From the NCBI RefSeq assembly GCF_002309535.1, contig NZ_CP023275.1, positions 992,001-1,056,000 on the forward strand: a DNA stretch of 64,000 nt. Reading direction: 5' to 3'. Positions 1-64,000 of the stretch are shown in pieces. Below the pieces are notes generated by a model that worked only from the letters and a program-made list of their open reading frames with translations, was not told the DNA's origin and did no database searches. The stretch comes from Sulfurospirillum diekertiae (GTDB taxonomy: Bacteria; Campylobacterota; Campylobacteria; Campylobacterales; Sulfurospirillaceae). A program made the position numbers and the translations under genes. How positions within the stretch are numbered: position 1 is the stretch's first letter; each line of letters begins with the position of its first letter.

Positions 1-201
1 ATAATATAAGATAAATTCTTCGTCATTTTCATAAATAATAGCTTTAGCTTTTCCACTTTTAAATACATAAAGTACCAGCGATTTATTGTCATAAGCAAGA
101 TTTCCCTTATGAAATTTCTTAATCGGAATAGATTTAAATTCATCATTTGAAAGAATAGATGAAAGATTAATTGAATCTATTCTTATTCTACTAGACTCCA
201 T
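1..201 (-). CDS. Crp/Fnr-family regulator, N-terminal fragment (runs off window)
   Basis: An open frame of 67 codons begins at ATG 201 on the minus strand and has no stop before base 1. The translation begins MESSRIRID and contains FKSGKAKAIIYENDEEF, which resembles the beta-barrel of a cyclic-nucleotide-binding (Crp/Fnr) sensor domain. No DNA-binding helix can be seen because the gene is cut by the window edge. It lies divergent to the formate hydrogenlyase operon, so it could regulate it, but that is inference from position only. Family assignment rests on a short stretch and is moderate. Confidence 0.45.
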   Translation of the reverse strand, partial: MESSRIRIDSINLSSILSNDEFKSIPIKKFHKGNLAYDNKSLVLYVFKSGKAKAIIYENDEEFILYY

Positions 202-480
202 TTTTAACCTTTTTGATAAGAATTAGCGTAGCATATCCTATGATTTCTGAAAGACATATAAATAAGTATGCTTCATAGCATTGTATATAAAATCCCATAA
301 AATAGGCATTTAGATAATTCTATAAAAAGTGTCATATAGCTGACAGTATTTATTTTTGAGTTGTGCTACTATTTTTCCATAAAATTTAAAAGTAAATATA
401 TTTTTTAATATTAAATTTATAATATGAAAATATAGGTATGTCTTTGAATTTGAAAGTGTATATTTTAGGAAAGGATTGAT
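202..480 (+). promoter_or_regulatory. Intergenic region upstream of the formate hydrogenlyase operon
   Basis: This AT-rich stretch of about 280 bases separates the divergent regulator fragment and fdhF and has no open frame of useful length. It must hold both promoters. A clear ribosome binding site, GGAAAGGA at 468-475, sets the fdhF start at 481. I looked for a sigma-54 -24/-12 element (GG-N10-GC), as in enterobacterial FHL operons, and did not find a convincing one. No exact promoter is called. Confidence 0.5.
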
Positions 481-2718
481 ATGAAAAAGTTTCAGACGAC
501 ATGTCCATATTGTGGCACTGGCTGTAATATAGATTTATTAGTTGAAAACAATAAAATCGTCAAGGCAGAGCCCACAAAACATCATCATGTGAATGATGGT
601 GAATTGTGCTTGAAAGGACTTTATGGTTGGGAATATGTCCATTCTCCAAGGAGACTCACCAAACCACTCATACGAAAAAAAGAGGGTGTTTTTTCAAAAC
701 AAGGTGAGTTGGTTGAAGTAAGCTTTGAAGAGGCATACGATTTTGTGGCTTCTCGCATGAAAGCTTCTGTTGAAGAATATGGCGCCAATAGCATCATGGG
801 ATTTTCTTCTGCGAGATGCACGAATGAGGACAATTACGCTTTTCAAAAACTCTTTAGAGTACTAGGAACCAATAATATAGATCACTGCGCTCGTCTTTGA
901 CATGGCCCTACAGTAGTCGGTTTGACTAAAACATTAGGCAATGGCACCATGACAAACGATCTTGCAGAGTTTGCTACCGATACAGACGTACTTTTTTTAA
1001 TCGGAACCAATACCAGCGAATGCCACCCAATTATCGCTATGCAAATGTTGCGAGGATTAGAGCGTGGAGCTAAGATGATTGTCATTGATCCAAAAGAGAC
1101 GGATATGGCCAAAAAAGCGGACATATTCCTTCAAATACCTGTTGGATATAATATTCCACTTCTTAATGCGATGATTCATCATATTATTGAAAATAATCTG
1201 TTTGATAGAGAATTTGTTGAAAATTACGCTGTTGGCTTTGATTATGTCAAATATGCAGTGAAAGATTTTACCCCTGAACGTGTTGAACAAGAGACGGGTA
1301 TCGCGGCAAGTCTTGTGATAGAAGCGGCTGAAATGTACGCTCGTGCGGGTGCAGCTGCTATTTGTTATACCATGGGTATGACACAATTTATTGATGGAAC
1401 TTCCAACATTTTCTCCCTCTCCAATCTTGCCATACTCACAGGAAACTTGGGTAAAAAAGGTGCAGGTGTCAATCCCCTTCGTGGACAAAACAATGTACAA
1501 GGTGCCTGTGATATGGGAGCCCTTCCAAACTGGGTACCTAATGGTGTGGTGAGCAGTGAAGCAGTACGTTTACATGTAAAAGACATTTGGGGATATGACA
1601 TCAGCCCAAATATCGGCTATAAACTGACCGAAGTACCCCATAAAATAGAAGAGGGTGACATTAAATTCCTTTATGTCTTTGGCGAAAATCCTGTTATGAG
1701 TGATCCTTGGACAGAGCATTTTGTTGAAGCGGTTGCGCATCTTGAAACGATGGTGGTTCAAGATATATTTCTTACTGAAACCGCACAAAAAGCAGATGTT
1801 GTCTTGCCTGCTGCTACTTGGGGTGAAAAAGAGGGAACGTTCATCAATACTTCTCGTCGCATTCAGATGGTGGCAAAAGCTATTGAACCAAGTCTTGGCA
1901 TTGAACCTGATTGGAAAGTCATCTGTCATATCGCACAAAGAATGGGCTTAGAAGGGTTTGATTTTTATAAACCAGAAGAGCTATGGGAAGAGGTTCAAGC
2001 ACTGAATCCACACTTCTTTGGTGGTGCTACGTATCCTCGCCTCAAAAAAGAGAATGGTATTAGCTGGCCTTGCCCTGACGAGACCCATCCAGGAACACCT
2101 GTTTTGTATGAAGATAAAAAATCAATGTTGCCAGATGGCAAATTTAGATTAACACCTGTTATCTATACCGATGATAAAACCAAACGGGCTGAGCTTGAAA
2201 ATGAACTTATTGCAAAACTTAATATTCCAAGTGACTATCCCGTAGGCTCTGGGGCACTCAGTGAAAAAGTGAATGAGCTTTATCCATGCCTCTTTACGAC
2301 CGGTCGTAAAGTATATCACTATCATACGGGTACGATGACGAGGGAATGTAAACCATTGGAAATGGGCGCTGATTTTATGGGTGCTGCAATAGAAGTGAGT
2401 TTAGATATTGCAGAGGCGAGAGATTTGCAAGAAGATTGTTATGCCGTTGTTGAAAATAAACGTGGAAAGATTGCCGCAAAAGTAAAAATCAATCGAGATC
2501 TTCGTCATGGCACGATTTTTACGACATTCCATTATGCTGAAGCCGATGGGAATGAACTCGCAAATGCTGAAGATAAAGACCCGCTCTCTGGCATGAACCC
2601 TCTCAAAATGACAATAGCGGCAATTCGAAAAATTTCTGAAGAAGAGTATTTAATAGTTCGTAATCAGACAGATATGAATATGCATCCGTCCGAGCAGTAT
2701 CGTACGGTAAGGAGATAA
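481..2718 (+). CDS. fdhF: Selenocysteine formate dehydrogenase H (FdhF), UGA read through
   Basis: This is the catalytic molybdenum/tungsten-bisMGD subunit that oxidises formate to CO2 in the cytoplasm as part of formate hydrogenlyase. The frame runs from ATG 481 to the stop at 2718 with one in-frame TGA at 898-900, so the product is 745 residues with Sec at position 140. The context DHCAR-U-HGPTV is the family active site. An N-terminal CPYCGTGC [4Fe-4S] motif is present, the typical oxidoreductase domains follow, and the C-terminal molybdopterin dinucleotide-binding region contains the TTGRKVYHYHTGTMTR block. Its length matches E. coli FdhF (about 715) closely. It is the first gene of the hyf operon, with only 3 bases to the ferredoxin gene. 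The TGA is not a nonsense mutation: frame and homology continue directly, and a SECIS-like hairpin follows. Confidence 0.95.
898..930 (+). promoter_or_regulatory. bSECIS element of first fdhF
   Basis: Directly after the UGA codon (898-900) the mRNA can form a small apical hairpin: TAGTC (914-918), loop GGTTT, GACTA (924-928). Bacterial SECIS elements sit immediately 3' of UGA and carry G and U in the apical loop for SelB binding. The second fdhF in this window has the same architecture with one compensatory base-pair change (TAGCC/GGCTA, same GGTTT loop), which supports the structure. SelB itself is not encoded in the window. Confidence 0.8.
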
Positions 2719-2721
2719 ATC

Positions 2722-3294
2722 ATGAATGAGTTAAGAGTCAATAAATTTGTTATTGCCAATCCTAAAGTGTGTATAGGATGTGCAACATGTATGGCTGCGT
2801 GTTATGAGTCGTCCTATAAGCGTGGAAAGTTGGCGGTTCCTCGCTTGATTGTGACACGAACCCTTAGTGGTACGATGCCAAATCAATGCCGACAATGCGA
2901 CGATGCCCCTTGTGCAAACGTTTGTCCTGTTGGTGCATTACGTTTTGGGGAAAACAGCATCGAACTGCATGAAGAAATTTGTATCGGCTGTAAGATGTGC
3001 ACACTTGCCTGTCCTTTTGGCGCTATTCGTGCGGGGGCTGAGATTATGCCTTCTATTAATTACACGATGGAGCCAAAATACAATTTAGGCTTGGAGTCAG
3101 AAATAGGGGCTAAAAGTATTGCCATTAAGTGTGACTTATGTAATGGTAGAGCAGAAGGTCCTTCGTGTGTTGAAGTTTGCCCAACAGGTGCATTAATGTT
3201 TATTGACGCTAGAAGCTTTGAAAATAAAGTTATTAGTGAAAAAGCAAATGGTAGTGTTGAAGCATTCGTTCAGCATATGATTAAATATACTTAA
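2722..3294 (+). CDS. HycB/HyfA-like four-cluster ferredoxin subunit
   Basis: This 190-residue electron-transfer protein is of the HycB/HydN/HyfA family. Successive cysteine motifs (CIGCATCMAAC, CRQCDDAPCANVCP, CIGCKMCTLACP, CDLCNG...CVEVCP) indicate four [4Fe-4S] clusters. In formate hydrogenlyase it links FdhF to the hydrogenase arm. It starts 3 bases after the fdhF stop with AAGGAG upstream and ends just before hyfB, so it is clearly in the same transcript. The exact name (HyfA or HycB) cannot be fixed from sequence alone. Confidence 0.9.
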   Translation: MNELRVNKFVIANPKVCIGCATCMAACYESSYKRGKLAVPRLIVTRTLSGTMPNQCRQCDDAPCANVCPVGALRFGENSIELHEEICIGCKMCTLACPFGAIRAGAEIMPSINYTMEPKYNLGLESEIGAKSIAIKCDLCNGRAEGPSCVEVCPTGALMFIDARSFENKVISEKANGSVEAFVQHMIKYT

Positions 3295-3307
3295 TGAAGG
3301 ATATGTG

Positions 3308-5269
3308 ATGACAGATGTATATCTCTTATACGTACTAGGAAGCGTTGTTTCCCTTTTACTGTATAAATTTAATGCTATTGCATCTAAAATAGGCTTTGGT
3401 ATCTCTACCATTGCCTCTGGATACGGTGCGTATTATTTTTTTATGCATATTGGCGAAAAAGCGCAGTTCACAACCAATATAGCACTGTTGTATAATCCAA
3501 CCTTTTCGATTGATCCTGTTGGTAACTTTTTTTCTTTTGTCATAACACTGATCGCATTTGCATCATCCATGTATGCGATTCAGTATTCGCAGGGGTATGC
3601 GAATAAAGGAAGTCTGGGGGTTATGGCCTCATTATTCAACCTATTTGTACTGAGTATGCTGATGGTTGTTTCTGCATCCGATGTCTTTTGGTTCATGATT
3701 TGTTGGGAATTAATGACAATTATCTCAGCATTCTTGATTTGCTTTAATGACTCAAAATCTTCGATGAAAGCGATTATGGTCTATTTAGGAATCGCACACC
3801 TTGGTGGTATGTGTATTTTATCTGCTTTCCTCCTTTTAGCACATCAATCAGGTTCCCTTGAGTTTAGCTCTTTTGCCTCAATCCAAATGTCACCATGGCT
3901 TGCAAGCATTACGTTTTTGCTTGCATTCATTGGATTTGGCTCAAAAGCGGGTATGTTTCCTTTTCATGTTTGGCTTCCAAAGGCTCACCCTGCGGCACCT
4001 ACGAATGTATCCGCTTTGATGAGTGGTGTTATGATTAAAGTGGCACTTTTTGGAATTATCAAGTTCTGCCTCTGGCTTCCTGTGATGCCATGGTGGGGGC
4101 TTTTGATTATTATCATTGGGGCACTTTCATCCCTCTTGGGTGTTTTATACGCACTCATTCAACACGATTATAAAGCGCTTTTGGCGTATCACTCTGTTGA
4201 AAATATTGGCATTATTTTATTAGGTCTTGGAACCGGTGTTTATGGTGTTGCCATCAATTCACCTACGTTAGCCACTGTAGGTTTTTTGGCGGGGCTTTAC
4301 CATACCGTCAACCATGCCATCTTTAAAGGGTTACTCTTTTTGGGTGCCGGTAGTGTTTTACATGCAACACACACCAGAGAAATTGAAGCACTTGGTGGTT
4401 TGGCTAAAAAAATGCCATACACTGCTTTTGCGATGTTTATTGGTGTTATGGGTATTGCCGCCTTGCCGCCATTAAATGGTTTTGTGAGTGAATGGTTTAC
4501 GTACCAAGGAATGATGCAAGGTGCGCTTGGAGAAGGAATTCTTCCTCGATTTATCTTTACATTTTCTGTTGTAGCGCTCGCTTTGACCGGTGTTTTGGTT
4601 GTCATCCACTTAAAACTCTATGCGGTTATTTTTGCAGGAACTCCACGTCATAAAGATATTTTTGATCAAGCCAAAGAAGCACCTATCAGTATGGTTCTAG
4701 GAATGATGTTCCTTGTTCTTGGCTGTTTTGCCTTTGGTATTGGTGCGAACATTGTGACCGATACGATTATGACAGTGGTTACCTCTTTTAGTGGTGCGTA
4801 TCAAGCAGCACCAGCGGGTGGATACATCGCTTCTCCGATTGGATCAACCATCTCTCTTCCTCTCATTGCGATGATCATCTCAGGTGCAATGTCCTTACCA
4901 TTCTTAATTATTGTCATCATGAAAGCCAATAGAACGAAGCCTCGCGAAACAGATCCGTGGGCATGTGGTTTCAAATACAGTAATCGTATGCAAATTACGG
5001 CAGGACCATTTACGGGGGATCTTAGACGTTTGATGGAGTGGTTATTTCAAAGTAAGCCAACCGTTGAAGATCAGGGTTACTTTAAACCCGTTATCTATAC
5101 CGATCATCCTAAAGATATTTGGTGGAATATTTTTTATCAACCTGTTATCAATGCTGTGACATATGCAGTTGAAAAAATCGCAGTCATGCAAAATGGTAGC
5201 ACAGGTGCTTATGCTGCTTATATTTTGGGAGGTTTATGTCTTTTCTTGGCCATAAGCCATCTCATATAG
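3308..5269 (+). CDS. hyfB: Hydrogenase-4 membrane subunit B (NuoL/antiporter-like)
   Basis: A 653-residue polytopic membrane protein of the NuoL/MrpA family, the proton-antiporter-like subunit of group 4 hydrogenases. About 14 hydrophobic segments are visible. The conserved core reads GFGSKAGMFPFHVWLPKAHPAAPT and HDYKALLAYHSVENIG, with the lysines and histidines expected in the proton channel. The start at ATG 3308 is preferred over GTG 3305 because of spacing from the AAGGA at 3296-3300. It lies between the ferredoxin gene and hyfC. A separate C-terminal soluble stretch containing DPWACGF is typical of HyfB/HycC proteins. Confidence 0.92.
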   Translation: MTDVYLLYVLGSVVSLLLYKFNAIASKIGFGISTIASGYGAYYFFMHIGEKAQFTTNIALLYNPTFSIDPVGNFFSFVITLIAFASSMYAIQYSQGYANKGSLGVMASLFNLFVLSMLMVVSASDVFWFMICWELMTIISAFLICFNDSKSSMKAIMVYLGIAHLGGMCILSAFLLLAHQSGSLEFSSFASIQMSPWLASITFLLAFIGFGSKAGMFPFHVWLPKAHPAAPTNVSALMSGVMIKVALFGIIKFCLWLPVMPWWGLLIIIIGALSSLLGVLYALIQHDYKALLAYHSVENIGIILLGLGTGVYGVAINSPTLATVGFLAGLYHTVNHAIFKGLLFLGAGSVLHATHTREIEALGGLAKKMPYTAFAMFIGVMGIAALPPLNGFVSEWFTYQGMMQGALGEGILPRFIFTFSVVALALTGVLVVIHLKLYAVIFAGTPRHKDIFDQAKEAPISMVLGMMFLVLGCFAFGIGANIVTDTIMTVVTSFSGAYQAAPAGGYIASPIGSTISLPLIAMIISGAMSLPFLIIVIMKANRTKPRETDPWACGFKYSNRMQITAGPFTGDLRRLMEWLFQSKPTVEDQGYFKPVIYTDHPKDIWWNIFYQPVINAVTYAVEKIAVMQNGSTGAYAAYILGGLCLFLAISHLI

Positions 5270-5281
5270 AAAGGTGAACCC

Positions 5282-6205
5282 ATGAGTAGTCTATTTTTTA
5301 TGATTTTACAAGTCGTCGTTATTATCCTTGTTGCACCATTTTTTGATGGTGTCGCAAGAGTGTTAAGGGCGAGATTACAATCACGCCGTGGTGCGCCAGA
5401 TTTTTTCCAAACCTATCGAGATATTATCAAATATTTTAAACGAAGTCGTACCGTTCCACACTGTTCACACTGGGTATTTCGTTATGGACCTTACACATTA
5501 TTTGGAGCAGGAGCTGCTCTTTTAGCGGTCATGCCTATTAGCTATGGTTCTCATACGTTAGCCGCTTCATGTTCGGATGTGTTTGTCGTACTTTACATTG
5601 CAGCGATGTTGCGTTTTATCTTTGGTGCAGCATCCATTGACTCAGGTAATCCTTATGCAGGTGTGGGCGGTAGTCGTGAGCAGATGCTTGCCGTATTTGT
5701 AGAACCGGTTATGATGACAAGCCTTTTGGTCGTGATGCTACTAGCGCATACGAGTAATTTGGGTGAGATTCAGGAGATGGTGAGAAGTGGTGTCATTGGA
5801 TACCAAATTCCAGCATTTGCCGTTGCTTCCATCTCTTTCTTATGGGCAATGTATGTTGAGAGTGGCAGAAATCCTTATGACTTAGCAGAAGCCGAACAAG
5901 AGCTTCAAGAAGGCGTCTTAAGTGAGTATTGCGGTGCTGATTTTAGCATTGCACATGCTGGTTTGATTCTAAAACAGTTTGCCATGATTGGTATGTTCTT
6001 AACTATTTTTGAACCATGGAGTTTTGAAAATCCATTTTTAGCATTGATCGTCTTTGTCCTAAAAGCAGGTATTTTTTATGTCGCTGCAGTTTTTATCGAC
6101 AACTTTGGACCACGACACAAGCTTCTTACAAGCTTTAGATCAAATGCAATAGCAGCGCTTGGTGTATCGTTTGTAGCGCTTGTCTTGTATGTTGTAGGAG
6201 CATAA
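5282..6205 (+). CDS. hyfC: Hydrogenase-4 membrane subunit C (NuoH-like)
   Basis: A 307-residue membrane protein of the NuoH/HycD/HyfC family that anchors the peripheral hydrogenase arm. The signature loop RRGAPDFFQTYRDIIKYFKR near residues 35-55 and the acidic ESGRNPYDLAEAEQELQEG around residue 200 are typical of the family. About eight transmembrane helices are visible. The gene lies 12 bases after hyfB and one base before hyfE. Confidence 0.92.
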   Translation: MSSLFFMILQVVVIILVAPFFDGVARVLRARLQSRRGAPDFFQTYRDIIKYFKRSRTVPHCSHWVFRYGPYTLFGAGAALLAVMPISYGSHTLAASCSDVFVVLYIAAMLRFIFGAASIDSGNPYAGVGGSREQMLAVFVEPVMMTSLLVVMLLAHTSNLGEIQEMVRSGVIGYQIPAFAVASISFLWAMYVESGRNPYDLAEAEQELQEGVLSEYCGADFSIAHAGLILKQFAMIGMFLTIFEPWSFENPFLALIVFVLKAGIFYVAAVFIDNFGPRHKLLTSFRSNAIAALGVSFVALVLYVVGA

Positions 6206-6206
6206 T

Positions 6207-6854
6207 ATGATTGACCTATTAAGTCTTTTATCCATCGCAATGATTTTAACATCATTGATTGTTTTTGGACTCAGAAATTATAAAGCGGCGATTTTGACGT
6301 ATGGATTGCAAACGGCACTCTTAGTCTCTATTTTTCTGCTTTTATCCACAACCCATTTGGCGGAGCAATTGTGTACATGGGCATTTATTGCACTTTTTAC
6401 CAAAGTGCTGTTTATCCCTTTTATTTTGCTTCGATTGGTTAAAAAATTGGGTGTGGTCAGTGAAGATGAACCCGTGGGCGGCTTCTTTGTAAGCCCTATT
6501 ATTGCCATCAGTTTTTCACTAGCGATTGCAATGTCGGTTTACCCTATCTACATGAAATTTTCTTTGATTCATGAGAGCATTCCACTCATTGCCTCCATTA
6601 CGATTTTTATGATTGGCATTTTTGGTTTCATTTTGCGAAATTCCGTCATTAAACAGATTTTGGCGTATTGCATGTTTGAAAATGGCATTCATCTCTCTTT
6701 AGCGTTAATGGCGTACAACTCACCTGAAATTGCGGAGCTTGGAATCTTAACAGATGCTATCTTTGCCGTCATTATCATGTCAGTGCTCGCTCAAAGATTT
6801 CATCATTATTTTGGTTCTTTAGACGTTTCTAAAGCCACTGAATTGAAAGGTTAG
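6207..6854 (+). CDS. hyfE: Hydrogenase-4 membrane subunit E (NuoK-like)
   Basis: A 215-residue protein with about seven hydrophobic segments, matching HyfE in size. It resembles NuoK in its second half (KQILAYCMFENGIHLSLALM, containing the intramembrane glutamate). The start follows the hyfC stop by one base. No hyfD gene lies between hyfC and hyfE, unlike the E. coli hyf operon. Confidence 0.88.
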   Translation: MIDLLSLLSIAMILTSLIVFGLRNYKAAILTYGLQTALLVSIFLLLSTTHLAEQLCTWAFIALFTKVLFIPFILLRLVKKLGVVSEDEPVGGFFVSPIIAISFSLAIAMSVYPIYMKFSLIHESIPLIASITIFMIGIFGFILRNSVIKQILAYCMFENGIHLSLALMAYNSPEIAELGILTDAIFAVIIMSVLAQRFHHYFGSLDVSKATELKG

Positions 6855-6863
6855 GGAAGAAAC

Positions 6864-8348
6864 ATGGACATGCAACAACTCTTTACATTACTTTTAGCGG
6901 TACCTGTCTTGGCATCGCTTATAATCTGGTTTGCGCCGACTCAATTTAAGCTTCTCAGCACTTTACATGTAATCGCTTCAATGGCGAGTTCAGCGCTTGC
7001 TTTAAGCGCAGTTATGAAAGTGATGAATGGCAAAATATTTTTTGCTTTTCACGACATGCTGTTTATTGATGCTCTGGGTGGCGTCTTTTTGTCTCTCATT
7101 GGTGTGACAGGCTTATTGGTCAATTTATATTCTGTCAAATACATGCAATGGGAAGTTGAAAAAGGCGAAATCACTGCCAAAGATGCCAAACTCTTTTTTG
7201 CGCTTTCGCATCTTTTTGTCTTTACGATGACGTTTTCAGTCCTTGCGAACAACATAGTATTGATGTGGGTTGCGATTGAAGCGACAACGTTGTCATCCGT
7301 TTTTATGGTTGCCTTGCATAAAGGCAGAAAATCAACGGAAAGTGGCTGGAAGTACATTGTTATATGTAGTATTGGTTTAGCGTTTGCACTTTACGCAACG
7401 GTTTTACTTTACAGTGCAGGGTTTGCCGTTATTAAAGACAGTCATAGCATGATGCTTTGGAGTACCTTGATGGCACATGCGAAAGAGATCAATCCAGACA
7501 TTTTAAAACTCATTTTTGTCTTTGCACTCATTGGTTTTGGAACCAAAGCGGGACTTGCACCTACACATACATGGTTACCAGACGTTCACTCTGAAGGTCC
7601 AGCACCTGCGTCTGCGATGCTTTCTGGTATTTTGCTTAAATGCGCGATCTTAGGGCTTATTCGTTACTACGCTATTGTGGGAAATTCAATGGTCGGTTTT
7701 GAGTATGTACAGACGGTAATGCTTATCAGTGGTCTTTTGACCATCTTTATCGCGGCACTCTTCTTGATGCGTCAACACGACGTTAAACGTATGTTTGCGT
7801 ATCACTCCATTGCCCACATGGGGGTCATTGCGTTTGGTTTAGGTGTTGGTGGATTTGTCGGTCTTTTTGCCGCACTCTTTCATGCTTTAGCACACTCTGT
7901 CACCAAAGCACTCGCTTTTTGTATCACCGGTAATATGGTTCAAATTTATGGAACCCGTGATATGACCAAAATGGGTGGACTCATTAAAATCGCGCCTATT
8001 ACGGCTATTTTATTTGGTATTTCTATCTGTTCCTTGGTCGGTGTACCCGGTTTTGCGATTTTCGTGAGCGAATTTTGGATGGTGCAAGAGTCCTTTAATA
8101 CGGCACTTTACATCCCTGTCATTTTATTTATCATCGGTTTGATCATTATCTTTATCGCAGACTTTTCGCATTTCTTTTTGGCAACATTTGGTGAAAGCCA
8201 ATCAAAAATTCTCTCTCGAGAAGTTGCTTGGAGTGCGAATTTACCACTAATTGGTCTTGCGGCACTGATCATTATATTTGGCGTATTCTCTGTTGAGGGA
8301 TGGGTCACATTGCTTAACAGCGCAGTCAAAATTATCGTTGCGGCATAA
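6864..8348 (+). CDS. hyfF: Hydrogenase-4 membrane subunit F (NuoN/antiporter-like)
   Basis: A 494-residue polytopic membrane protein, the second antiporter-like subunit of the complex. The core reads GFGTKAGLAPTHTWLPDVHSEGPAPAS followed by QHDVKRMFAYHSIAHMG, the proton-channel signature of the NuoL/M/N group. About 13 helices are visible. GGAAGAAAC precedes ATG 6864. Together with HyfB it gives the complex two potential ion-translocating modules, against one in the Hyc-type complex. Confidence 0.92.
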   Translation: MDMQQLFTLLLAVPVLASLIIWFAPTQFKLLSTLHVIASMASSALALSAVMKVMNGKIFFAFHDMLFIDALGGVFLSLIGVTGLLVNLYSVKYMQWEVEKGEITAKDAKLFFALSHLFVFTMTFSVLANNIVLMWVAIEATTLSSVFMVALHKGRKSTESGWKYIVICSIGLAFALYATVLLYSAGFAVIKDSHSMMLWSTLMAHAKEINPDILKLIFVFALIGFGTKAGLAPTHTWLPDVHSEGPAPASAMLSGILLKCAILGLIRYYAIVGNSMVGFEYVQTVMLISGLLTIFIAALFLMRQHDVKRMFAYHSIAHMGVIAFGLGVGGFVGLFAALFHALAHSVTKALAFCITGNMVQIYGTRDMTKMGGLIKIAPITAILFGISICSLVGVPGFAIFVSEFWMVQESFNTALYIPVILFIIGLIIIFIADFSHFFLATFGESQSKILSREVAWSANLPLIGLAALIIIFGVFSVEGWVTLLNSAVKIIVAA

Positions 8349-8358
8349 GGAGAACACG

Positions 8359-10101
8359 ATGCTTAAAGGTGAAATTTTTATTAATCAAGTGAAACAAAAA
8401 ATAACGATTCAAAGTGTTGAAAGGCAACCTGAAGATCAAATTACCATTACCGTGGATCGCAATGATCTTCCTGAAGCGGTCAGGATGCTCTATTACGATA
8501 TGGGTGGTTGGCTTTCAACCATGATCCCAAATGACGAGCGACAACTCAATGGTAATTTTGCTCTCTATTATGTTCTTTCCATGGAAGGTGGAAAGATGAC
8601 TGCGGAGGATGAAGTTGCCCAAGATGAAAAATGTTGGATTACCGTAAGAGCCCTTGTTCCAGCGGCAGATCCTACCTTCCCCTCCGTTACATGTAAAGTT
8701 CCAGCAGCGGTGTGGTATGAGCGTGAAGCATTCGATCTTTTTGGTCTTCGTGCCATTGGATTACCCGATCCAAGACGTTTAGTCCTTGCAGATGATTGGC
8801 CAGCTAATCTTCATCCTTTGCGCAAAGATGCAATGGATTATAGGTACCGACCTGATCCTGTGGCTCATCAAGATGAACCCGATTATGAGTTTATGCACCC
8901 AAAAGGCTCAGGGGGTGTTGTAGATGTTCCTTTGGGACCCTTGCATATCACCAGCGATGAACCGGGGCATTTTAGATTGTACTGCGATGGCGATACGATT
9001 ATTGATGCGGACTTTAGACTTTTTTATCAACACCGTGGTATGGAAAAGTTAGCAGAAAATAGAATGAACTACGATCAAATGGGTTATTTGGCAGAGCGTG
9101 TCTGTGGTATTTGTGGGTATGCCCATGCCATTTCATGTATTGAAGCGGCGGAACGTGCGATTGGTTTAGAGATTCCCCTTCGTGCTCAAGCGATGCGTGT
9201 CATCTGTTTGGAAATTGAGAGATTGCACTCACATCTTTTGAACATTGGTCTTGCGTGTGAAGTGACAGGTAATGTCAATGCGTTTATGCACATCTTTAGA
9301 ATTCGTGAGTTTTCGATGGAGCTCGCACAATTTGTCACAGGTGGTCGTAAAACCTATGGCAATGTTGTCATGGGAGGACTTCGTCGTGATATGAGTGGCG
9401 TGGAGATCAAGAAGAGTTTAGACCTCTTAAAAATCATCGAGAAGCAACTCAAAGAGGTTTGGGAAGCGGTTATGGATGATAGCGCTCAAGTGGGTCGTTG
9501 GAAAGGTGTCGGTATCTTAGATCCAAAAGTTGCACGTGACTTTTCTCCTGTTGGTCCGAATGTTCGTGGTAGTGGATTTAAACGCGATTCTCGTTATGAC
9601 CATCCGTATGATTTCTTCGACAAAATTGAATTTAATGTGGCTGTTGAGCATGGTTGTGATGTATTTTCTCGTGAAATGGTTCGTTATCGAGAACTGTTAG
9701 AGTCTATCTCTATTATTCGCCAATGTTTTGAAATGATGCCAGGTGGTCAGACGATCATCTCTCCACAAACCATGATCAAACCAGGGGCTTATGCGCTTGG
9801 TAATGACGAAGCGCCCAGAGGTGAGAATATGCACTGGATTATGCACGGCAATGCTCAAAAAGTGTACCGCTGGAGATGTCGTGCGGCAACGTACAATAAC
9901 TGGCCATCCCTTCGTTATCAATTTAGGGGCAATACCATTGCCGATGCGGCTTTAATTGTCTGTTCTTTAGATCCATGTTACTCCTGCACAGAGCGTGTAA
10001 CAGTTGTGGATGTTAAAAGCAATAAGTCAAAAGTGCTCACCCATCAAGATTTGAAACGTTATTCTCAAACCTTGAAAAATTCTCCTTTAAAAAATATGTA
10101 G
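8359..10101 (+). CDS. hyfG: Group 4 NiFe-hydrogenase large subunit (HyfG/HycE)
   Basis: The 580-residue catalytic subunit holding the NiFe site. The N-terminal third is the 30-kDa NuoC-like domain and the remainder is NuoD-like. The nickel ligands are in RVCGICGYAH and in DPCYSCTER near the C terminus. After that arginine, a C-terminal peptide beginning VTVVDVKS remains, as in HycE; it would be removed by the HycI protease encoded downstream. I chose ATG 8359 because AAGGAG precedes it, although the open frame extends upstream into hyfF. Confidence 0.95.
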   Translation: MLKGEIFINQVKQKITIQSVERQPEDQITITVDRNDLPEAVRMLYYDMGGWLSTMIPNDERQLNGNFALYYVLSMEGGKMTAEDEVAQDEKCWITVRALVPAADPTFPSVTCKVPAAVWYEREAFDLFGLRAIGLPDPRRLVLADDWPANLHPLRKDAMDYRYRPDPVAHQDEPDYEFMHPKGSGGVVDVPLGPLHITSDEPGHFRLYCDGDTIIDADFRLFYQHRGMEKLAENRMNYDQMGYLAERVCGICGYAHAISCIEAAERAIGLEIPLRAQAMRVICLEIERLHSHLLNIGLACEVTGNVNAFMHIFRIREFSMELAQFVTGGRKTYGNVVMGGLRRDMSGVEIKKSLDLLKIIEKQLKEVWEAVMDDSAQVGRWKGVGILDPKVARDFSPVGPNVRGSGFKRDSRYDHPYDFFDKIEFNVAVEHGCDVFSREMVRYRELLESISIIRQCFEMMPGGQTIISPQTMIKPGAYALGNDEAPRGENMHWIMHGNAQKVYRWRCRAATYNNWPSLRYQFRGNTIADAALIVCSLDPCYSCTERVTVVDVKSNKSKVLTHQDLKRYSQTLKNSPLKNM

Positions 10102-10110
10102 GAGTATGTG

Positions 10111-10647
10111 ATGAAACTATTAGATATGACACGAAAATACGGTAATGCAACCTATGGTTATCCCTTGGAACCCTATGAAGTTCCAGAAGGATTCCGTGGG
10201 AAGCCTTCGTATGATTATGAAAAATGTATTGGCTGTACTGCGTGTGCAGTCGCTTGTCCTTCCAATGCGATCAATGTCAAACTCAATGCAAAGAAAGACA
10301 AATTGGTTTGGGAGTTTGACTGTGCGAGGTGCATTTTTTGTGGGCGTTGTGACGAAGTATGTCCTACCAATGCCGTCATGCTCTCCAAAGAGTTTGAAAT
10401 GGCAGTCAAGTTTAACAAAGAAGACTTGAAGGAGAGAGGTGAGCTTGAGTTGCAGCATTGTGAGGTTTGCCACAAGCCATTTACGACTAAAAAACTGATT
10501 GCTTATGATCTTGAACGCCTCAAAAGAGTAGGGTGGAGTGAAGAGACACTTGATGCAAAAACGCATTACATTCGTACGTGTCAAGAGTGTAAAAAGAACA
10601 TTGTGGTTGAACAGACTAATAGATCGTTTGGAAAGGCTCAAAAATGA
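10111..10647 (+). CDS. hyfH: Hydrogenase ferredoxin-like subunit (HyfH/HycF, NuoI-like)
   Basis: A 178-residue protein with two [4Fe-4S] motifs, CIGCTACAVACP and CARCIFCGRCDEVCP, that carries electrons between the HycB-like protein and the small subunit. The C-terminal third has two extra CxxC pairs (CEVC and CQEC), also seen in HycF-type proteins. ATG 10111 is taken over GTG 10108 because GGAG at 10101-10104 is better spaced for it. The last bases overlap hyfI by ATGA. Confidence 0.92.
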   Translation: MKLLDMTRKYGNATYGYPLEPYEVPEGFRGKPSYDYEKCIGCTACAVACPSNAINVKLNAKKDKLVWEFDCARCIFCGRCDEVCPTNAVMLSKEFEMAVKFNKEDLKERGELELQHCEVCHKPFTTKKLIAYDLERLKRVGWSEETLDAKTHYIRTCQECKKNIVVEQTNRSFGKAQK

Positions 10648-11468
10648 GTAAAACATATATTGTGCCCGATGAAATAGCAATAGCTAATTCCGTAGAAGCA
10701 AAATTAGAGCACCTTAAAAATATCAAAGGAAGCTTTAGTGTTTACAGAGTGGATTGTGGCTCATGCAATGGGTGTGAGATCGAAATTTTTGCGGCGATTA
10801 CCCCAATGTGGGATCCTGAACGTTTCGGCTTTAAGTTAGTGCCAAGTCCAAGGCATGCGGATATTTTAGTGTGTACTGGGCCTTTAACACGTCAGATGTA
10901 CTATCCACTTTTACGTGCGTATGAAGCGACACCTGATCCTAAAGTAGTGGTTGCTATTGGTGCATGTGGTAGCAGTGGTGGTATTTTCCATGATGCGTAC
11001 AGTGTTTGGGGTGGTATTGATAAAGTGATTCCTGTGGATGTGTATATCCCTGGATGCCCGCCACACCCCGCAACCATTATTCATGGTTTGGCAACGGCTT
11101 TGGGAATTTTGGATCAAAAATTATCATACAAAATTCATGCAAATGGTTCCAATCAATCACCTGTAATCCAAGAGTCTCTCTTGGGTGATGTTTTATTTGA
11201 ACGTGATGTCTTAGCGGAAGCAAAACTGTTGATGGGTTATCTTTTTGGACGCAAACTATACGACAAATACATCGCAGCACTCAAAGAGTCTCCAGACATT
11301 AAAGATACCGTCAAAACACGTATAGCAATGGAACGTTTGACGCGTGAAGAAGAAGACAAAAGGTATCAAGAGTGTATGCAAACGATTCATAATAAAATTT
11401 ACCTTTCTCACATGCGAAAGTTTCAAGCCATTGATGATGGTGATCGTATGGATTTAAAAAACAATTAG
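10644..11468 (+). CDS. hyfI: Group 4 NiFe-hydrogenase small subunit (HyfI/HycG, NuoB-like)
   Basis: A 274-residue small subunit carrying the proximal [4Fe-4S] cluster. The ligands are CGSCNGCEIE, CTGP..., GACGSSGG and PGCPPHP in the order expected for NuoB-like proteins. The four-base overlap with hyfH indicates translational coupling. A C-terminal charged extension after residue 180 is longer than in NuoB but common in HyfI/HycG. Confidence 0.94.
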   Translation: MSKTYIVPDEIAIANSVEAKLEHLKNIKGSFSVYRVDCGSCNGCEIEIFAAITPMWDPERFGFKLVPSPRHADILVCTGPLTRQMYYPLLRAYEATPDPKVVVAIGACGSSGGIFHDAYSVWGGIDKVIPVDVYIPGCPPHPATIIHGLATALGILDQKLSYKIHANGSNQSPVIQESLLGDVLFERDVLAEAKLLMGYLFGRKLYDKYIAALKESPDIKDTVKTRIAMERLTREEEDKRYQECMQTIHNKIYLSHMRKFQAIDDGDRMDLKNN

Positions 11469-11486
11469 AGAGATGAAGGAAATAAG

Positions 11487-11834
11487 ATGATTAATGTATG
11501 CAGATTAACCAGAAGACATACCGATGCTACTTCTCAAAATATGCCTAGAGAGTTAGAACAGGTCAAAATCTTTTCCCTCAGTATCGGGCATGGAATTGGA
11601 ACGGTTGATTTTGTGGAAACGATTGAAACGATTGAAGAAGATGAATATGATCAAATGTTGAAGGAGTGTGGAGAGTATGCCCAATTCAAGTTAGGAAATT
11701 TGAGTCAATATTTTGAAATAGAAGTTTTTCCCGAACATGCACAGAAACTACATCATGAAATGCCAGAGTGCTTTTTAAAAGAGCTTTTTGGAACACTGCA
11801 TGAAGGGTATGTCATTTTAAGGAAAAGTTTATGA
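11487..11834 (+). CDS. HycH-like formate hydrogenlyase maturation protein
   Basis: A 115-residue soluble protein. It opens MINVCRLTRRHTDA and contains a GHGIGTVDFVETIE stretch resembling the HycH/HyfJ family, an accessory factor for maturation of the hydrogenase large subunit. Its position between hyfI and the protease gene matches hycH in E. coli. It overlaps hycI by four bases (ATGA). Confidence 0.75.
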   Translation: MINVCRLTRRHTDATSQNMPRELEQVKIFSLSIGHGIGTVDFVETIETIEEDEYDQMLKECGEYAQFKLGNLSQYFEIEVFPEHAQKLHHEMPECFLKELFGTLHEGYVILRKSL

Positions 11835-12289
11835 AGAAAGCACTTTTAACCATTGGAAACACGTTACGCGGAGATGATGGTGTCACAACATATCTAGGAC
11901 ATCTTGTCGAAAAAGAAAAAATAGGGTGGAACGTCTTTTATGGAGATGACACTCCTGAGAGTCAATTTCATGCCTTGCGAGCATTTTCTCCCGATGTTAT
12001 CGTGGTTGCAGATGCAATGACAGGTATAAACGTAGGGAGTGTTGAGGTCATTGATATTAGCGATGATCGCGATTACATGTACTCAACGCACAATTTACCG
12101 ATGCCTATACTTTTAAGTTATTTAAGGGGCTTTTGTGGTGTTGTCCTTTTTTTAGGACTCAATGTAGATATTGAAAAGGTACTCGAAATAAACCCTTCAC
12201 TTTCAGAAGAGGCACAAGCAACCGCTCGAAGAGCTTTAATCAAAATGCTTGAAATAGATGCAATTTTCGATGAACAAATGATTAGCTAA
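11831..12289 (+). CDS. hycI: Hydrogenase maturation endopeptidase (HycI-type)
   Basis: A 152-residue protease of the HycI/HybD family that trims the C-terminal peptide of the large subunit after nickel insertion. The N terminus LLTIGNTLRGDDGVT contains the conserved GN-LRGDD nickel-sensing aspartate, and VVADAMTG and the STHNLPM histidine region follow as in HycI. It overlaps the hycH-like gene and precedes focA by 11 bases. Its expected substrate is the HyfG tail encoded at the 3' end of hyfG. Confidence 0.9.
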   Translation: MKKALLTIGNTLRGDDGVTTYLGHLVEKEKIGWNVFYGDDTPESQFHALRAFSPDVIVVADAMTGINVGSVEVIDISDDRDYMYSTHNLPMPILLSYLRGFCGVVLFLGLNVDIEKVLEINPSLSEEAQATARRALIKMLEIDAIFDEQMIS

Positions 12290-12300
12290 AGGAGTTTAGT

Positions 12301-13155
12301 ATGTTATCACCAGCAGAAACAGCACAGTCCTTATCAGGAGGACTTAGACATAAAGCATTAATGCCTTTAATCAGTGTTACTTTTTTATCGATCATGGCGG
12401 GAAGTTCAATTGCCTTAGGTGACGTTTTTTGGGCACATTCAACCGTCGGTGTTGCCAAAGCAGCGGGACCTGGTATCGCCAATTTTATTGGTGGTATTGC
12501 CTTCTCCGTTGGTTTGATGATGGTTGTCTTCTTTGGAGGGCATCTTTTCACAAGTTCTGTCATGTCAGGTGTTTCAACCTACGATCGCAAATTACCGATT
12601 GGTAAAATGGCCGCTTATTGGGTTTGGGTTTGGGTTTTTAACTTTGTTGGTGCGCTTTTGACGGCTTATATGTACTATGAATCTCGTTTACCTCTCAATT
12701 ATGATGGTGAGATTTTAAAGCACTTTGTTGCACTCGGGGCTGGAAAAATGACACTTAGTTTTGAAGCAGCCTTTATCCGAGGTATTTTTTGTAATGTTTT
12801 TGTGTGTATGGCTATTTGGGCTTCTACTGCTGCTGAAGATACTGCCGGTAAAATCCTTGCTATCTGTTTTATTGTCGGCGCCTTTGTTGCTTCTGGATAT
12901 GAGCACTGCGTTGCCAACATGTTTATTGTTTCCGAAGCTCTTTTTGCAAAAGCACATTATCTTCTCGCGGTAGGGGGTGATATGGAAGCACTTTCTCATT
13001 TGACGCATACCTCCATTGCTAATCTTGAAGCGCTGAATATAACAAACTTTTTTGTTAAAAATTTACTTCCAGTTACCTTGGGCAATATCTGTGGTGGTCT
13101 TTTCTTTGTTGGATTAATTGGATTCATGTCGCATAAACCAGATATGAATCATTAA
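12301..13155 (+). CDS. focA: Formate channel of the FNT family (FocA-like)
   Basis: A 284-residue FNT-family membrane protein with six hydrophobic segments. The recognisable blocks are SIMAGSSIALGDVFW, FGGHLFTSSVM and GYEHCVANMF, the last containing the conserved central histidine of the pore. It is the last gene before the terminator at 13159-13182 and shares the operon, so it presumably imports formate for FdhF. Nitrite specificity within the FNT family is possible but the context favours formate. Confidence 0.88.
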   Translation: MLSPAETAQSLSGGLRHKALMPLISVTFLSIMAGSSIALGDVFWAHSTVGVAKAAGPGIANFIGGIAFSVGLMMVVFFGGHLFTSSVMSGVSTYDRKLPIGKMAAYWVWVWVFNFVGALLTAYMYYESRLPLNYDGEILKHFVALGAGKMTLSFEAAFIRGIFCNVFVCMAIWASTAAEDTAGKILAICFIVGAFVASGYEHCVANMFIVSEALFAKAHYLLAVGGDMEALSHLTHTSIANLEALNITNFFVKNLLPVTLGNICGGLFFVGLIGFMSHKPDMNH

Positions 13156-13158
13156 TGC

Positions 13159-13182
13159 AAAAGCCCTCTTTTGAGGGCTTTT
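13159..13182 (+). terminator. Intrinsic terminator of the formate hydrogenlyase operon
   Basis: A perfect inverted repeat, AAAAGCCCTC - TTTT - GAGGGCTTTT, lies 4 bases after the focA stop and is followed by a short U-rich end. It closes the plus-strand operon. Confidence 0.9.
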
Positions 13183-13203
13183 ACAAAAATATAAAAGCGA
13201 GAA

Positions 13204-13455
13204 ATGACAATGTTTGAGCAAGAACTTAATGTCAAAAGAAATCAAAGGGTTCACTCTCATGTGATGCGTGAGACTCTTTTTATCTCCCTTTTAGCCATGT
13301 ATCCAATGGCTAAGGAAGATGGCATTAAAAGTTACTCTACGCAGACTACAGATAGAGGTTCGTACGATAAGTTTTATCACTACAGTGTTGATAAAAATAA
13401 ACGTCAAAAAATAGAGCTATGGAATAAAAAATATGCACTCAATTCATGCTTTTAA
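13204..13455 (+). CDS. Small protein of unknown function upstream of second fdhF
   Basis: An 83-residue frame beginning MTMFEQELNVKRNQ (an alternative start MFEQ lies two codons on). It has a weakly hydrophobic patch ETLFISLLAMYPM and a basic C-terminal half. I do not recognise a family. It lies between the focA terminator and the second fdhF in the same orientation. It could be a small accessory gene of the dehydrogenase or a decayed remnant; the codon pattern alone does not decide. Confidence 0.4.
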   Translation: MTMFEQELNVKRNQRVHSHVMRETLFISLLAMYPMAKEDGIKSYSTQTTDRGSYDKFYHYSVDKNKRQKIELWNKKYALNSCF

Positions 13456-13473
13456 ATCTTTACATGTAAAGAT
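13456..13473. repeat. TTTACATGTAAA-type palindrome (18-bp perfect form)
   Basis: ATCTTTACATGTAAAGAT is a perfect 18-bp palindrome centred on the 12-mer that recurs across the window. It begins right after the stop codon of the small gene. Confidence 0.8.
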
Positions 13474-13507
13474 CTTTTAATAGGAGAAAGTGCACTAACT
13501 TTTGATA

Positions 13508-13534
13508 GCAAATATGCCAATTTTGCATATTTGC
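13508..13534 (+). promoter_or_regulatory. Inverted repeat upstream of second fdhF
   Basis: GCAAATATGC - CAATTTT - GCATATTTGC forms a perfect 10-bp inverted repeat about 70 bases before the fdhF start. It has no following T run, so an operator or mRNA leader hairpin is as likely as a terminator. The stretch 13535-13603 also holds GAGGAGGAG, but no gene longer than 11 codons follows it before fdhF. Confidence 0.45.
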
Positions 13535-13603
13535 AAGAGGAGGAGTGGATGTAATGAAACCTGAACAAATAAGTCAAAAAATTAAATGAATGAAAGGAAA
13601 AAA

Positions 13604-15847
13604 ATGAGTACATCACGTGTTATATGTCCTTATTGTGGAACTGGATGTAATGTTGATTTACATGTAGAAAACAATAAGATCATGAGTGCAAATGGTACCA
13701 AAGACCATCCTGTTAATGACTCACAGTTGTGTCTTAAAGGACTTTATGGTTGGGATTATGTTGGAGCGAACGATCGGTTGAAAAACCCATTGATTCGCAA
13801 AAAAGATGGACAATTTTCCAGAGATGGAGAATTTGTAGAGGCTTCATGGGATGAGGCACTTGATTTGGTTGTTTCCAAATTTAAAGAATCCATTGAAAAA
13901 TATGGCAAGCGTTCTATCGCAGGTAACTTCTCAGCACGTTGTACATTGGAAGAAAATTATGTCTCACAAAAATTGATGAGAGTTGCCATAGGAAACAATA
14001 ACGTAGACCACTGTGCTCGCGTTTGACATGCACCTACAGTAGCCGGTTTGGCTAAAACAATAGGTAACGGTGCAGCAACCAACAGCTTTACAGAAATTGG
14101 TTTATACAGTAATTGTATCTTAATGATAGGCTCAAATCCAGAGAATGGTCATCCGATTGCGGCGATGCATATTCAAAGAGCATTAGATCGTGGTGCTAAA
14201 CTGATCGTGATTGATCCAATATTAACTGAAATGGCACAAAAAGCGGATGTTCATATCCAATTACCACCTGAACATAACATTCCAATTATCAATGCTATGC
14301 TTCATTACATCATTGCCAATGACTTATGTGACAATGAGTTTATTGAAAAATATACTACGGGATTTGATTACGTTAAAGAGACCGTCAAAGAGTATAGTCC
14401 TGAGTTTGTCTCTCACATGACAGGCGTACCTCAAGCGTTAATTGAAAAAGCGGCGCATTTGTATGCGACGATCAAACCAGCCGCACTTACCCATGGTATG
14501 GGTGTCACTCACTTTAATCATGGTGTTGGCAATGTCTTTGATGTATCGAATTTATTTTTATGTACCGGTAATATTGGAGAACTTGGTTCTGGGGATTATC
14601 CGCTTCGTGGACAACAAAATGTTCAAGGTGCCTGCGATATGGCTGTACTTCCCAACATTTTCCCGAACCTAAAACCTGTGACAGATCCAGAAGCACGCGC
14701 ATTTTTTGAAAAAATGTGGGAGTGTAAACTGGATGATAAAATTGGCGTGCATAAAACACAAGTGCCCGATGCGATTATGAGTGGCGAAGTGAAAGTGTTC
14801 TATACCATTGGTGAAAACCCAGTAATTTCAGAGCCTAACACCAATCACTTCTTAAAAGGGTTAGCGCATCTTGATTTTTATGTCGTTCAAGATATCTTTT
14901 TAACCGAAACCGCACTCAAAGCAGACGTGGTGCTTCCTGCGGTATGTGGTCCAGAAAAAGATGGTTGTTATGCCAATGCAGAACGTCGTGTTCAACGTAA
15001 CCATAAAGCCGTTGATGCGGTGGGTAATGTGAAACAAGATTGGCAGATTATTTGTGAAATTGCAAAACGTCTGGGTGCTAAAGGCTTTGATTATAAAAAT
15101 CCTGAAGAGATTTGGGAAGAGGTCAGAGTTGCCGATCCTGCACGCTATGGTGGTATGAGTTATGATCGTTTAGAAAAAGAGCATGGTTTGCATTGGCCGT
15201 GTCCAACATTGGTTCACCCTGGTACGCCTTCGATGTATATGGATAAAAAATTCTATACACCGGATCAAAAAGCACGTTTTGCACCGGTTGTGTTTGTGGA
15301 TGATAAAAGCAAAATACCAGCGGCGCAAAAAGCGTTGGCTGAGAGGTTAAAACTTCCTGAGGGCTATCCGCATATGGCAGGTTCCGTGGATGAAAAAGCC
15401 GATAAAGAGTATCCAATCGAGCTTTTAACGACTCGAAAAGTGTACCAGTATACGGTCGGTACCATGACACGAAAATCTCCTGCACTTGAGTGTGGAGCTG
15501 ATCTTCACGGCCCTGCGGCTGAGATCAATCCAATAACTGCGGCAGAGTATGACGTGGAAGAGGGTGATTTTGTAGCGATTGAAAGCAGGTATGGTTCGAT
15601 TGCCATTAAAGTTGAAGTCACCGAAGTTGTGCCTAAAAATGTGATGCAGATGGCATTTCACTATTGGGAGGGACACTCCAATGAGCTCACCAGTAATGGT
15701 GTCGATCCTATCTCGTTAACGCCAACCTACAAAGCGGCGGTGAAGATGAAAAAGATCACGTCAGAGGAGTATTTTGCGACGCTGATGGAAAAAAGAGAGA
15801 AGTTTTATTCTCAAAAAATTATCTATTACGACGCGCATCATCATTAA
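13604..15847 (+). CDS. fdhF: Second selenocysteine formate dehydrogenase H (FdhF paralogue)
   Basis: A paralogue of the first FdhF, with the same CPYCGTGC cluster motif and DHCAR-U-HAPTV active site. The in-frame TGA is at 14024-14026, giving a 747-residue product with Sec at 141. I start it at ATG 13604, because AAAGGA lies directly upstream and inside the longer frame beginning at 13586. The C terminus ends in a His-rich tail (YDAHHH). It stands alone, without its own ferredoxin or hydrogenase genes, between two hairpin terminators. It may substitute for the first FdhF in the hydrogenlyase or serve another acceptor; the sequence does not tell which. Confidence 0.93.
14024..14056 (+). promoter_or_regulatory. 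bSECIS element of second fdhF
   Basis: After the TGA codon the hairpin TAGCC (14040-14044) - GGTTT - GGCTA (14050-14054) forms at the same distance as in the first fdhF. Compared with that copy, one stem pair changes from U-A to C-G with pairing preserved and the loop unchanged. Confidence 0.8.
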
Positions 15848-15857
15848 GCCTTTAACA

Positions 15858-15884
15858 ATGTGAGATACAGTCTGTATCTCACAT
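15858..15884 (+). terminator. Hairpin after second fdhF
   Basis: A long, nearly loop-free inverted repeat, ATGTGAGATACA - GTC - TGTATCTCACAT, begins 11 bases after the fdhF stop. The stem is strong but no uridine run follows it, so termination may be weak or Rho-assisted. Confidence 0.75.
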
Positions 15885-16066
15885 GTTGAGTGTGATAGTG
15901 TATTAGATGATCTCTTGCAAAAAATCAAATTTAAATTCAAGGGGAAAAAGAGACGATTTTCACGTCAATTTTTTTATAAGCTTTGTTGCGTTAACATACT
16001 TCAAAATCAGATTCTTAAAATTATGTTAAATAATAAAAATAATAAAGATTATATGATGAATGTCAA
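15885..16066. other. AT-rich intergenic stretch left of the integrated element
   Basis: No gene is visible here. Two points stand out. The bottom strand of 16015-16030 reads TTTAACATAATTTTAA, one mismatch from a sequence upstream of mccA. The last bases, ATGAATGTCAA at 16056-16066, are repeated exactly at the start of the mcc response regulator on the far side of the element. It may therefore be the original upstream region of the mcc locus. Confidence 0.4.
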
Positions 16067-16121
16067 GGGGTAAAGGGTGTTTTTTTGAAAGATTTTGATT
16101 TTTTTGAAGTTTTAAGAGGAA

Positions 16122-16139
16122 AGAGGCTTTTAAGCCTCT
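16122..16139 (-). terminator. Terminator of the leftmost element operon
   Basis: AGAGGCTT - TT - AAGCCTCT is a perfect inverted repeat overlapping the stop codon of the minus-strand 74-codon gene. On the minus strand it is followed by TTCCTCTT. Confidence 0.7.
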
Positions 16140-16362
16140 AACCTTGTTTTTGAGCGAATTGAGTGATAAGCATATCGAGCTTAGCATCAATTCTAACGAT
16201 CATTTCGTGCTTTTCTTTTGCTTCGTTTTGTTTTTCCCATAGGTTAACGACATCCAACTCTAAACGTTTTACTCGTTCTTTAAGAGTTGCGATAACTGTA
16301 ACAACTACGACAAGCTGACAACCAACAGCCAAACCAAAAGACAACCACTCTTGAAAAGTCAT
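16138..16362 (-). CDS. Small membrane protein with coiled coil, holin/XhlA-like
   Basis: A 74-residue protein with one transmembrane helix at about residues 8-27 (GLAVGCQLVVVVTVIATL) followed by a charged heptad-like region to the end. The architecture resembles phage holins or haemolysin XhlA-type lysis accessories, though no family motif proves it. It overlaps the preceding gene by one base and is the last gene of a three-gene unit. A role with the M15 peptidase in lysis is inferred. Confidence 0.6.
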   Translation of the reverse strand: MTFQEWLSFGLAVGCQLVVVVTVIATLKERVKRLELDVVNLWEKQNEAKEKHEMIVRIDAKLDMLITQFAQKQG

Positions 16363-16697
16363 TACGCTACGCTTCTCATGCTGATGATTGAGATATTATC
16401 CGCTTTGACACCGTTAAATGTCAAACCAGTAAGAGCGGTATAAATTTCATCTTCACTTTTGTTTGATTTAACAGCCATTGAAAGATACGTTTTTAACCCC
16501 AGAGTGTTTGAGATCACAACATTTACAAGATTGTAAGGTGATGGTGTATCCGTACCAGTTGTGGAATTTAAAGCATATCCAACATATTCGCCTTCAAGAA
16601 AAGAAGCACAAAAAGCACTTGCAACCGTATCATCGCATGGAAGATTAAACGAACTTGTTTTTGCACCAAGTTTATTTTTAATTAATGTTTGTCCCAT
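16362..16697 (-). CDS. Unknown element protein, 111 aa
   Basis: A soluble protein of 111 residues starting MGQTLIKNKLGAK, rich in Ser, Thr, Asn and Val with predicted beta character and no transmembrane segment. AAAGAGG lies upstream of the start. It abuts the 117-residue gene and is similar to it in size. I do not recognise the family. Its strong ribosome site and promoter-proximal place fit a virion or DNA-binding protein, but this is speculative. Confidence 0.6.
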   Translation of the reverse strand: MGQTLIKNKLGAKTSSFNLPCDDTVASAFCASFLEGEYVGYALNSTTGTDTPSPYNLVNVVISNTLGLKTYLSMAVKSNKSEDEIYTALTGLTFNGVKADNISIISMRSVA

Positions 16698-16699
16698 TG

Positions 16700-17053
16700 T
16701 TATGCCTCTTTCTTGTCATAGAATAAGTTTGAATAGTCACATTTTGTTGAAGACTTAAAGCTCTCATCAAATTGACCGATCACAGCCGTTTGAATTTCAG
16801 CGAAAGATTTTGTAGCTTTAACGTGAGGAATAGACACGCTAGCACTTTGTCTTTGACCGCTAAGATATTTTTTGCCTACACTAAACTTTTTAGCGTTGAG
16901 AACCGCAGGATTAGCAGTTGTGCCACCCTCAAATTTTTGCTCATAAAAAGATAATTCACCCTCTAAGATTGCGCCTAAAGTTGTCATATCCGCCACACTA
17001 CCTGAAGCCGAAACAGTATTGACGTTTCTACCGGCAATTTTTTGTTTGATCAT
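16700..17053 (-). CDS. Unknown element protein, 117 aa
   Basis: A soluble protein beginning MIKQKIAGRNVNT. ATG 17053 is chosen because AAAGG precedes it; the frame is open 11 codons further upstream. It contains KYLSGQRQSASVSIPHVKA and ends with acidic and lysine-rich residues. There is no transmembrane segment and no recognised family. It is the first gene after the minus-strand promoter at 17099-17125 and is followed by the 111-aa and 74-aa genes. Confidence 0.6.
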   Translation of the reverse strand: MIKQKIAGRNVNTVSASGSVADMTTLGAILEGELSFYEQKFEGGTTANPAVLNAKKFSVGKKYLSGQRQSASVSIPHVKATKSFAEIQTAVIGQFDESFKSSTKCDYSNLFYDKKEA

Positions 17054-17098
17054 TGGTTTACCTTTGCGTTTGATTTTGTTTTGCAAAACATGGGAAGA

Positions 17099-17125
17099 AG
17101 TTTAAAAGTTTTTTTGAAATGTCAA
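17099..17125 (-). promoter_or_regulatory. Element promoter (minus strand), TTGACA-15-TAAACT
   Basis: On the minus strand TTGACATTTCA is followed by a 15-base spacer and TAAACT. The block from the -35 to the -10 is nearly the same as in the promoter at 19892-19918. Confidence 0.55.
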
Positions 17126-17174
17126 TATAGGTGTTTCAAAACAACGAAAAGAAGAGACTTAGAGATAAGTCATA

Positions 17175-17201
17175 TTGACATTTCATTTTTAAAATTATCA
17201 T
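17175..17201 (+). promoter_or_regulatory. Element promoter (plus strand), TTGACA-15-TATCAT
   Basis: TTGACATTTCA with a 15-base spacer and TATCAT drives the divergent 86-codon gene. It mirrors the minus-strand promoter 50 bases away; ATGTCAATAT and ATATTGACAT form an inverted pair across the divergent region. Confidence 0.55.
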
Positions 17202-17235
17202 TCAAATCATATTTAAGATAAAAAAAGGGGGAAAA

Positions 17236-17496
17236 ATGGCAGTATCTGCAACAGATTGTCAAACGTTTTTAAAAAGTAGTTTTGGATTAAAAAATGTCAC
17301 GAGTACAACATTAAGTGAGTTACGATGTCTTACATGTGGAAAAATAGCTTATCAATCAGGGAGCTACGTTTATTGTAAAAGCAATATAACGGCACACAGA
17401 AAAACAAACCTAGATTATGCAATAGCTATCACAAAAAATAAAGCCGACCTAGTAAAAGCTTTAGAAAATTATACATTTACAGATACAGCAATGTAA
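17236..17496 (+). CDS. Small CxxC protein, only plus-strand gene of the element
   Basis: An 86-residue protein with LRCLTCGK and VYCKS near its middle, a partial zinc-ribbon-like cysteine set, and an otherwise polar sequence. AAAGGGGGAAAA precedes ATG 17236. It is transcribed against all other element genes from its own promoter, the usual place for a regulator or establishment protein. No family recognised. Confidence 0.6.
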   Translation: MAVSATDCQTFLKSSFGLKNVTSTTLSELRCLTCGKIAYQSGSYVYCKSNITAHRKTNLDYAIAITKNKADLVKALENYTFTDTAM

Positions 17497-17513
17497 AAGA
17501 GAGGGAGCTCACG

Positions 17514-17834
17514 CTCCACCGCTTAGTCACTTAACGATTGTTGAGATATAAAAGCAAAGAGCGGGCTTTTAAGGTGGAGTTTGTGAAATTTTATGTATTT
17601 TTGAGAGTGTTTGGCGTTCGAATCTGCCACTCAGTTTAGACGTGTGTTTTGGCGCAAAGCGCACTTTTTGGTCGGGGCTATCATTAACCAAAAGTGGGAC
17701 ATAGTCCCATTCTTGGTTAATGCCCCTTATACCCTAGCGGGTGGCGGGAGCTTTATTTTTAAAGCTTTAACTTTGTTAAGTTTGGATTCTGCGTTTGACA
17801 AAGAGAAAGAGAGGCGTGAGCCTACATGTAGGCT
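17514..17834. other. Hairpin-rich noncoding region, candidate origin/packaging signal
   Basis: This stretch between the convergent ends of the plus-strand gene and the minus-strand operon is dense in secondary structure. CTCCACC (17514-17520) pairs with GGTGGAG (17573-17579) around an inner AAAAGC/GCTTTT stem. GGGGC (17674-17678) to GACAT pairs with ATAGTC to GCCCC (17726), an arm of about 20 pairs with a 3-base loop and a 4-base bulge. AGCCTACATGTAGGCT (17819-17834) is a perfect palindrome. Such clusters mark the intergenic region of rolling-circle phages and plasmids. The nick site is not identified. An 80-codon frame crossing these hairpins is judged spurious. Confidence 0.55.
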
Positions 17835-17839
17835 AATCT

Positions 17840-18196
17840 CTAAGACCTTTTGAACAATCCAGTCACAATGCTTGTTATGTTAAAACCACCTACCTCTAAA
17901 TGGTTACGACATGAAAGAGCTATATCACCCTCATTTTTATTTAACTTGACATTATTAAGCACGATCTGATGACTCATATTTGCATTCGTTTTAATAATGC
18001 CTTTGAATACAGCCCAGTAACCGAAATCATCTATTGGAGATTGAGTATCATCCGAGTATTCTATCTTTAAAATCTCACTCACTTTCATGGTCGTTAATTC
18101 ATTAAAAAAAGCTAGACAATCGGCTACACTTTTAGCTTCAACTTGATTTGTAATCGTTCTACGTCCTTGTTTTAATTGCACTCTATAAATTGGCAT
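17840..18196 (-). CDS. Unknown element protein, 118 aa
   Basis: A 118-residue soluble protein opening MPIYRVQLKQGRRTITNQVEAKSVADCLAFF, which looks like a small alpha/beta domain. It has no transmembrane segment or recognised family. The start lies 2 bases after the stop of the 298-residue gene, so the two are probably co-translated. It is the last gene before the hairpin region. Confidence 0.6.
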   Translation of the reverse strand: MPIYRVQLKQGRRTITNQVEAKSVADCLAFFNELTTMKVSEILKIEYSDDTQSPIDDFGYWAVFKGIIKTNANMSHQIVLNNVKLNKNEGDIALSCRNHLEVGGFNITSIVTGLFKRS

Positions 18197-18198
18197 TT

Positions 18199-19095
18199 TT
18201 ACGCTCCCAACATTGTTGATATTCTTTTTACATACTCTTTGGATAATTCACAATCTTTTAAACCATTTTCATTAGTATCAACACCAAGAACACGACAAGC
18301 TTCTTTTAAAGTTAATGGAAGATCAGAATAAACAGAACCACCAAGCATTGCAACAACTCTTTCAACATAAAGAAATCCAAGTTTACAACCACTTAAACCA
18401 TTTTCAGAAGTATCACAACCTAAAAGTGAGGCTATAGTTTTAATATTACTCAACTGATTAGATGATGGAGTACCACCAAAAATTTTAACAATTGGAGCGA
18501 AATCAGGATAACAACAAACAACAGGAGGCAAAACTCCATAAACCGTCCACTCATCACCCTTACAATAATAATAACCATCTATTTTATAAACTTCAGAAAT
18601 TATTTTTATAACAGTTTCACCGTCATTACCAATAAAAGCAAAAGCATCTTCAAAAGTATCAAAAACAACTAAAGCTGAATTACGGAATAAGGGATATTCC
18701 GCATTTAGATTAAAAATAACATATTTACCAAGAGCAGACAATAAATAATTATAAGACTCTTCATAACTAACACCCATAAAAGAAGTAAAATAACCCCTAA
18801 TATAATTAGTAAAAAAAGAACAAAGCATTAAACCATGTTTAGAATCTTTTAAAAAAGGATTTCCAGCACTTGGAAAACGAGAAATACCAAGACAAGAAAG
18901 TGCGGGTAGTGAATTCAAAAAACCATGAAGATAACAAAAACCAACACCATAAAAAGATGTTTTAAAGAGAGGAACATCGGAATCTAAAAAAAAACTATCA
19001 AAAATAACATCATTTTTAAGAATAGGTTTAACCCCAGTATAGGCAGGCTGAAAATAATCATATGAATCATAATATGGAATAGTAGAAGATGACAT
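18199..19095 (-). CDS. Unknown element protein with C-terminal tandem repeat, 298 aa
   Basis: A protein rich in aromatic residues, glycine and cysteine (for example SSTIPYYDSYDYFQPAYTG at the start) without a signal peptide. The last 70 residues contain two copies of a roughly 32-residue unit of the form LGxDTxENGLxxCxL...YVxRxxxMLG, separated by about 10 residues. The DTxENGL core looks like a small calcium- or ligand-binding loop. Size and place suggest a virion surface or adsorption protein. The family is unknown to me. Confidence 0.6.
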   Translation of the reverse strand: MSSSTIPYYDSYDYFQPAYTGVKPILKNDVIFDSFFLDSDVPLFKTSFYGVGFCYLHGFLNSLPALSCLGISRFPSAGNPFLKDSKHGLMLCSFFTNYIRGYFTSFMGVSYEESYNYLLSALGKYVIFNLNAEYPLFRNSALVVFDTFEDAFAFIGNDGETVIKIISEVYKIDGYYYCKGDEWTVYGVLPPVVCCYPDFAPIVKIFGGTPSSNQLSNIKTIASLLGCDTSENGLSGCKLGFLYVERVVAMLGGSVYSDLPLTLKEACRVLGVDTNENGLKDCELSKEYVKRISTMLGA

Positions 19096-19101
19096 AAAAA
19101 A

Positions 19102-19869
19102 CTACTTATTATGAACATATGCAAGAGCATTAATTAAATTCATAAATTCTTCACTTAGACCAGTTAATTTGCCGTTAGAGTCTTTTGTATACATAAAGTC
19201 GGCTGCTTTATTAAGATCGTTTACATCAAGAACGGAAGCAGTATCACGTCCAAGAATTTTCTTCATGAGAGTAGTATCCTGAGCAGTAAATGACTTTGTG
19301 AAAAGCTTAAACATTAAAGTCTCATTGTAACGTGATGCCATATTATTACCTAAGCCCATGTGGAGATTTTCACGATTATAGAGGGAGTTTTTGGTATCAG
19401 TCACAGCAGATAAAGTATCAAAAGAAGATGAATTATGATTAAATTGTGAAGTCGTTTGAGCACTAGCTTTAAAACCCTGATGATTAACGATTATCTGACC
19501 AGTGATTAAATTCTCTTGATTTGAACTTTGAAAAAAGCCCATTTTACGAAAAAGTTTAACACCTTTTAAATTTCTATATTTTGCCAAACCTTTTTTTATA
19601 GGATTAAGCAAAAGAAGAGGAATTAAAATTTCAACTTTTTCAAAAATCTTTGCAATAAGAGCTTCCTGAGCACGAACAGCATACATGATAACACCAAATA
19701 CAAGAACATTCATAGAGCTTTCAATAGCTTCTTTAATTATCGGATTATCAATATCTTTAGTAAATGCTTGAATAATCTTTTTAGACTCATCGTATCCAAC
19801 CATCATAATGATTGTTTCAAAAAATTCCTCAGCAGAATTTTTCCCAACTTGTTGAACAGTTCCCGACAT
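19102..19869 (-). CDS. Unknown element membrane-associated protein, 255 aa
   Basis: The protein has one or two hydrophobic segments around residues 50-90 (MNVLVFGVIMYAVRA and VEILIPLLLLNPI), then a basic stretch and a polar C-terminal half. GGTG precedes the start. It is the first gene of a three-gene unit driven by the promoter at 19892-19918. The GTVQQVGKN sequence near the N terminus is not a Walker A motif. It could be a membrane component of the virion; family not recognised. Confidence 0.6.
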   Translation of the reverse strand: MSGTVQQVGKNSAEEFFETIIMMVGYDESKKIIQAFTKDIDNPIIKEAIESSMNVLVFGVIMYAVRAQEALIAKIFEKVEILIPLLLLNPIKKGLAKYRNLKGVKLFRKMGFFQSSNQENLITGQIIVNHQGFKASAQTTSQFNHNSSSFDTLSAVTDTKNSLYNRENLHMGLGNNMASRYNETLMFKLFTKSFTAQDTTLMKKILGRDTASVLDVNDLNKAADFMYTKDSNGKLTGLSEEFMNLINALAYVHNK

Positions 19870-19891
19870 TTAACACCTCGTTTTTTCGAGA

Positions 19892-19918
19892 ATGTTAAAA
19901 GTATTTTTAAAATGTCAA
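19892..19918 (-). promoter_or_regulatory. Element promoter (minus strand), TTGACA-15-TAACAT
   Basis: On the minus strand TTGACATTTTA, 15-base spacer, TAACAT. It shares the TTGACATTTYA start with both promoters near 17.1 kb. A small CTCG-T6-CGAG hairpin lies in the leader between it and the start codon. Confidence 0.55.
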
Positions 19919-20007
19919 TAGAGGGGAGAGAAAAGAACGAGAGAGACGAATGTTAAAAAAAGATTAATGATAATTTAAGAATAGTAAACAGCCTAAAAAA
20001 AGGCTAT

Positions 20008-20231
20008 TTACTTAAAAGATTTATCTTTTGAAAATTGGTTGATATCTTCTTTACCACCCATCATATGATATTGTTCAATCATAATATCAGAAGAAGCGTG
20101 AGGAGGAGTATAAAAATAATACCTAATACCAATATAAGAAAAAATAACAATTAAAACATAAAAAAATAATAAATAAATTTTTCTTTTAATTCTTTTTTTT
20201 CTTTATTAGATGAAAATTGTCCTTTTATCAT
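20008..20231 (-). CDS. Small single-pass membrane protein, apparently made by -1 frameshift
   Basis: ATG 20231 has a good ribosome site (GGGGGT, 9 bases away) and overlaps the end of the 396-residue gene. In frame it stops after 26 codons. A run of eight A on the coding strand (20193-20200), reading A AAA AAA G in frame, allows a -1 slip into a longer frame. The joined product is about 74 residues: MIKGQF..., a basic stretch, a transmembrane helix (YLLFFYVLIVIFSYIGI) and a polar tail ending SKDKSFK. The second frame has no ATG, GTG or TTG start of its own before the helix. A one-base length error in the run would give the same result. Confidence 0.5.
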
Positions 20232-21396
20232 GTTGGCGTACCCCCATTCTAGTAATAAATTCAGACATAATATCAACACTACTATCATAACCAAAAATAG
20301 AGGATATATCAATAGGCGAAAATAAGTCTATATCATAATCATCTAATTCAAGATTTTTTTCATCTGTTTGATTAATAGCTGTAACTGCATTTTTAACCAA
20401 ACTAGCCTCACGAGGAGACATATCAAAAAGAACATTCTCGTCAATATCCTTAACGGTTGTTGGTGTTCTTTGATAAACTCTTGCCTCTACCTCGTTTGAT
20501 CTGTGACTAACTTCGATCTCACGAGGAGACATACCGACAACACTATCAGACTCTAAGATGGTCGTTTCGATTGGTGACTTTGCGAATTCATTAGCTTCAG
20601 CAATATATGAATTTTTGGAAGCTTCAATCTGCAACGGTGTCATACCTGAAAGGTTTGTTGCTTCGAGTACACTATTATCTAAAGCACTCGTTTTAAACTG
20701 ATAGTTTTTCATCATAGCAAGATTTTTTTGATTTAAAATTTCTTGCGCAGTCATCTTTGTGTCGCCCACTTCGGTTGTAGCTTCTTTATCTTTTTTAGCT
20801 TGATCTGCTAAATCTTTATTAAGAGTATAAGATTTATCCATAAAACCTGTAGCAATATCCATGTATTTTAATAACCCATACATGTAATCATTAAAAACAT
20901 CAAACTTCGAGCCAAAAGTAGAGGTTAATGTGCCTATAGAAGTAACCAAAGATTTAGTATTCTGAGTTAAAACAGATGGCAAAGTAGCACCACTAGGAGG
21001 AGGAACTAAAGCATCTTGTTGACGAGTAAGATAATCCTCTAATTTACCCATATTTTCCAAAGTATACTTAAGATTTTCAGCTTCTTGTTGTTTATTTTTA
21101 GCCTCTTTTAAATCATCACCTGAAGCAGTTTTCATATATTCAGACAATAAAGTATAAGCAGTACTAAAAAGATCAATAGCCACCTTTGTCTTACCTGAAA
21201 TTTTAGACATAGAAATAGCACTTTCAAGAGCAGACATCGCAACTTCTTTACTAGTAGGAAGATTAGGTCTAAAATTAGTGTTATTTACGGGCGTAGAAGA
21301 ACCCGAAGGAACTTCAACACCAGGAATAGTGGAAGGAGTAGACGGTTGAGTATCAACAGTACGATTAACCGAACCTGCACCAGACCAACCACCCAT
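20206..21396 (-). CDS. Unknown element protein with internal repeats, 396 aa
   Basis: The largest of the unrecognised element proteins. It has a Ser/Thr/Pro-rich N terminus (residues 1-45), helical middle regions and three imperfect repeats in the last third built on (G/D)M(S/T)P(R/L)-x-(I/A)E/S at a spacing of about 33 residues. Two of these share an identical 15-base coding segment. No membrane segment and no ATP-binding motif are visible. Position among the putative structural genes suggests a virion component. Confidence 0.6.
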   Translation of the reverse strand: MGGWSGAGSVNRTVDTQPSTPSTIPGVEVPSGSSTPVNNTNFRPNLPTSKEVAMSALESAISMSKISGKTKVAIDLFSTAYTLLSEYMKTASGDDLKEAKNKQQEAENLKYTLENMGKLEDYLTRQQDALVPPPSGATLPSVLTQNTKSLVTSIGTLTSTFGSKFDVFNDYMYGLLKYMDIATGFMDKSYTLNKDLADQAKKDKEATTEVGDTKMTAQEILNQKNLAMMKNYQFKTSALDNSVLEATNLSGMTPLQIEASKNSYIAEANEFAKSPIETTILESDSVVGMSPREIEVSHRSNEVEARVYQRTPTTVKDIDENVLFDMSPREASLVKNAVTAINQTDEKNLELDDYDIDLFSPIDISSIFGYDSSVDIMSEFITRMGVRQHDKRTIFI

Positions 21397-21977
21397 TATG
21401 AATCCTTTAACGTAAGCAAGAAATGAGGAGCTAAAAGAATTTTACCATTTTGAGAAAGCTTATAAATAACAGAACTACCCTGAAGATCAACAGCGGGATA
21501 AGACCATAATTGCTGAGAAGCCTCAACAACATATTCACCTTTACGAGCCGAAACAGTTACAACCGTGCCATTAGGATAAGCACCAAAATTACCATCAAGA
21601 TCAGGAACAGAAAAACCATTTGATGTGACACCACCAGTAATATGGGGAGAACTAGGTAATTTAGACATTGCAGAGGCATCAATTACAAAATCAACATATT
21701 GAAAATTTTCACCAGAAGTAAAAATAAAACTATTACGATCAGAAGAAAGAAATACTTGAAAATTAGATCCCAAAATTGTTTTTGAATAATTAAAAATATT
21801 ATCAACAAAAGAAACAACAACAAAATCTAAATATTCAAGATTATTAGTCTCCGTATTTTGCCCTTGAATAAAAAAAACTAAATCACCTAAACTAACATCA
21901 ACAGTAGTACCATCAAAAAGAGTAAAAGAAGTATTTATAGGGGCAATAGACAAAACTGCATTAGTAGGAGCATACAT
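21396..21977 (-). CDS. Unknown element protein, beta-rich, 193 aa
   Basis: A soluble protein beginning MYAPTNAVLSIAP, rich in Val, Phe, Ser and Asn with alternating hydrophobic residues typical of beta sheets. No cysteine motif or membrane segment. It ends on the start codon of the 396-residue gene. The composition and place fit a capsid or spike protein, which remains a guess. Confidence 0.6.
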   Translation of the reverse strand: MYAPTNAVLSIAPINTSFTLFDGTTVDVSLGDLVFFIQGQNTETNNLEYLDFVVVSFVDNIFNYSKTILGSNFQVFLSSDRNSFIFTSGENFQYVDFVIDASAMSKLPSSPHITGGVTSNGFSVPDLDGNFGAYPNGTVVTVSARKGEYVVEASQQLWSYPAVDLQGSSVIYKLSQNGKILLAPHFLLTLKDS

Positions 21978-21987
21978 AAAAACCCCC

Positions 21988-22317
21988 TTACTTCATAATT
22001 GCAACTGTTTTGTCAAACAGTACATCAAGAGACTGGATAGAAACAAGAACGAGTTTTAAATTATCATCGTTAACCTCTTGTTTAAGCTCTTTTTTTTGCA
22101 GATAATCTGAAAGAATTTCAGAACAACGAGTAAGACCAATAACATCATTTTTTAACACTTCGTTATTTTGAAGTGTAGTATCTTGATTAAGCGTTTCCAC
22201 CACCTGAGAAGCAACAATAAGACCACCACCAATAGCGGGGTTGAAAGCCGTAGCAACTTGACCGACACCTCTTAAAACACTAGACCAGTCGTATCCTTGT
22301 AATTTTTTTAAATCCAT
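21988..22317 (-). CDS. Unknown small element protein, 109 aa
   Basis: The N-terminal half holds a glycine-rich, moderately hydrophobic stretch (GVGQVATAFNPAIGGGLIVAS) and the C-terminal half is an amphipathic, charged helix region. It sits between the M15 peptidase and the putative structural genes. The layout resembles small phage membrane-interacting proteins or the XkdX/holin group, but no family can be named. Confidence 0.55.
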   Translation of the reverse strand: MDLKKLQGYDWSSVLRGVGQVATAFNPAIGGGLIVASQVVETLNQDTTLQNNEVLKNDVIGLTRCSEILSDYLQKKELKQEVNDDNLKLVLVSIQSLDVLFDKTVAIMK

Positions 22318-22326
22318 TTTTTTTCC

Positions 22327-22698
22327 TTATTTCATAATTATTAGTATAGGATTTGGTTTTGACAAATCCATATCACAATGAATAAACGTGTCGTAAAGCA
22401 AAACACGTTTAAAACCTACTTTTAACAGAGCCGAAACAATGCTAAATCGAACACTATCGCTAGGAGTGGAAATATCCACAGCCAAACCTTTTGTATGTGC
22501 ACTATCTGTTACACCCCCTACATCTTTATTATGTTTTTTACAACGACAACCACAGTTAATTTTAAAAGGAATATTTGCCCATTGACGAGCAGTATCCAAC
22601 ATATAAACAACATCATCATTGATATTATTAAGACCACAACCACACTTACATGTAAACTCTTCTTTTTTGAAGTGTTCAACCATTAACCAATCAATCAT
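22327..22698 (-). CDS. M15-family peptidoglycan peptidase (endolysin-like)
   Basis: A 123-residue zinc D-Ala-D-Ala carboxypeptidase-like protein of the Peptidase_M15_3 type, common in small phages. The zinc motifs SAHTKGLAVDI (H-x6-D) and FIHCDMD (H-x-D) are both present, with a cysteine-rich N-terminal part (CKCGCG, CGCRCKKHN). There is no signal peptide, so it would need a holin or lysis partner to reach the wall. The start overlaps the small 33-codon frame, whose 3' end contains the AAGGAG used here. Confidence 0.88.
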   Translation of the reverse strand: MIDWLMVEHFKKEEFTCKCGCGLNNINDDVVYMLDTARQWANIPFKINCGCRCKKHNKDVGGVTDSAHTKGLAVDISTPSDSVRFSIVSALLKVGFKRVLLYDTFIHCDMDLSKPNPILIIMK

Positions 22699-22792
22699 TT
22701 TTTAACTCCTTTAAAAATACATTTATAAGATCAGGACACAAGATAAAAAAACCTAAAATACAATCGAAATAAAAATCTTCATTTTGTTTCAT
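22691..22792 (-). CDS. Possible 33-aa hydrophobic peptide before the M15 gene
   Basis: A short frame from ATG 22792 to TGA 22691, preceded by AGGA, encodes MKQNEDFYFDCILGFF followed by a hydrophobic stretch and KELKND at the end. It fills the space between the methyltransferase stop and the peptidase start, and its 3' end overlaps the peptidase by 8 bases. It may be a lysis peptide or only a leader that couples translation. Confidence 0.4.
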   Translation of the reverse strand: MKQNEDFYFDCILGFFILCPDLINVFLKELKND

Positions 22793-22795
22793 TTT

Positions 22796-23602
22796 TTACA
22801 ATCCTATTTGTTGCTGCAAAGTCACAGCAGATTTTTGTCTATTTCTTTGCGCTCGTTTACGGCAAGAAAAATCATAATATTTACCTCGCTGCTGAGTCAC
22901 AATTCGACCGCAACCACATTCACAGATTTTATTATCCTGTTGAGTCACACTTATTCCATCCAGGTCAGTCACAGCTTTTGCAAGTGCTCTACCAATACAA
23001 AGAGGAACACCGTTACCTACAGCTCTTTTTTTACCTTGCACGTTAAAACTTTTTAAGTCGAAATCATCTTCTAAGCCTTGCAATTTACAAAGTTCTCTAA
23101 AAGAACGGCTATCATTTGCAAGTGCACAATGTTCAAATTTCTGTGATCGATCAGTCACGTTTTTTCTTTCAATTTGTAGGTATTTATTCTCTTTATGACC
23201 GAATTGAATGTGGCGCAGCCGAGTCACGTTTTCATACCAAGATTGGTTAATGTCAATTCGCTGATGTGAATATCCATCAATTTGAATATTAGGTACACCA
23301 CTCACATTTTCTAAAAGATACCAGGACGAGTCACACTCTGTGACTATACGTATAAAATTTAAAATCATTTGGTAACCGTATGAATCTTCTAAAGCCGGTC
23401 GGTCACGTTTCATAAGAGAAAAATCAGGGCAAGGAGTACCGCCAATTACTCCATCAAATTTACCTTTAACACCTGTAAAGTCACGGATATCAAAATGCTT
23501 ACCTAGAATAATGTCACCTGCACTTACAACACAAAAACCAGCTTCTTTAAATGCACGATCTAGTAAGCCAATGCCTGAACATAGAGAGAGGACTAATTGC
23601 AT
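22796..23602 (-). CDS. C5-cytosine DNA methyltransferase with C-terminal zinc-ribbon-like tail
   Basis: A 268-residue cytosine-C5 methyltransferase. Motif I (LSLCSGIGLLDRAF), the catalytic loop GGTPCPDFS, the ENV motif (WYLLENVSG) and the C-terminal AVGNGVP motif are all present, so it looks active. The last 50 residues add CECGCGRIV...FSCRKRAQRNR, a cysteine-rich basic tail. The start at ATG 23602 follows the rep stop by one base and has TTGGAG upstream; the longer frame inside rep is not used. No restriction endonuclease gene is adjacent, so it is an orphan that probably protects or marks element DNA. Confidence 0.88.
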   Translation of the reverse strand: MQLVLSLCSGIGLLDRAFKEAGFCVVSAGDIILGKHFDIRDFTGVKGKFDGVIGGTPCPDFSLMKRDRPALEDSYGYQMILNFIRIVTECDSSWYLLENVSGVPNIQIDGYSHQRIDINQSWYENVTRLRHIQFGHKENKYLQIERKNVTDRSQKFEHCALANDSRSFRELCKLQGLEDDFDLKSFNVQGKKRAVGNGVPLCIGRALAKAVTDLDGISVTQQDNKICECGCGRIVTQQRGKYYDFSCRKRAQRNRQKSAVTLQQQIGL

Positions 23603-23603
23603 T

Positions 23604-25055
23604 TTATGCTCCAATAAATTTAGAAAAATCTTGCATAAACCAATCATGAACGCCTACACCCTCGTCATGTAAAGCGTTATATGTTTGATCAATAGTGTCA
23701 AAAACACGATTCACAAAGTAATGTTTATTTTGTTGCATTTTTTCATCATCTAAATCTTTGACCTCAAAACGATTAAAACGATCTAATCGTTTGCTATAAA
23801 CGTCCTCTAAAACAGTGCTATCATGTTTAGTTTCGGTGTATTCTTTGATCTTATTCATTGCATCTTCAATGGTACATGGACGAAGATTGCCATAGTGAGA
23901 AAGAGACGTGGAAAGGAAAGCTTTAAACGCATTATGAACATAGATAAAATCTGTTGTAAATGGTTTAACATAAGTGTCAATTGCATTCGTTTTATAGTGA
24001 CCGTTAAAGGTTTCAATGACTTTCCAGAGGGGGTGCACTTCGCTACGTTTAAAACGTTGACGTACAGCTTCAACACCTAACATTTTATGAATACCATTTT
24101 TTTGAGTTTTAAAACCTAGCATTATTTCGATAGTGTCTTGATCGTTGATATCGCGCAATGAAAAATCATCTAAACAACGACCCCAAAGATTATTTAGGTT
24201 ATTAAGTATAATTTCAAAACCATCTAAAACCTGACCATCTATAACCATATTTTTAAGCTTCTCACGCCTAATCTGAAACTCAATTCTAAAAACTTCTTTT
24301 GTCTCGTCATAGTCTTTATTAGTACGCCACAAACCCTCAATGAAAGACTTGTTAGGAAATTTCTTTATCTCTTTAGTTTTATTATAAACACGCATGAGAT
24401 AATCACCACCACCTTTCATAAAACCCTGAAAAGAACGTCCGCTATAATAAGAACTATCGCAACCTATTTCATCATCATAATAACGATTATTGCGTGTACG
24501 TGTTTTTGTACGGTGAAAATCTAAGATCGTAAAGTTATAACCCTGAACATCACACTGCAAATGTATTTCACTGATCTTAATTGTGTAATGGGAGATAATA
24601 AAATCTCTTAAAAACTTATTGACTTTTTGCACGGCAGAGATATAACCGTAACGTTGTAGAAACGAGGCTCTAAATTCGACTTTACAAAATGGGTTAGGGT
24701 CTATTGTCGTAATCATTTTTTTAAGGTGAATGGTTACATCAGCGTTTTTAATAGATACGCTAAATCCTCGCACGGTAGCGGGCATAATTTGAAAGAACGC
24801 CCCACCGAATGAGTGTTGGTACTGACTAAAGCTTTTATTCTCGTTTTTTTGGCTTTGAGCTTGCATTTTAGTGGATAGAAGATCATCAAGGAGACAGTTG
24901 TAGCCTCTAACATCATCACCACTCAAAAGCTGAGAGGGGTAAAGGTGATATTTAAGTGTGTCGATGTTTTGCCAAAGTTTGACCATATTCTGCATTAAAA
25001 ACCTTTTTGAAATTTGTACCACTAAGCCCCCCTTGATAAACCATTGTGGGGGCAA
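23604..25055 (-). CDS. Rolling-circle replication initiator (Rep_trans-like)
   Basis: A 483-residue protein resembling phage/plasmid replication initiation factors of the Rep_trans (PF02486-like) group. Diagnostic stretches are FTILDFHRTKTRTR, YYSGRSFQGFMKGGGDYLMRVYNKTKEI and VFRIEFQIRREKLK; the second corresponds to the YxGSRxSxxxxRxYxK signature of the family. This implies relaxase-type nicking of a double-stranded origin and single-stranded intermediates. The family match is by eye, and the catalytic tyrosine is not assigned. The start at 25055 lies within MPPQWFIKGG; a later Met (MQNMVKLWQ) is possible. Confidence 0.75.
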   Translation of the reverse strand: MPPQWFIKGGLVVQISKRFLMQNMVKLWQNIDTLKYHLYPSQLLSGDDVRGYNCLLDDLLSTKMQAQSQKNENKSFSQYQHSFGGAFFQIMPATVRGFSVSIKNADVTIHLKKMITTIDPNPFCKVEFRASFLQRYGYISAVQKVNKFLRDFIISHYTIKISEIHLQCDVQGYNFTILDFHRTKTRTRNNRYYDDEIGCDSSYYSGRSFQGFMKGGGDYLMRVYNKTKEIKKFPNKSFIEGLWRTNKDYDETKEVFRIEFQIRREKLKNMVIDGQVLDGFEIILNNLNNLWGRCLDDFSLRDINDQDTIEIMLGFKTQKNGIHKMLGVEAVRQRFKRSEVHPLWKVIETFNGHYKTNAIDTYVKPFTTDFIYVHNAFKAFLSTSLSHYGNLRPCTIEDAMNKIKEYTETKHDSTVLEDVYSKRLDRFNRFEVKDLDDEKMQQNKHYFVNRVFDTIDQTYNALHDEGVGVHDWFMQDFSKFIGA

Positions 25056-25127
25056 AGTTTTTTTCGCTTTTTGAAGCTCTACGAATAGAAATTCAAGAAA
25101 CGAAAAGAGGGCGTTAACCCTCTTAAA

Positions 25128-25622
25128 CTAACTTACTTTTTCCCATGATTGCCAAATAGGTGAAAGAACATCTTGTCCAAAATCTTTAACGAAACCTAGT
25201 GAGCCTTTAAACATGTAAGTGCTATTTAACTCTAATTCGTTATACATTGTTTCGGATACATTTTGAACGAGCGTACCGCCTTTAAAAATAAGAGTGATTT
25301 TGTAGCGGTTAGGGTAAAAAGTAGGGTCACCCAAAGCGTCAAGAATAGGCGCACCCGTTGTTTTATCCGTTCTTTGTTTACCGTTTTGGACTTCACGTTG
25401 TGAAATTTGAGCGGAGAGGGTAACTTTGTTTGCGTTTACTTGCTCATTGTAAAGCGCCATCATTTCGTGGAATTTATCCATAGTCATTTCACCTTCACCA
25501 ACTTTTGGTGACATGTCTTTCAAACCGACGTTATTGGCTGATTCACCATTATTAACTGGTGTGTGGACTAAAACTGGAACTTCTTTTCCGTTAACGGTTT
25601 CCGTTGTTATTTTTGTATTCAT
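25128..25622 (-). CDS. Unknown element protein upstream of rep, 164 aa (candidate ssDNA-binding)
   Basis: A soluble, polar protein with a disordered N terminus and a C-terminal region with beta character (YPNRYKITLIFKGGTLVQNV...). In rolling-circle phages the gene next to rep often encodes a single-stranded DNA-binding protein, so that role is plausible, but no motif proves it. It overlaps the HTH gene by four bases (ATGA type). Confidence 0.5.
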   Translation of the reverse strand: MNTKITTETVNGKEVPVLVHTPVNNGESANNVGLKDMSPKVGEGEMTMDKFHEMMALYNEQVNANKVTLSAQISQREVQNGKQRTDKTTGAPILDALGDPTFYPNRYKITLIFKGGTLVQNVSETMYNELELNSTYMFKGSLGFVKDFGQDVLSPIWQSWEKVS

Positions 25623-25813
25623 GCGATTCTTTCCTTTAATTGTTTTTCTTTTAAATGTATATTTTGCATACGGCTAATAAAAGCCGACCTCGAAACGCCA
25701 CTCTCTCTAATAATGTCCTCTCTTGTTATAGAGCACCCATAACCACCCCTTTTAATTAAATTTAAAACGGAAGTTAAAAGCATAAAATCCGTTTGTGAAA
25801 CTTCAAATTTCAT
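25619..25813 (-). CDS. Small winged/helix-turn-helix-like regulator, 64 aa
   Basis: A 64-residue protein whose sequence SITREDIIRESGVSRSAFISRMQNI reads as a helix-turn-helix: a turn at GVS, followed by a recognition helix. It is similar in size to small phage replication regulators. It is in a chain of four-base overlaps, with the 51-codon gene before it and the 164-codon gene after it. Confidence 0.6.
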   Translation of the reverse strand: MKFEVSQTDFMLLTSVLNLIKRGGYGCSITREDIIRESGVSRSAFISRMQNIHLKEKQLKERIA

Positions 25814-25965
25814 TTAACAATCTCAACGACCCAACCAATACGATCTTCAATCGTAACGATGGGATTATTTGTATAATTACGTTTTGCACTTTTGGCAAGG
25901 TTACGAGCATCACCAAAAGCACGCCTTTGACCGATTAAAAGACCATTCACGAGAACTCTAAACAT
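25810..25965 (-). CDS. Small element protein, 51 aa
   Basis: ATG 25965 to TGA 25810 encodes MFRVLVNGLLIGQRRAF... ending WVVEIVK, a compact basic protein. It overlaps the upstream 104-codon gene by 19 bases and the downstream HTH gene by four bases (ATGA), so the operon is gapless only if this gene is real. It is shorter than common gene-finder cut-offs. Function unknown. Confidence 0.65.
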   Translation of the reverse strand: MFRVLVNGLLIGQRRAFGDARNLAKSAKRNYTNNPIVTIEDRIGWVVEIVK

Positions 25966-26261
25966 TGTTGCCCCTTTGGAACAAAAGAATTAAAACGCTT
26001 TACAATCTCCATTAATAGAATTTCAGCACTCTCAAAAGTGTCCTCAAAATTAAAAAGCTTATCAGAGTGATAGAGTTTAATATCTGCAATATGAACATGA
26101 GAGCCTTTCACATCAATGCCAAGAGAAGCGGAACGCTCATAATCATCATGATAAATTCGAAAAGAAAGTTTTAAAGCACTCAAATCTATTTCATTATCGT
26201 AAACCTCAAAAGGAAAAGGCTTAAGTTTTTTTGGAATGTTGTTAAAGACGATTTTAGGCAT
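25947..26261 (-). CDS. Unknown element protein, 104 aa
   Basis: A 104-residue soluble protein starting MPKIVFNNIPKKLKPFPFEVYDNEIDLSALKL... with no membrane segment and no motif that I recognise. Its start overlaps the recombinase stop, so it is coupled to it. Such a tight link suggests a partner or regulator of the recombinase. Confidence 0.6.
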   Translation of the reverse strand: MPKIVFNNIPKKLKPFPFEVYDNEIDLSALKLSFRIYHDDYERSASLGIDVKGSHVHIADIKLYHSDKLFNFEDTFESAEILLMEIVKRFNSFVPKGQQCLEFS

Positions 26262-27210
26262 TGACTAACCCCTGATGAAATTTGACATAAACTGCACGGA
26301 ACAAATGAGACATACACGCCACTAAAGCGACCATTTTGTTTTTACCACTCTCAACGAGACGTGTATATTTTTCTTTGATAATGGGATTAAAACGGATAGC
26401 AGACATAGCGCAAAGATAGAGAAGTTTTCTAACCAAGGAACTACCACGCTTACTCATAGACTCTTTTTTATGAACTGATGTACCACTCTCAAAAACACGA
26501 GGGGAAAGACCCACAAAACTTTGAAGTTGTTTAAGTGTGTAATTCTGAGATTTTAAAAAAATAGGGACAAGCTCTAAAAGGAGAGCATAGCCCACACCTT
26601 TAATTTCTTTTTGAAGTTCAATGACATGTGGGAAAAGTTCTTTTAAAACTTTCTCTGCTTCTTTTTCCAAACCTTTTTTTGTCTCTAAAATTTTAAGTTT
26701 TAAAATGCACAAAAAAGAGTCTAAAGAAACGATAGGATTTTCTTTTTGAGAATGAACAAAATTTGAAAGTTGAGTATCAAGTTTACGAAGAAGATTAATT
26801 GATGATGTATATTTACGAAGTGTTTTATCAGATTGATTGAAGATCGTTTTAAACTCTTCTTGATCTAGTGTTTGAATATACTTAGCAATACCCAAACTAT
26901 CAGCAAGATCACTTTTTTTGCGTGAATTTAAGTGTTTAAGATAGTGACTCATCATGTAAGGGTTAATCATTATTTGTTTGAAGTCATGAACAGTGAGAAG
27001 CTTTTGCAATACGTGCATGTAATTACTAGTTGCTTCGTAACCAAAGAAAAGCTCACTTTTTTTATAAGTCGCCTTCAAGTAATCAAAAAAGCCTAAAATA
27101 GAACTCTCATTATTGAGAATTTGAAGAGGGTCGTATTTAAGACCGTCAAGAGTGATAGAAATATCCAATTTATCTTTAGCAACATCAACACCGACAAAAA
27201 CTTTACGCAT
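26254..27210 (-). CDS. IS110/Piv-family DEDD recombinase (probable integrase)
   Basis: A 318-residue protein. The N-terminal DEDD RuvC-like domain shows FVGVDVAKDKLD, FFGYEATSNY and RKSDLADSLG. The C-terminal Transposase_20 domain contains KGVGYALLLELVP and SKRGSSLVRKLLY with the conserved serine. Both halves are complete. In IS110/Piv systems such enzymes carry out site-specific recombination, and some filamentous phages (for example of Neisseria) use them to integrate. Here it is the first gene of the long minus-strand operon and sits at the right end of the element. A plain IS110 insertion is less likely because the gene is coupled to downstream element genes. Confidence 0.88.
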   Translation of the reverse strand: MRKVFVGVDVAKDKLDISITLDGLKYDPLQILNNESSILGFFDYLKATYKKSELFFGYEATSNYMHVLQKLLTVHDFKQIMINPYMMSHYLKHLNSRKKSDLADSLGIAKYIQTLDQEEFKTIFNQSDKTLRKYTSSINLLRKLDTQLSNFVHSQKENPIVSLDSFLCILKLKILETKKGLEKEAEKVLKELFPHVIELQKEIKGVGYALLLELVPIFLKSQNYTLKQLQSFVGLSPRVFESGTSVHKKESMSKRGSSLVRKLLYLCAMSAIRFNPIIKEKYTRLVESGKNKMVALVACMSHLFRAVYVKFHQGLVNA

Positions 27211-27277
27211 AGTAAATCCTTTTTTTATGTATAATGTGCACTTCTTTATACTTGTAAACGTGATCTAGTCACTAGAT
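27211..27277 (-). promoter_or_regulatory. Promoter and dyad operator of the recombinase operon
   Basis: On the minus strand TTTACA, an 18-base spacer and TTATAC precede AAGGAT and the start at 27210. Just upstream of the -35 lies ATCTAGT-C-ACTAGAT (27263-27277), a perfect 7-1-7 dyad fit for a repressor. Confidence 0.55.
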
Positions 27278-27293
27278 TATTATTAAAAGTTAG

Positions 27294-27358
27294 TACACGA
27301 ACCCCCTATCTTTATTTAAGGCTTAAAGCCTAAGTATGGTTACGGGGTTAAGCGTGTA
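27294..27358. ncRNA. Structured noncoding segment at the recombinase-proximal end
   Basis: TACACG (27294-27299) pairs with CGTGTA (27353-27358), AACCCC (27300-27305) with GGGGTT (27344-27349), and AGGCTT (27319-27324) with AAGCCT (27326-27331), all nested. The result is a 65-base extended hairpin with internal loops in a region without genes. In IS110-family elements the noncoding end encodes a bridge RNA with such loops, so this is a candidate guide RNA or recombination site. Transcription and strand are unproven. Confidence 0.35.
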
Positions 27359-27379
27359 TATCGTGACAAATAAATTACT

Positions 27380-27392
27380 TTTAACACAATTT
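27380..27392 (+). promoter_or_regulatory. TTTAACACAATTT motif upstream of the response regulator
   Basis: This 13-mer recurs exactly at 30476-30488 upstream of mccA, and with one mismatch on the opposite strand at 16015-16030. It could be a binding site shared within the mcc regulon. Confidence 0.3.
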
Positions 27393-27711
27393 AAAAAAAA
27401 GTATTAAAGAAATGAATGTCAAAATGAATCTTACAAGTATGGTTGATCCTATGAGCGAGTGCAATCTTTTAGATGTATTATCCAACAAAAAAGTGCTATG
27501 TGTTGAAGATGAAGCCTGTATTTTAAATAATATCATGGAATCATTAGAGCTTTTTTTTGGCAAAGTAGTGGGTGTTCGAGATGGTGTCGAAGCGTTAGAC
27601 GAAGCTCAAAGTAATCTTTACGATGTTCTCATGCTTGACATTTCTATTCCGCATATGGATGGATTAGAGGTGGTGAAGAAAATTCGTGAATTTGACAAAA
27701 AAATTCCTATT

Positions 27712-28627
27712 AGACATCTTGCAAAACTCAAATAAAAGGCACTAAAAATGCTTGGCAAGAGGCATGAAAAAATATGAACAAATGCAAAAGCATAAACCCA
27801 AAGATTTTAAGCGCCATATTGGCGTTAATGAAGAGACATTTAACGCAATGATAGAGGTGTTTAGGCAATACGATGAGAATCGTAAAAAAGGATTAGGTGT
27901 AGGAGGGAGGAGATCTCTTTCACCAGAAAATAAAGTACTTTTGATGCTTGGCTATTATCGTGAGTATCGCACCCTTGAACATATTGGATTTGATTATGGT
28001 GTGAGTGAATCAACGGCTTCAAGGATTGTATGTGAAGTAGAAGAAGTGTTGATTAAGTCTGGTAGATTTTCATTGCCAAGCAAGAGAGAACTCTATAAAA
28101 GTGATGTTGCCCTCTCTTTTGTTGTCATTGATGCGACAGAAACGCCTTGTCAAAGACCCAAAAAAAGCAAAGAGAGTACTACTCAGGTAAGCAAAAGCGT
28201 CATACCCTTAAAGGACAGATTGTGATTGATAAAGAGGAGAGGATTATGTGTGTGCATACCGCTAAAGGTACGACACATGATTTTAGACTGTTTCAAGAAT
28301 CTAATCTCCCCTTGATGCCCAAGACCTGTGTTTATGTTGATTTGGGATATCTGGGTATTGCCAAAGAACATAGCCATTGTCAAATTCCCCATAAAGCCTC
28401 CAAACTTCATCCTTTGAGTGAGGAGCAAAAAGAGGAAAACAGACAAAAAGCAAGTGCTAGAATATGTGTTGAACATGTGAATGCTAAAATCAAAACATTT
28501 CAGATACTCACCCAAAAATACAGAAACAGAAGAAAACGATTCAATCTACGCTTTAATTTGATATGTGGATTAATCAACTTTGACCGTGGTTTTGCTGTGG
28601 AATACAAATGAGTTTTGCAAGATGTCT
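27712..28627 (+). mobile_element. IS5-family insertion sequence, complete, 916 bp
   Basis: The ends are a perfect 19-bp inverted repeat, AGACATCTTGCAAAACTCA and its complement. The flanks carry ATT at 27709-27711 and 28628-28630, consistent with a 3-bp target duplication. One transposase gene split into two overlapping frames occupies the inside. Perfect ends and a nearly intact gene suggest a recent insertion. Confidence 0.92.
27764..28611 (+). CDS. IS5-family DDE transposase, two frames joined by -1 shift
   Basis: The first frame (to 28225) has the N-terminal HTH region and the first catalytic aspartate in VVIDATETP. The second (open from 28147) has the second aspartate in YVDLGYLG and the glutamate in CVEHVNAKIK. 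A run of seven A at 28160-28166 lies in the overlap, and a -1 shift there joins RPKK to KQREYYSGKQKRHTLKGQ, the normal family sequence. Programmed frameshifting is common in such elements, so this need not be a mutation. Confidence 0.85.
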
Positions 28628-29051
28628 ATTATTATTCTCTCCGCCCACACAGAGCAAGATTATCTTTGGAGGGCAGTTGAACTTAAAATTACACGTTATT
28701 TGGTCAAGCCTTATGATAAAAATACACTGATTAAAGCACTAGAAGATGTGTCAATGGAACTCATTGGGCACACTCCTATGTTTCAAATAACCGTTACATG
28801 TAAATATGATTTTTGTAAAAAAACTGTTTTTCACACAGAAGGTGAGTTAGCCCATTTATCCAAAAGTGAGAGTAGGCTATTGGAATACTTTTTAAAACGT
28901 CCCAATCAAACCGTCACATATGAACAGCTTTTTGATTATATGTGGGAGTTTGAACAACCAAGTAAAGAAGCACTCAAGTCTATTGTCAAGGAATTGCGTA
29001 AGAAAATAGACAAAAACTTTATCAAAAACCTTTACGGCGTTGGGTACTTGT

Positions 29052-30467
29052 GTGAAATATAGCTTCAAGGTCATCATAGCGCTCTTTGTGGTTCTTTATG
29101 CAATTATTACATTGCTTTTTTTTAATTTTTACCGTGAACTTGCGATGAAAGATGCCAGACAAGAGGGCATTTTTATTTTAGATACGATGAATGCAATTCG
29201 TGACTATATCTCGACGGTGCAACGCCCTTTGATTGAAGAGCTTAAAGAGAAAAAGATGCTTGTGGAAGACTTTTTTGATCCACGCCTGCTCTCAGCATCG
29301 TATATCACCCGCGAAATTTACAACATACAGCTCGCAAAAGATACCATTAATTATGACTATAAATTGGTGGCTACAGACCCTCTAAACCCCGAACATAAGG
29401 GCAATGAATTTGAAAATGATGTTTTAGAAACGCTTAAAGAGGGAAAAGCCAAAGAGTTTTCAAAAATCATTCAAGAGAACAACAAGTCGTATTTTTTTGT
29501 GGGACTTCCGATTCGCAACAGTCAAGAGTCATGCTTGCAATGTCATACGACGACAAATGCACCTAAGGGAATGATGGAGCAGTATCATCATATCCCCACT
29601 TTTGAGAGTAAAGTGGGTGATGTGATTGCAATGCTGTCTCTTAAAATTCCCGTTTACAGTATTTTAACCTATCACATCAAAGAGTTTGTGGTGGGGGGCT
29701 CGGTAATGTTTATAGTGTTTGTCATCTTTATTTTATTTATCTATAAAATTTACAGAAATGAGCAACGTCTCCAAGAAAAGACGAATATGCTGATGATGAG
29801 TCAAAACCGTTTAGCTTCCATGGGTGAAATGATCGGCAATATATCACATCAATGGCGGCAACCTCTCGCTCAAGTGGGGTCTATTTTGATCAATCTTGAA
29901 CTGCACAGTGACAAAGATAAACTCACAAAAGAGAAGTTAACCCAAAAAATTAAAGAAGCCAATGAACAACTCTCCTTTATGTCAAGCACCATAGATGATT
30001 TTAAAAATTTCTTCGCACCAAGCACGTCGAAAAAAGAGTTTAGTGCCCAAGAAGTCATTTACAGAGCCCAAAAGCTTTTGAGTGCTTCGTTAGAAAAATA
30101 TGCGATTCAGGTATGCACGGACATTCAAAATAATTTTATACGGTATGGGCATTCCAATGAGATTGTGCAGGTGCTGATTAATATTATGAACAATGCAAAA
30201 GAGGCATTTTTGACACATGAAATCAAAGAGAGAAAAATTGAAATCACAGCTTTTTTACAAAATGGTGTGCCTGTGATCACGCTTGAAAATAATGCAGGAT
30301 GTATTGACGAAACGGTTATTGATAAAATTTTTGATCCTTATTTTACGACAAAAGAGTCTAGCAGTGGGCTAGGGCTTTATATGAGTAAGATGATTATCGA
30401 AAAAAATAGTGCCACCATTCGTGTTGAAAATAGTCATGACGGCGTTATCTTTACAATTATTTTTTAG
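29052..30467 (+). CDS. mccS: Membrane sensor histidine kinase with periplasmic haem-binding domain
   Basis: About 471 residues. An N-terminal helix is followed by a periplasmic domain of the DUF3365/Tll0287 type that contains one CLQCH haem c motif, then a second helix near residues 215-240. The cytoplasmic part has the phosphorylation site MIGNISHQWRQPLAQ, an N box (NIMNNAKEAF) and a GLGLYMSK G box. It overlaps the response regulator end, so it is the cognate kinase. GTG 29052 is used as start; TTG 29040 is the alternative and neither has a strong ribosome site. The symbol is by analogy with the Wolinella mcc cluster. Confidence 0.8.
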   Translation: MKYSFKVIIALFVVLYAIITLLFFNFYRELAMKDARQEGIFILDTMNAIRDYISTVQRPLIEELKEKKMLVEDFFDPRLLSASYITREIYNIQLAKDTINYDYKLVATDPLNPEHKGNEFENDVLETLKEGKAKEFSKIIQENNKSYFFVGLPIRNSQESCLQCHTTTNAPKGMMEQYHHIPTFESKVGDVIAMLSLKIPVYSILTYHIKEFVVGGSVMFIVFVIFILFIYKIYRNEQRLQEKTNMLMMSQNRLASMGEMIGNISHQWRQPLAQVGSILINLELHSDKDKLTKEKLTQKIKEANEQLSFMSSTIDDFKNFFAPSTSKKEFSAQEVIYRAQKLLSASLEKYAIQVCTDIQNNFIRYGHSNEIVQVLINIMNNAKEAFLTHEIKERKIEITAFLQNGVPVITLENNAGCIDETVIDKIFDPYFTTKESSSGLGLYMSKMIIEKNSATIRVENSHDGVIFTIIF

Positions 30468-30645
30468 TTTTCTTATTTAACACAATTTTAATACTTCCCC
30501 CTTTTCCCCCCTTTTTTCCTGATAGTATTCTCCATAAGGCATTAGTGCTGGTTGATCTTTAAAGAATTTAAGTTGTATGTGTCAGTTTAAAGACTGTTTC
30601 CATAGGCTTATATGATTTGAGATTCAATTTTTCAAAGGAGGAAAC
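30468..30645 (+). promoter_or_regulatory. Upstream region of mccA
   Basis: This 178-base leader holds TTTAACACAATTTTAA (30476-30491), a pyrimidine-rich stretch and AAGGAGG directly before ATG 30646. The site and the split regulator suggest this is where the response regulator acts. No -35/-10 pair is called with confidence. Confidence 0.45.
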
Positions 30646-32715
30646 ATGAAAAATTGGGACAAGGTGTTACTTGGGTTATTCATGTGTATTAACCTCTTCT
30701 CTGTCGGTTTAAATGCCGAGGGGATGGAGGGAATGCAGATGACTAAGGAAGCAAGAGATGTCATTGCTAATCCTAAAGGGACAAAGGAGAGCAGAGGCGT
30801 TATCTCATTGCAAGACTATATTGTCGAAGAGCAGGTTATGTATGACTGGCTCTTTAAAAATCATCCTATTTTCACCAAATACGGTGGAAAAACGGTTGGT
30901 AAGATGGAAGTCGGCGATCGTGGGCATGAGTGGGTAGCGGAGGGGCATGGTAAAGCGATGTCCAAAGCGAGCAAACGAAGTGACGGCGAAGGTATTAGTT
31001 CAATGATGTACAGGGTAGCTAGAGGTTCAACACTTCAATATCCCAATAAATTCATCGGACCCGAAAAATGCGGTGAGTGTCACCCTGCGCAATATGAGAC
31101 TTGGAGCAGGTCACGACACGCCACCACAGTCAGGTTCCCAGGCGAGCATCCAGAGTTTAACAATAACTTGACGGATCCTGTTTTTGACAAAGACACCGCA
31201 TCTATTTTGCCTAAAGGAATTACTCCTGATGTCATCTATTGTACTATAGGTCACGTTAGAACAAAATTAGGTTTCTTTGATGCATGGTTACTTCGTGGAA
31301 CTTACCATGTTGATGGCGGTCTTCTTAAAAATGGTACAGGTCAAATTACTGCAGGTGCCAACCAATGGCAAAGAACGTGGGCGCTTAACCTCACTCCTGA
31401 AGTTGCAAAGAAAATCAAAAAATGGGTTCCTGATTTTCCTGTAACGCTAGAAGAGTATGGTGATAACGGCGGTTACGTAAGAGGTTTAGCGTCTTATGCG
31501 GCCAAATACAAAAAATCAATGGCATTCCAAGCTTCTACCTCTTATTGTGAAGTATGTCACCCTTGGAAGTTTGATTTTAAAAACCAAAACGAGTTCTTCG
31601 CCGCATTGGGTAATGCGAAAGAACTTCAAAAACACACGATCTCTAAAGGAGTTTCCTGTGAAGAGTGTCATGGCGCAGGTGGTCACTTAGAGGGAGGGAC
31701 TGGTCTTTTGATCTCTAACTGTGAACGTTGTCACCAACGATTTGATTACAGTCCTGATTTGGCTAAAAATCCAGCGAATGTCGGTAAGCCAGACCTTGCA
31801 CTTAGTTCAAAATTCAAATCAATGGGACCTGGATGTGGAACAGAGGGTGCTCAAGCATATTTTACAGCACACTATGACAAGGGAATGCGTTGTTCAACGT
31901 GCCATGATCCTCACGATGTCACAGGACCTGTAACGGGCGAAAAAGATATTAAAGGGATGAACTATAATCCTAATCAAGGTTATTTGAGTTCTCTTTATAG
32001 TAAACCAAAACTCAAAAAAGAGTGTAAAGATTGTCATAAAGAAGCAGCGTATATCGCTTCTAAATCCGATACACATAGCAAAAACAGTTGTGCAACGTGC
32101 CATATGCCGTTCATGATGAGCTGTGAAAACTTCTATGCGATCCAATTCCAAGATCAAGGCGGTTTTGATACGCAACGAAGGTCTCATATGTGGAAGATTG
32201 AAGTAGATCCAAAACGTAAATCTTTGGTTCCAAGCTCAGCAGCAACGGGTCCAAGAGATACAAAAGATTGGCATTTTGATCGAAACGATGAGGGACGTAA
32301 CTTTGTAGACTTGATGTGGGCATGTGCACGTACAACATGGGCTGACAAAGAGCAAAATGAGGCAAAAGGATGTCACAGTCCTATCTTATCAGAACTCAAA
32401 GAGACACTTCACTTCAAAGATCAAAAACAAGCGTACGATGAGGTTATGGGCTGGCAAACACCTGTCAAAGACAAATATACACAGGTCAAAGTGGGCATCC
32501 AAGGTCTTTATGCAATGCTTGAAGTCAAAAAACTTCCTGCATCGGATAAAACCAGAGTCTATGAGTTGATTGAAAAAGCACAAGAGACAGTGGATCTTCT
32601 TGAAAAAGATGGTTCATGGGGTATGCACGGATTTAAATATACAAAACAGAGACTTGATGCTGCTGTTGAGTATGTTAATGAAGCGCAAAGAGTGATCAAT
32701 AAAAATACAAAATAG
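30646..32715 (+). CDS. mccA: Octahaem c sulfite reductase MccA
   Basis: A 689-residue periplasmic multihaem cytochrome that reduces sulfite to sulfide at a haem-copper site. It has a signal peptide (MKNWDKVLLGLFMCINLFSVGLNA). Seven CXXCH motifs are visible: CGECH, CEVCH, CEECH, CERCH, CSTCH, CKDCH and CATCH. In addition C560 and C576-H577 form the CX15CH motif that binds the eighth haem in MccA proteins. The total of eight haems and the length match the Wolinella succinogenes enzyme. AAGGAGG precedes the start. It heads the mcc structural operon and depends on the CcsA1 lyase downstream. Confidence 0.96.
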   Translation: MKNWDKVLLGLFMCINLFSVGLNAEGMEGMQMTKEARDVIANPKGTKESRGVISLQDYIVEEQVMYDWLFKNHPIFTKYGGKTVGKMEVGDRGHEWVAEGHGKAMSKASKRSDGEGISSMMYRVARGSTLQYPNKFIGPEKCGECHPAQYETWSRSRHATTVRFPGEHPEFNNNLTDPVFDKDTASILPKGITPDVIYCTIGHVRTKLGFFDAWLLRGTYHVDGGLLKNGTGQITAGANQWQRTWALNLTPEVAKKIKKWVPDFPVTLEEYGDNGGYVRGLASYAAKYKKSMAFQASTSYCEVCHPWKFDFKNQNEFFAALGNAKELQKHTISKGVSCEECHGAGGHLEGGTGLLISNCERCHQRFDYSPDLAKNPANVGKPDLALSSKFKSMGPGCGTEGAQAYFTAHYDKGMRCSTCHDPHDVTGPVTGEKDIKGMNYNPNQGYLSSLYSKPKLKKECKDCHKEAAYIASKSDTHSKNSCATCHMPFMMSCENFYAIQFQDQGGFDTQRRSHMWKIEVDPKRKSLVPSSAATGPRDTKDWHFDRNDEGRNFVDLMWACARTTWADKEQNEAKGCHSPILSELKETLHFKDQKQAYDEVMGWQTPVKDKYTQVKVGIQGLYAMLEVKKLPASDKTRVYELIEKAQETVDLLEKDGSWGMHGFKYTKQRLDAAVEYVNEAQRVINKNTK

Positions 32716-32798
32716 GTGTCACCTCGTGTGATTAAAAAATGGGCTATGGAAATTTTCATAGCCCCTATCTTAAATGGAAAGAAATTAAAGGTATTAAG

Positions 32799-33587
32799 AT
32801 GATGCGTAAACAACAACTCTCAACAGGATTATTTGTATTTATTTGTTTGGTTTCTGGGGCGTTTGCTGGTGAGCTAAAAACACAAGTACAAAAAGAGTCA
32901 TACAGTATTGGTGTATCCACAGGAAGCTATATCTCCAATCAACTTTTTGAGCAGTCTGAAATGGGTGCAAAATCGGATGTCAATGCGGTGATTGATGGTT
33001 TTATTGACGCCTTGAAGAAACAACAAAAACTCAAAGATGAAGAGATTGTTACGTACCTTAATGACCGAGCAGAGACGCTCAATAAAGTGAGTCAAGAAAA
33101 ATTCAAACAAGCCATAGATAAGAACATTGCAGATGGTAAAAAGTATATCACGACCAATGCAAAAAACAAAAATGTTAAAACAACCAAGTCAGGGTTGCAA
33201 TACGAAGTGCTCACACTTGGTGCGGGTGTTAAGCCACAAAAAGAGAGCATCGTGATGATGAACTATAAAGCATATTTGGTCGATGGCACTGTATTTGATG
33301 ACACTTATGTGCGTAAAGAGCCAGCGCATCTGTCTATGATTAACATTATTGATGGTTTGCAAGAGGGCTTAATGCTCATGCCAGAGGGGTCTAAATATAA
33401 ATTAGTCATACCTAGTGAACTAGCGTATGGCAATGCAGATATGCAAGAGATTCCTGCAGGTTCAACGGTGGTTTTTGAAGTAGAGTTAGTCAAAGTGTTA
33501 AAGCCAGGGGAGCTTGCTAATAGTGCAAAACCACTGAGCGATGAGGAAATAAAACAAGCCCACGGTATCGAGAAAAAGAAACTGTAG
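32799..33587 (+). CDS. mccB: Periplasmic FKBP-type peptidyl-prolyl isomerase MccB
   Basis: A 262-residue secreted protein with a signal peptide ending in SGAFAG, an N-terminal FKBP dimerisation region and a C-terminal FKBP domain (YKAYLVDGTVFDDTY, GLQEGLMLMPEGSKYKLVIPSELAYG). It presumably assists folding of MccA, as the gene order mccA-mccB is conserved in mcc clusters. I start it at 32799, 20 codons inside the longest frame, so that the signal peptide is N-terminal. Confidence 0.9.
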   Translation: MMRKQQLSTGLFVFICLVSGAFAGELKTQVQKESYSIGVSTGSYISNQLFEQSEMGAKSDVNAVIDGFIDALKKQQKLKDEEIVTYLNDRAETLNKVSQEKFKQAIDKNIADGKKYITTNAKNKNVKTTKSGLQYEVLTLGAGVKPQKESIVMMNYKAYLVDGTVFDDTYVRKEPAHLSMINIIDGLQEGLMLMPEGSKYKLVIPSELAYGNADMQEIPAGSTVVFEVELVKVLKPGELANSAKPLSDEEIKQAHGIEKKKL

Positions 33588-33623
33588 GGCTTGTGTATTC
33601 ATCTACACGAATTGGAGGAGAAG

Positions 33624-34295
33624 ATGGAAAATGACGGGAAAAGAAGAGCTTTTCTAAAAGTTTTAGGTCTTGGTTCTGTGGGCTTGGGCACTGCGGGTTA
33701 CAGTGTTGCATTGGAAACAGAAAAAGCAGAAAAAAAACCGCATTATGGGATGATTTTTGATCAAAACAAGTGTGTTGGATGTACCGATTGTGAAGTAGCG
33801 TGTCGAAAAGTGAATGCCGTACCTGAAGGTCAAGTACGCCTTTATGTTGAAAACAAAACCGATCCTGAAACACCGATGGAGAAGCGCTATGTGCGTGTTT
33901 CATGTCAGCAATGTGAAGATGCACCGTGTGTTGCGGTCTGTCCAAGCAAAGCGTGTCATAGAGATGCTAAAACGGGTATTGTGACCATGAATCCAGATGA
34001 TTGTATTGCGTGTAAATACTGCATCGTAGCGTGTCCGTATGATGTTCGTTTTATCAATGAAAAAACAAAAGCGGCGGAGAATTGTAATTTCTGTCTTAAT
34101 ACCAACTTGGCAAAAGGGCAAGCGCCAGGTTGTGTGGAAGCGTGTAAATATAAAGCATTGGTATTTGGTGATCTAAACGATGAGAATTCGTACATCAACC
34201 AAATCTTACAAGTCAAAGATTCTGTTCGCATGAAGCCGACGTATGGAACAAAACCGAGCTTGCGATACATACCTGTTGTAAAGGTGGGGGTGTGA
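33624..34295 (+). CDS. mccC: Tat-exported four-cluster iron-sulfur protein MccC
   Basis: A 223-residue protein. A twin-arginine-type leader (KRRAFLKVLGLGSVGLG) is followed by four [4Fe-4S] motifs: CVGCTDCEVACRK, CQQCEDAPCVAVCP, CIACKYCIVACP and CNFC...CVEAC. It is the NrfC-like electron-transfer partner of MccD and passes quinol electrons to MccA. GGAGGAG precedes ATG 33624, 11 codons inside the longest frame. One base separates it from mccD. Confidence 0.92.
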   Translation: MENDGKRRAFLKVLGLGSVGLGTAGYSVALETEKAEKKPHYGMIFDQNKCVGCTDCEVACRKVNAVPEGQVRLYVENKTDPETPMEKRYVRVSCQQCEDAPCVAVCPSKACHRDAKTGIVTMNPDDCIACKYCIVACPYDVRFINEKTKAAENCNFCLNTNLAKGQAPGCVEACKYKALVFGDLNDENSYINQILQVKDSVRMKPTYGTKPSLRYIPVVKVGV

Positions 34296-34296
34296 T

Positions 34297-35259
34297 ATGA
34301 ATGGAGCTATTAATTTTACATACGGATTTTCGCATGGTGTTGAGTGGGGATGGCCAATCGCGGTTTATCTTCTGCTTGCAGGTATCTCAGGTGGTGCGCT
34401 CATTGTTGCTTTGTTAATACGTTTCTATAAAAAACAACAGGTTGATACACCATTGCTCAAAGCAGCTTCTTTGGTTTCTTTTGTGACGATTGCGTTTGGT
34501 ATGGTCTTTTTGGTGGGCGATCTTGAAAAACCACTCTATTTTTGGAAAATTTTGATTCATTATAATTTCACATCAGTCATGTCTATTGGTGTTATGGCGA
34601 TTTCGATTTATATTCCACTCACATTGATTATGTGCCTTTATATGTTTGAGAAAGAAATTTCGATGGTTTTGGCAAAGAAGAGCCAATTGGTGAGCTATTT
34701 TGCGATGATTATGGCTACTTTGACTAAAATTCGCCCTTTCATTGAAGTGTTAAGTGTTATCTTTGCGGTCGTTATTTGTGCCTATACTGGTTTTTTAATT
34801 TCTGTTTTAGTACGCTTCCCGATTTTAAATACAGCGATCTTACCTGCACTTTTTGTCGTTTCGGGGCTTTCTGCTGGAACAGCATCTGCTAGTATGGTGG
34901 CTTCGTATCTGTTTAAAGAAAATACGCACTCAGCGGACCTTAAAACACTTCATACGATCGAATGGCCTATTATGGCGGTTGAAATCATGTTGATTGCAAT
35001 GTTATTTGTTTCTCTTTTGGTGGGCAATGAGTTTCAACAAACGACCACCGTTGCGTTTAAAAGCGGTCTGTTTGCCAACCTCTTTTGGTTTGGTGTCATG
35101 GGAATTGGTTTTGGACTTCCCTTAGTTCTTAACTTTGGGTTAGGCAAAAAAATGGCTTCGACACACATGGCATTTTACCTCTCTGGTATGGCAAGTGTGC
35201 TAGGTGTTTTATGCCTAAGAATGTTTATTATTTACGCAGGGCAAACGTTTAGTGTTTAA
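34297..35259 (+). CDS. mccD: NrfD-like membrane quinol dehydrogenase subunit MccD
   Basis: A 320-residue polytopic protein of the NrfD/PsrC family with about eight or nine helices, opening INFTYGFSHGVEWGWPIAVYLLLAGISGG. It oxidises menaquinol in the membrane and delivers electrons to MccC. The gene order mccA-B-C-D is complete here. Confidence 0.92.
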   Translation: MNGAINFTYGFSHGVEWGWPIAVYLLLAGISGGALIVALLIRFYKKQQVDTPLLKAASLVSFVTIAFGMVFLVGDLEKPLYFWKILIHYNFTSVMSIGVMAISIYIPLTLIMCLYMFEKEISMVLAKKSQLVSYFAMIMATLTKIRPFIEVLSVIFAVVICAYTGFLISVLVRFPILNTAILPALFVVSGLSAGTASASMVASYLFKENTHSADLKTLHTIEWPIMAVEIMLIAMLFVSLLVGNEFQQTTTVAFKSGLFANLFWFGVMGIGFGLPLVLNFGLGKKMASTHMAFYLSGMASVLGVLCLRMFIIYAGQTFSV

Positions 35260-35289
35260 GACGTATAGATTTGATTTTAAAGGTTTAGC

Positions 35290-37983
35290 ATGAAGATTAT
35301 AACAATTTTAGGAAAACTCTTTTTTTCGTATCCGTTTATCCTCTTCATGTTGTTTCTCTTAGGTTTAGGTGCGGGTGTTGCGACGTTTGTTGAGAGTGTT
35401 TATGACACCCAAAGCGCTAAAGTGTTGATTTACGATGCCGCGTGGTACGAAGGGGTGATGCTTCTGCTCACCCTCTCCTTGCTTGGCATTATCTACAAAA
35501 ATAAAATGTGGAAAAAGTTTGGTGCGTTTACGCTCCATCTTGCCTTTGTTGCGATTTTGATCGGTGCGGGATTGACGCGTTATTTTGGGTATGAGGGCAT
35601 TATTCACATTAGAGAAGGCATGAGTGAAAACGAGATGCTCAGTGTCAAAGCCTATTTTCAAATAAGGACTGAAAAAGAGTCGTTTGAATTTCCTCTAGCT
35701 CTTGCGCAAGTGGGCAATAACAGCTTTTCATACCGTGATAAAATTGATGGAAAAGTTTTACATGTAAGCTACAAAAGCTTTCGTGCAGGCTCCAAAGGCG
35801 AGCTAGGAACACTGATGGTGGATGTTACGTATGATAACAAAACTCGAACCGCCAAAATAGAAGGCGGAGCGGGCTGGATCGAGCCTCCAACCGTGCTTCG
35901 TTTTGATAATGTTGAAGTAGCCCTCTCATGGGGTGCCAAAGTGGTGGAACTTCCTTTTGCCCTTAAACTCGTTGATTTTCAGCTTGAGCGTTATGCGGGT
36001 TCCATGAGTCCTTCTTCATATGCGAGCGAGATCGAAGTGATGGATGATTCTTCCAAAAGTGTCCAACCGTACCGCATTTTTATGAACCATCCGCTCACCT
36101 ACAAAGGGTACACTTTTTTCCAATCTTCGTACGATACAGATGAAAAAGGAACGATTTTGGAAGTCAATAAGGATCCAGGCAAATGGCCAACGTATTTTGG
36201 GTATTTTTTACTGTGTGTCGGATTTGTGGGTAACTTTTTTACCAAAGGAAGCAGGTTTTTAAAACTGCGCGCCTTTTTGCAAAAAAGCGCTTTAGCACTT
36301 TTCCTGCCACTACTTTTAAGCACAAACGTACCTTTAAAAGCAGATACCACAGACTCCCTTGAGCTGTTTCGTAAAAATTCGTATGAGCACGCCAATGGTG
36401 CGTTTAGCGCTTTATTGGTGCAAGATTATGGCGGGCGCATCAAGCCCATTAGCACCGAAGCCGTTGAAATTGTCCATAAAATCACAGGTAAAAGTTCCCT
36501 TTTTGGACTCACTCCTGAACAGATGATCTTAGGAATGAGCTCTAATGCGGCACTTTGGCAAGAACTTCCTATCATCAAACTCTCCAACGCAAACCTTAAA
36601 AAAGTGCTGAGCTTAGCTCCTGAAACGGAGTATGTGAGTTTCGCTTCGATGTTTGATGATGAGGGCTACTACAAGTTGGCAAAACAGGTCGCTGCCGCCA
36701 ATCAAAAAGCTGGGTCCAAACGCGATACCTTTGATAACGATGTGATTAAATTCGATGAAAAGCTCAACATCGCGTACCTCACACTCAAAGGGGTCTTTTT
36801 TAAATTTATTCCGATTCCCAATGATCCTGCGCACACATGGGTCACTCCCAATGATGCGTTTAACCATCCTTTGGTGAGTCGTGATATCAAAAGCACGCTC
36901 AATGACTACTTTGTAGCGCTTCAAGAGGGTATTTCGACGAACCAGTGGGAGAATGCCAACAAAGCACTCTTCGAGCTTAAAGAGAACCAGCGTATCCAAA
37001 GCGCTGAGATCATGCCCAGTGAGACACGTATTCGCGCTGAAGTGCTTTATAATCATATGGGATTGTTTCAAAAACTCGTTGGGGTTTACTTCCTTCTTGG
37101 CTTTGGTGCATTTCTTTTGGCGGTCTATTCTATCTTTACATGTAAACATTATCCCCGCCTTGAAAAGGGTGTTTTGTACCTCTTTATCACAGCTTTTATC
37201 GTACACACATTTGGGTTGGCGCTTAGGTGGTACATCTCAGGGCATGCGCCTTGGAGTGATTCGTACGAGTCGATGGTTTACATTGGTTGGTCTGCAAGTT
37301 TTGCAGGTGTTATGGTCTTTCGCAAATCCATTCTCTCTCTTGCCGCCGCGGCGATTTTAGCGGCGATTGTGATGCTCGTCGCACACATGAGTTTTGTCAA
37401 TCCGCAGATCACCAATCTTGTGCCTGTGTTAAAATCGTACTGGCTGAGTATTCACGTCTCGGTCATTACGGCAAGTTACGGCTTTTTGGGTCTGGGCGCA
37501 CTCCTTGGATTGATGGCATTGCTCCTTATGCTCCTTAAAAACAAAACAAATGCATCACGAATGAATGAGCAAATCAGGCATCTGGTTGCGATCAATGAGA
37601 TTAGTTTGATTATCGGACTTTCGATGCTTACTATTGGAAACTTTTTTGGAGGCATCTGGGCAAATGAGTCGTGGGGACGTTACTGGGGATGGGATCCAAA
37701 AGAAACATGGTCGTTTGTCTCCATTATCGTTTATGCGCTTATTTTGCATCTTCGGTTTATTCCTAAACTCAACTCGGTGTATATTTTTTCGATTGCCTCA
37801 CTTTTAGGGTACAGCTCGATTATGATGACCTATTTTGGGGTTAACTTTTACCTTACAGGCATGCACTCTTACGCCGCAACAGGCGAAAGCCCTGCGATTC
37901 CTAGCTTTGTTTATTACACGTTTATGGCAATCTTCTTGCTGTGTGCGTTAGCTTATCGGGGGCGTGATGTTAAGAGTATTTAG
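35290..37983 (+). CDS. ccsA1: CcsBA-type cytochrome c haem lyase dedicated to MccA (CcsA1)
   Basis: An 897-residue fusion of ResB/CcsB-like (residues 1-330) and CcsA-like (residues 600-890) parts with many helices. The haem-handling motif WGRYWGWDPKETWSF and flanking conserved histidines (GLALRWYISGHAPW, NFYLTGMHSY) are present. Wolinella uses an isoenzyme of this family, encoded in the mcc cluster, to attach the haem at CX15CH. Location directly after mccD supports the same role here. Confidence 0.9.
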   Translation: MKIITILGKLFFSYPFILFMLFLLGLGAGVATFVESVYDTQSAKVLIYDAAWYEGVMLLLTLSLLGIIYKNKMWKKFGAFTLHLAFVAILIGAGLTRYFGYEGIIHIREGMSENEMLSVKAYFQIRTEKESFEFPLALAQVGNNSFSYRDKIDGKVLHVSYKSFRAGSKGELGTLMVDVTYDNKTRTAKIEGGAGWIEPPTVLRFDNVEVALSWGAKVVELPFALKLVDFQLERYAGSMSPSSYASEIEVMDDSSKSVQPYRIFMNHPLTYKGYTFFQSSYDTDEKGTILEVNKDPGKWPTYFGYFLLCVGFVGNFFTKGSRFLKLRAFLQKSALALFLPLLLSTNVPLKADTTDSLELFRKNSYEHANGAFSALLVQDYGGRIKPISTEAVEIVHKITGKSSLFGLTPEQMILGMSSNAALWQELPIIKLSNANLKKVLSLAPETEYVSFASMFDDEGYYKLAKQVAAANQKAGSKRDTFDNDVIKFDEKLNIAYLTLKGVFFKFIPIPNDPAHTWVTPNDAFNHPLVSRDIKSTLNDYFVALQEGISTNQWENANKALFELKENQRIQSAEIMPSETRIRAEVLYNHMGLFQKLVGVYFLLGFGAFLLAVYSIFTCKHYPRLEKGVLYLFITAFIVHTFGLALRWYISGHAPWSDSYESMVYIGWSASFAGVMVFRKSILSLAAAAILAAIVMLVAHMSFVNPQITNLVPVLKSYWLSIHVSVITASYGFLGLGALLGLMALLLMLLKNKTNASRMNEQIRHLVAINEISLIIGLSMLTIGNFFGGIWANESWGRYWGWDPKETWSFVSIIVYALILHLRFIPKLNSVYIFSIASLLGYSSIMMTYFGVNFYLTGMHSYAATGESPAIPSFVYYTFMAIFLLCALAYRGRDVKSI

Positions 37984-37995
37984 TTTACATGTAAA
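37984..37995. repeat. TTTACATGTAAA palindrome between ccsA1 and hemJ
   Basis: An exact copy of the recurring 12-mer immediately after the ccsA1 stop codon; AAAGGATAACGT follows as the ribosome site of the next gene. Confidence 0.8.
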
Positions 37996-38004
37996 GGATA
38001 ACGT

Positions 38005-38535
38005 ATGAATTATAGTTACATCTTAGGGTTTCATATCATGGCGATGATGTCATGGATGGCAGTGATGTTTTACCTCCCTCGTCTTTACGTTTACCACAAA
38101 GAAAACATGCACAATGTTGGCTTTGTCGCAGTGGTCAAAGTGCAAGAATACAAGCTCTACAAATACATTGGTTTGCCTTCCTTTTGGGCGACCATTTCCA
38201 GTGGCGCTGTGTTAATTTACCTCAATCCTTCGCTTTTAGAACAACCATGGATGATAGCAAAGCTTGGTGTGCTCGTTCTTTTAAGTGTTTACAGTTTTAG
38301 TATGGAGCATTACAGGCTCACATTGGAGCAGAAAAAGTGTGCGCACAATGGGCAGTTTTTTAGAGCCTACAACGAAGTACCAACCTTGCTTTCGATCCTT
38401 ATCGTAGGCTATGTAATCGCCAAAGATACCCTGCCTTATTTTAGCGTAGCGGTCATTCTCTTTTTTGGTGTTATTATCTATAAAATTGCGACATTAGCAG
38501 AAAATCCAGAAGTTGATATAAAGGAAGCAAAATGA
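38005..38535 (+). CDS. HemJ-like membrane protein (protoporphyrinogen oxidase family)
   Basis: A 176-residue protein with four to five helices. The N terminus NYSYILGFHIMAMMSWMAVMFYLPRLYVYHKE and the YNEVPTLLSILIV stretch are typical of the HemJ (UPF0093) family, which carries out a late haem-synthesis step. Placement inside a multihaem cytochrome cluster fits an increased haem demand. It overlaps the next gene by four bases. Confidence 0.8.
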   Translation: MNYSYILGFHIMAMMSWMAVMFYLPRLYVYHKENMHNVGFVAVVKVQEYKLYKYIGLPSFWATISSGAVLIYLNPSLLEQPWMIAKLGVLVLLSVYSFSMEHYRLTLEQKKCAHNGQFFRAYNEVPTLLSILIVGYVIAKDTLPYFSVAVILFFGVIIYKIATLAENPEVDIKEAK

Positions 38536-39365
38536 AAAAAGAACTCCTCATTGTTCTATTGTGTGCCGTGATGGCACAAGCAGGTTTTATTAAAGAGGGC
38601 ATGGATGCCAAAGAGAGTGGTGATCATCAAAAATTGGTTGAAATTTACGACAAAGCGTGCAATGAAGGCAAAGCTTCTGGGTGTTATAACCTAGGTGTTT
38701 TATACTCAGAGGGCACGGGTAATGTTGCGAAAGATCTCGCTAAATCAATCAAATTGTATGAAAAAGCATGTAGTGCAGATTTTGCCTCAGCCTGCTATAA
38801 CTTGGGTCTTTTATATGCGGATGGCAGTGCTGTCAAACAAGATTTTTCCAAAGCCAAGACCTTTTATGAAAAATCCTGTGCGCAAGATGAAGGGTGTACC
38901 AATTTAGGACTTCTGTATGCGAATGGTGCAGGAGTAACACAAGATTATAAAAAAGCCATAGAGCTTTATACCAAAGCGTGCAAAAATGAGGACTTAATGG
39001 GCTGTAATAACCTAGGGTTTCTTTTAGCACAGGGACGTGGGGCAACGCAAGATTATAAAAAAGCGAGTGAATACTACCAAAAAGCGTGCGATGGCGATCT
39101 TGCGATGGGCTGTGACAATCTAGGGCTTTTATACGCCGTTGGTAAAGGGGTTGCGCAGGATTATACAAAATCAAGCCAATTTTATGACAAAGCCTGCAAA
39201 AGTGGTTATGAGAAGAGCTGTAATAACCTTGGTATCTTATACGCAGAAGGCAAAGGTGTGAGTGCCGATAACGCTAAAGCCAAAGAGCTTTTTAAAAGTA
39301 GTTGTGACAAAGGACTCAAAGAGGGCTGTGAGAACGTTAAACTTTTAGAGACGATCATCAAATAA
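38532..39365 (+). CDS. Secreted Sel1-like repeat protein (Hcp type)
   Basis: 277 residues with a signal peptide (MKKELLIVLLCAVMAQA) followed by about seven Sel1-like repeats of 36 residues. Each contains a YExAC and a xxCxNLGxLYxxG pattern, whose cysteine pairs form intra-repeat disulfides in Helicobacter cysteine-rich proteins. The repeats are so regular that the coding DNA is itself repetitive. A scaffold or assembly role for the periplasmic reductase system is inferred from the location. Confidence 0.88.
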   Translation: MKKELLIVLLCAVMAQAGFIKEGMDAKESGDHQKLVEIYDKACNEGKASGCYNLGVLYSEGTGNVAKDLAKSIKLYEKACSADFASACYNLGLLYADGSAVKQDFSKAKTFYEKSCAQDEGCTNLGLLYANGAGVTQDYKKAIELYTKACKNEDLMGCNNLGFLLAQGRGATQDYKKASEYYQKACDGDLAMGCDNLGLLYAVGKGVAQDYTKSSQFYDKACKSGYEKSCNNLGILYAEGKGVSADNAKAKELFKSSCDKGLKEGCENVKLLETIIK

Positions 39366-39388
39366 TGGGTTACATGTAAGGGGAAAAA

Positions 39389-40255
39389 ATGGAAAGAAGA
39401 GAATTTTTAATTTTAGGTCTAGTATTTACTACTTCAGCGTATGCGCAGATGTTTCAAACCGTACCCGAAGCGAACGCCACATTGATACAATCTGGTAAAG
39501 ACAAGTACGCGTGCCCCAATTGCGGGATGCACTTGGTGAAGTTTTACAAAACGAGTCATACGCATGAAAACCATCAGTACTGCTCCATTCACTGTCTTTA
39601 TGAAGTAACGCAGGGTGTCATTCCAGAAGATGCAAAAGTGGTGGACACGATTACATTAGAGCTCATTGATGTCAAAAAAGCGTTTTATGTCGTAGGCAGT
39701 AACGTCAAAGGAACGATGACACGTACGAGCAGTTATGCGTTCGGTAGTGAAAAAGAGGCTCAAAACTTTATCTCCAACAATGGCGGTAAAATGATGAACT
39801 TTCAAGAAGCCTATGCTGTAGCCGCAGAGGATTTTCCTGAAGATTTTGGAAAAAAAGCCACGGCTTCAACGGTAGTTCCTGTGACAAAAATAGAAGTCCC
39901 CAAAGATGCAAAATGCCCCATCTGTGGCATGTTTGTCGCGAAATATCCCCAATGGGTCGCGTTGTATGATGGCGATAAAAAGTTCTATTTTGATGGTGTT
40001 AAAGATATGATGAAGTACGCATATGCTCGGAAATTAAGCAGCGATAAATTTTATGTCAGTGATTATTATAAGCTCTCAAAACTAGAAGCATCACAAGCAT
40101 TTTATGTCATTGGCTCAAATGTCTATGGACCGATGGGCAATGAGCTCATCCCGTTTGCGACGCAAGAAGAAGCCCAAAGCTTTGCACGCGACCATAACGG
40201 TCAAAAAGTGATCGCTTTTGATGAAATTACCGAAGCGATGGTCAAAAGTCTATGA
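39389..40255 (+). CDS. Double NosL-domain copper protein
   Basis: 288 residues: a signal-type N terminus (REFLILGLVFTTSAYAQ), then two NosL-like domains. The first has CPNCGMHL and the second CPICGMFV, the latter about 140 residues later, each followed by a YVVGSNVxGxM or YVIGSNVYGPMG strand. NosL proteins bind Cu(I) for insertion into periplasmic copper enzymes. Because MccA carries copper at its active site, this is a likely copper donor. It overlaps the next small gene by ATGA. Confidence 0.85.
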   Translation: MERREFLILGLVFTTSAYAQMFQTVPEANATLIQSGKDKYACPNCGMHLVKFYKTSHTHENHQYCSIHCLYEVTQGVIPEDAKVVDTITLELIDVKKAFYVVGSNVKGTMTRTSSYAFGSEKEAQNFISNNGGKMMNFQEAYAVAAEDFPEDFGKKATASTVVPVTKIEVPKDAKCPICGMFVAKYPQWVALYDGDKKFYFDGVKDMMKYAYARKLSSDKFYVSDYYKLSKLEASQAFYVIGSNVYGPMGNELIPFATQEEAQSFARDHNGQKVIAFDEITEAMVKSL

Positions 40256-40440
40256 AATTCTTAGCCATGCTCGCCGCCTCATTTTCGATGCTTTACCTTG
40301 TATTGGTGGCGCATGCGCTAAGCTTCCCTACTCAAAAAAAAGCCGAAGAGATCACCGCACTCTCCTTACATGTAAAAGATGCCAAACCCTCTTTGAGCTT
40401 CCCAACACCTGCGTATCAAAGGTTTGTATATGCCCAGTAA
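40252..40440 (+). CDS. Small secreted or membrane-anchored protein, 62 aa
   Basis: A short protein with an N-terminal hydrophobic segment (FLAMLAASFSMLYLVLVAHAL) and a polar tail ending FVYAQ. It overlaps the double-NosL gene by four bases and the permease gene by eleven. It has no cysteine and no recognised family. It probably belongs to the copper-delivery set. Confidence 0.6.
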   Translation: MKFLAMLAASFSMLYLVLVAHALSFPTQKKAEEITALSLHVKDAKPSLSFPTPAYQRFVYAQ

Positions 40441-41542
40441 AAACTTTGTTGAGTATGCCATTTTACTGCTCTTTAAAGATCGGAACGACCATCTTTTTAG
40501 CTTTTTGATCTTTTCATTTATCGTTTTTATCTTAAGTTCGGTGCTGTTTATTTCGGATTCATTGCAGTACGATCTGACTCAAAGCATCAAAGCGCAACCT
40601 TCCATTGTTGTCGAAAACACCAGCGCAGGGCGAGCGTATCCGATGCACGAAGGGCATGTGTACGATGTTTCCAAAATTACAGGCGTGAGCAGTGTTGAAG
40701 GCGTGGTTGATGGGTACCATTACTTTGCGCAAAAACGTCTGTGGTTTCATGTCATCGGTGATGCAAGTTTGGCAAAAGGTGAGATGGTGATAGGGCAGGG
40801 TGTTCAAAAAGCGATGGCGGAGCTTTACTATAAAGATGTGTTTCATTTTCTCAACGAAGAGCGTATGATCGCCGTCAAAATCGATAAAATCGCCCCCAAA
40901 GGCACCAACATTATCTCCAACGATGCGATTTATCTCAATCCCAACACGGCGCGTGCTGTTTTGGGCATGGAGATGGATGAGTACTCAAAGCTCTATGTCA
41001 CCGTTCCCAATCCAAATGAAGTGAGTGAAATCGCACTCAAAATTGTCGAGCTTTACCCCAGTGTCAAAGCCACTTCGCAAGCCGATGCCATCGGTGCCGT
41101 GCGCCATTTATACTACTACAAAGGTGGCATATTTATGATTCTCTATGTCATTGCATTGGTCTCATTTTTCATTCTGCTTAAAAACCAGATCAGCTTGGTG
41201 TATGGCGAAAAGAAAAAAGAGATCGCGATTTTGCGAAGTCTTGGCTTTTGCATCAAAGATATTATCGCGCTTAAATTCATTCAAAACACGGTGGTTTCGA
41301 TGAGTGCCTATCTTTTGGGTGTGGCGTTGGCTTACGTTTATGTGTTTGTCTTTAATGCACCGTATCTGCGCAATATATTTTTAGGAAGCGAGCTTGAAAA
41401 CAGTATCTCCCTCACGCCTGTGGTCGATATCAATCTGCTCTTTTTGATCTTTTTATTTGGTGTCATCCCCTTCTTAGCCTTTGTCATCTTACCTGCATGG
41501 AAAATCGCGATTGGCGACATGAGCGAGGCGGTGAAATCATGA
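40430..41542 (+). CDS. ABC transporter permease, FtsX/MacB-like
   Basis: A 370-residue protein: one N-terminal helix, a periplasmic domain of about 200 residues and a C-terminal FtsX domain with three helices (KKEIAILRSLGFCIKDIIALKF is the cytoplasmic coupling loop). ATG 40430 is used, since AAAGG lies 9 bases upstream; a TTG two codons earlier is the longer frame. It pairs with the following ATPase. The cargo is probably copper-related or a lipoprotein, by context only. Confidence 0.82.
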   Translation: MPSKNFVEYAILLLFKDRNDHLFSFLIFSFIVFILSSVLFISDSLQYDLTQSIKAQPSIVVENTSAGRAYPMHEGHVYDVSKITGVSSVEGVVDGYHYFAQKRLWFHVIGDASLAKGEMVIGQGVQKAMAELYYKDVFHFLNEERMIAVKIDKIAPKGTNIISNDAIYLNPNTARAVLGMEMDEYSKLYVTVPNPNEVSEIALKIVELYPSVKATSQADAIGAVRHLYYYKGGIFMILYVIALVSFFILLKNQISLVYGEKKKEIAILRSLGFCIKDIIALKFIQNTVVSMSAYLLGVALAYVYVFVFNAPYLRNIFLGSELENSISLTPVVDINLLFLIFLFGVIPFLAFVILPAWKIAIGDMSEAVKS

Positions 41543-42216
41543 GCCAAATCGTCATTCAAAACCTAAGCAAGCTTTACAACCCAAACAAACCCAACGCCTT
41601 TTATGCACTTAAAAACATCAATCTTAGCATCGAAGATGGACAAATTGTGATCTTAAAAGGGGTGAGTGGCAGTGGCAAAAGTACACTGCTTTCGCTTATT
41701 GGAGGACTCAGTAAACCCAGTTCTGGCGAGATTTTGGTGAACGCGCAAAACATCGCCAAACTTCCCGACATCATGAGTTCCGCCTTTCGCCACCAAAAGA
41801 TAGGCTTTATCTTTCAGTCGTTCAATCTTTTAGAGGGTTTGAGTGTTTATCAGAACATTTTAGCGCCCTTGGCTTTGACGAAGTTAGGCAAAGAGGCAAT
41901 CCATGAAAAAGTAAGTTTGGCGATGCAACTTGCCAACATCGAGCACAAAAAAGATCAAAAGGTAGGGAGTTTAAGCGGTGGCGAGAGACAACGCTGTGCG
42001 ATTGCACGAGCCGTGGTGATGGAGCCTGAGATCATCTTAGCGGATGAGCCAACGGCGAATTTGGACAAAGAAAATTCGCTGATGTTTATTGAAATTTTGA
42101 AAAAATTCAAGCTACTTCATAAAACGGTCGTCATTGCCACCCACGACACGCTGTTTGATGATCTAGCGTGCATTGATCGATGTATACAGATGCGCGATGG
42201 TGAGCTTGTGCTATGA
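41539..42216 (+). CDS. ABC transporter ATPase, LolD/MacB-like
   Basis: A 225-residue ATPase with Walker A (GVSGSGKSTLL), signature (LSGGERQRCAIARA), Walker B (IILADEPTANLD) and an H loop (IATHD). The start at 41539 overlaps the permease stop by ATGA; the longer frame is rejected. The class is that of FtsX-type export or mechanotransmission systems. Confidence 0.9.
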   Translation: MSQIVIQNLSKLYNPNKPNAFYALKNINLSIEDGQIVILKGVSGSGKSTLLSLIGGLSKPSSGEILVNAQNIAKLPDIMSSAFRHQKIGFIFQSFNLLEGLSVYQNILAPLALTKLGKEAIHEKVSLAMQLANIEHKKDQKVGSLSGGERQRCAIARAVVMEPEIILADEPTANLDKENSLMFIEILKKFKLLHKTVVIATHDTLFDDLACIDRCIQMRDGELVL

Positions 42217-43166
42217 GTATCTTCCTCTCCAATGAGATTATCGTTTTTTTGCTCATTGAGCTGATACTCATCGTTTTGATGGCGATTTCGCAGGTGAACA
42301 TCGTGAGCATTCTGCGCCATTGGGATTTTGATGCGACCACGCCGTTGCAGTATGCGCTGGAGAAAAAGAACTATCTGGTCAATACGATTCTATATTTTAC
42401 CGTTACATGTAAAGTGATTTTATTCCTTTTTTTTATCCAATCGCTGAACTCTTTAGCAGGCATCGTTCCAGGTGCCATGTGTTCGGCAGGCGTTGTGGGC
42501 TCAAACCATTATGGCAATGCGCTTTTGCTGTTAAAATTATTGCTCATTTTTGGTTTTGGACTCTGGCTGATTGTCAATAAACTCGATCTTGCTTCCATCA
42601 CGTTTCCTTATTTGAAACGCAAATACCTGCTGTTTACCCTGCTGTTTGTCGGTGTTTTGGGTGAATTTGTACTCGAAATTCTCTACTTTTCCAACATTCC
42701 GCTCACGGTTCCTGTCTTTTGTTGCAGTGTTGTTTTTCAAGCGCCCAAGCTTCCTTTTGGCTACACGCAAACGCTTTTAGTCCTCTTTTTTTACACGCTT
42801 TTGGGAGCTATTGTACTTTTTAACACGCTCAAACAGACGATGGCAAGCTTTACATGTAACCTGCTTTTCTTGTTCATCGCCTATTACGCCATCACCTATT
42901 TTTTCGGGCTTTACATCTACGAAATGCCCAACCACAAGTGCCCGTACTGCATGCTTCAAAAGGAGTATTACTACATCGGGTATCTCATTTGGGGTTCGCT
43001 CTTTTTGGGGATTTTCTTTGGGATTATGCCATTTTTGATTGAGCGAATTACGAAAAAATCATATGTGCATCTGCTCAAATACTCTTCCATCTGCCTTCTC
43101 ATCACTGCGATTGTGTGTAGTTTTTACGTGGTGCGTTACTACTTTATGACGGGTGTACTGCTATGA
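42213..43166 (+). CDS. Polytopic membrane protein with CPYC motif
   Basis: 317 residues with about eight hydrophobic helices. A loop NHKCPYCMLQKEYYYIG carries a CxxC motif, and MCSAG lies in an earlier loop. CxxC in this arrangement suggests copper binding or thiol redox, matching its place between the ABC ATPase and a NosL-like protein with four-base overlaps on both sides. Family not firmly recognised. Confidence 0.65.
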   Translation: MSIFLSNEIIVFLLIELILIVLMAISQVNIVSILRHWDFDATTPLQYALEKKNYLVNTILYFTVTCKVILFLFFIQSLNSLAGIVPGAMCSAGVVGSNHYGNALLLLKLLLIFGFGLWLIVNKLDLASITFPYLKRKYLLFTLLFVGVLGEFVLEILYFSNIPLTVPVFCCSVVFQAPKLPFGYTQTLLVLFFYTLLGAIVLFNTLKQTMASFTCNLLFLFIAYYAITYFFGLYIYEMPNHKCPYCMLQKEYYYIGYLIWGSLFLGIFFGIMPFLIERITKKSYVHLLKYSSICLLITAIVCSFYVVRYYFMTGVLL

Positions 43167-43672
43167 TGAAATCTAGCTTTGCAACCTTGTTACTTTTAGG
43201 GGTTGTCGCACTGCTGATTGTAACGATGGACATTAGCGATACGCGTGTTCTAGTACGTCATGGCAATATGCAAAAAGAGCCTTTGGAAATCGTTTTAGAT
43301 CAGTACCTTTGCTCGGAGAGTAAGCTGCCTATCAAAGATTTGTTCAACTCCGCTCAAGCGGTTTTGCCCAATGGCGATACGTACTTTTTTAATGACATTG
43401 GCAATGTTCTACTCTGGCTAGAGCGCCAAAAAGATCAAGAAAAAATGGTCGTGTGGGTTTATGCCCAAGATACCGAACGCTACGTTTTAGCCAAAGATGC
43501 ATGGTATTCACGCGTGGAAATCACCCCGATGGGATACGGCTTTGGTGCATATGAATACCGCCTTTACGGGCAATCGGACTACTACTTCAAAGAGGTACAA
43601 CTCTTCGCACTTCGCGGTGAAACCTTGCTCAATCCTTTTATCAGCGAATTGCTCAGAGAGAATAAAATTTAA
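43163..43672 (+). CDS. NosL-like membrane-anchored protein, end of mcc operon
   Basis: A 169-residue protein with an N-terminal helix (TLLLLGVVALLIVTMDI) and a domain whose pattern (AQAVLPNGDTYFFNDIGNVLLWL, VWVYAQDTERYVLAKDAWYSRVEITPMGYGFGAYE) resembles the NosL fold with its TPMGYG stretch. The CxxCGM metal motif is not present; only one cysteine (LCSES) is seen. It is the last gene before an intergenic stretch with a 12-bp palindrome. Confidence 0.6.
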   Translation: MMKSSFATLLLLGVVALLIVTMDISDTRVLVRHGNMQKEPLEIVLDQYLCSESKLPIKDLFNSAQAVLPNGDTYFFNDIGNVLLWLERQKDQEKMVVWVYAQDTERYVLAKDAWYSRVEITPMGYGFGAYEYRLYGQSDYYFKEVQLFALRGETLLNPFISELLRENKI

Positions 43673-43681
43673 GTCATATAC

Positions 43682-43693
43682 TTTACATGTAAA
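43682..43693. repeat. TTTACATGTAAA palindrome after the mcc operon
   Basis: An exact copy 9 bases after the last mcc stop, within CTTTACATGTAAAG. The remaining 150 bases to 43843 contain no gene and presumably the promoter of the PhnD-like gene. Confidence 0.8.
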
Positions 43694-43842
43694 GCTGTTT
43701 TGGCAAATACACTTTCATGATAGCTTTCAAATTTTTTTGTTACGGAACTAAACTGCCCATGAGATACATGTAATTAACGTGTGACATTTTAAGGATTTTT
43801 TGGATAAAATTTATATAACAAATTTTATAGAATGGTTTTAGT

Positions 43843-44673
43843 ATGTCTTTTATTCGCACTTTTTTGATTCTTTTAGTAACATTTAGTTTTAGTTCAGCTC
43901 AAGATTTGAGTAATGTACCTCTTCGTGTTGGGATTGCGCCTCACTCCTCTCCAAGGATTATTTTTGAATCGCATCAAGATTTAAAACTCTTTTTAGAAGC
44001 GTATTTTCATAGACCTGTTCAAATTATGACAGCCAAAAGTTTTAGTGAGTTTTCTAAAAAATGCAATCAAGGTGAGTCGTATGATATGATTTTGACGTCT
44101 CCTAATTTAGCACTTTTGGCGCAAAGACTCGCTTCGTATGTGCCTTTGATGACTTATACGAAAGGGCTTGAAACGATTATTTTAAGTCGTTCTCAAGATG
44201 TGCTTATCAAAGCGCCAAAACCTTTAAGAGTCGCAGGACAAGATCCTGTTTCTTTTGCAACTCTTTGTGCAGAAGAGTGGCTTGAGAGCCAAGGTTTGCA
44301 TGAAGATCATGATCTAAATTATGTCTATTATATTAGTGCATCGGATAGTTTGGCAACTATTTTGGTGAGGGACGAAGTGGATTTGGCGATTATGTCTTTG
44401 CCTAATTATTTAAAGCTCACGGATGAACTTCGATCCCACGTCACGATTTTGTACCATAGCCCTGCACGACCAAGTAGAATTTTTCTAGCAAAAGAGGCTA
44501 ATGGTGTGAGCGTAGAAGAGTGGGGCAAAGCTTTGAGTGCATTTTCGAAGAGCCCTGAGGGTTCAAAACATTTGGAAACGACACAATTAGAGGCATTTAA
44601 AATGCTCACGCCTGATGCATTAGAAGATTTAAACGGTATTGCCAACAAAACATTAAAGAGATTGGGTCAATAA
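43843..44673 (+). CDS. PhnD-like periplasmic substrate-binding protein
   Basis: A 276-residue protein with a signal peptide (FIRTFLILLVTFSFSSAQ) and a PBP-type fold of the phosphonate/phosphite binding group (VGIAPHSSPRIIF, YDMILTSPNLALLAQ, DEVDLAIMSLPNYLKL). No ABC permease or ATPase follows. It ends 6 bases before a membrane diguanylate cyclase/phosphodiesterase, so it probably serves as its periplasmic sensor rather than as a transporter part. The ligand is unknown. Confidence 0.75.
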   Translation: MSFIRTFLILLVTFSFSSAQDLSNVPLRVGIAPHSSPRIIFESHQDLKLFLEAYFHRPVQIMTAKSFSEFSKKCNQGESYDMILTSPNLALLAQRLASYVPLMTYTKGLETIILSRSQDVLIKAPKPLRVAGQDPVSFATLCAEEWLESQGLHEDHDLNYVYYISASDSLATILVRDEVDLAIMSLPNYLKLTDELRSHVTILYHSPARPSRIFLAKEANGVSVEEWGKALSAFSKSPEGSKHLETTQLEAFKMLTPDALEDLNGIANKTLKRLGQ

Positions 44674-44679
44674 AGACGC

Positions 44680-47118
44680 ATGAAGTTATCTCTCTCTTGG
44701 AAATGGCTGATTGCAAGCTTGTGTATTGAAAGTCTTATGCTTTCGGTATTGGTCTATAGGAATGTTCAACAGTTAAGTGAAAGTTTATTGGTGCAAACCA
44801 GTATGCGATTGGAAACGCAAAAAACACTTTTGCAAAGCGCTCTAATAGCCCCTTGGCTACAGATGGACTATGCCACCATACAGTCTGTTTTAGAAGAATC
44901 TCAACAGGTTCAAAGTATCAATTACCTTGTCGCACTGAATACGCAATCTCAGCCTATTGCAAGTGTTGGTTGGCCTTTAGAGAAGGAGCTTCCACCTGTC
45001 AATAATAACCCGTTTGGTCAAAGTTCTCTCCTCAATGAACGTTATGATACGAGTATTGACATTGTCGTATCAGGTCAAAAATTGGGTTCGGTTCGTATTG
45101 GATTATCGACTCTTTTCTATACACAGGCGCGAGACTCGATGATTTTCAAAAGTATTGTCATTGCCCTCATCGAAATCTTTTTCTCTGCACTGTTACTCAT
45201 TACTCTCAATCGATGGATTATTCGCAATTTAACAAAGTTAATGCAGAGTGCTAATGCAATCGCACAGGGTGATTACAGTAAAAGACTAGAACTTAGTGGA
45301 GACCAAGAGACAGCAGAACTTGCATGTGCCTTTAATGCGATGGCAAATACAATCCAAGAGAGGATTCATTCCCTTGAAGAAGTGCATCAGGAAGAAAAAA
45401 AACTTTCGGATAAATTGGAGCGTATTGCACACTATGATACGTTAACCAATCTTCCAAATCGCGTCTTATTAGCCGATAGATTGCATCAAGCGATGGCTCA
45501 ATCAAACCGCCATAATCGCTCTTTGGCTATTATTTATCTTGATCTTGACGGGTTTAAAAGTATTAACGATACCTACGGTCATCATATAGGCGATATTCTT
45601 CTCGTGACGCTTGCTGGGCGCATGGAGCAAATTTTGCGCGAAGGGGATACCTTATCGCGTATTGGTGGTGATGAGTTTGTGATCGTTCTCAACGATATAA
45701 AAGAAGTCAAACTATGTGAACTCATTTTGGAGCGCTTATTACATGTCACGAATATGCCTGTTATCATTAATGATATTTCCGTGCAAGTTTCGTCTAGCAT
45801 TGGAGTAACCTTTTACCCTCAAGATGGTGCAAGTGCCGATCAGTTAATGCGCCATGCCGATCAAGCGATGTATTTAGCAAAGCAGTCTGGTAAAAATAGT
45901 TATCGTTTTTTTGATTTAGATCAAAATGTCTCTTTGCAGGCACAACGTGATTATTTCTTGGAAGTGGCCAATGCGCTTGCACATAAAGAATTTGTGCTCT
46001 ATTATCAGCCAAAAGTGAATATGAAAACAGGAGAAATCATAGGTGCTGAAGCACTCATAAGATGGGAACATCCACAAAAAGGTTTGGTGATGCCACTCTC
46101 GTTTTTACCATTTTTAGAAAATCATTCCCTGAGTATTGAAATAGGAGAATGGGTGATTCACTCTGCATTATCGCAAATAGGCCAATGGCATAAAATAGGG
46201 TTCAATCTTCCAGTCAGCATTAATATCAATGCGTATCAACTGCAACAAAATGATTTTATGGCGCGTTTTAAAGCGATACTCGAAGCGCATAGCGATGTTG
46301 ATCCTAGCCTCTTAGAAGTCGAAATTTTAGAAACGAGTGCTGTTGAAGACATCGTTCATGTCTCTGCCATTATGCAAAGTTGCCATGCTTTAGGAGTACA
46401 TTTTGCATTGGACGACTTTGGTACGGGATATTCTTCATTAACATATTTAAAACGTTTACCTGCAAAAACGCTCAAAATTGATCAAAGCTTTATTCATGAT
46501 ATGCTTGATGATCCTGATGATCTTGCCATTATTGAAGGGGTACTCGGTTTAGCAAGAGCCTTTCGAAAAAATGTTATTGCTGAAGGTGTTGAATCGGTTG
46601 ATCATGGTCTTTGTCTTTTAGCGTTAGGATGTGAGTTTGCTCAAGGATACGGAATCGCAGAGCCAATGCCTCCTCAAGAATTTTTGTTTTGGGTAGAGGC
46701 ATGGAAACCAGATGCCCGTTGGATGGCTTGGCAAAATCGTGTACCAAATTCAGACTCTATGCAATGGTTGTTTGCAGCAGTAGAACACAATGCGTGGGTT
46801 AAATCTCTCAAAAATTATATTCAAGAAGGCTATGGAAATCCTCCTCTTCTCAATGAGCATTTATGTCGTTTTGGTATATGGTTTGATCGTGAAATACGAG
46901 GAACGTGCAAGGAAGAATTGTGGTTTAAAAAAATCGACTCTTTGCATCACAGACTCCATACTTTAGGCACAAAATTGGTAAATACTGTTTTGACTCAAAA
47001 AGAACATTCCATAACGTTGTATACCATGTCGCAGATCAATCGGATGAATAAGATGATAATAGCACTGTTGTACGAGCGAATCTATAGCGAAGAAAACGTT
47101 AAAGAAAGGGTGGAATAA
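44680..47118 (+). CDS. Membrane GGDEF-EAL protein with C-terminal CZB zinc-sensing domain
   Basis: 812 residues: helix, periplasmic domain (about 30-155), helix, HAMP (about 170-235), GGDEF domain with intact RIGGDEF (around 330), EAL domain with GAEALIRWEHP (around 450), then a C-terminal CZB-like domain (about 690-790). The CZB ligands are visible in VEHNAW, LCRFGIWF and LHHRLHTLG. Both catalytic signatures are intact, so it may make and break cyclic-di-GMP. CZB domains sense zinc or hypochlorite. The fusion to both output domains is unusual. It is co-transcribed with the PhnD-like gene. Confidence 0.85.
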   Translation: MKLSLSWKWLIASLCIESLMLSVLVYRNVQQLSESLLVQTSMRLETQKTLLQSALIAPWLQMDYATIQSVLEESQQVQSINYLVALNTQSQPIASVGWPLEKELPPVNNNPFGQSSLLNERYDTSIDIVVSGQKLGSVRIGLSTLFYTQARDSMIFKSIVIALIEIFFSALLLITLNRWIIRNLTKLMQSANAIAQGDYSKRLELSGDQETAELACAFNAMANTIQERIHSLEEVHQEEKKLSDKLERIAHYDTLTNLPNRVLLADRLHQAMAQSNRHNRSLAIIYLDLDGFKSINDTYGHHIGDILLVTLAGRMEQILREGDTLSRIGGDEFVIVLNDIKEVKLCELILERLLHVTNMPVIINDISVQVSSSIGVTFYPQDGASADQLMRHADQAMYLAKQSGKNSYRFFDLDQNVSLQAQRDYFLEVANALAHKEFVLYYQPKVNMKTGEIIGAEALIRWEHPQKGLVMPLSFLPFLENHSLSIEIGEWVIHSALSQIGQWHKIGFNLPVSININAYQLQQNDFMARFKAILEAHSDVDPSLLEVEILETSAVEDIVHVSAIMQSCHALGVHFALDDFGTGYSSLTYLKRLPAKTLKIDQSFIHDMLDDPDDLAIIEGVLGLARAFRKNVIAEGVESVDHGLCLLALGCEFAQGYGIAEPMPPQEFLFWVEAWKPDARWMAWQNRVPNSDSMQWLFAAVEHNAWVKSLKNYIQEGYGNPPLLNEHLCRFGIWFDREIRGTCKEELWFKKIDSLHHRLHTLGTKLVNTVLTQKEHSITLYTMSQINRMNKMIIALLYERIYSEENVKERVE

Positions 47119-47186
47119 AAATGCTCTTACTTTTATTCTAGATGTATAGAGTTTTTAGTGCGATGACATTGTCTTTTCTGCAAGCC

Positions 47187-47298
47187 TTTACATGTAAAAA
47201 GATATGCGTTAAAGCTAACCTAAAGATTACTGCTTAATACATAGCCAAATACCCATCACAAACCTTTTACATCGTGCTATAATATTTTTACATGTAAA
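47187..47298. repeat. Two TTTACATGTAAA palindromes in an intergenic region
   Basis: Exact copies lie at 47187-47198 and 47287-47298, 100 bases apart, between the GGDEF-EAL gene and the transglutaminase operon. The second is about 30 bases before the next start codon, where it could overlap the promoter. No gene is seen in 47119-47328. Confidence 0.75.
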
Positions 47299-47328
47299 GA
47301 TTTTTACTTTCTGTTTTAAAGGATATTT

Positions 47329-50300
47329 ATGTCACTCAAAGTTGTTCTCTCACATAAAACAGAATACCACTACGACCGCTACGTAGCGCTCTCACCGCAC
47401 ATCATCCGTTTGCGTCCAGCACCTCACAGCAGGACACCCATCGAGGCGTACTCCCTTAAAATCAAACCAGAGAACCATTTTATCAACTGGCAACAAGACC
47501 CGTTTGGCAATTACCTTGCGCGCATTGTGTTTCCTGAAAAAACGAAAGAGCTCTGCATTGATGTGGAGATTATCGCTGATCTTATTACGATCAATCCGTT
47601 TGATTTTTTTGTGGATGACTATGCGAAGGATTTCCCGTTTATCTATCAAAAAGAGCTTCAAAAAGAGCTGATACCTTACCTTGAAGAGAGTGAAAATGGG
47701 GCATTGTTGCGCGATTTTGTGCGCTCACTGGATTGTAAAAAACGCCCCATCATCGACTTTTTGGTCTATCTCAACAGTGAAATCAACCGACACCTCGCTT
47801 ACACCATCAGGTTAGAGCCAGGGGTACAAACCTGCGAAGTGACGTTGGGGAAAAAACTGGGCAGTTGCCGTGATTTCGCATGGTTGTTTGTTCAGGTGCT
47901 TCGTCATTTAGGGCTGGCAGCGCGTTTTGTTTCAGGCTACCTTGTACAGCTCAAAGCCGATGTGGCTTCCTTAGATGGTCCTAGTGGCCCCGAAGCGGAC
48001 TTTACCGACCTGCACGCGTGGACAGAGGTGTACATCCCCGGAGCCGGTTGGGTCGGATTGGATTCGACCAGTGGACTTTTCGCTGGCGAAGGGCATATAC
48101 CGCTTGCCTGCACACCCTCTTACGAGAGTGCTTACGCGATAGAGGGACTGAGCGATAAATGCGAAACGGAATTTATTTATGACAATACCGTCACGCGCAT
48201 TTTTGAGTCACCGCGTGTCACCAAACCGTACCGCGATGACCAATGGGAGGCTATTTATAACCTAGGATTTGAGGTCGATAAAGCCTTGGAAGAGGGCGAT
48301 GTCAGACTCTCCATGGGTGGTGAGCCGACCTTTGTCTCTATCGACGATATGGAAGGCGATGAGTGGAACACTAAAGCCGATGGTGTACACAAACGCACCC
48401 TAGCCGACACCCTTTCACGTAAACTGTTGAGCTCTTTTACGAAAGGCGGAATGCTGCACTACGCGCAAGGCAAATGGTACCCGGGCGAGCCGCTTCCGAG
48501 GTGGCAAACCTCCATCATTTGGCGCAAAGATGGTAAGCCCATCTGGCACAATCCCGACCTACTTGCCGATATGAACGCTCAGTATAGCTACACCAACGAC
48601 GATGCCAAACGCTTTTTAGCCAAACTGGCACTCACCCTTGGTATTAGCGATCAAAATATCGTTGAAGCTTACGAAGACCCATTGTATTACATCATCAAAG
48701 AGTCTGAACTGCCCATCGACATTGACCCGATGAAGTCTGATCTTTCGGATTCACTAGAGCGAAGAACCATCGCCAAAGTGCTCTCACAAGGCCTTAATAA
48801 TCCTGTGGGTTACGTGCTTCCACTGAATTTTGGAGCGACACAGTGGATGACCTCCGCATGGGAGCTCAGACGAGGTTATTTGTTCCTCAGTGCGGGTAAT
48901 TCTCCCCTTGGCTTGCGACTACCACTGAGCTCTTTGGCTGAAAAACCACACGCTGAGCTTGCACTTCGTTTTGAGCCAGACCTTTTTGCGAGTTATCCAA
49001 ACCTTGGTGAGTATGCCGAACATGCTAAAAAGCGGTGTGAAAAAGCGGACGCAACCCTCTCAAGCCCCCACACCTATAATGCTTTTGTCCGCACCGCCCT
49101 TTGCACGGAAGTACGAGATGGTAAGCTCTATATTTTCCTTCCACCGCTCAATCATTCGGAGGCTTTTTTAGACCTCATTGCCTGTATTGAAGCCGTTGCA
49201 GAATCTTTACATGTAAAGGTTGTTTTGGAAGGCTACGAGCCCGCGCATGATCTTAGACTTGATCGCATCAAAGTGACACCCGATCCGGGAGTCATTGAAG
49301 TGAACATTCAACCTGCCACTTCATGGAAGATGCTCAGCGACAATCTTTTACTCCTTTACAAAGATGCACATGAGTCTCGTTTGGGGACGGAAAAATTTAT
49401 GTTAGATGGTAAACACACGGGCACGGGCGGTGGCAATCATGTCACCATCGGAGCACTTCGTCCTGAAGACAGTCCACTGCTTCGCCATCCTGATTTGCTT
49501 CGAAGTCTCATTACCTTTTGGCAACACCATCCGGGGCTTTCGTATCTTTTCTCAGGCGCATTTATAGGTCCTACGTCCCAAGCGCCTCGCGTGGATGAGG
49601 GCAGGGTAGAAAATCTGTACGAGTTAGAGATCGCCTTTTCGCAGATTCCTGAGGGTGAAACTGTACCGTTTTGGTTGACCGATCGCCTTTTTCGCCATAT
49701 GCTGACCGACATCACGGGCAACACACATCGAAGCGAATTTTGCATCGACAAACTCTATTCGCCCGATTCTTCTAGTGGACGGCTTGGCATCTTAGAGCTT
49801 CGAGCGTTTGATATGCCACCTCACGCTCAAATGGCACTGTTGCAGATGCTTTTGGTACGCACTTTAGTGGCTGTCTTTTGGAAAAAACCGTACAAACACA
49901 AACTCGTTCGTTGGGGTACGCAACTGCACGATAGATTTTTGCTAGAGCATTACGTTAAAGAAGATGTGCGTGACATTGTCGAATTTTTACAAGCGGAAGG
50001 GTATCCGTTTGAATTAAATTGGTTTGACCCTTTCTTTGAGTTTCGTTTTCCACTCTATGGCATGAGCACGATTGAAAACATGCACTTAGAACTGCGTGCC
50101 GCCATCGAGCCGTGGAATGTGTTGGGTGAGGAGAGCAGTTCGCAAGGTACGGCACGCTATGTGGACTCTTCCTTGGAGCGCGTGCAGGTCAAAGTGCAAA
50201 ACTTTACCCCTGAGCGCTACACACTTACATGTAACGCCGTAGCCATTCCGCTGGCTCCAACAGGCAGGGAAGGGGAGTTTGTGGCAGGCGTGAAGTACAA

Positions 50301-50697
50301 AGCGTGGGAGCCGTACTCGGCACTTCATCCGACCATCGGCGCGGACACGCCTTTGGTGTTTGACGTGGTTGATACGTGGAATAAACGCTCCATCGGAGGC
50401 ATGACCTACTTTGTGGCGCATCCGGGTGGGCGCAATTACGACACGTTTCCTGTAAACAGTTACGAAGCAGAGTCGCGCCGTATCAACCGTTTTTGGGACT
50501 TTAACCATACCCAAGGCGAGGCAGAGTACCAAACCAGTTCGGTTGTCACCCAACATGCACTTTCAGCTGAGGGAAGCGAGCGTACGGTTGTTGTACACAA
50601 ACCAAAAGCACTCAAACAGTTTGTATTTCAAGAGTTACCTATTAGCAGTGAATTTCCTCACACACTCGATCTTAGACGTAAATGGAATGCCAAATAG
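47329..50697 (+). CDS. Large transglutaminase-DUF2126 fusion protein
   Basis: 1122 residues. The N-terminal region (1-250) is a bacterial transglutaminase-like cysteine protease with catalytic C180 (KLGSCRDFAW), H229 (DLHAWTEVY) and D245 (GLDSTSG). The remainder is the DUF2126 type, with SMGGEPTFVSIDDMEGDEW and GTGGGNHVTIGALRPEDSP. Such proteins occur with circularly permuted ATP-grasp and alpha-E proteins in operons predicted to make and process amide-linked metabolites. No signal peptide, so cytoplasmic. It abuts the next gene without a gap. Confidence 0.88.
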   Translation: MSLKVVLSHKTEYHYDRYVALSPHIIRLRPAPHSRTPIEAYSLKIKPENHFINWQQDPFGNYLARIVFPEKTKELCIDVEIIADLITINPFDFFVDDYAKDFPFIYQKELQKELIPYLEESENGALLRDFVRSLDCKKRPIIDFLVYLNSEINRHLAYTIRLEPGVQTCEVTLGKKLGSCRDFAWLFVQVLRHLGLAARFVSGYLVQLKADVASLDGPSGPEADFTDLHAWTEVYIPGAGWVGLDSTSGLFAGEGHIPLACTPSYESAYAIEGLSDKCETEFIYDNTVTRIFESPRVTKPYRDDQWEAIYNLGFEVDKALEEGDVRLSMGGEPTFVSIDDMEGDEWNTKADGVHKRTLADTLSRKLLSSFTKGGMLHYAQGKWYPGEPLPRWQTSIIWRKDGKPIWHNPDLLADMNAQYSYTNDDAKRFLAKLALTLGISDQNIVEAYEDPLYYIIKESELPIDIDPMKSDLSDSLERRTIAKVLSQGLNNPVGYVLPLNFGATQWMTSAWELRRGYLFLSAGNSPLGLRLPLSSLAEKPHAELALRFEPDLFASYPNLGEYAEHAKKRCEKADATLSSPHTYNAFVRTALCTEVRDGKLYIFLPPLNHSEAFLDLIACIEAVAESLHVKVVLEGYEPAHDLRLDRIKVTPDPGVIEVNIQPATSWKMLSDNLLLLYKDAHESRLGTEKFMLDGKHTGTGGGNHVTIGALRPEDSPLLRHPDLLRSLITFWQHHPGLSYLFSGAFIGPTSQAPRVDEGRVENLYELEIAFSQIPEGETVPFWLTDRLFRHMLTDITGNTHRSEFCIDKLYSPDSSSGRLGILELRAFDMPPHAQMALLQMLLVRTLVAVFWKKPYKHKLVRWGTQLHDRFLLEHYVKEDVRDIVEFLQAEGYPFELNWFDPFFEFRFPLYGMSTIENMHLELRAAIEPWNVLGEESSSQGTARYVDSSLERVQVKVQNFTPERYTLTCNAVAIPLAPTGREGEFVAGVKYKAWEPYSALHPTIGADTPLVFDVVDTWNKRSIGGMTYFVAHPGGRNYDTFPVNSYEAESRRINRFWDFNHTQGEAEYQTSSVVTQHALSAEGSERTVVVHKPKALKQFVFQELPISSEFPHTLDLRRKWNAK

Positions 50698-53178
50698 ATG
50701 AATTTTTTAGATAATTACAGCTCAGCTTCTCTGTTTGATGAGATGCTCGATGATCAATTACGGGTCAGAGAGCATTGGCAACCGCTTCTTGAGCGCCTTG
50801 AAGCGATGAGCAGTGAAGAGTTAGAAAACAAACAAGCGGAAATTGCATGGCATTTGGAAGACAATGGTGTCACGTACAATGTCTACAATGACCCAGAGGA
50901 CAATGGCAATCGCCCGTGGAGTTTAGACCCGATTCCGTTTATCATCACCAAAGCAGAGTGGAAAGAGATCAAACAAGGGATAAAACAGCGCGCTAAACTC
51001 TTCAATCTCATCTTAAAAGACCTTTACGGCGAGCAAAAACTACTTAAAGAGAATATCATTCCTGCCGAGGTGATTTACGGACATAAAGGGTTTATTCCCG
51101 CGGTGCACTCTTTAGGCGTGATGGAAGATTTTCAGCTCTATTTTTATGCGCTTGATATGGCACGAGGCCCTGATGGCAAAATGTGGGTCATCAATGATCG
51201 CACTCAAGCCCCTTCAGGTTTGGGGTATGCCGTTGAAAATCGCCTCACGATGAATATTGTATCCAAAGACCTCTACCCAGAGCATGAGATCAAAAAATTG
51301 CTTCCGTTCATCGATGAGTTCAAAAAGCTTTTGAAAAAACTTTCCAAAGGTGACATCTCTAAAGTGGCACTCTTAACGCCCGGTCCTCGCAATGAGACGT
51401 ACTTCGAACATGCCTATTTGAGCTCTTTTTTGGAGATTAACTTGGTTGAGGGCGATGATCTGCTCTCCAAAAACGGCGCTTTGTGGCTTAAGAGTTTGAG
51501 TGGACTTAAGCCTATTAATACCCTTTTAAGGCGCTTGGATGATCGCTATTGCGACCCACTTGAGCTTCGCAGTGACTCAAAACTGGGCGTTGCAGGCTTG
51601 GTCGATAGTCTAAGACAGGGCAATCTTGCCATGATCAATCCCATTGGCAGTGCGATTGTGGAGAACATCGGGCTGAATCCTTTTATGGAGCGCATCTGCC
51701 ATTACTTCCTCAATGAAGAGCTTTTACTCCCTCAAATTGCGACATGGTGGTGTGGGCAAAGCCATGAGCTTGAGTATGTGTTAGAGCATTTTGATAGCCT
51801 CATTATCAAAAAAATTGATCGCACCGAAGCGATTCAGACACATTTAGTCAAAAAACTCTCCCATGAGATGAAGCTACAACTTAAACAAAGCATTTTGCAA
51901 AACCCACATCAGTACGTTGCGCAAGAAGAGATCAATTTTTCGACAACTCCTTTTTATGCCAATGGAAAAATCGAGCCGCGTAACGCTGTTGTGCGTGCCT
52001 ATGCTTTGAAAAAGAGTGAGAATTACACCGTGATGAATGGAGGCTTGGTGCGAGTGTCTTCTTCCAAAGATGCCCTTTTAGTCTCCTCCCAAAAAGGTGG
52101 CACAAGTAAAGATTTGTGGATTTTAGGCGAAGATGAGACGATTGATATGAGCTCCATTTTCAATACATTGCCTTATGTTGATGTCTCCATTCACACGATG
52201 CCAACGCGCAAAGCTGAGAATCTTTTTTGGTTGGGGCGTTACTTGTGTCGTACCATCACGACCATTCGCCTTATTCGCTATGTGGTCAAAAAGATGACCA
52301 ATTTTAGCCGCTACGAAGGGGCTTTGTCATATGAGTCACAACTCATTTTAGAAAAATCTTTGACGCACTTAACGATGACGTATCCGGGCTTTTTAGATGA
52401 AAAGATTGCGCAAAATCGCATGAGTGAAATCGAGTCGCTGATTAAAGACAAAAGCAAACAAGGCGGGCTCTCTTTTACGATGGAGATGCTCTTTAATGCC
52501 AATGTCTCGATCAAAAGTTTGCTTGCGATTGAGGCATGGAAACTCTTTGATAAGATGCAAAAAGAGTGGAGGGTCTTTATTCGTAAAATCAACTCTCCCA
52601 CACAGACCATTTTAACTGAGCTCGATAAATTTCTACTCTATCTTGTTGCGTACAAAGAGTTGGTGGAAGAGAGCATGTACAAAGAGCAGGGCTTGATTTT
52701 GTATGACATCGGTTATAAGATCGAATCGGCACTGCTAACGATCTCTAAAGCGCGCTCGATGCTCTGTGTCAAGCATGAAAAATCGGCCAGTTATGACATT
52801 TTAGAGGGCATGCTCAACTCCTGTGAGAGTTTTAATGCATACCGAACGCAATACAAAAGCTCACTCCAGTTGGATAATGTGTTGGAGTTTTTGATTCTCA
52901 GCCCTCAGTTTCCAAAGTCGATTGCCTATTTGACAAATGAACTTTTGGAAGATTTAAAAGTACTTCCAAAGAGTAAAAAGTACCTCAGTAGCTACGAAGA
53001 GCCTATTTTTCAAGCCTTTTCATCGCTGAAACTCACCACTGTTACAAATTTGATGCAGATCGAAGAAGGTGGAACTGTTTACACGGTGCTCGATGAGTTT
53101 TTAGCCACGCTTACGACGCATTTTTCGCTCTGTTCTATGGAGCTTTCCAAAACCTATTTTTCACACTACGATGAGTAA
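50698..53178 (+). CDS. Circularly permuted ATP-grasp / alpha-E fusion protein
   Basis: 826 residues. The first 480 resemble the CP_ATPgrasp_2 (DUF404/DUF407) amide ligase group (NRPWSLDPIPFIITKAEW, ILKDLYGEQKLLKENIIP, VVRAYALKK). The last 320 are the helical alpha-E (DUF403) domain beginning MPTRKAENLFWLGRYLCRT. The minus-strand cluster at 56.8-58.9 kb carries the same two modules as separate genes. Expected role: ATP-dependent formation of a peptide-like bond; substrate unknown. Confidence 0.87.
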   Translation: MNFLDNYSSASLFDEMLDDQLRVREHWQPLLERLEAMSSEELENKQAEIAWHLEDNGVTYNVYNDPEDNGNRPWSLDPIPFIITKAEWKEIKQGIKQRAKLFNLILKDLYGEQKLLKENIIPAEVIYGHKGFIPAVHSLGVMEDFQLYFYALDMARGPDGKMWVINDRTQAPSGLGYAVENRLTMNIVSKDLYPEHEIKKLLPFIDEFKKLLKKLSKGDISKVALLTPGPRNETYFEHAYLSSFLEINLVEGDDLLSKNGALWLKSLSGLKPINTLLRRLDDRYCDPLELRSDSKLGVAGLVDSLRQGNLAMINPIGSAIVENIGLNPFMERICHYFLNEELLLPQIATWWCGQSHELEYVLEHFDSLIIKKIDRTEAIQTHLVKKLSHEMKLQLKQSILQNPHQYVAQEEINFSTTPFYANGKIEPRNAVVRAYALKKSENYTVMNGGLVRVSSSKDALLVSSQKGGTSKDLWILGEDETIDMSSIFNTLPYVDVSIHTMPTRKAENLFWLGRYLCRTITTIRLIRYVVKKMTNFSRYEGALSYESQLILEKSLTHLTMTYPGFLDEKIAQNRMSEIESLIKDKSKQGGLSFTMEMLFNANVSIKSLLAIEAWKLFDKMQKEWRVFIRKINSPTQTILTELDKFLLYLVAYKELVEESMYKEQGLILYDIGYKIESALLTISKARSMLCVKHEKSASYDILEGMLNSCESFNAYRTQYKSSLQLDNVLEFLILSPQFPKSIAYLTNELLEDLKVLPKSKKYLSSYEEPIFQAFSSLKLTTVTNLMQIEEGGTVYTVLDEFLATLTTHFSLCSMELSKTYFSHYDE

Positions 53179-53181
53179 GCC

Positions 53182-54072
53182 ATGATGTACGAAATCTACC
53201 ATAAAACCGCCTTCAAATACGAAAGTCTTGTCACGTTTAGCCATAACATTGCTCGTCTCAAACCTAAAGACACGCCGTTTCAGCGTGTGGTGGATTTTAC
53301 GATGGAAATCACGCCCAAACCATACGAACTCAGCGAGTTCGATGATGTCTTTGGAAACCACACAACGCACCTTTTAATTCGTGAAGCGCATGAGTCGTTA
53401 TCTGTCATCGGCAGGTCACGCGTTGAACTCGATGGCGATGCGATGCGTTTACATGTAAACACACTGCGTGCTCAAAGTACCACGTATGAGGCATCGCTTG
53501 GCTTGCTGCAAACGTTTGATCTTTTTGATCTTGCCGCAAAGCCTTTTATGTTTGACTCGGAACTGATTCCCAAAGCCTCACGTGGAATCATTGAGTATGC
53601 GAAGCGTTCCTTTTTACCACAGCGCAATCTTGTGGATGCCGCACAGGAGTTTATGAACCGCATCTTCCAAGATTTTCAATTTGTCGCAGGCTTTAGCAAT
53701 ATTACCACGCCGATTGAAGAGATTTTTGAGGCGAAAAAAGGTGTCTGCCAAGACTTTGCACAGTTTGCCATCGCCGCTCTTCGCTCCATTGGTCTGCCGG
53801 CTAAATACATGAGTGGCTACATCGAAACACTGCCAGCCCCTGGCAAGACCAAACTGTTTGGTGCCGATGCTTCGCACGCATGGTTTGCCTTGTACATTCC
53901 ACGTCTTGGCTGGATGGAGTTTGACCCAACCAACAACATCATCCCCGAAGATCAGCACATCTTACTTGGAAGTGGCAGAGACTACAACGATGTCGCACCC
54001 CTTAAAGGCGTGGTACTAAGCAGCGGCCAGAGCGAACTTTCCATCGAAGTGAATGTGCAAAAAGTGTTTTAA
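53182..54072 (+). CDS. Transglutaminase-like protein with complete triad
   Basis: 296 residues: a beta-rich bacterial transglutaminase N-terminal domain, then a core with C189 (KKGVCQDFAQFA), H232 (SHAWFAL) and D248 (EFDPTNN). No signal peptide. It ends the plus-strand operon, three bases after the ATP-grasp/alpha-E gene. It probably acts as a peptidase or amide transferase on the product of the ligase. Confidence 0.88.
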   Translation: MMYEIYHKTAFKYESLVTFSHNIARLKPKDTPFQRVVDFTMEITPKPYELSEFDDVFGNHTTHLLIREAHESLSVIGRSRVELDGDAMRLHVNTLRAQSTTYEASLGLLQTFDLFDLAAKPFMFDSELIPKASRGIIEYAKRSFLPQRNLVDAAQEFMNRIFQDFQFVAGFSNITTPIEEIFEAKKGVCQDFAQFAIAALRSIGLPAKYMSGYIETLPAPGKTKLFGADASHAWFALYIPRLGWMEFDPTNNIIPEDQHILLGSGRDYNDVAPLKGVVLSSGQSELSIEVNVQKVF

Positions 54073-54113
54073 AAACTTTACATGTAAACATTTTTAATTT
54101 ACATGTAAAGTTT
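54073..54113. terminator. Bidirectional hairpin from paired TTTACATGTAAA repeats
   Basis: AAACTTTACATGTAAA (54073-54088) and its exact inverse TTTACATGTAAAGTTT (54098-54113) flank a 9-base spacer between two convergent operons. Together they can form a 16-bp stem, placed right at both stop codons. Confidence 0.7.
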
Positions 54114-55065
54114 AGAGATTGTTTTGTGTGGATTCGACTTTGACGATGCGATACGCAATCGCGTTTTGGAAAATGAGCGAATAGTCGTATTTACAGGAGA
54201 TAATTCCATCGCAGGGTGAGATGATCGTCTGAATCAGCGTGCCATCGAGCGAGTTAAAAATGCGTGCTAAGGGTTGACCATGTACGACTGAGTCACCAAT
54301 GTTAGCAAGCGTGTCAAAGAGTCCTGCAGCGGTACATTTAATTGCTTCAATGTCATTTTGCATGACAACATTGCCGTGTGAACCTTCAAAAGTTGCGAAG
54401 TCAATCAGCTCTTTTTTCACTAAAAAGCGTACAATCGCATCAAATACTTTGTTCGCTTCATGTTTACGCAAGGTTCCTTTTTTACCTGAAACGAGCGAAA
54501 AGGCTTTGGCATTCCAGACTTGCCAGTTGTAAGTTAAAGAGACCGTGTCATTGGGGCTCTCTTCTTTGACATGAATAAAATCAAGCCCAAAAGCTCGTGC
54601 ATCATCTACATAGTTCAAGCTTGACTGTAATATCTTGACATAAGGAATACACTCGGAATGATCCTTCCTCGCTTCCAGTAAAATTGCGTAGTCATAGTTA
54701 TTGGTTTTTTCAAATAATCGTGCAGCAATGCGTTGGGTGGTTTCGCCTTTTTCGTAACCTGGAAACATCACATCAATATCGGTATTATCCAGTGGCCAAA
54801 AATTCTTCCCCATATTAAAGGAGTAGGGATTGACTGTGGGCACAACGAGAATTTCACCTTTGACAAAAGCGGCATTGGCGAGTTCTTGTTGGCGTAAAAA
54901 ACGTACCAACTGTGATGCAACCCAAAGCTGATCGATGGCATTGCCCATCATAGGGCCTACAATAACGCAACTGGGTACTGTACCTTCTCTTCCAAAACGG
55001 AAGCCTTTGACTTTGAGAGGATTGCGACTTAAAGAACTTATCTCAAATAAAACTTCTTCTTTCAT
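54112..55065 (-). CDS. AstE/AspA-like protein lacking zinc ligands (probable pseudoenzyme)
   Basis: 317 residues homologous in layout to the next gene (PTVNPYSFNMG, the FPG motif, and a C-terminal beta region with IISPCDGIISC). Where active family members have HGDE, this protein reads PMMGNAID (residues 38-45), and where they have a DIHA histidine it has LLEARKDH. The zinc-binding residues are therefore absent and catalysis is unlikely. It overlaps the active paralogue by four bases and may be a regulatory or substrate-binding partner. Confidence 0.75.
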   Translation of the reverse strand: MKEEVLFEISSLSRNPLKVKGFRFGREGTVPSCVIVGPMMGNAIDQLWVASQLVRFLRQQELANAAFVKGEILVVPTVNPYSFNMGKNFWPLDNTDIDVMFPGYEKGETTQRIAARLFEKTNNYDYAILLEARKDHSECIPYVKILQSSLNYVDDARAFGLDFIHVKEESPNDTVSLTYNWQVWNAKAFSLVSGKKGTLRKHEANKVFDAIVRFLVKKELIDFATFEGSHGNVVMQNDIEAIKCTAAGLFDTLANIGDSVVHGQPLARIFNSLDGTLIQTIISPCDGIISCKYDYSLIFQNAIAYRIVKVESTQNNL

Positions 55066-56015
55066 AGGGGAGTATCCTCTTTTGGGTCTTCAAGTATACG
55101 TGCAAGAAGCGAGCCTTCATACACAACAGGGTATTCACGAATAGTAAATAATAGCCCATTACACGGGCTAATAATAGTCTCTTCAATCGTTCCAGAGAGT
55201 GGGTCGATGATTTCTCCTAGTTTTTCGCCTTTCAAAACGGTGACATTGTGCTCTAAGATAGGGATGAAAATGCCCGGTTTTGAAGCGTTGACAAAAAAGA
55301 CTTCCGAGTGCAGATTTGAAACCATCGTTTTGGTTGTTGGAAGAACAGGTCTATCGATGATTCCCACATGTGCAAGTAGGTTTAAAATGCCTTTGGTAAG
55401 GCTTTGACCATACTCTTTGGTAATGCGCATTCCCACACCCATCTCTACAACGAGCGTTTTAGTGCCGAGTGAATTCATCGCATGCGCAAAGGTAGACTCC
55501 AAAACAGTCACAGCATCGTATACCCAAATAAACTCAATGTCGAGTTTCTCTGCCAAAGGAATGAGCTCATCGGCGGTTGAGCGGCTAATGCGCACTTGGG
55601 GAAGTTCGCGTAAAAAGATGTTGCTTGCATGAATGTCAATGGCAAAATCACTGCCTCTGACGGTATCGACAATGGCACTAGCGACTTGTGCAGGTAAAAA
55701 ATCAGAGGTATTTCCAGGAAACGTACGGTTAAGATCGACATCGTAAAAAGGAAAACCTCTCGTGATACTGTCGATACCCATAGGGTTCATAGAGGGGTAA
55801 ATGTCCACAATGCCTTTAATGCAATGTTTATTGTTATTAAGCCATTTGGCAAGCAGATAGCAGACGTATTGCCCTTCGATCTCATCGCCATGAATACCCG
55901 TGACAATAGAGATGCGTTTGGTTGACGTACTAATGTCTTCTGGTGCAAAGCGGTTACGCCTGAGTGTTAAGGTTTCATTGACCGGTAAGTTAACATTAAA
56001 GATCTCTTCAATCAT
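55062..56015 (-). CDS. AstE/AspA-family zinc deacylase or carboxypeptidase
   Basis: 317 residues of the succinylglutamate desuccinylase/aspartoacylase group (M14-like). The zinc ligands H42 and E45 (GIHGDEIEG) and H129 (DIHASN) are present, with DLNRTFPG and an acidic active-site strand (VVEMGVGMRI). It would remove an acyl or amino acid group from a small molecule. It forms a chain with the pseudoenzyme and the transglutaminase-like gene through four-base overlaps. Confidence 0.82.
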   Translation of the reverse strand: MIEEIFNVNLPVNETLTLRRNRFAPEDISTSTKRISIVTGIHGDEIEGQYVCYLLAKWLNNNKHCIKGIVDIYPSMNPMGIDSITRGFPFYDVDLNRTFPGNTSDFLPAQVASAIVDTVRGSDFAIDIHASNIFLRELPQVRISRSTADELIPLAEKLDIEFIWVYDAVTVLESTFAHAMNSLGTKTLVVEMGVGMRITKEYGQSLTKGILNLLAHVGIIDRPVLPTTKTMVSNLHSEVFFVNASKPGIFIPILEHNVTVLKGEKLGEIIDPLSGTIEETIISPCNGLLFTIREYPVVYEGSLLARILEDPKEDTPL

Positions 56016-56782
56016 TGCTCATCCTTACCAATTCTGCCTGTAATTTCTAAGATATGCTGACGTTTACCAATGTAACTGCCTCGATGGGTTTGGCACTCAG
56101 AAAAATCACGTCCATGGGCGATCTTAATATAAGGTTCATCATTAATCAGTGTGCCATTGAGTGGGTCAAACCCTCTCCAGTCCCCATCAACAAACGCTTC
56201 AACCCACGTATGGGTTTTGTTAATACCATCGATAAAGCCGTTGACAAAGCGTGCAGGTATATGACTTTGTCGTAAGAGCGCAATTAAAAGATGACTAAAA
56301 TCTTGACTCAATCCCTCTTTGTAGAGTAAAAAAGTTTCCAGTCCTTTGGCTTTGCTGATCTCAATGGGTTTAAACTGCTCAAAAAGTGTTTGAGTTAAGA
56401 AATACGCTTTTCGAAAATCCGTTACAGGGAGTTTGAGTGAACGGGAAAAATCGTGCAAAACCATGCTAAATGGAGCAAGTGTAGAGTACGGAAGATAAAG
56501 CTCTACTGGTTCATTGTCGTGATAAACATAGGGTAAAAGCTCAATCTCACCTTCCATACTCGCTTTAAGCGCACGATGAGGTTTCCCGATGAACCCATAG
56601 ACCAACTGGTTACCAAAACCATCTCGTGTCTTTTGATAGGGAATCGTATCATTTAAAGTGAGCTTCCAATCAATAAGCTGTTGTATCACATTGGTGTGAG
56701 GCACTATGCGTAGACAAAAATGATGGTTGCGTACTGGCTCATCAAAGGTGAGCGTAAAATCATAAGAAAAATTAACTTTCAT
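56012..56782 (-). CDS. Transglutaminase-like protein with Ser in place of catalytic Cys
   Basis: 256 residues with the transglutaminase N-terminal and core folds. The core reads EGLSQDFSHLLIALLR, so position 159 is serine where the two plus-strand paralogues have cysteine. H191 (THTWVEAF) and D206 (GFDPLNG) are kept. It may be a serine-type hydrolase or a non-catalytic binding protein. It overlaps the alpha-E gene upstream and the AstE-like gene downstream. Confidence 0.8.
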   Translation of the reverse strand: MKVNFSYDFTLTFDEPVRNHHFCLRIVPHTNVIQQLIDWKLTLNDTIPYQKTRDGFGNQLVYGFIGKPHRALKASMEGEIELLPYVYHDNEPVELYLPYSTLAPFSMVLHDFSRSLKLPVTDFRKAYFLTQTLFEQFKPIEISKAKGLETFLLYKEGLSQDFSHLLIALLRQSHIPARFVNGFIDGINKTHTWVEAFVDGDWRGFDPLNGTLINDEPYIKIAHGRDFSECQTHRGSYIGKRQHILEITGRIGKDEQ

Positions 56783-57434
56783 GCGTTGTTGTCAATGCCC
56801 CAAATACTGAATTTATCGTTTGTAATGTTTTATATCGATTGCTTGAAGAGAGCGCCACACGTTTATGGTTTGGACGCACTTTCTCGGCAATGCTGTTGAG
56901 CTTTTCAACATCCATTAATGCCGCTTCAATGCTATCGTAAAGGCGAATATTTAAATCCATACGTTCCACTACTTTCCCCAGTTGAATCAATGGTGCTTCT
57001 TTGGCTTCCACCAGTGAAAGCTCAAAATTACCCCAAATAGAATCAAGCTCTTTTAAAGTTCCCTCTAGCCAATACAGTGAAACGGTACGCTCTTCTTTGG
57101 CTTTTTTATACGCCAAATAAAGAGCATTAATACGGCTAAACATACGGTTAGAGAGGTGAGATCGTGTCAAAATCGCATTTTCACGTGCACTATTGACCGT
57201 ATCGCACAGGCTTGCATACTCCAAATCAAAAACAGTTTTGCGCAAAAACATTTGAGCTGAATCATAGCTCAATTCAATGCCAAGTTTCTCATAAAATGTT
57301 TTTGCTTCAGCAAAATTTTCATCTAAAATTTTATCAAATAACTCAATGATTAAGCGAGTCATACTCTCAGCTCTTTGGATATAACGGCCCATCCAATAAA
57401 GATGTTCAGCGCTTTGTGGTGCAATAAGAATCAT
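56772..57434 (-). CDS. Stand-alone alpha-E (DUF403) protein
   Basis: 220 residues, all helical, opening SAEHLYWMGRYIQRAESMTRLI, the alpha-E signature, which matches the C-terminal domain of the 826-residue fusion on the plus strand. It overlaps the ATP-grasp gene by four bases and the serine-transglutaminase gene by eleven. It is thought to act with the ATP-grasp ligase. Confidence 0.85.
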   Translation of the reverse strand: MILIAPQSAEHLYWMGRYIQRAESMTRLIIELFDKILDENFAEAKTFYEKLGIELSYDSAQMFLRKTVFDLEYASLCDTVNSARENAILTRSHLSNRMFSRINALYLAYKKAKEERTVSLYWLEGTLKELDSIWGNFELSLVEAKEAPLIQLGKVVERMDLNIRLYDSIEAALMDVEKLNSIAEKVRPNHKRVALSSSNRYKTLQTINSVFGALTTTHES

Positions 57435-58867
57435 CGGTTATCCTTTAAAATCCACGTATCTTTAAAACCGCCACCTTGGGAAGAGTTGACAATGTAACTG
57501 GTTGGATCCATCGCAAAACGCGTGAGCCCTCCTGGCCAGACAAAAATATCTTCGCCATAAATTGAAAACATACGAAGATCGGCTTTTCGCGGTGAAAAAG
57601 ATCCATTGTCATCTAAGCATTCGATGTCATAAAACTCAATGACCTCTTGTGCAATGAAACGTCTTGGTTCTGCAATAATAGCATCTTTTAATTTTTGACG
57701 CTCATTTTTAGAAAGGTTGCATCCAAAAACAACGCCATACCCACCCGCTTCTGCAACATCTTTGATGACTAACGTGCGCATATTTTGCAAGATATGGTTA
57801 CGATCTTTCTCAAAAAATGCCAAATAGGTAGGGGCATTTTGCAAGATTGGCTCTTCATTCATATAGTATTTAATCATCGCGGGCACAAAGTAGTAGATAC
57901 CTTTATCATCTGCGATGCCATTTCCGATGCTGTTCATAAGGGCAACATTGCCTGCACGATACGCTTGGGTGATGTTTGGCACACCAATCAAAGAGTCTGG
58001 ATGAAACTCAACAGGATCCAGTGCTTCATCATCAAGCCGTCGGTAAATAGCACCTACACGCGCTTTTTTGCCATTATAAGTTTTAAGATACACTTTGTCT
58101 TTTTCCACCACCAAATCTTCACCATTGGCAAGAATTGCACCACTGGCTTTGGCAAGGTACGAGTGCTCATAAAACGCAGAATTATAACGTCCCGGTGTTA
58201 AAATGACATTAATACCACCCGTGTTAACATAGTCCATCGCTTTTTCAAGCTTTTTAGGATAATCCTGTACCCCTTGAATCGGCAGTTTTTCAAAAAACTC
58301 TGGAAAGACTTTACGTGTCAGCATACGAAGTGAAAGTGGGTAACTTACACCACTGGGAACTCTGAGGTTATCTTCAAGCACAACCCAGCCATCGCCAACG
58401 CTGTTTTTCACAAGGTCAATGCCGCTGATGTGTACACGTATGTTTTTTGCCACAGGCGTGTTGGCAAAAGCGGGTAGATAAGCCTTGGAAGAGAAGACAA
58501 ATTCACTAGGAATAATGCCATCTTTGAGAATTTTTTGCGCTCCATAAATATCTTCTAAGAAGAGATTGAGTGCATGAATACGTTGCTGTATGCCTTTTTC
58601 AAGGTACGTAAACTCTTCATGTGAGACAATTCGTGGAATAATGTCAAAGGGAAACTTGCGCTCTATAAAAGCGTTGTTCTTGAAAAGGTTGAAGTTGATT
58701 GCTTCGGTATTCATGTACGTGAGCAACTCTTGGACGCGGTTCTTATCGATTGTATTTAGGATGCTTTTAAAGGCATCATAAAGGGGACTTTCTGATTCAA
58801 TCATAACGATGGCCCTTACCCTTTCACTTAAATTGTGATAGACACAGTTTAGCACAAAATTAAGCAC
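57431..58867 (-). CDS. Stand-alone circularly permuted ATP-grasp ligase
   Basis: 478 residues of the CP_ATPgrasp (DUF404/DUF407) type: FPFDIIPRIVSHEEF, LNLFLEDIYGAQKILKDGIIP, VVLEDNLRVPSGVSYPLS and VVFGCNLSKNERQ. First gene of the minus-strand operon. The annotated start (MLNFVLNC) may be too early; MIESESPLYDAF at residue 22 is a good alternative. Expected role: ATP-dependent amide bond formation. Confidence 0.83.
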   Translation of the reverse strand: MLNFVLNCVYHNLSERVRAIVMIESESPLYDAFKSILNTIDKNRVQELLTYMNTEAINFNLFKNNAFIERKFPFDIIPRIVSHEEFTYLEKGIQQRIHALNLFLEDIYGAQKILKDGIIPSEFVFSSKAYLPAFANTPVAKNIRVHISGIDLVKNSVGDGWVVLEDNLRVPSGVSYPLSLRMLTRKVFPEFFEKLPIQGVQDYPKKLEKAMDYVNTGGINVILTPGRYNSAFYEHSYLAKASGAILANGEDLVVEKDKVYLKTYNGKKARVGAIYRRLDDEALDPVEFHPDSLIGVPNITQAYRAGNVALMNSIGNGIADDKGIYYFVPAMIKYYMNEEPILQNAPTYLAFFEKDRNHILQNMRTLVIKDVAEAGGYGVVFGCNLSKNERQKLKDAIIAEPRRFIAQEVIEFYDIECLDDNGSFSPRKADLRMFSIYGEDIFVWPGGLTRFAMDPTSYIVNSSQGGGFKDTWILKDNR

Positions 58868-58938
58868 AGAAAGAGGAAAAGGGAGGACTTTTTTGATTAT
58901 TTTTTAAACAATAACAAAAGTGTGACAAAAGCACTATT

Positions 58939-60294
58939 CTATCCATGCCAAACATAGGCAAAAATAAGTCCTTCGATTAAAAAGATCGTGCAAAAAAGGA
59001 GATTCCATTTCAAAGAAACTTCCATTGGCGTGACGTTTAAAAATTTAGCGGTCATGAGTGACATTCCTGCAAACGGTGAAATGATAAACGAGATAGATGC
59101 CGACAACGTCAAAATGAGCGCAATGGAAACAGGTGAGAGTGGAAGCGAAACGGCGAGTAAGATTTTACCAAACATCACCGCAAGCACCAAAGGATGGATG
59201 CCGCACACGGCGATGAGTATAAATACAAGCGGAATAATAAGGATGGAAAAGATGCCAAGATGGTTGACGCTTCCTTGCAAGAGGGGTTGAATGTGACTCA
59301 AAATACCGCTATGATCCACCGCACCTGCAAACAGTCCCACCGCAATAAAAAAGACTGAAAAATCGGTTGCCTGTGTGATGCCACCTTTCCAATAGAGACT
59401 CAAAACGCTCTTGAGTTCTGCATTTTTGAAAAAAGAGACGATCCAAATTGTTGAGACCAGAAGTCCAGAAAGTAAAATTCTCCCTGTTGCTGAACCGATA
59501 GAAAAGGCTTCAAAAAAAGAGATAAGCAGCAAAAGAAAGATAACGACAAGAAGGATATGCGCTGTTTGTTTTGGGGCATTTTTTGCAATGCATGAGCTTG
59601 TAGGCAGAGGTTCCGTGAGTATGGGTTTATTTAACCCTGAAAAATGCTCAAGCAGATACGATGTGAGTAAGCCAATGATACTCAAAAGAAGTCCCGGTAA
59701 AAAAAGTTCCGACCACGAAACATGGGTCACTTGCATCACCAAAAGCATGATCACCGCCCCAGGAGCCCAAAAAAGCACAAGCGCATACCCTCGCATAATG
59801 GCGGTTGCAAAAAAGCGTTGGTGGTCACGTACATTGTTTTTAAGTGCTTTATTAAATAATGAAACCATCACTGGCACGGTTCCAAAGAGTAGAAAACTGG
59901 AAAAAAGGTTGGTGACAAGCATGGCAAAAAGGTAGAGTGAACTCTCTTTCTTGAAAAGCTTTTTGAGCCAATACTCAATCGTGTCGCTGTAATGCCCGAC
60001 TTCAATGGGAATGGCAAAAAGTTGCATCACTACGATGATGGCGATAATGTTGGTCATCGAAGTAAATGAGCTCATCCAAAGAGAAAAAGGCAGTTTATAA
60101 TAAACAAGTATGCCAATGCCTAAGGCAAAAAAGATGAGGGTAATGGTACGAAACCCTTTGCGTTGCATGAAAAGCCCCAGCACAAACAGAAGCGCTGTAA
60201 AAGATGTTAAAAGCTCTAAATTAACCGGCATAAAAAGTTTGATGACATGTAAAAGCGTAATGACTAAAAGAGCCATTTTACAGATGGTTTTCAT
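58939..60294 (-). CDS. Polytopic permease, ion-transporter (IT) superfamily-like
   Basis: 451 residues with 11-12 hydrophobic helices. Two halves show related hairpin regions (TVPVMVSLFNKALK and ICGIHPLVLAVMFGK-type), as in ArsB/NhaD/DUF401-like transporters. I cannot name the substrate. It stands alone, downstream of nothing on the same strand, and begins next to the hemerythrin gene on the other strand. Its location beside the ATP-grasp cluster could hint at export of its product, but no overlap supports it. Confidence 0.6.
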   Translation of the reverse strand: MKTICKMALLVITLLHVIKLFMPVNLELLTSFTALLFVLGLFMQRKGFRTITLIFFALGIGILVYYKLPFSLWMSSFTSMTNIIAIIVVMQLFAIPIEVGHYSDTIEYWLKKLFKKESSLYLFAMLVTNLFSSFLLFGTVPVMVSLFNKALKNNVRDHQRFFATAIMRGYALVLFWAPGAVIMLLVMQVTHVSWSELFLPGLLLSIIGLLTSYLLEHFSGLNKPILTEPLPTSSCIAKNAPKQTAHILLVVIFLLLLISFFEAFSIGSATGRILLSGLLVSTIWIVSFFKNAELKSVLSLYWKGGITQATDFSVFFIAVGLFAGAVDHSGILSHIQPLLQGSVNHLGIFSILIIPLVFILIAVCGIHPLVLAVMFGKILLAVSLPLSPVSIALILTLSASISFIISPFAGMSLMTAKFLNVTPMEVSLKWNLLFCTIFLIEGLIFAYVWHG

Positions 60295-60494
60295 CTACAT
60301 TCCAAAATTAAAATGCGTTATTGTAGCGAAAGGAAGGTTAGAAATGTGAAAAGCGTTGGAAGAGAAACTCTTTACATGTAAAGTTAAAAAACAAAATAAA
60401 AACAGTTCCTTCTTTCATAATAAATCTCCCTTTTTCCCCTCTAAGTTTATGTTATAATCTCCCATCATTAGAATTCAATTTCAAAGGAATAGCA
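60295..60494. promoter_or_regulatory. Divergent promoter region, permease and hemerythrin
   Basis: Two hundred bases without a gene. A TTTACATGTAAA palindrome lies at 60371-60382, and a TTATAATC-type -10 candidate near 60452. AAAGGA precedes the hemerythrin start. Confidence 0.45.
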
Positions 60495-60968
60495 ATGGGA
60501 TATTGGAGATGGGACGCATCTTTTTCGGTTGGTATTGCAGTTATTGATAATCAGCACAAACAAATGATTGAGTATATTAATGAACTGGGTACGATTTCGA
60601 TTTATCACGACAAAGCAAAAATTCGTGCAGTGCTTGCGGCGTTGAAGGATTATACTGTTTCTCATCTTGCATTTGAAGAGAGTTTGATGGAAGAGGCGGG
60701 GTATCGCAAACTAGAAGCGCATAAGCAGATTCATCTTTCGTTTATTGAGCGCATTCATTTCTTTAAAGAACGCTATGAAAACGGTGAAGATATTGCACAA
60801 CAGCTGATGATGGATCTTCAAATGTGGCTTGTCAATCATATTCAACACGAAGATACAGACTATAAAGAGGCTGTTCAAGCGATGCTGCACAAAAGAGAAA
60901 TTTCGCCTATGGAAGAGCATATTAAAGACGGATGGCTCGCAACACTTCGAGATAAATTTTTTAAATAG
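60495..60968 (+). CDS. Bacteriohemerythrin
   Basis: 157 residues of a single-domain oxygen-binding hemerythrin. The diiron ligands are visible: H in NQHKQ, H and E in HLAFEESLM, HKQIH for the H-x3-H pair, and H and D in HIQHEDTDY. Found widely in microaerophilic Campylobacterota, where it may carry or sense oxygen. It is monocistronic. A C-terminal extension (EEHIKDGWLATLRDKFFK) may be a membrane or partner contact. Confidence 0.9.
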   Translation: MGYWRWDASFSVGIAVIDNQHKQMIEYINELGTISIYHDKAKIRAVLAALKDYTVSHLAFEESLMEEAGYRKLEAHKQIHLSFIERIHFFKERYENGEDIAQQLMMDLQMWLVNHIQHEDTDYKEAVQAMLHKREISPMEEHIKDGWLATLRDKFFK

Positions 60969-61007
60969 CGTTTGCGTTCACGGTTAAATTTTTAACACTC
61001 AAAACGT

Positions 61008-61019
61008 TTTACATGTAAA
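61008..61019. repeat. TTTACATGTAAA palindrome after hemerythrin gene
   Basis: An exact copy 40 bases after the hemerythrin stop, before the exporter gene; it could serve as part of a boundary element. Confidence 0.8.
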
Positions 61020-61079
61020 GCTAAAAAAATCCATTCTCTTAAGTTTTAACCTAATTTTAACTATGATGCTTTCCAGAGA

Positions 61080-61865
61080 ATGTTAAAAGGATTTCCTACG
61101 ATTTCAAAGGAAGAACAAACCAGGATTACTACGGTTGTTGTCAGAGTTGCTGCAATGCTTCTTGAATACGGAGCAGAAAGCCGTTTGATAGAGCAACTTT
61201 CCTCTCGTTTGGGCGTAGCACTTGGGTGTACGTCTATTGAGATTTCGCTGATTCCCTCTGCTATTGTCCTCACAACACTCATTGGTGACTCTTCAGTTAC
61301 GACCACAAGACGTGCGCATGAGCAACCGATTAATATGTCCATTGTGCATCAAATCGTCACGATCTGCATTGCAGCGGAGCAAAACCCTCGTGATATTATG
61401 ATGGTGGAGACAAAGCTTGCCAACATTCATTCCAATCCGTATCCTGCATGGGTGATTATTCCGATGATTGGGCTTTCGTGTGCGGCATTTAGCCATTTAC
61501 AAGGTGCGGATTGGGCGGGAGTTTGCATCACTTTTTTAGCCGCTTCGGTGGGAATGATCGTACGCAGAGAACTCTCCTCTCGCAACTACTCTTTGCTGAT
61601 TGTTTTCGCGTTTACCGCTTTTGTCTGTACCATGGTCGCCAGTCTCTCTTTTTACCATGGTTTCAGTAGCACAGGCAGTATCGTTCTCTCTTCCAGTGTA
61701 CTATTGCTCGTTCCAGGGTTTCCTTATATCAACTCGATGCTGGATGCGTTTAAAGGCTATATTAGCATGGGCTGGGGGCGTTGGACGCAAGCGACGCTTT
61801 TGACCCTGATGTCTTCCCTTGGTATTATGCTTGCCATGGGACTTTTGGATATTAAAGGATGGTAA
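61080..61865 (+). CDS. ThrE/YjjP-family exporter, N-terminal-type subunit
   Basis: 261 residues of the DUF1212/ThrE type: a soluble N-terminal domain (LLEYGAESRLIEQLSSRLGVALG, typical of YjjP) and five helices, ending in GFPYINSMLDAFKGYISMGWGR, the conserved YINSxxD region. It works with the following gene as a two-component exporter of amino acids or dicarboxylates (threonine/serine in ThrE, succinate in YjjPB). The substrate is not fixed by sequence. Confidence 0.82.
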   Translation: MLKGFPTISKEEQTRITTVVVRVAAMLLEYGAESRLIEQLSSRLGVALGCTSIEISLIPSAIVLTTLIGDSSVTTTRRAHEQPINMSIVHQIVTICIAAEQNPRDIMMVETKLANIHSNPYPAWVIIPMIGLSCAAFSHLQGADWAGVCITFLAASVGMIVRRELSSRNYSLLIVFAFTAFVCTMVASLSFYHGFSSTGSIVLSSSVLLLVPGFPYINSMLDAFKGYISMGWGRWTQATLLTLMSSLGIMLAMGLLDIKGW

Positions 61866-62332
61866 TGATGCTTTGGGTGACGCTTTTACTCAATTCTTTG
61901 TGGGCGGCGATTCCTGCTGTGGGCTTTGGAATGATTTTTAATGTTCCGCGCTCTGCATTGCCATTGTGTGCCGTGGGTGGCGCATTTACGTATGGCTTCA
62001 GAGAAGTATTGATGTACAACCATCTCTCCATCGAACTTTCAACGTTTATTGCCGCGACGGCTATCGGGATTATCGGTGTCTTTTGGTCACGCCGATATGC
62101 CATGCCTCGCCCCGTTTACACCGTGCCTTCCATTATTCCTATTATCCCAGGTACGTATGCGTATGAGATGATGATAAGCCTTGTTTCGATGAATTCCGAT
62201 GGCGTGACCGATGCTTTGCTCTCTAGTTTTATCCAAAATGGCTTGCATGCCGTGAGCATTTTATTTGCGATTGCGTTTGGCTTGGTACTTCCTTCGATGT
62301 ATTACACGAAACGTCAAAAGCCGATTATTTAG
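61859..62332 (+). CDS. ThrE/YjjB-family exporter, C-terminal-type subunit
   Basis: 157 residues with five hydrophobic helices of the DUF3815/YjjB type (AIPAVGFGMIFNVP, VPSIIPIIPGTYAYE). It overlaps the upstream gene by 7 bases. Corynebacterial ThrE contains both parts in one chain. Confidence 0.82.
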   Translation: MVMMLWVTLLLNSLWAAIPAVGFGMIFNVPRSALPLCAVGGAFTYGFREVLMYNHLSIELSTFIAATAIGIIGVFWSRRYAMPRPVYTVPSIIPIIPGTYAYEMMISLVSMNSDGVTDALLSSFIQNGLHAVSILFAIAFGLVLPSMYYTKRQKPII

Positions 62333-62343
62333 TGGTTTTGATG

Positions 62344-62386
62344 TTTACATGTAAAGATTTTAGATGCCAATTTCTTTACATGTAAA
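62344..62386. repeat. Inverted pair of TTTACATGTAAA repeats between convergent genes
   Basis: TTTACATGTAAAG (62344-62356) and CTTTACATGTAAA (62374-62386) face each other between the exporter and chemoreceptor genes. They can form a stem like the pair at 54073-54113. Confidence 0.7.
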
Positions 62387-62437
62387 TATTTTCAAAGTTC
62401 AACTGCTTTTGATCTTTGAAAATATTGGAAGAAGAGC

Positions 62438-62460
62438 GTAGCGGCATTAAGAGCCGCTAC
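62438..62460 (-). terminator. Hairpin terminator of the chemoreceptor gene
   Basis: GTAGCGGC - ATTAAGA - GCCGCTAC, a perfect 8-bp GC-rich inverted repeat just after the minus-strand stop. Confidence 0.7.
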
Positions 62461-62465
62461 AGTGT

Positions 62466-64000
62466 TTATTGAAATTGATTCAATTTTTGGTTGAGGCTCT
62501 CAGAAAGTTTTGAGAGATGATCCGCCGCCGCAGCGATCTCTTCAACACTTCGTGCATTTTGAGATGTCAACGTATTGATGTTACCAACCATTTCCACAAT
62601 CTTATCGGTATCTTGCGCAATCTTCCGTGAGTTTTGCGCACTAGCACTAACAGATTCGACACTATTTTGCATGACTTGCGTTGTTCCTACGATGGTTGAT
62701 TCTACACCATTGGAAACCGATGAAAGTCTTTGAATGTTTTGAGCGTTTTTTCCCATTTGCTCTGAAGAGTCTACAATGGATTGGACAATGACATTGATAG
62801 TGGCATTAATTTCAGTAAGACTTTTTTGAGTACGTTCTGCGAGTTGTCTCACTTCATCTGCAACAACGGCAAACCCACGACCATGTTCACCGGCACGTGC
62901 CGCTTCAATAGCGGCATTAAGGGCAAGCAGGTTAGTTTGATCGGCAATGTCAGAGATAACGGTTAGCACTTGTTTGACTTGATCTGCATCGTGGCTCATT
63001 TGCTCTAACTTTTGAGCAAGAGCCGTTTCAGATTGGCTGGCCTCATCCATCTCACCACGTAGTGCAATGACTTCATTTTTAGCATTGTCAAGTCTTTTAC
63101 CCGCATCGATGATCTCTTCTTTCATATTTTCCGAGAGTTTCGCTGTCTCTTGTACAAAGGATTTGATGCTATCTATCTCATGAATGGTATTTTCAACAAT
63201 AGTCGAGCTTTGCTCTGCATTACGTCCTATTTGCATACTCGTAGTACTAAGTTCATGCGAAACAGAAGCATTTTCATTAGAAGAGCTTTTGGCATCTACA
63301 ATGGTACTTTCTAGGGTATTTACCAAGTCATTAAAACTATCCACAATCTCTTTAATCTCATTCTTTTTTGCATAGCTGATTCTAAATTTAAGCTCTTTGG
63401 TACGAACAAAATGTGTAATGCTATCTCGAATGAGGTGTACGCCTTGCATGATGTTATTTCGAATAAAAATGCTTAAAATTAACACGGAAACTGCAACAAT
63501 AATAGCAATAATAACCATCATGATGGATGCACTTCCTTTAGTTTCAATAGCGATTTTTGCATCATTGTCTGCCAATTTTTGGTTGTAATCCATATGCTCT
63601 TCAAGAGTTCTTGTAATCTCTTGAGCAATGGTAAGATTGGCTTTAAATAAATTCTTTGCCTCGTGTAGTTTATCCTCACTCGATAACATCAAAATGCTAT
63701 CAACAACACTATTGTATTGTTTGAAGAGTAGGTTCTCTTTGTCATAGAGTTCTTTGTCTTTTGCATCAGAAATTAAAGCTTCATAGCTTTTATAGTCTTT
63801 CTCTAGCTTGGTTTTAGCAAGAGTATAGCGTTCATTAAGTTTTTTAAACTCATTTTTATCGTAAGACTCAGATGTTGTCATTTCCCATAAAATAATTCTA
63901 ATACGGTATATTCCTTGCATCAAGTCATTCATAACAAGCACACTTGGTAATGAATTGATATTACAGGTGTTTGCTTTTTCGAAAACTTGATCCATTTTTA
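62466..64000 (-). CDS. Methyl-accepting chemotaxis protein, 5' end outside window
   Basis: The visible 509 residues contain a helical ligand-binding region of 4HB-like character (about 20-150), a transmembrane helix near 152-172 ([24 protein letters not shown]), a HAMP-like region and a signalling domain with the hairpin tip [44 protein letters not shown]. The first transmembrane helix is missing and the frame is open to base 64000, so the true start lies beyond the window; the ATG at 63995 is internal. The ligand is unknown. Confidence 0.88.

Follow-up and report, generated by a model that had tools for sequence, protein, structure and literature searches.

The chromosome of Sulfurospirillum diekertiae contains an 11-kb stretch of phage-like genes with no packaging ATPase, which raises the questions of what kind of element it is and how it reached its site. 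The window analyzed here is the whole stretch of 64,000 nucleotides (NZ_CP023275.1, positions 992,001 to 1,056,000), and all coordinates refer to it. The element is likely to be a prophage that represents a lineage of temperate viruses of Campylobacterota not described before. The virus would integrate under the guidance of a bridge RNA and form a tailless, probably single-stranded DNA (ssDNA) virion.

Boundaries, gene content and distribution

The junctions and a second copy of the element in the same chromosome place the whole integrated element at 16046-27435 on the minus strand (11,390 bp, one CT core counted in). The preliminary description was correct in recognizing an element at 16067-27411, and its exact ends had to be moved. 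Comparison of the junctions located the CT core at 27436-27437 on the left and at 16046-16047 on the right (both minus strand). The insertion site of the second copy is empty in G015, a genome of the same species, where a single CT is present and the bounds of the second copy were confirmed; the empty site was identical to the flanks of the second copy in 28 of 30 bases on the left and 40 of 40 bases on the right. Insertion occurred at a short core and left the target site otherwise unchanged, as judged from the empty site in G015. The CT core was found in group 1 elements, and elements of groups 2 and 3 partly had other core letters.

The element is 88% coding, with 17 genes on the minus strand and one on the plus strand. 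The minus-strand operons had been called gapless, but several noncoding gaps (343, 336, and 149 bp, among others) were found, and the gene called at 17236-17496 is on the plus strand. Its 86-aa product has no family match and is a possible regulator by position. A structured noncoding region (17497-17839, minus strand) is a candidate replication origin or packaging signal; the z-score of its ssDNA fold is -4.69, none of 100 shuffles folded as well, and part of it is kept in relatives. The fraction of T at fourfold sites was 41-77% in element genes vs. 27-47% in four host genes.

Relatives were detected across Campylobacterota, with two draws each yielding 10 genera, and 35 of 40 loci carry the genes for Rep, the 255-aa protein and the 118-aa protein. 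The relatives are collinear with the element, and this strong conservation of the gene set, together with the second copy, is far from chance. A known plasmid or ICE family, which the preliminary description had considered as an alternative source, was not found for the gene set. Scans of IMG/VR detected L072 and L073-L079, other scans detected nothing, and L073 has only Rep and the 164-aa gene in common with the element. No phage record was matched by the 255-aa protein or by the Rep of L065, and no plasmid record was matched by the 255-aa protein of L065. In G034, Rep was matched at two loci, L028 and L029, which sit in unrelated gene sets and were rejected.

Recombinase and adjoining noncoding end

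The probable integration enzyme is an IS110-type DEDD recombinase of 318 aa (26254-27210, minus strand) with matches to PF01548 (50.8 bits; cut-off 29) and Transposase_20 (PF02371, 58.8 bits; cut-off 21.3); the match to the NCBIfam IS110 model NF033542 (131 bits) was under the cut-off of 140. Upstream of the recombinase is the noncoding left end of the element (27211-27435, minus strand), whose RNA-like part covers about 27211-27365 and whose fold and position resemble those of an IS110 bridge RNA. Judged from sequence comparison, the noncoding end very probably encodes a bridge RNA that guides integration by the recombinase. The fold of the single sequence was weak (z-score of -1.82; 8 of 200 shuffles equally good), the consensus fold does not include the target loop's small hairpin, and an Rfam search with E up to 1 found nothing in the element, nor did one at the gathering score in four relatives.

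The RNA and the recombinase appear to be exchangeable as a module because two copies in G017, identical over 11.5 kb with 47 of 54 windows free of mismatches, differ in this module and because a tyrosine integrase takes its place in three relatives. Exchange as a module would therefore give near-identical viruses at different sites, and the comparison shows near-identical elements at different sites with what appears to be an exchangeable RNA and recombinase. The chance is close to even, if a little below it, that no module was exchanged and that two viruses integrated at two sites, after which gene conversion homogenized the remainder. The compared pairs in G000 and G017 each lie within one chromosome, a block at about 20450-19200 differs as well in the G000 pair, and the G017 pair has four mismatches also at the far end, all of which would fit gene conversion, whereas the tyrosine integrase at the same place in relatives argues that the integration module has been replaced in this lineage. 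Gene conversion does not touch the match between guide and site.

Evidence for a virus

The gene content and its conservation make it very probable that the element is a virus. The genes described in this section are all on the minus strand. Rep (23604-25055; 483 aa from a TTG start, with the start in relatives about 20 residues later) had been described as a rolling-circle-type initiator, which holds at the level of remote similarity to PHROG 1159 and 33635, to the gII endonuclease encoded by Thermus phage Zuza8 (E 6e-5, with 32% across 20% of the query; the sole match among phage records) and to weak matches in five plasmid records (best E 2e-3), but the Pfam search gave no Rep family match. 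For the Rep of L057, the phage records gave matches to three Thermus phiOH entries, with E 0.1. The M15 peptidase (22327-22698; PF08291) is an endolysin, matching PHROG 894 at E 1e-26, and a C5-cytosine DNA methyltransferase (22796-23647; PF00145) is absent from most relatives. These two enzymes and the DEDD recombinase had been named before, and each scored above the Pfam cut-offs. Two proteins are holin-like by guess from sequence: the 109-aa protein (21988-22317), which has no family match and receives a holin name from no profile library, and the 74-aa protein (16138-16362), with a hydrophobic segment and a weak FlxA match below cut-off. The conserved 164-aa protein (25128-25622) has no family match and is guessed to be a single-strand DNA-binding protein because its gene is placed before Rep. 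The 64-aa protein (25619-25813) is kept in many relatives; searches of PHROGs and Pfam assigned no function to it or to the 51-aa protein (25810-25965) and gave no confident match for the 104-aa protein (25947-26261).

Candidate virion proteins are encoded in the remainder of the element. Three paralogous units, each about 115 residues long and encoded together in 32 of 40 loci, are represented by the 118-aa (17840-18196), 128-aa (16700-17086), and 111-aa (16362-16697) proteins, and we put forward tentatively, at somewhat less than even chance, that these capsid candidates 1, 2, and 3 build the capsid. The 193-aa (21396-21977) and 298-aa (18199-19095) proteins have variable N-termini and are spike candidates. 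The 396-aa virion candidate (20206-21396) is kept in relatives and has no confident match, and the 255-aa protein (19102-19869), hydrophobic in its N-terminal half, has the widest spread among untyped genes. The morphogenesis genes had no match in PHROGs, Pfam or the searched phage records. Structure models were made for two proteins, the 111-aa protein (pLDDT 74, middling) and the 118-aa protein (pLDDT 60, poor). The 111-aa model resembled ribosomal eL20/LX and YkzG too weakly to be accepted (E 0.01, Z up to 5.6) and had no BFVD match at E 0.001; solved-structure sequence searches with four alignments gave nothing convincing, and a match of the 111-aa family to pancreatic ribonuclease (E 0.002) was taken as chance. 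A jelly-roll major capsid protein was not found by sequence, and structure searches with the 111-aa model were without a clear match. In relatives, 12 genes that follow the 111-aa-type gene on its downstream side were tested. Seven of them gave tail-fibre or collar-type matches, most of which rest on collagen-like repeats; the other five had no such match, and no tail-fibre-like gene is present in the window element.

The absence of a Walker A ATPase noted in the preliminary description was borne out: no full motif occurs in stop-to-stop stretches of at least 40 codons in the element, and PHROG and Pfam profiles revealed no hidden ATPase. Among 426 family-labelled proteins of relatives, one had a Walker A pattern, in a DEDD recombinase and probably by chance. 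A RuvB_N match in L120 (E 0.02, below cut-off) was discarded, as the distant locus in which it lies has neither Rep nor the 255-aa gene. The 18 window proteins gave no PHROG, Pfam or Walker A match to the terminase, portal or HK97-type capsid that mark Caudoviricetes.

It is unlikely that the element is no autonomous virus but a satellite or a decayed element dependent on a helper phage to make its particle. Such an element could lack a known capsid gene, as this one does, and could carry broken frames, as both copies in this genome do through frameshifts (in the window copy, a small membrane gene; in the second copy, the 193-aa and 396-aa genes). Against this, the element encodes Rep, a lysin and an integration module of its own, the same gene order recurs in different families, including copies with open frames such as those in G022, G013, and G027, and no helper-derived packaging genes were found.

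Less probable still is a filamentous phage of an unusual type (Tubulavirales), in which the Zot/pI assembly ATPase was lost or replaced and which leaves the cell by extrusion rather than lysis. The similarity of Rep to the gII endonuclease of Zuza8, which has an IS110-type transposase beside its Rep, points in this direction, as does the presence of a Walker A protein in L074-L076, L078, and L079 (not L077), five of the six IMG/VR contigs that the Rep profile retrieved in addition to L073. The Thermus phages Zuza8, Zuza27, and phiOH16 and the Neisseria phage Nf are thought, in the account given in PMC11437467, to integrate by an IS110-type transposase, and like the element they have it at one end with a rolling-circle Rep adjoining; unlike the element, they carry an assembly ATPase and genes for a filamentous coat (PMC11437467). 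Where that account uses "RNA-guided," the term concerns TnpB and not phage integration. Profiles and the Walker A scan detected no Zot/pI-type ATPase in the element or its relatives, the PHROGs search linked none of the morphogenesis genes to a filamentous phage family, and the element carries an endolysin.

Microviridae are not known to carry a packaging ATPase; their genomes are smaller than the element, and their jelly-roll capsid protein is large. No such protein was found in the element. Some of these small ssDNA phages are found as prophages. Microviridae prophages are treated in PMC7062461. Finnlakeviridae (FLiP and phiCjT23) are likewise described as small ssDNA phages, phiCjT23 being called temperate and lipid-containing (PMC13269007; PMC9719478, in outline); unlike the element, they have Flavobacterium hosts, and no jelly-roll capsid protein was recognized in the element. 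The earlier suggestion of a new small temperate phage type is sustained by the conserved gene set, precise integration, the lysin, the lack of an ATPase, and fibre-like genes in some relatives; a tailless virion with ssDNA is a part that we infer and favor only slightly, as no capsid fold was identified and one of the two modelled proteins was modelled poorly. Induction would be followed by rolling-circle replication from Rep, the three paralogs together with membrane and spike proteins would form the tailless, probably ssDNA virion with no packaging motor, and the M15 lysin would free it. It is possible, but somewhat doubtful, that the full combination holds, namely virion genes unlike described ones with three paralogs of about 115 residues, no packaging motor, and RNA-programmed lysogeny whose sites change by module exchange.

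Guides and insertion sites

The target loop of the bridge RNA candidate contains a left guide, TAACCATACT (27333-27342, minus strand), that corresponds to the left flank, CAACCATACT, and a right guide, AATAAAG (27310-27316, minus strand), that is the reverse complement of the right flank, CTTTATT. A probable left donor guide, TAATAATCT (27274-27282, minus strand; element right end, ATATAATCT), and a probable right donor guide, TTACAAG (27251-27257, minus strand; core and left end, CTTGTAAG), are weak relative to controls: the donor loop matched element ends in 6-9 of 9 bases, and a cross-group control was almost equal. The guide RNA beside the recombinase is the best-supported part of the analysis and was absent from the preliminary description.

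Among 26 loci with a recombinase, the left guide matched its own site in all 21 testable elements (7-10 of 10 bases) and the right guide matched its own flank in all 20 that have one (6-8 of 8 bases; G023, without a right flank, was excluded). The other five were L059 and L063 (left end not located), L064 (contig stops at the junction), L111 (the pattern misses the left end; partial match by eye), and L113 (left end beyond the stretch). With one rule per group, none of 50,000 re-pairings was as good as the true pairs, which averaged 8.95 of 10 and 7.10 of 8 bases vs. 6.05 and 4.38 for wrong pairs in the same search; these patterns were chosen after the sequences were read. By group, 0 (left) and 11 (right) of 50,000 re-pairings were as good in group 1, 0 and 1 in group 2, and 8,482 in group 3, whose three elements are not significant alone. 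When the whole noncoding region was searched, 0 and 1 of 20,000 re-pairings were as good. A loose-pattern test gave 1 (left) and 61 (right) of 100,000 re-pairings for group 1, and 909 and 12,370 for group 2, where the score was poor because the register was wrong. G398 and G402 have the same guides and G013 and G027 the same right site, so the rows are not fully independent. An artefact of AT-rich sequence and chosen windows, which the level reached by wrong pairs and the post hoc patterns might suggest, is very improbable given the gap between true and wrong pairs, the absence of equally good re-pairings, and the fixed-anchor test with the core excluded (7.33 of 8 vs. 2.49 in nine elements; 5.0 of 6 vs. 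1.95 in eight).

RNA-guided integration is thus well supported by comparison, which shows the insertion boundaries and the pairing of guide with site; the RNA itself, the circular form, and recombination activity we infer. A bridge RNA from 27211-27435 would guide the recombinase to insert the circular viral genome, with the target loop pairing with both halves of the site and strand exchange at the CT core. IS110 systems, as outlined in PMC11208160 and PMC11187229, have an upstream noncoding RNA (bridge RNA or seekRNA), for which the noncoding end provides a candidate, and likewise have a DEDD recombinase, a target loop that matches the site on the left and right, and a CT core. Unlike in those systems, the recombinase here would act as integrase for a virus-like element 10-13 kb long, insertion sites differ between almost all copies, and RNA and recombinase would be exchanged as a module; the account in PMC11187229 includes one natural case of re-targeting, between two insertion sequences.

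The known phage integrases rely on protein-DNA contact to find where to insert. Here an RNA loop would specify the site, and a virus could therefore change its site by about 16 base changes or one module swap. If this is true, bridge RNAs would already move 10-13 kb of DNA in nature, and the elements compared provide at least 21 natural pairs of guide and target. Sulfurospirillum and its relatives appear to harbor an unrecognized family of small dormant viruses in which a guide RNA picks the insertion site, and, if the particle is confirmed, a widespread bacterial phylum would contain a virus family that the searched phage libraries do not recognize.

Gene content and distribution of the element

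The phage-like element seen in the preliminary description was recovered with bounds at 16046-27435, giving a length of 11,390 bp. Read from its left end on the minus strand, it begins with a noncoding RNA region, a DEDD recombinase, genes for 104-, 51-, 64- and 164-aa proteins, Rep, a C5 methyltransferase and an M15 peptidase. Genes for proteins of 109, 193 and 396 aa follow, then a small membrane gene that is broken and genes for proteins of 255, 298 and 118 aa. Next come a structured noncoding region, where one gene lies on the plus strand, and, at the right end, genes for 128-, 111- and 74-aa proteins. The recombinase, methyltransferase and peptidase were named by family libraries; Rep had remote matches only and the remaining proteins had no trusted match in these libraries. 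A search of the element for a full Walker A motif found none, in agreement with the earlier claim that it encodes no Walker A protein. The small membrane-protein frame (20005-20230) is interrupted near a T run in this copy.

A second copy of the element (L018) is present in the same genome, with broken frames in its 193- and 396-aa genes (L018 9385-11136). Within the family, 9 of 44 genomes gave Rep matches; in G034, one of the nine, these were distant Reps only, within other gene sets. Matches to the 255-aa profile came from 20 genomes among 398 of the order (10 of 87 genera) and matches to the 118-aa profile from 27 among 397 of the phylum (10 of 68 genera), the two draws overlapping. Forty loci were examined, counting four partial contigs (L020, L025, L027 and L058) and with L062, L108 and L118 dropped as overlapping or near-duplicate. 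The gene set recurs in other genomes: Rep was detected in 36 of these loci, the 255-aa gene in 37, the 118-aa gene in 38 and all three together in 35. Genome G150 contains a direct tandem of two copies (L061, L062) that repeats every 9,067 bp, and in the inner copy the recombinase is reduced to its last 56 codons. Two near-identical copies lie head to head in G296 (L117, L118), and an IMG/VR contig (L073) seemingly has the same arrangement.

Adjacent to the left end of the element is a response-regulator gene in two parts (27412-29062), a receiver at 27412-27735, whose first codons fall within the viral element, and a C-terminal part from 28580. Between these parts lies a DDE transposase, carried in overlapping frames at 27752-28225 and 28147-28611. 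A formate dehydrogenase alpha gene (13586-15847) contains one in-frame TGA (14024-14026), which is read through and is probably a selenocysteine codon.

A candidate guide RNA and its match to the insertion site

RNA-guided integration of the element is well supported by sequence comparison. In the stretch that separates the recombinase from the left end, the strand is predicted to form an outer stem, then an internal loop with a small hairpin cap, and a second stem-loop. On fold alone the single-sequence signal was weak (z -1.82); RNAalifold predicted 19 pairs from eight elements, and in five of these pairs both partners had changed in one or more sequences. Within the first internal loop, one side is identical to the chromosome immediately left of the element and the other is the reverse complement of the chromosome immediately to its right. 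When the anchors were fixed and the core was excluded, the left match averaged 7.33 of 8 bases versus 2.49 for wrong pairings (nine elements; equalled by 1 of 100,000 re-pairings) and the right match 5.0 of 6 versus 1.95 (eight elements; 7 of 100,000).

The final test took in elements from three sequence groups, with patterns fixed after the sequences had been read; all 21 elements matched on the left (7-10 of 10 bases; mean 8.95 versus 6.05 for wrong pairings) and all 20 with a right flank matched there (6-8 of 8 bases; mean 7.10 versus 4.38). The background of wrong pairings was raised by the AT-rich sequence and by searching a window, and neither the left nor the right sum was reached by any of 50,000 re-pairings. 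In matching its target on both sides, the candidate guide RNA behaves like IS110 bridge RNAs as described in two reports (PMC11208160, PMC11187229). The fit of the donor loop to the element ends was only slightly above cross-group controls.

The site of the second copy was found intact, with one CT core dinucleotide, in a genome of the same species without a Rep match (G015; left 28/30, right 40/40 bases). It was less well kept in G020 (27/30 and 30/40) and G016 (26/30 and 25/40), and G028 had no match to it. In the stretches of G016, G020 and G028 that were compared, the site occupied by the window copy was not found.

Differences between paired copies

When the second copy in the window's genome was compared with the first in 46 windows of 250 bp, 35 windows had no mismatch. 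The copies differed in the first ~500 bp, which comprise the RNA and the recombinase start, in a block at about 20450-19200 and at a few isolated positions; the 193- and 396-aa genes also had small indels. In another genome (G017), 47 of 54 windows were free of mismatches between two copies, with an uninterrupted run of 11.5 kb; the first 1.4 kb (RNA and recombinase) diverged by 15-24% per window, and the guide of each copy matched that copy's own site. Three relatives (L067, L115 and L119) have a tyrosine integrase in place of the RNA and recombinase. Together, these replacements and the paired-copy differences indicate that the integration module has been exchanged, or else is the part untouched by gene conversion; the paired copies fit either.

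Capsid candidates and probable viral affiliation

We propose that proteins of the 118-, 128- and 111-aa kind are the capsid set. By hhalign, the 118-aa family and the 128/111-aa family are related (probability 94, E 1e-7), and three such proteins were detected in 32 of the 40 loci. Two were detected in four loci: in L115-L117 one of the pair is of double length, and in L069 a diverged third protein was assigned by position; the remaining four loci are partial contigs. In L115-L117 (G351, G296) the 118-aa-type unit is duplicated within a single reading frame of 243-247 aa. In structure prediction, the 111-aa model has two beta-beta-alpha-beta halves (mean pLDDT 74, pTM 0.48) with no clear match in structure searches, and the 118-aa model was poor.

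The element encodes an endolysin, which was counted in favor of a virus. In relatives, 12 genes that lie downstream of the 111-aa-type gene were tested, and seven of them had tail-fibre or collar-type matches (L067, L071, L114-L117 and L119; five genomes); a Pfam collar domain scored above cut-off in L067 only, and the other matches were based largely on collagen-like repeats. No gene of this kind is present in the window element itself. T occupied 41-77% of fourfold sites in element genes versus 27-47% in four host genes, and T enrichment is a trend in ssDNA phages. The noncoding region 17497-17839, treated as ssDNA, folded far above shuffles (z -4.69, 0 of 100). The kind of virion that the element would form is inferred.

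An IS110-type transposase probably mediates the integration of filamentous phages of Thermus and Neisseria (PMC11437467), and the relevant passages of that paper do not mention a guide RNA for them. In Thermus phage Zuza8, ~275 bases before the IS110-type transposase (L017 6499-6773) have no annotated gene, and a bridge RNA could lie there. Among the matches listed from open-licence literature, there was no description of a phage integrating by bridge RNA or of this element. The element is best read as a prophage whose virus belongs to an undescribed lineage and integrates under RNA guidance.
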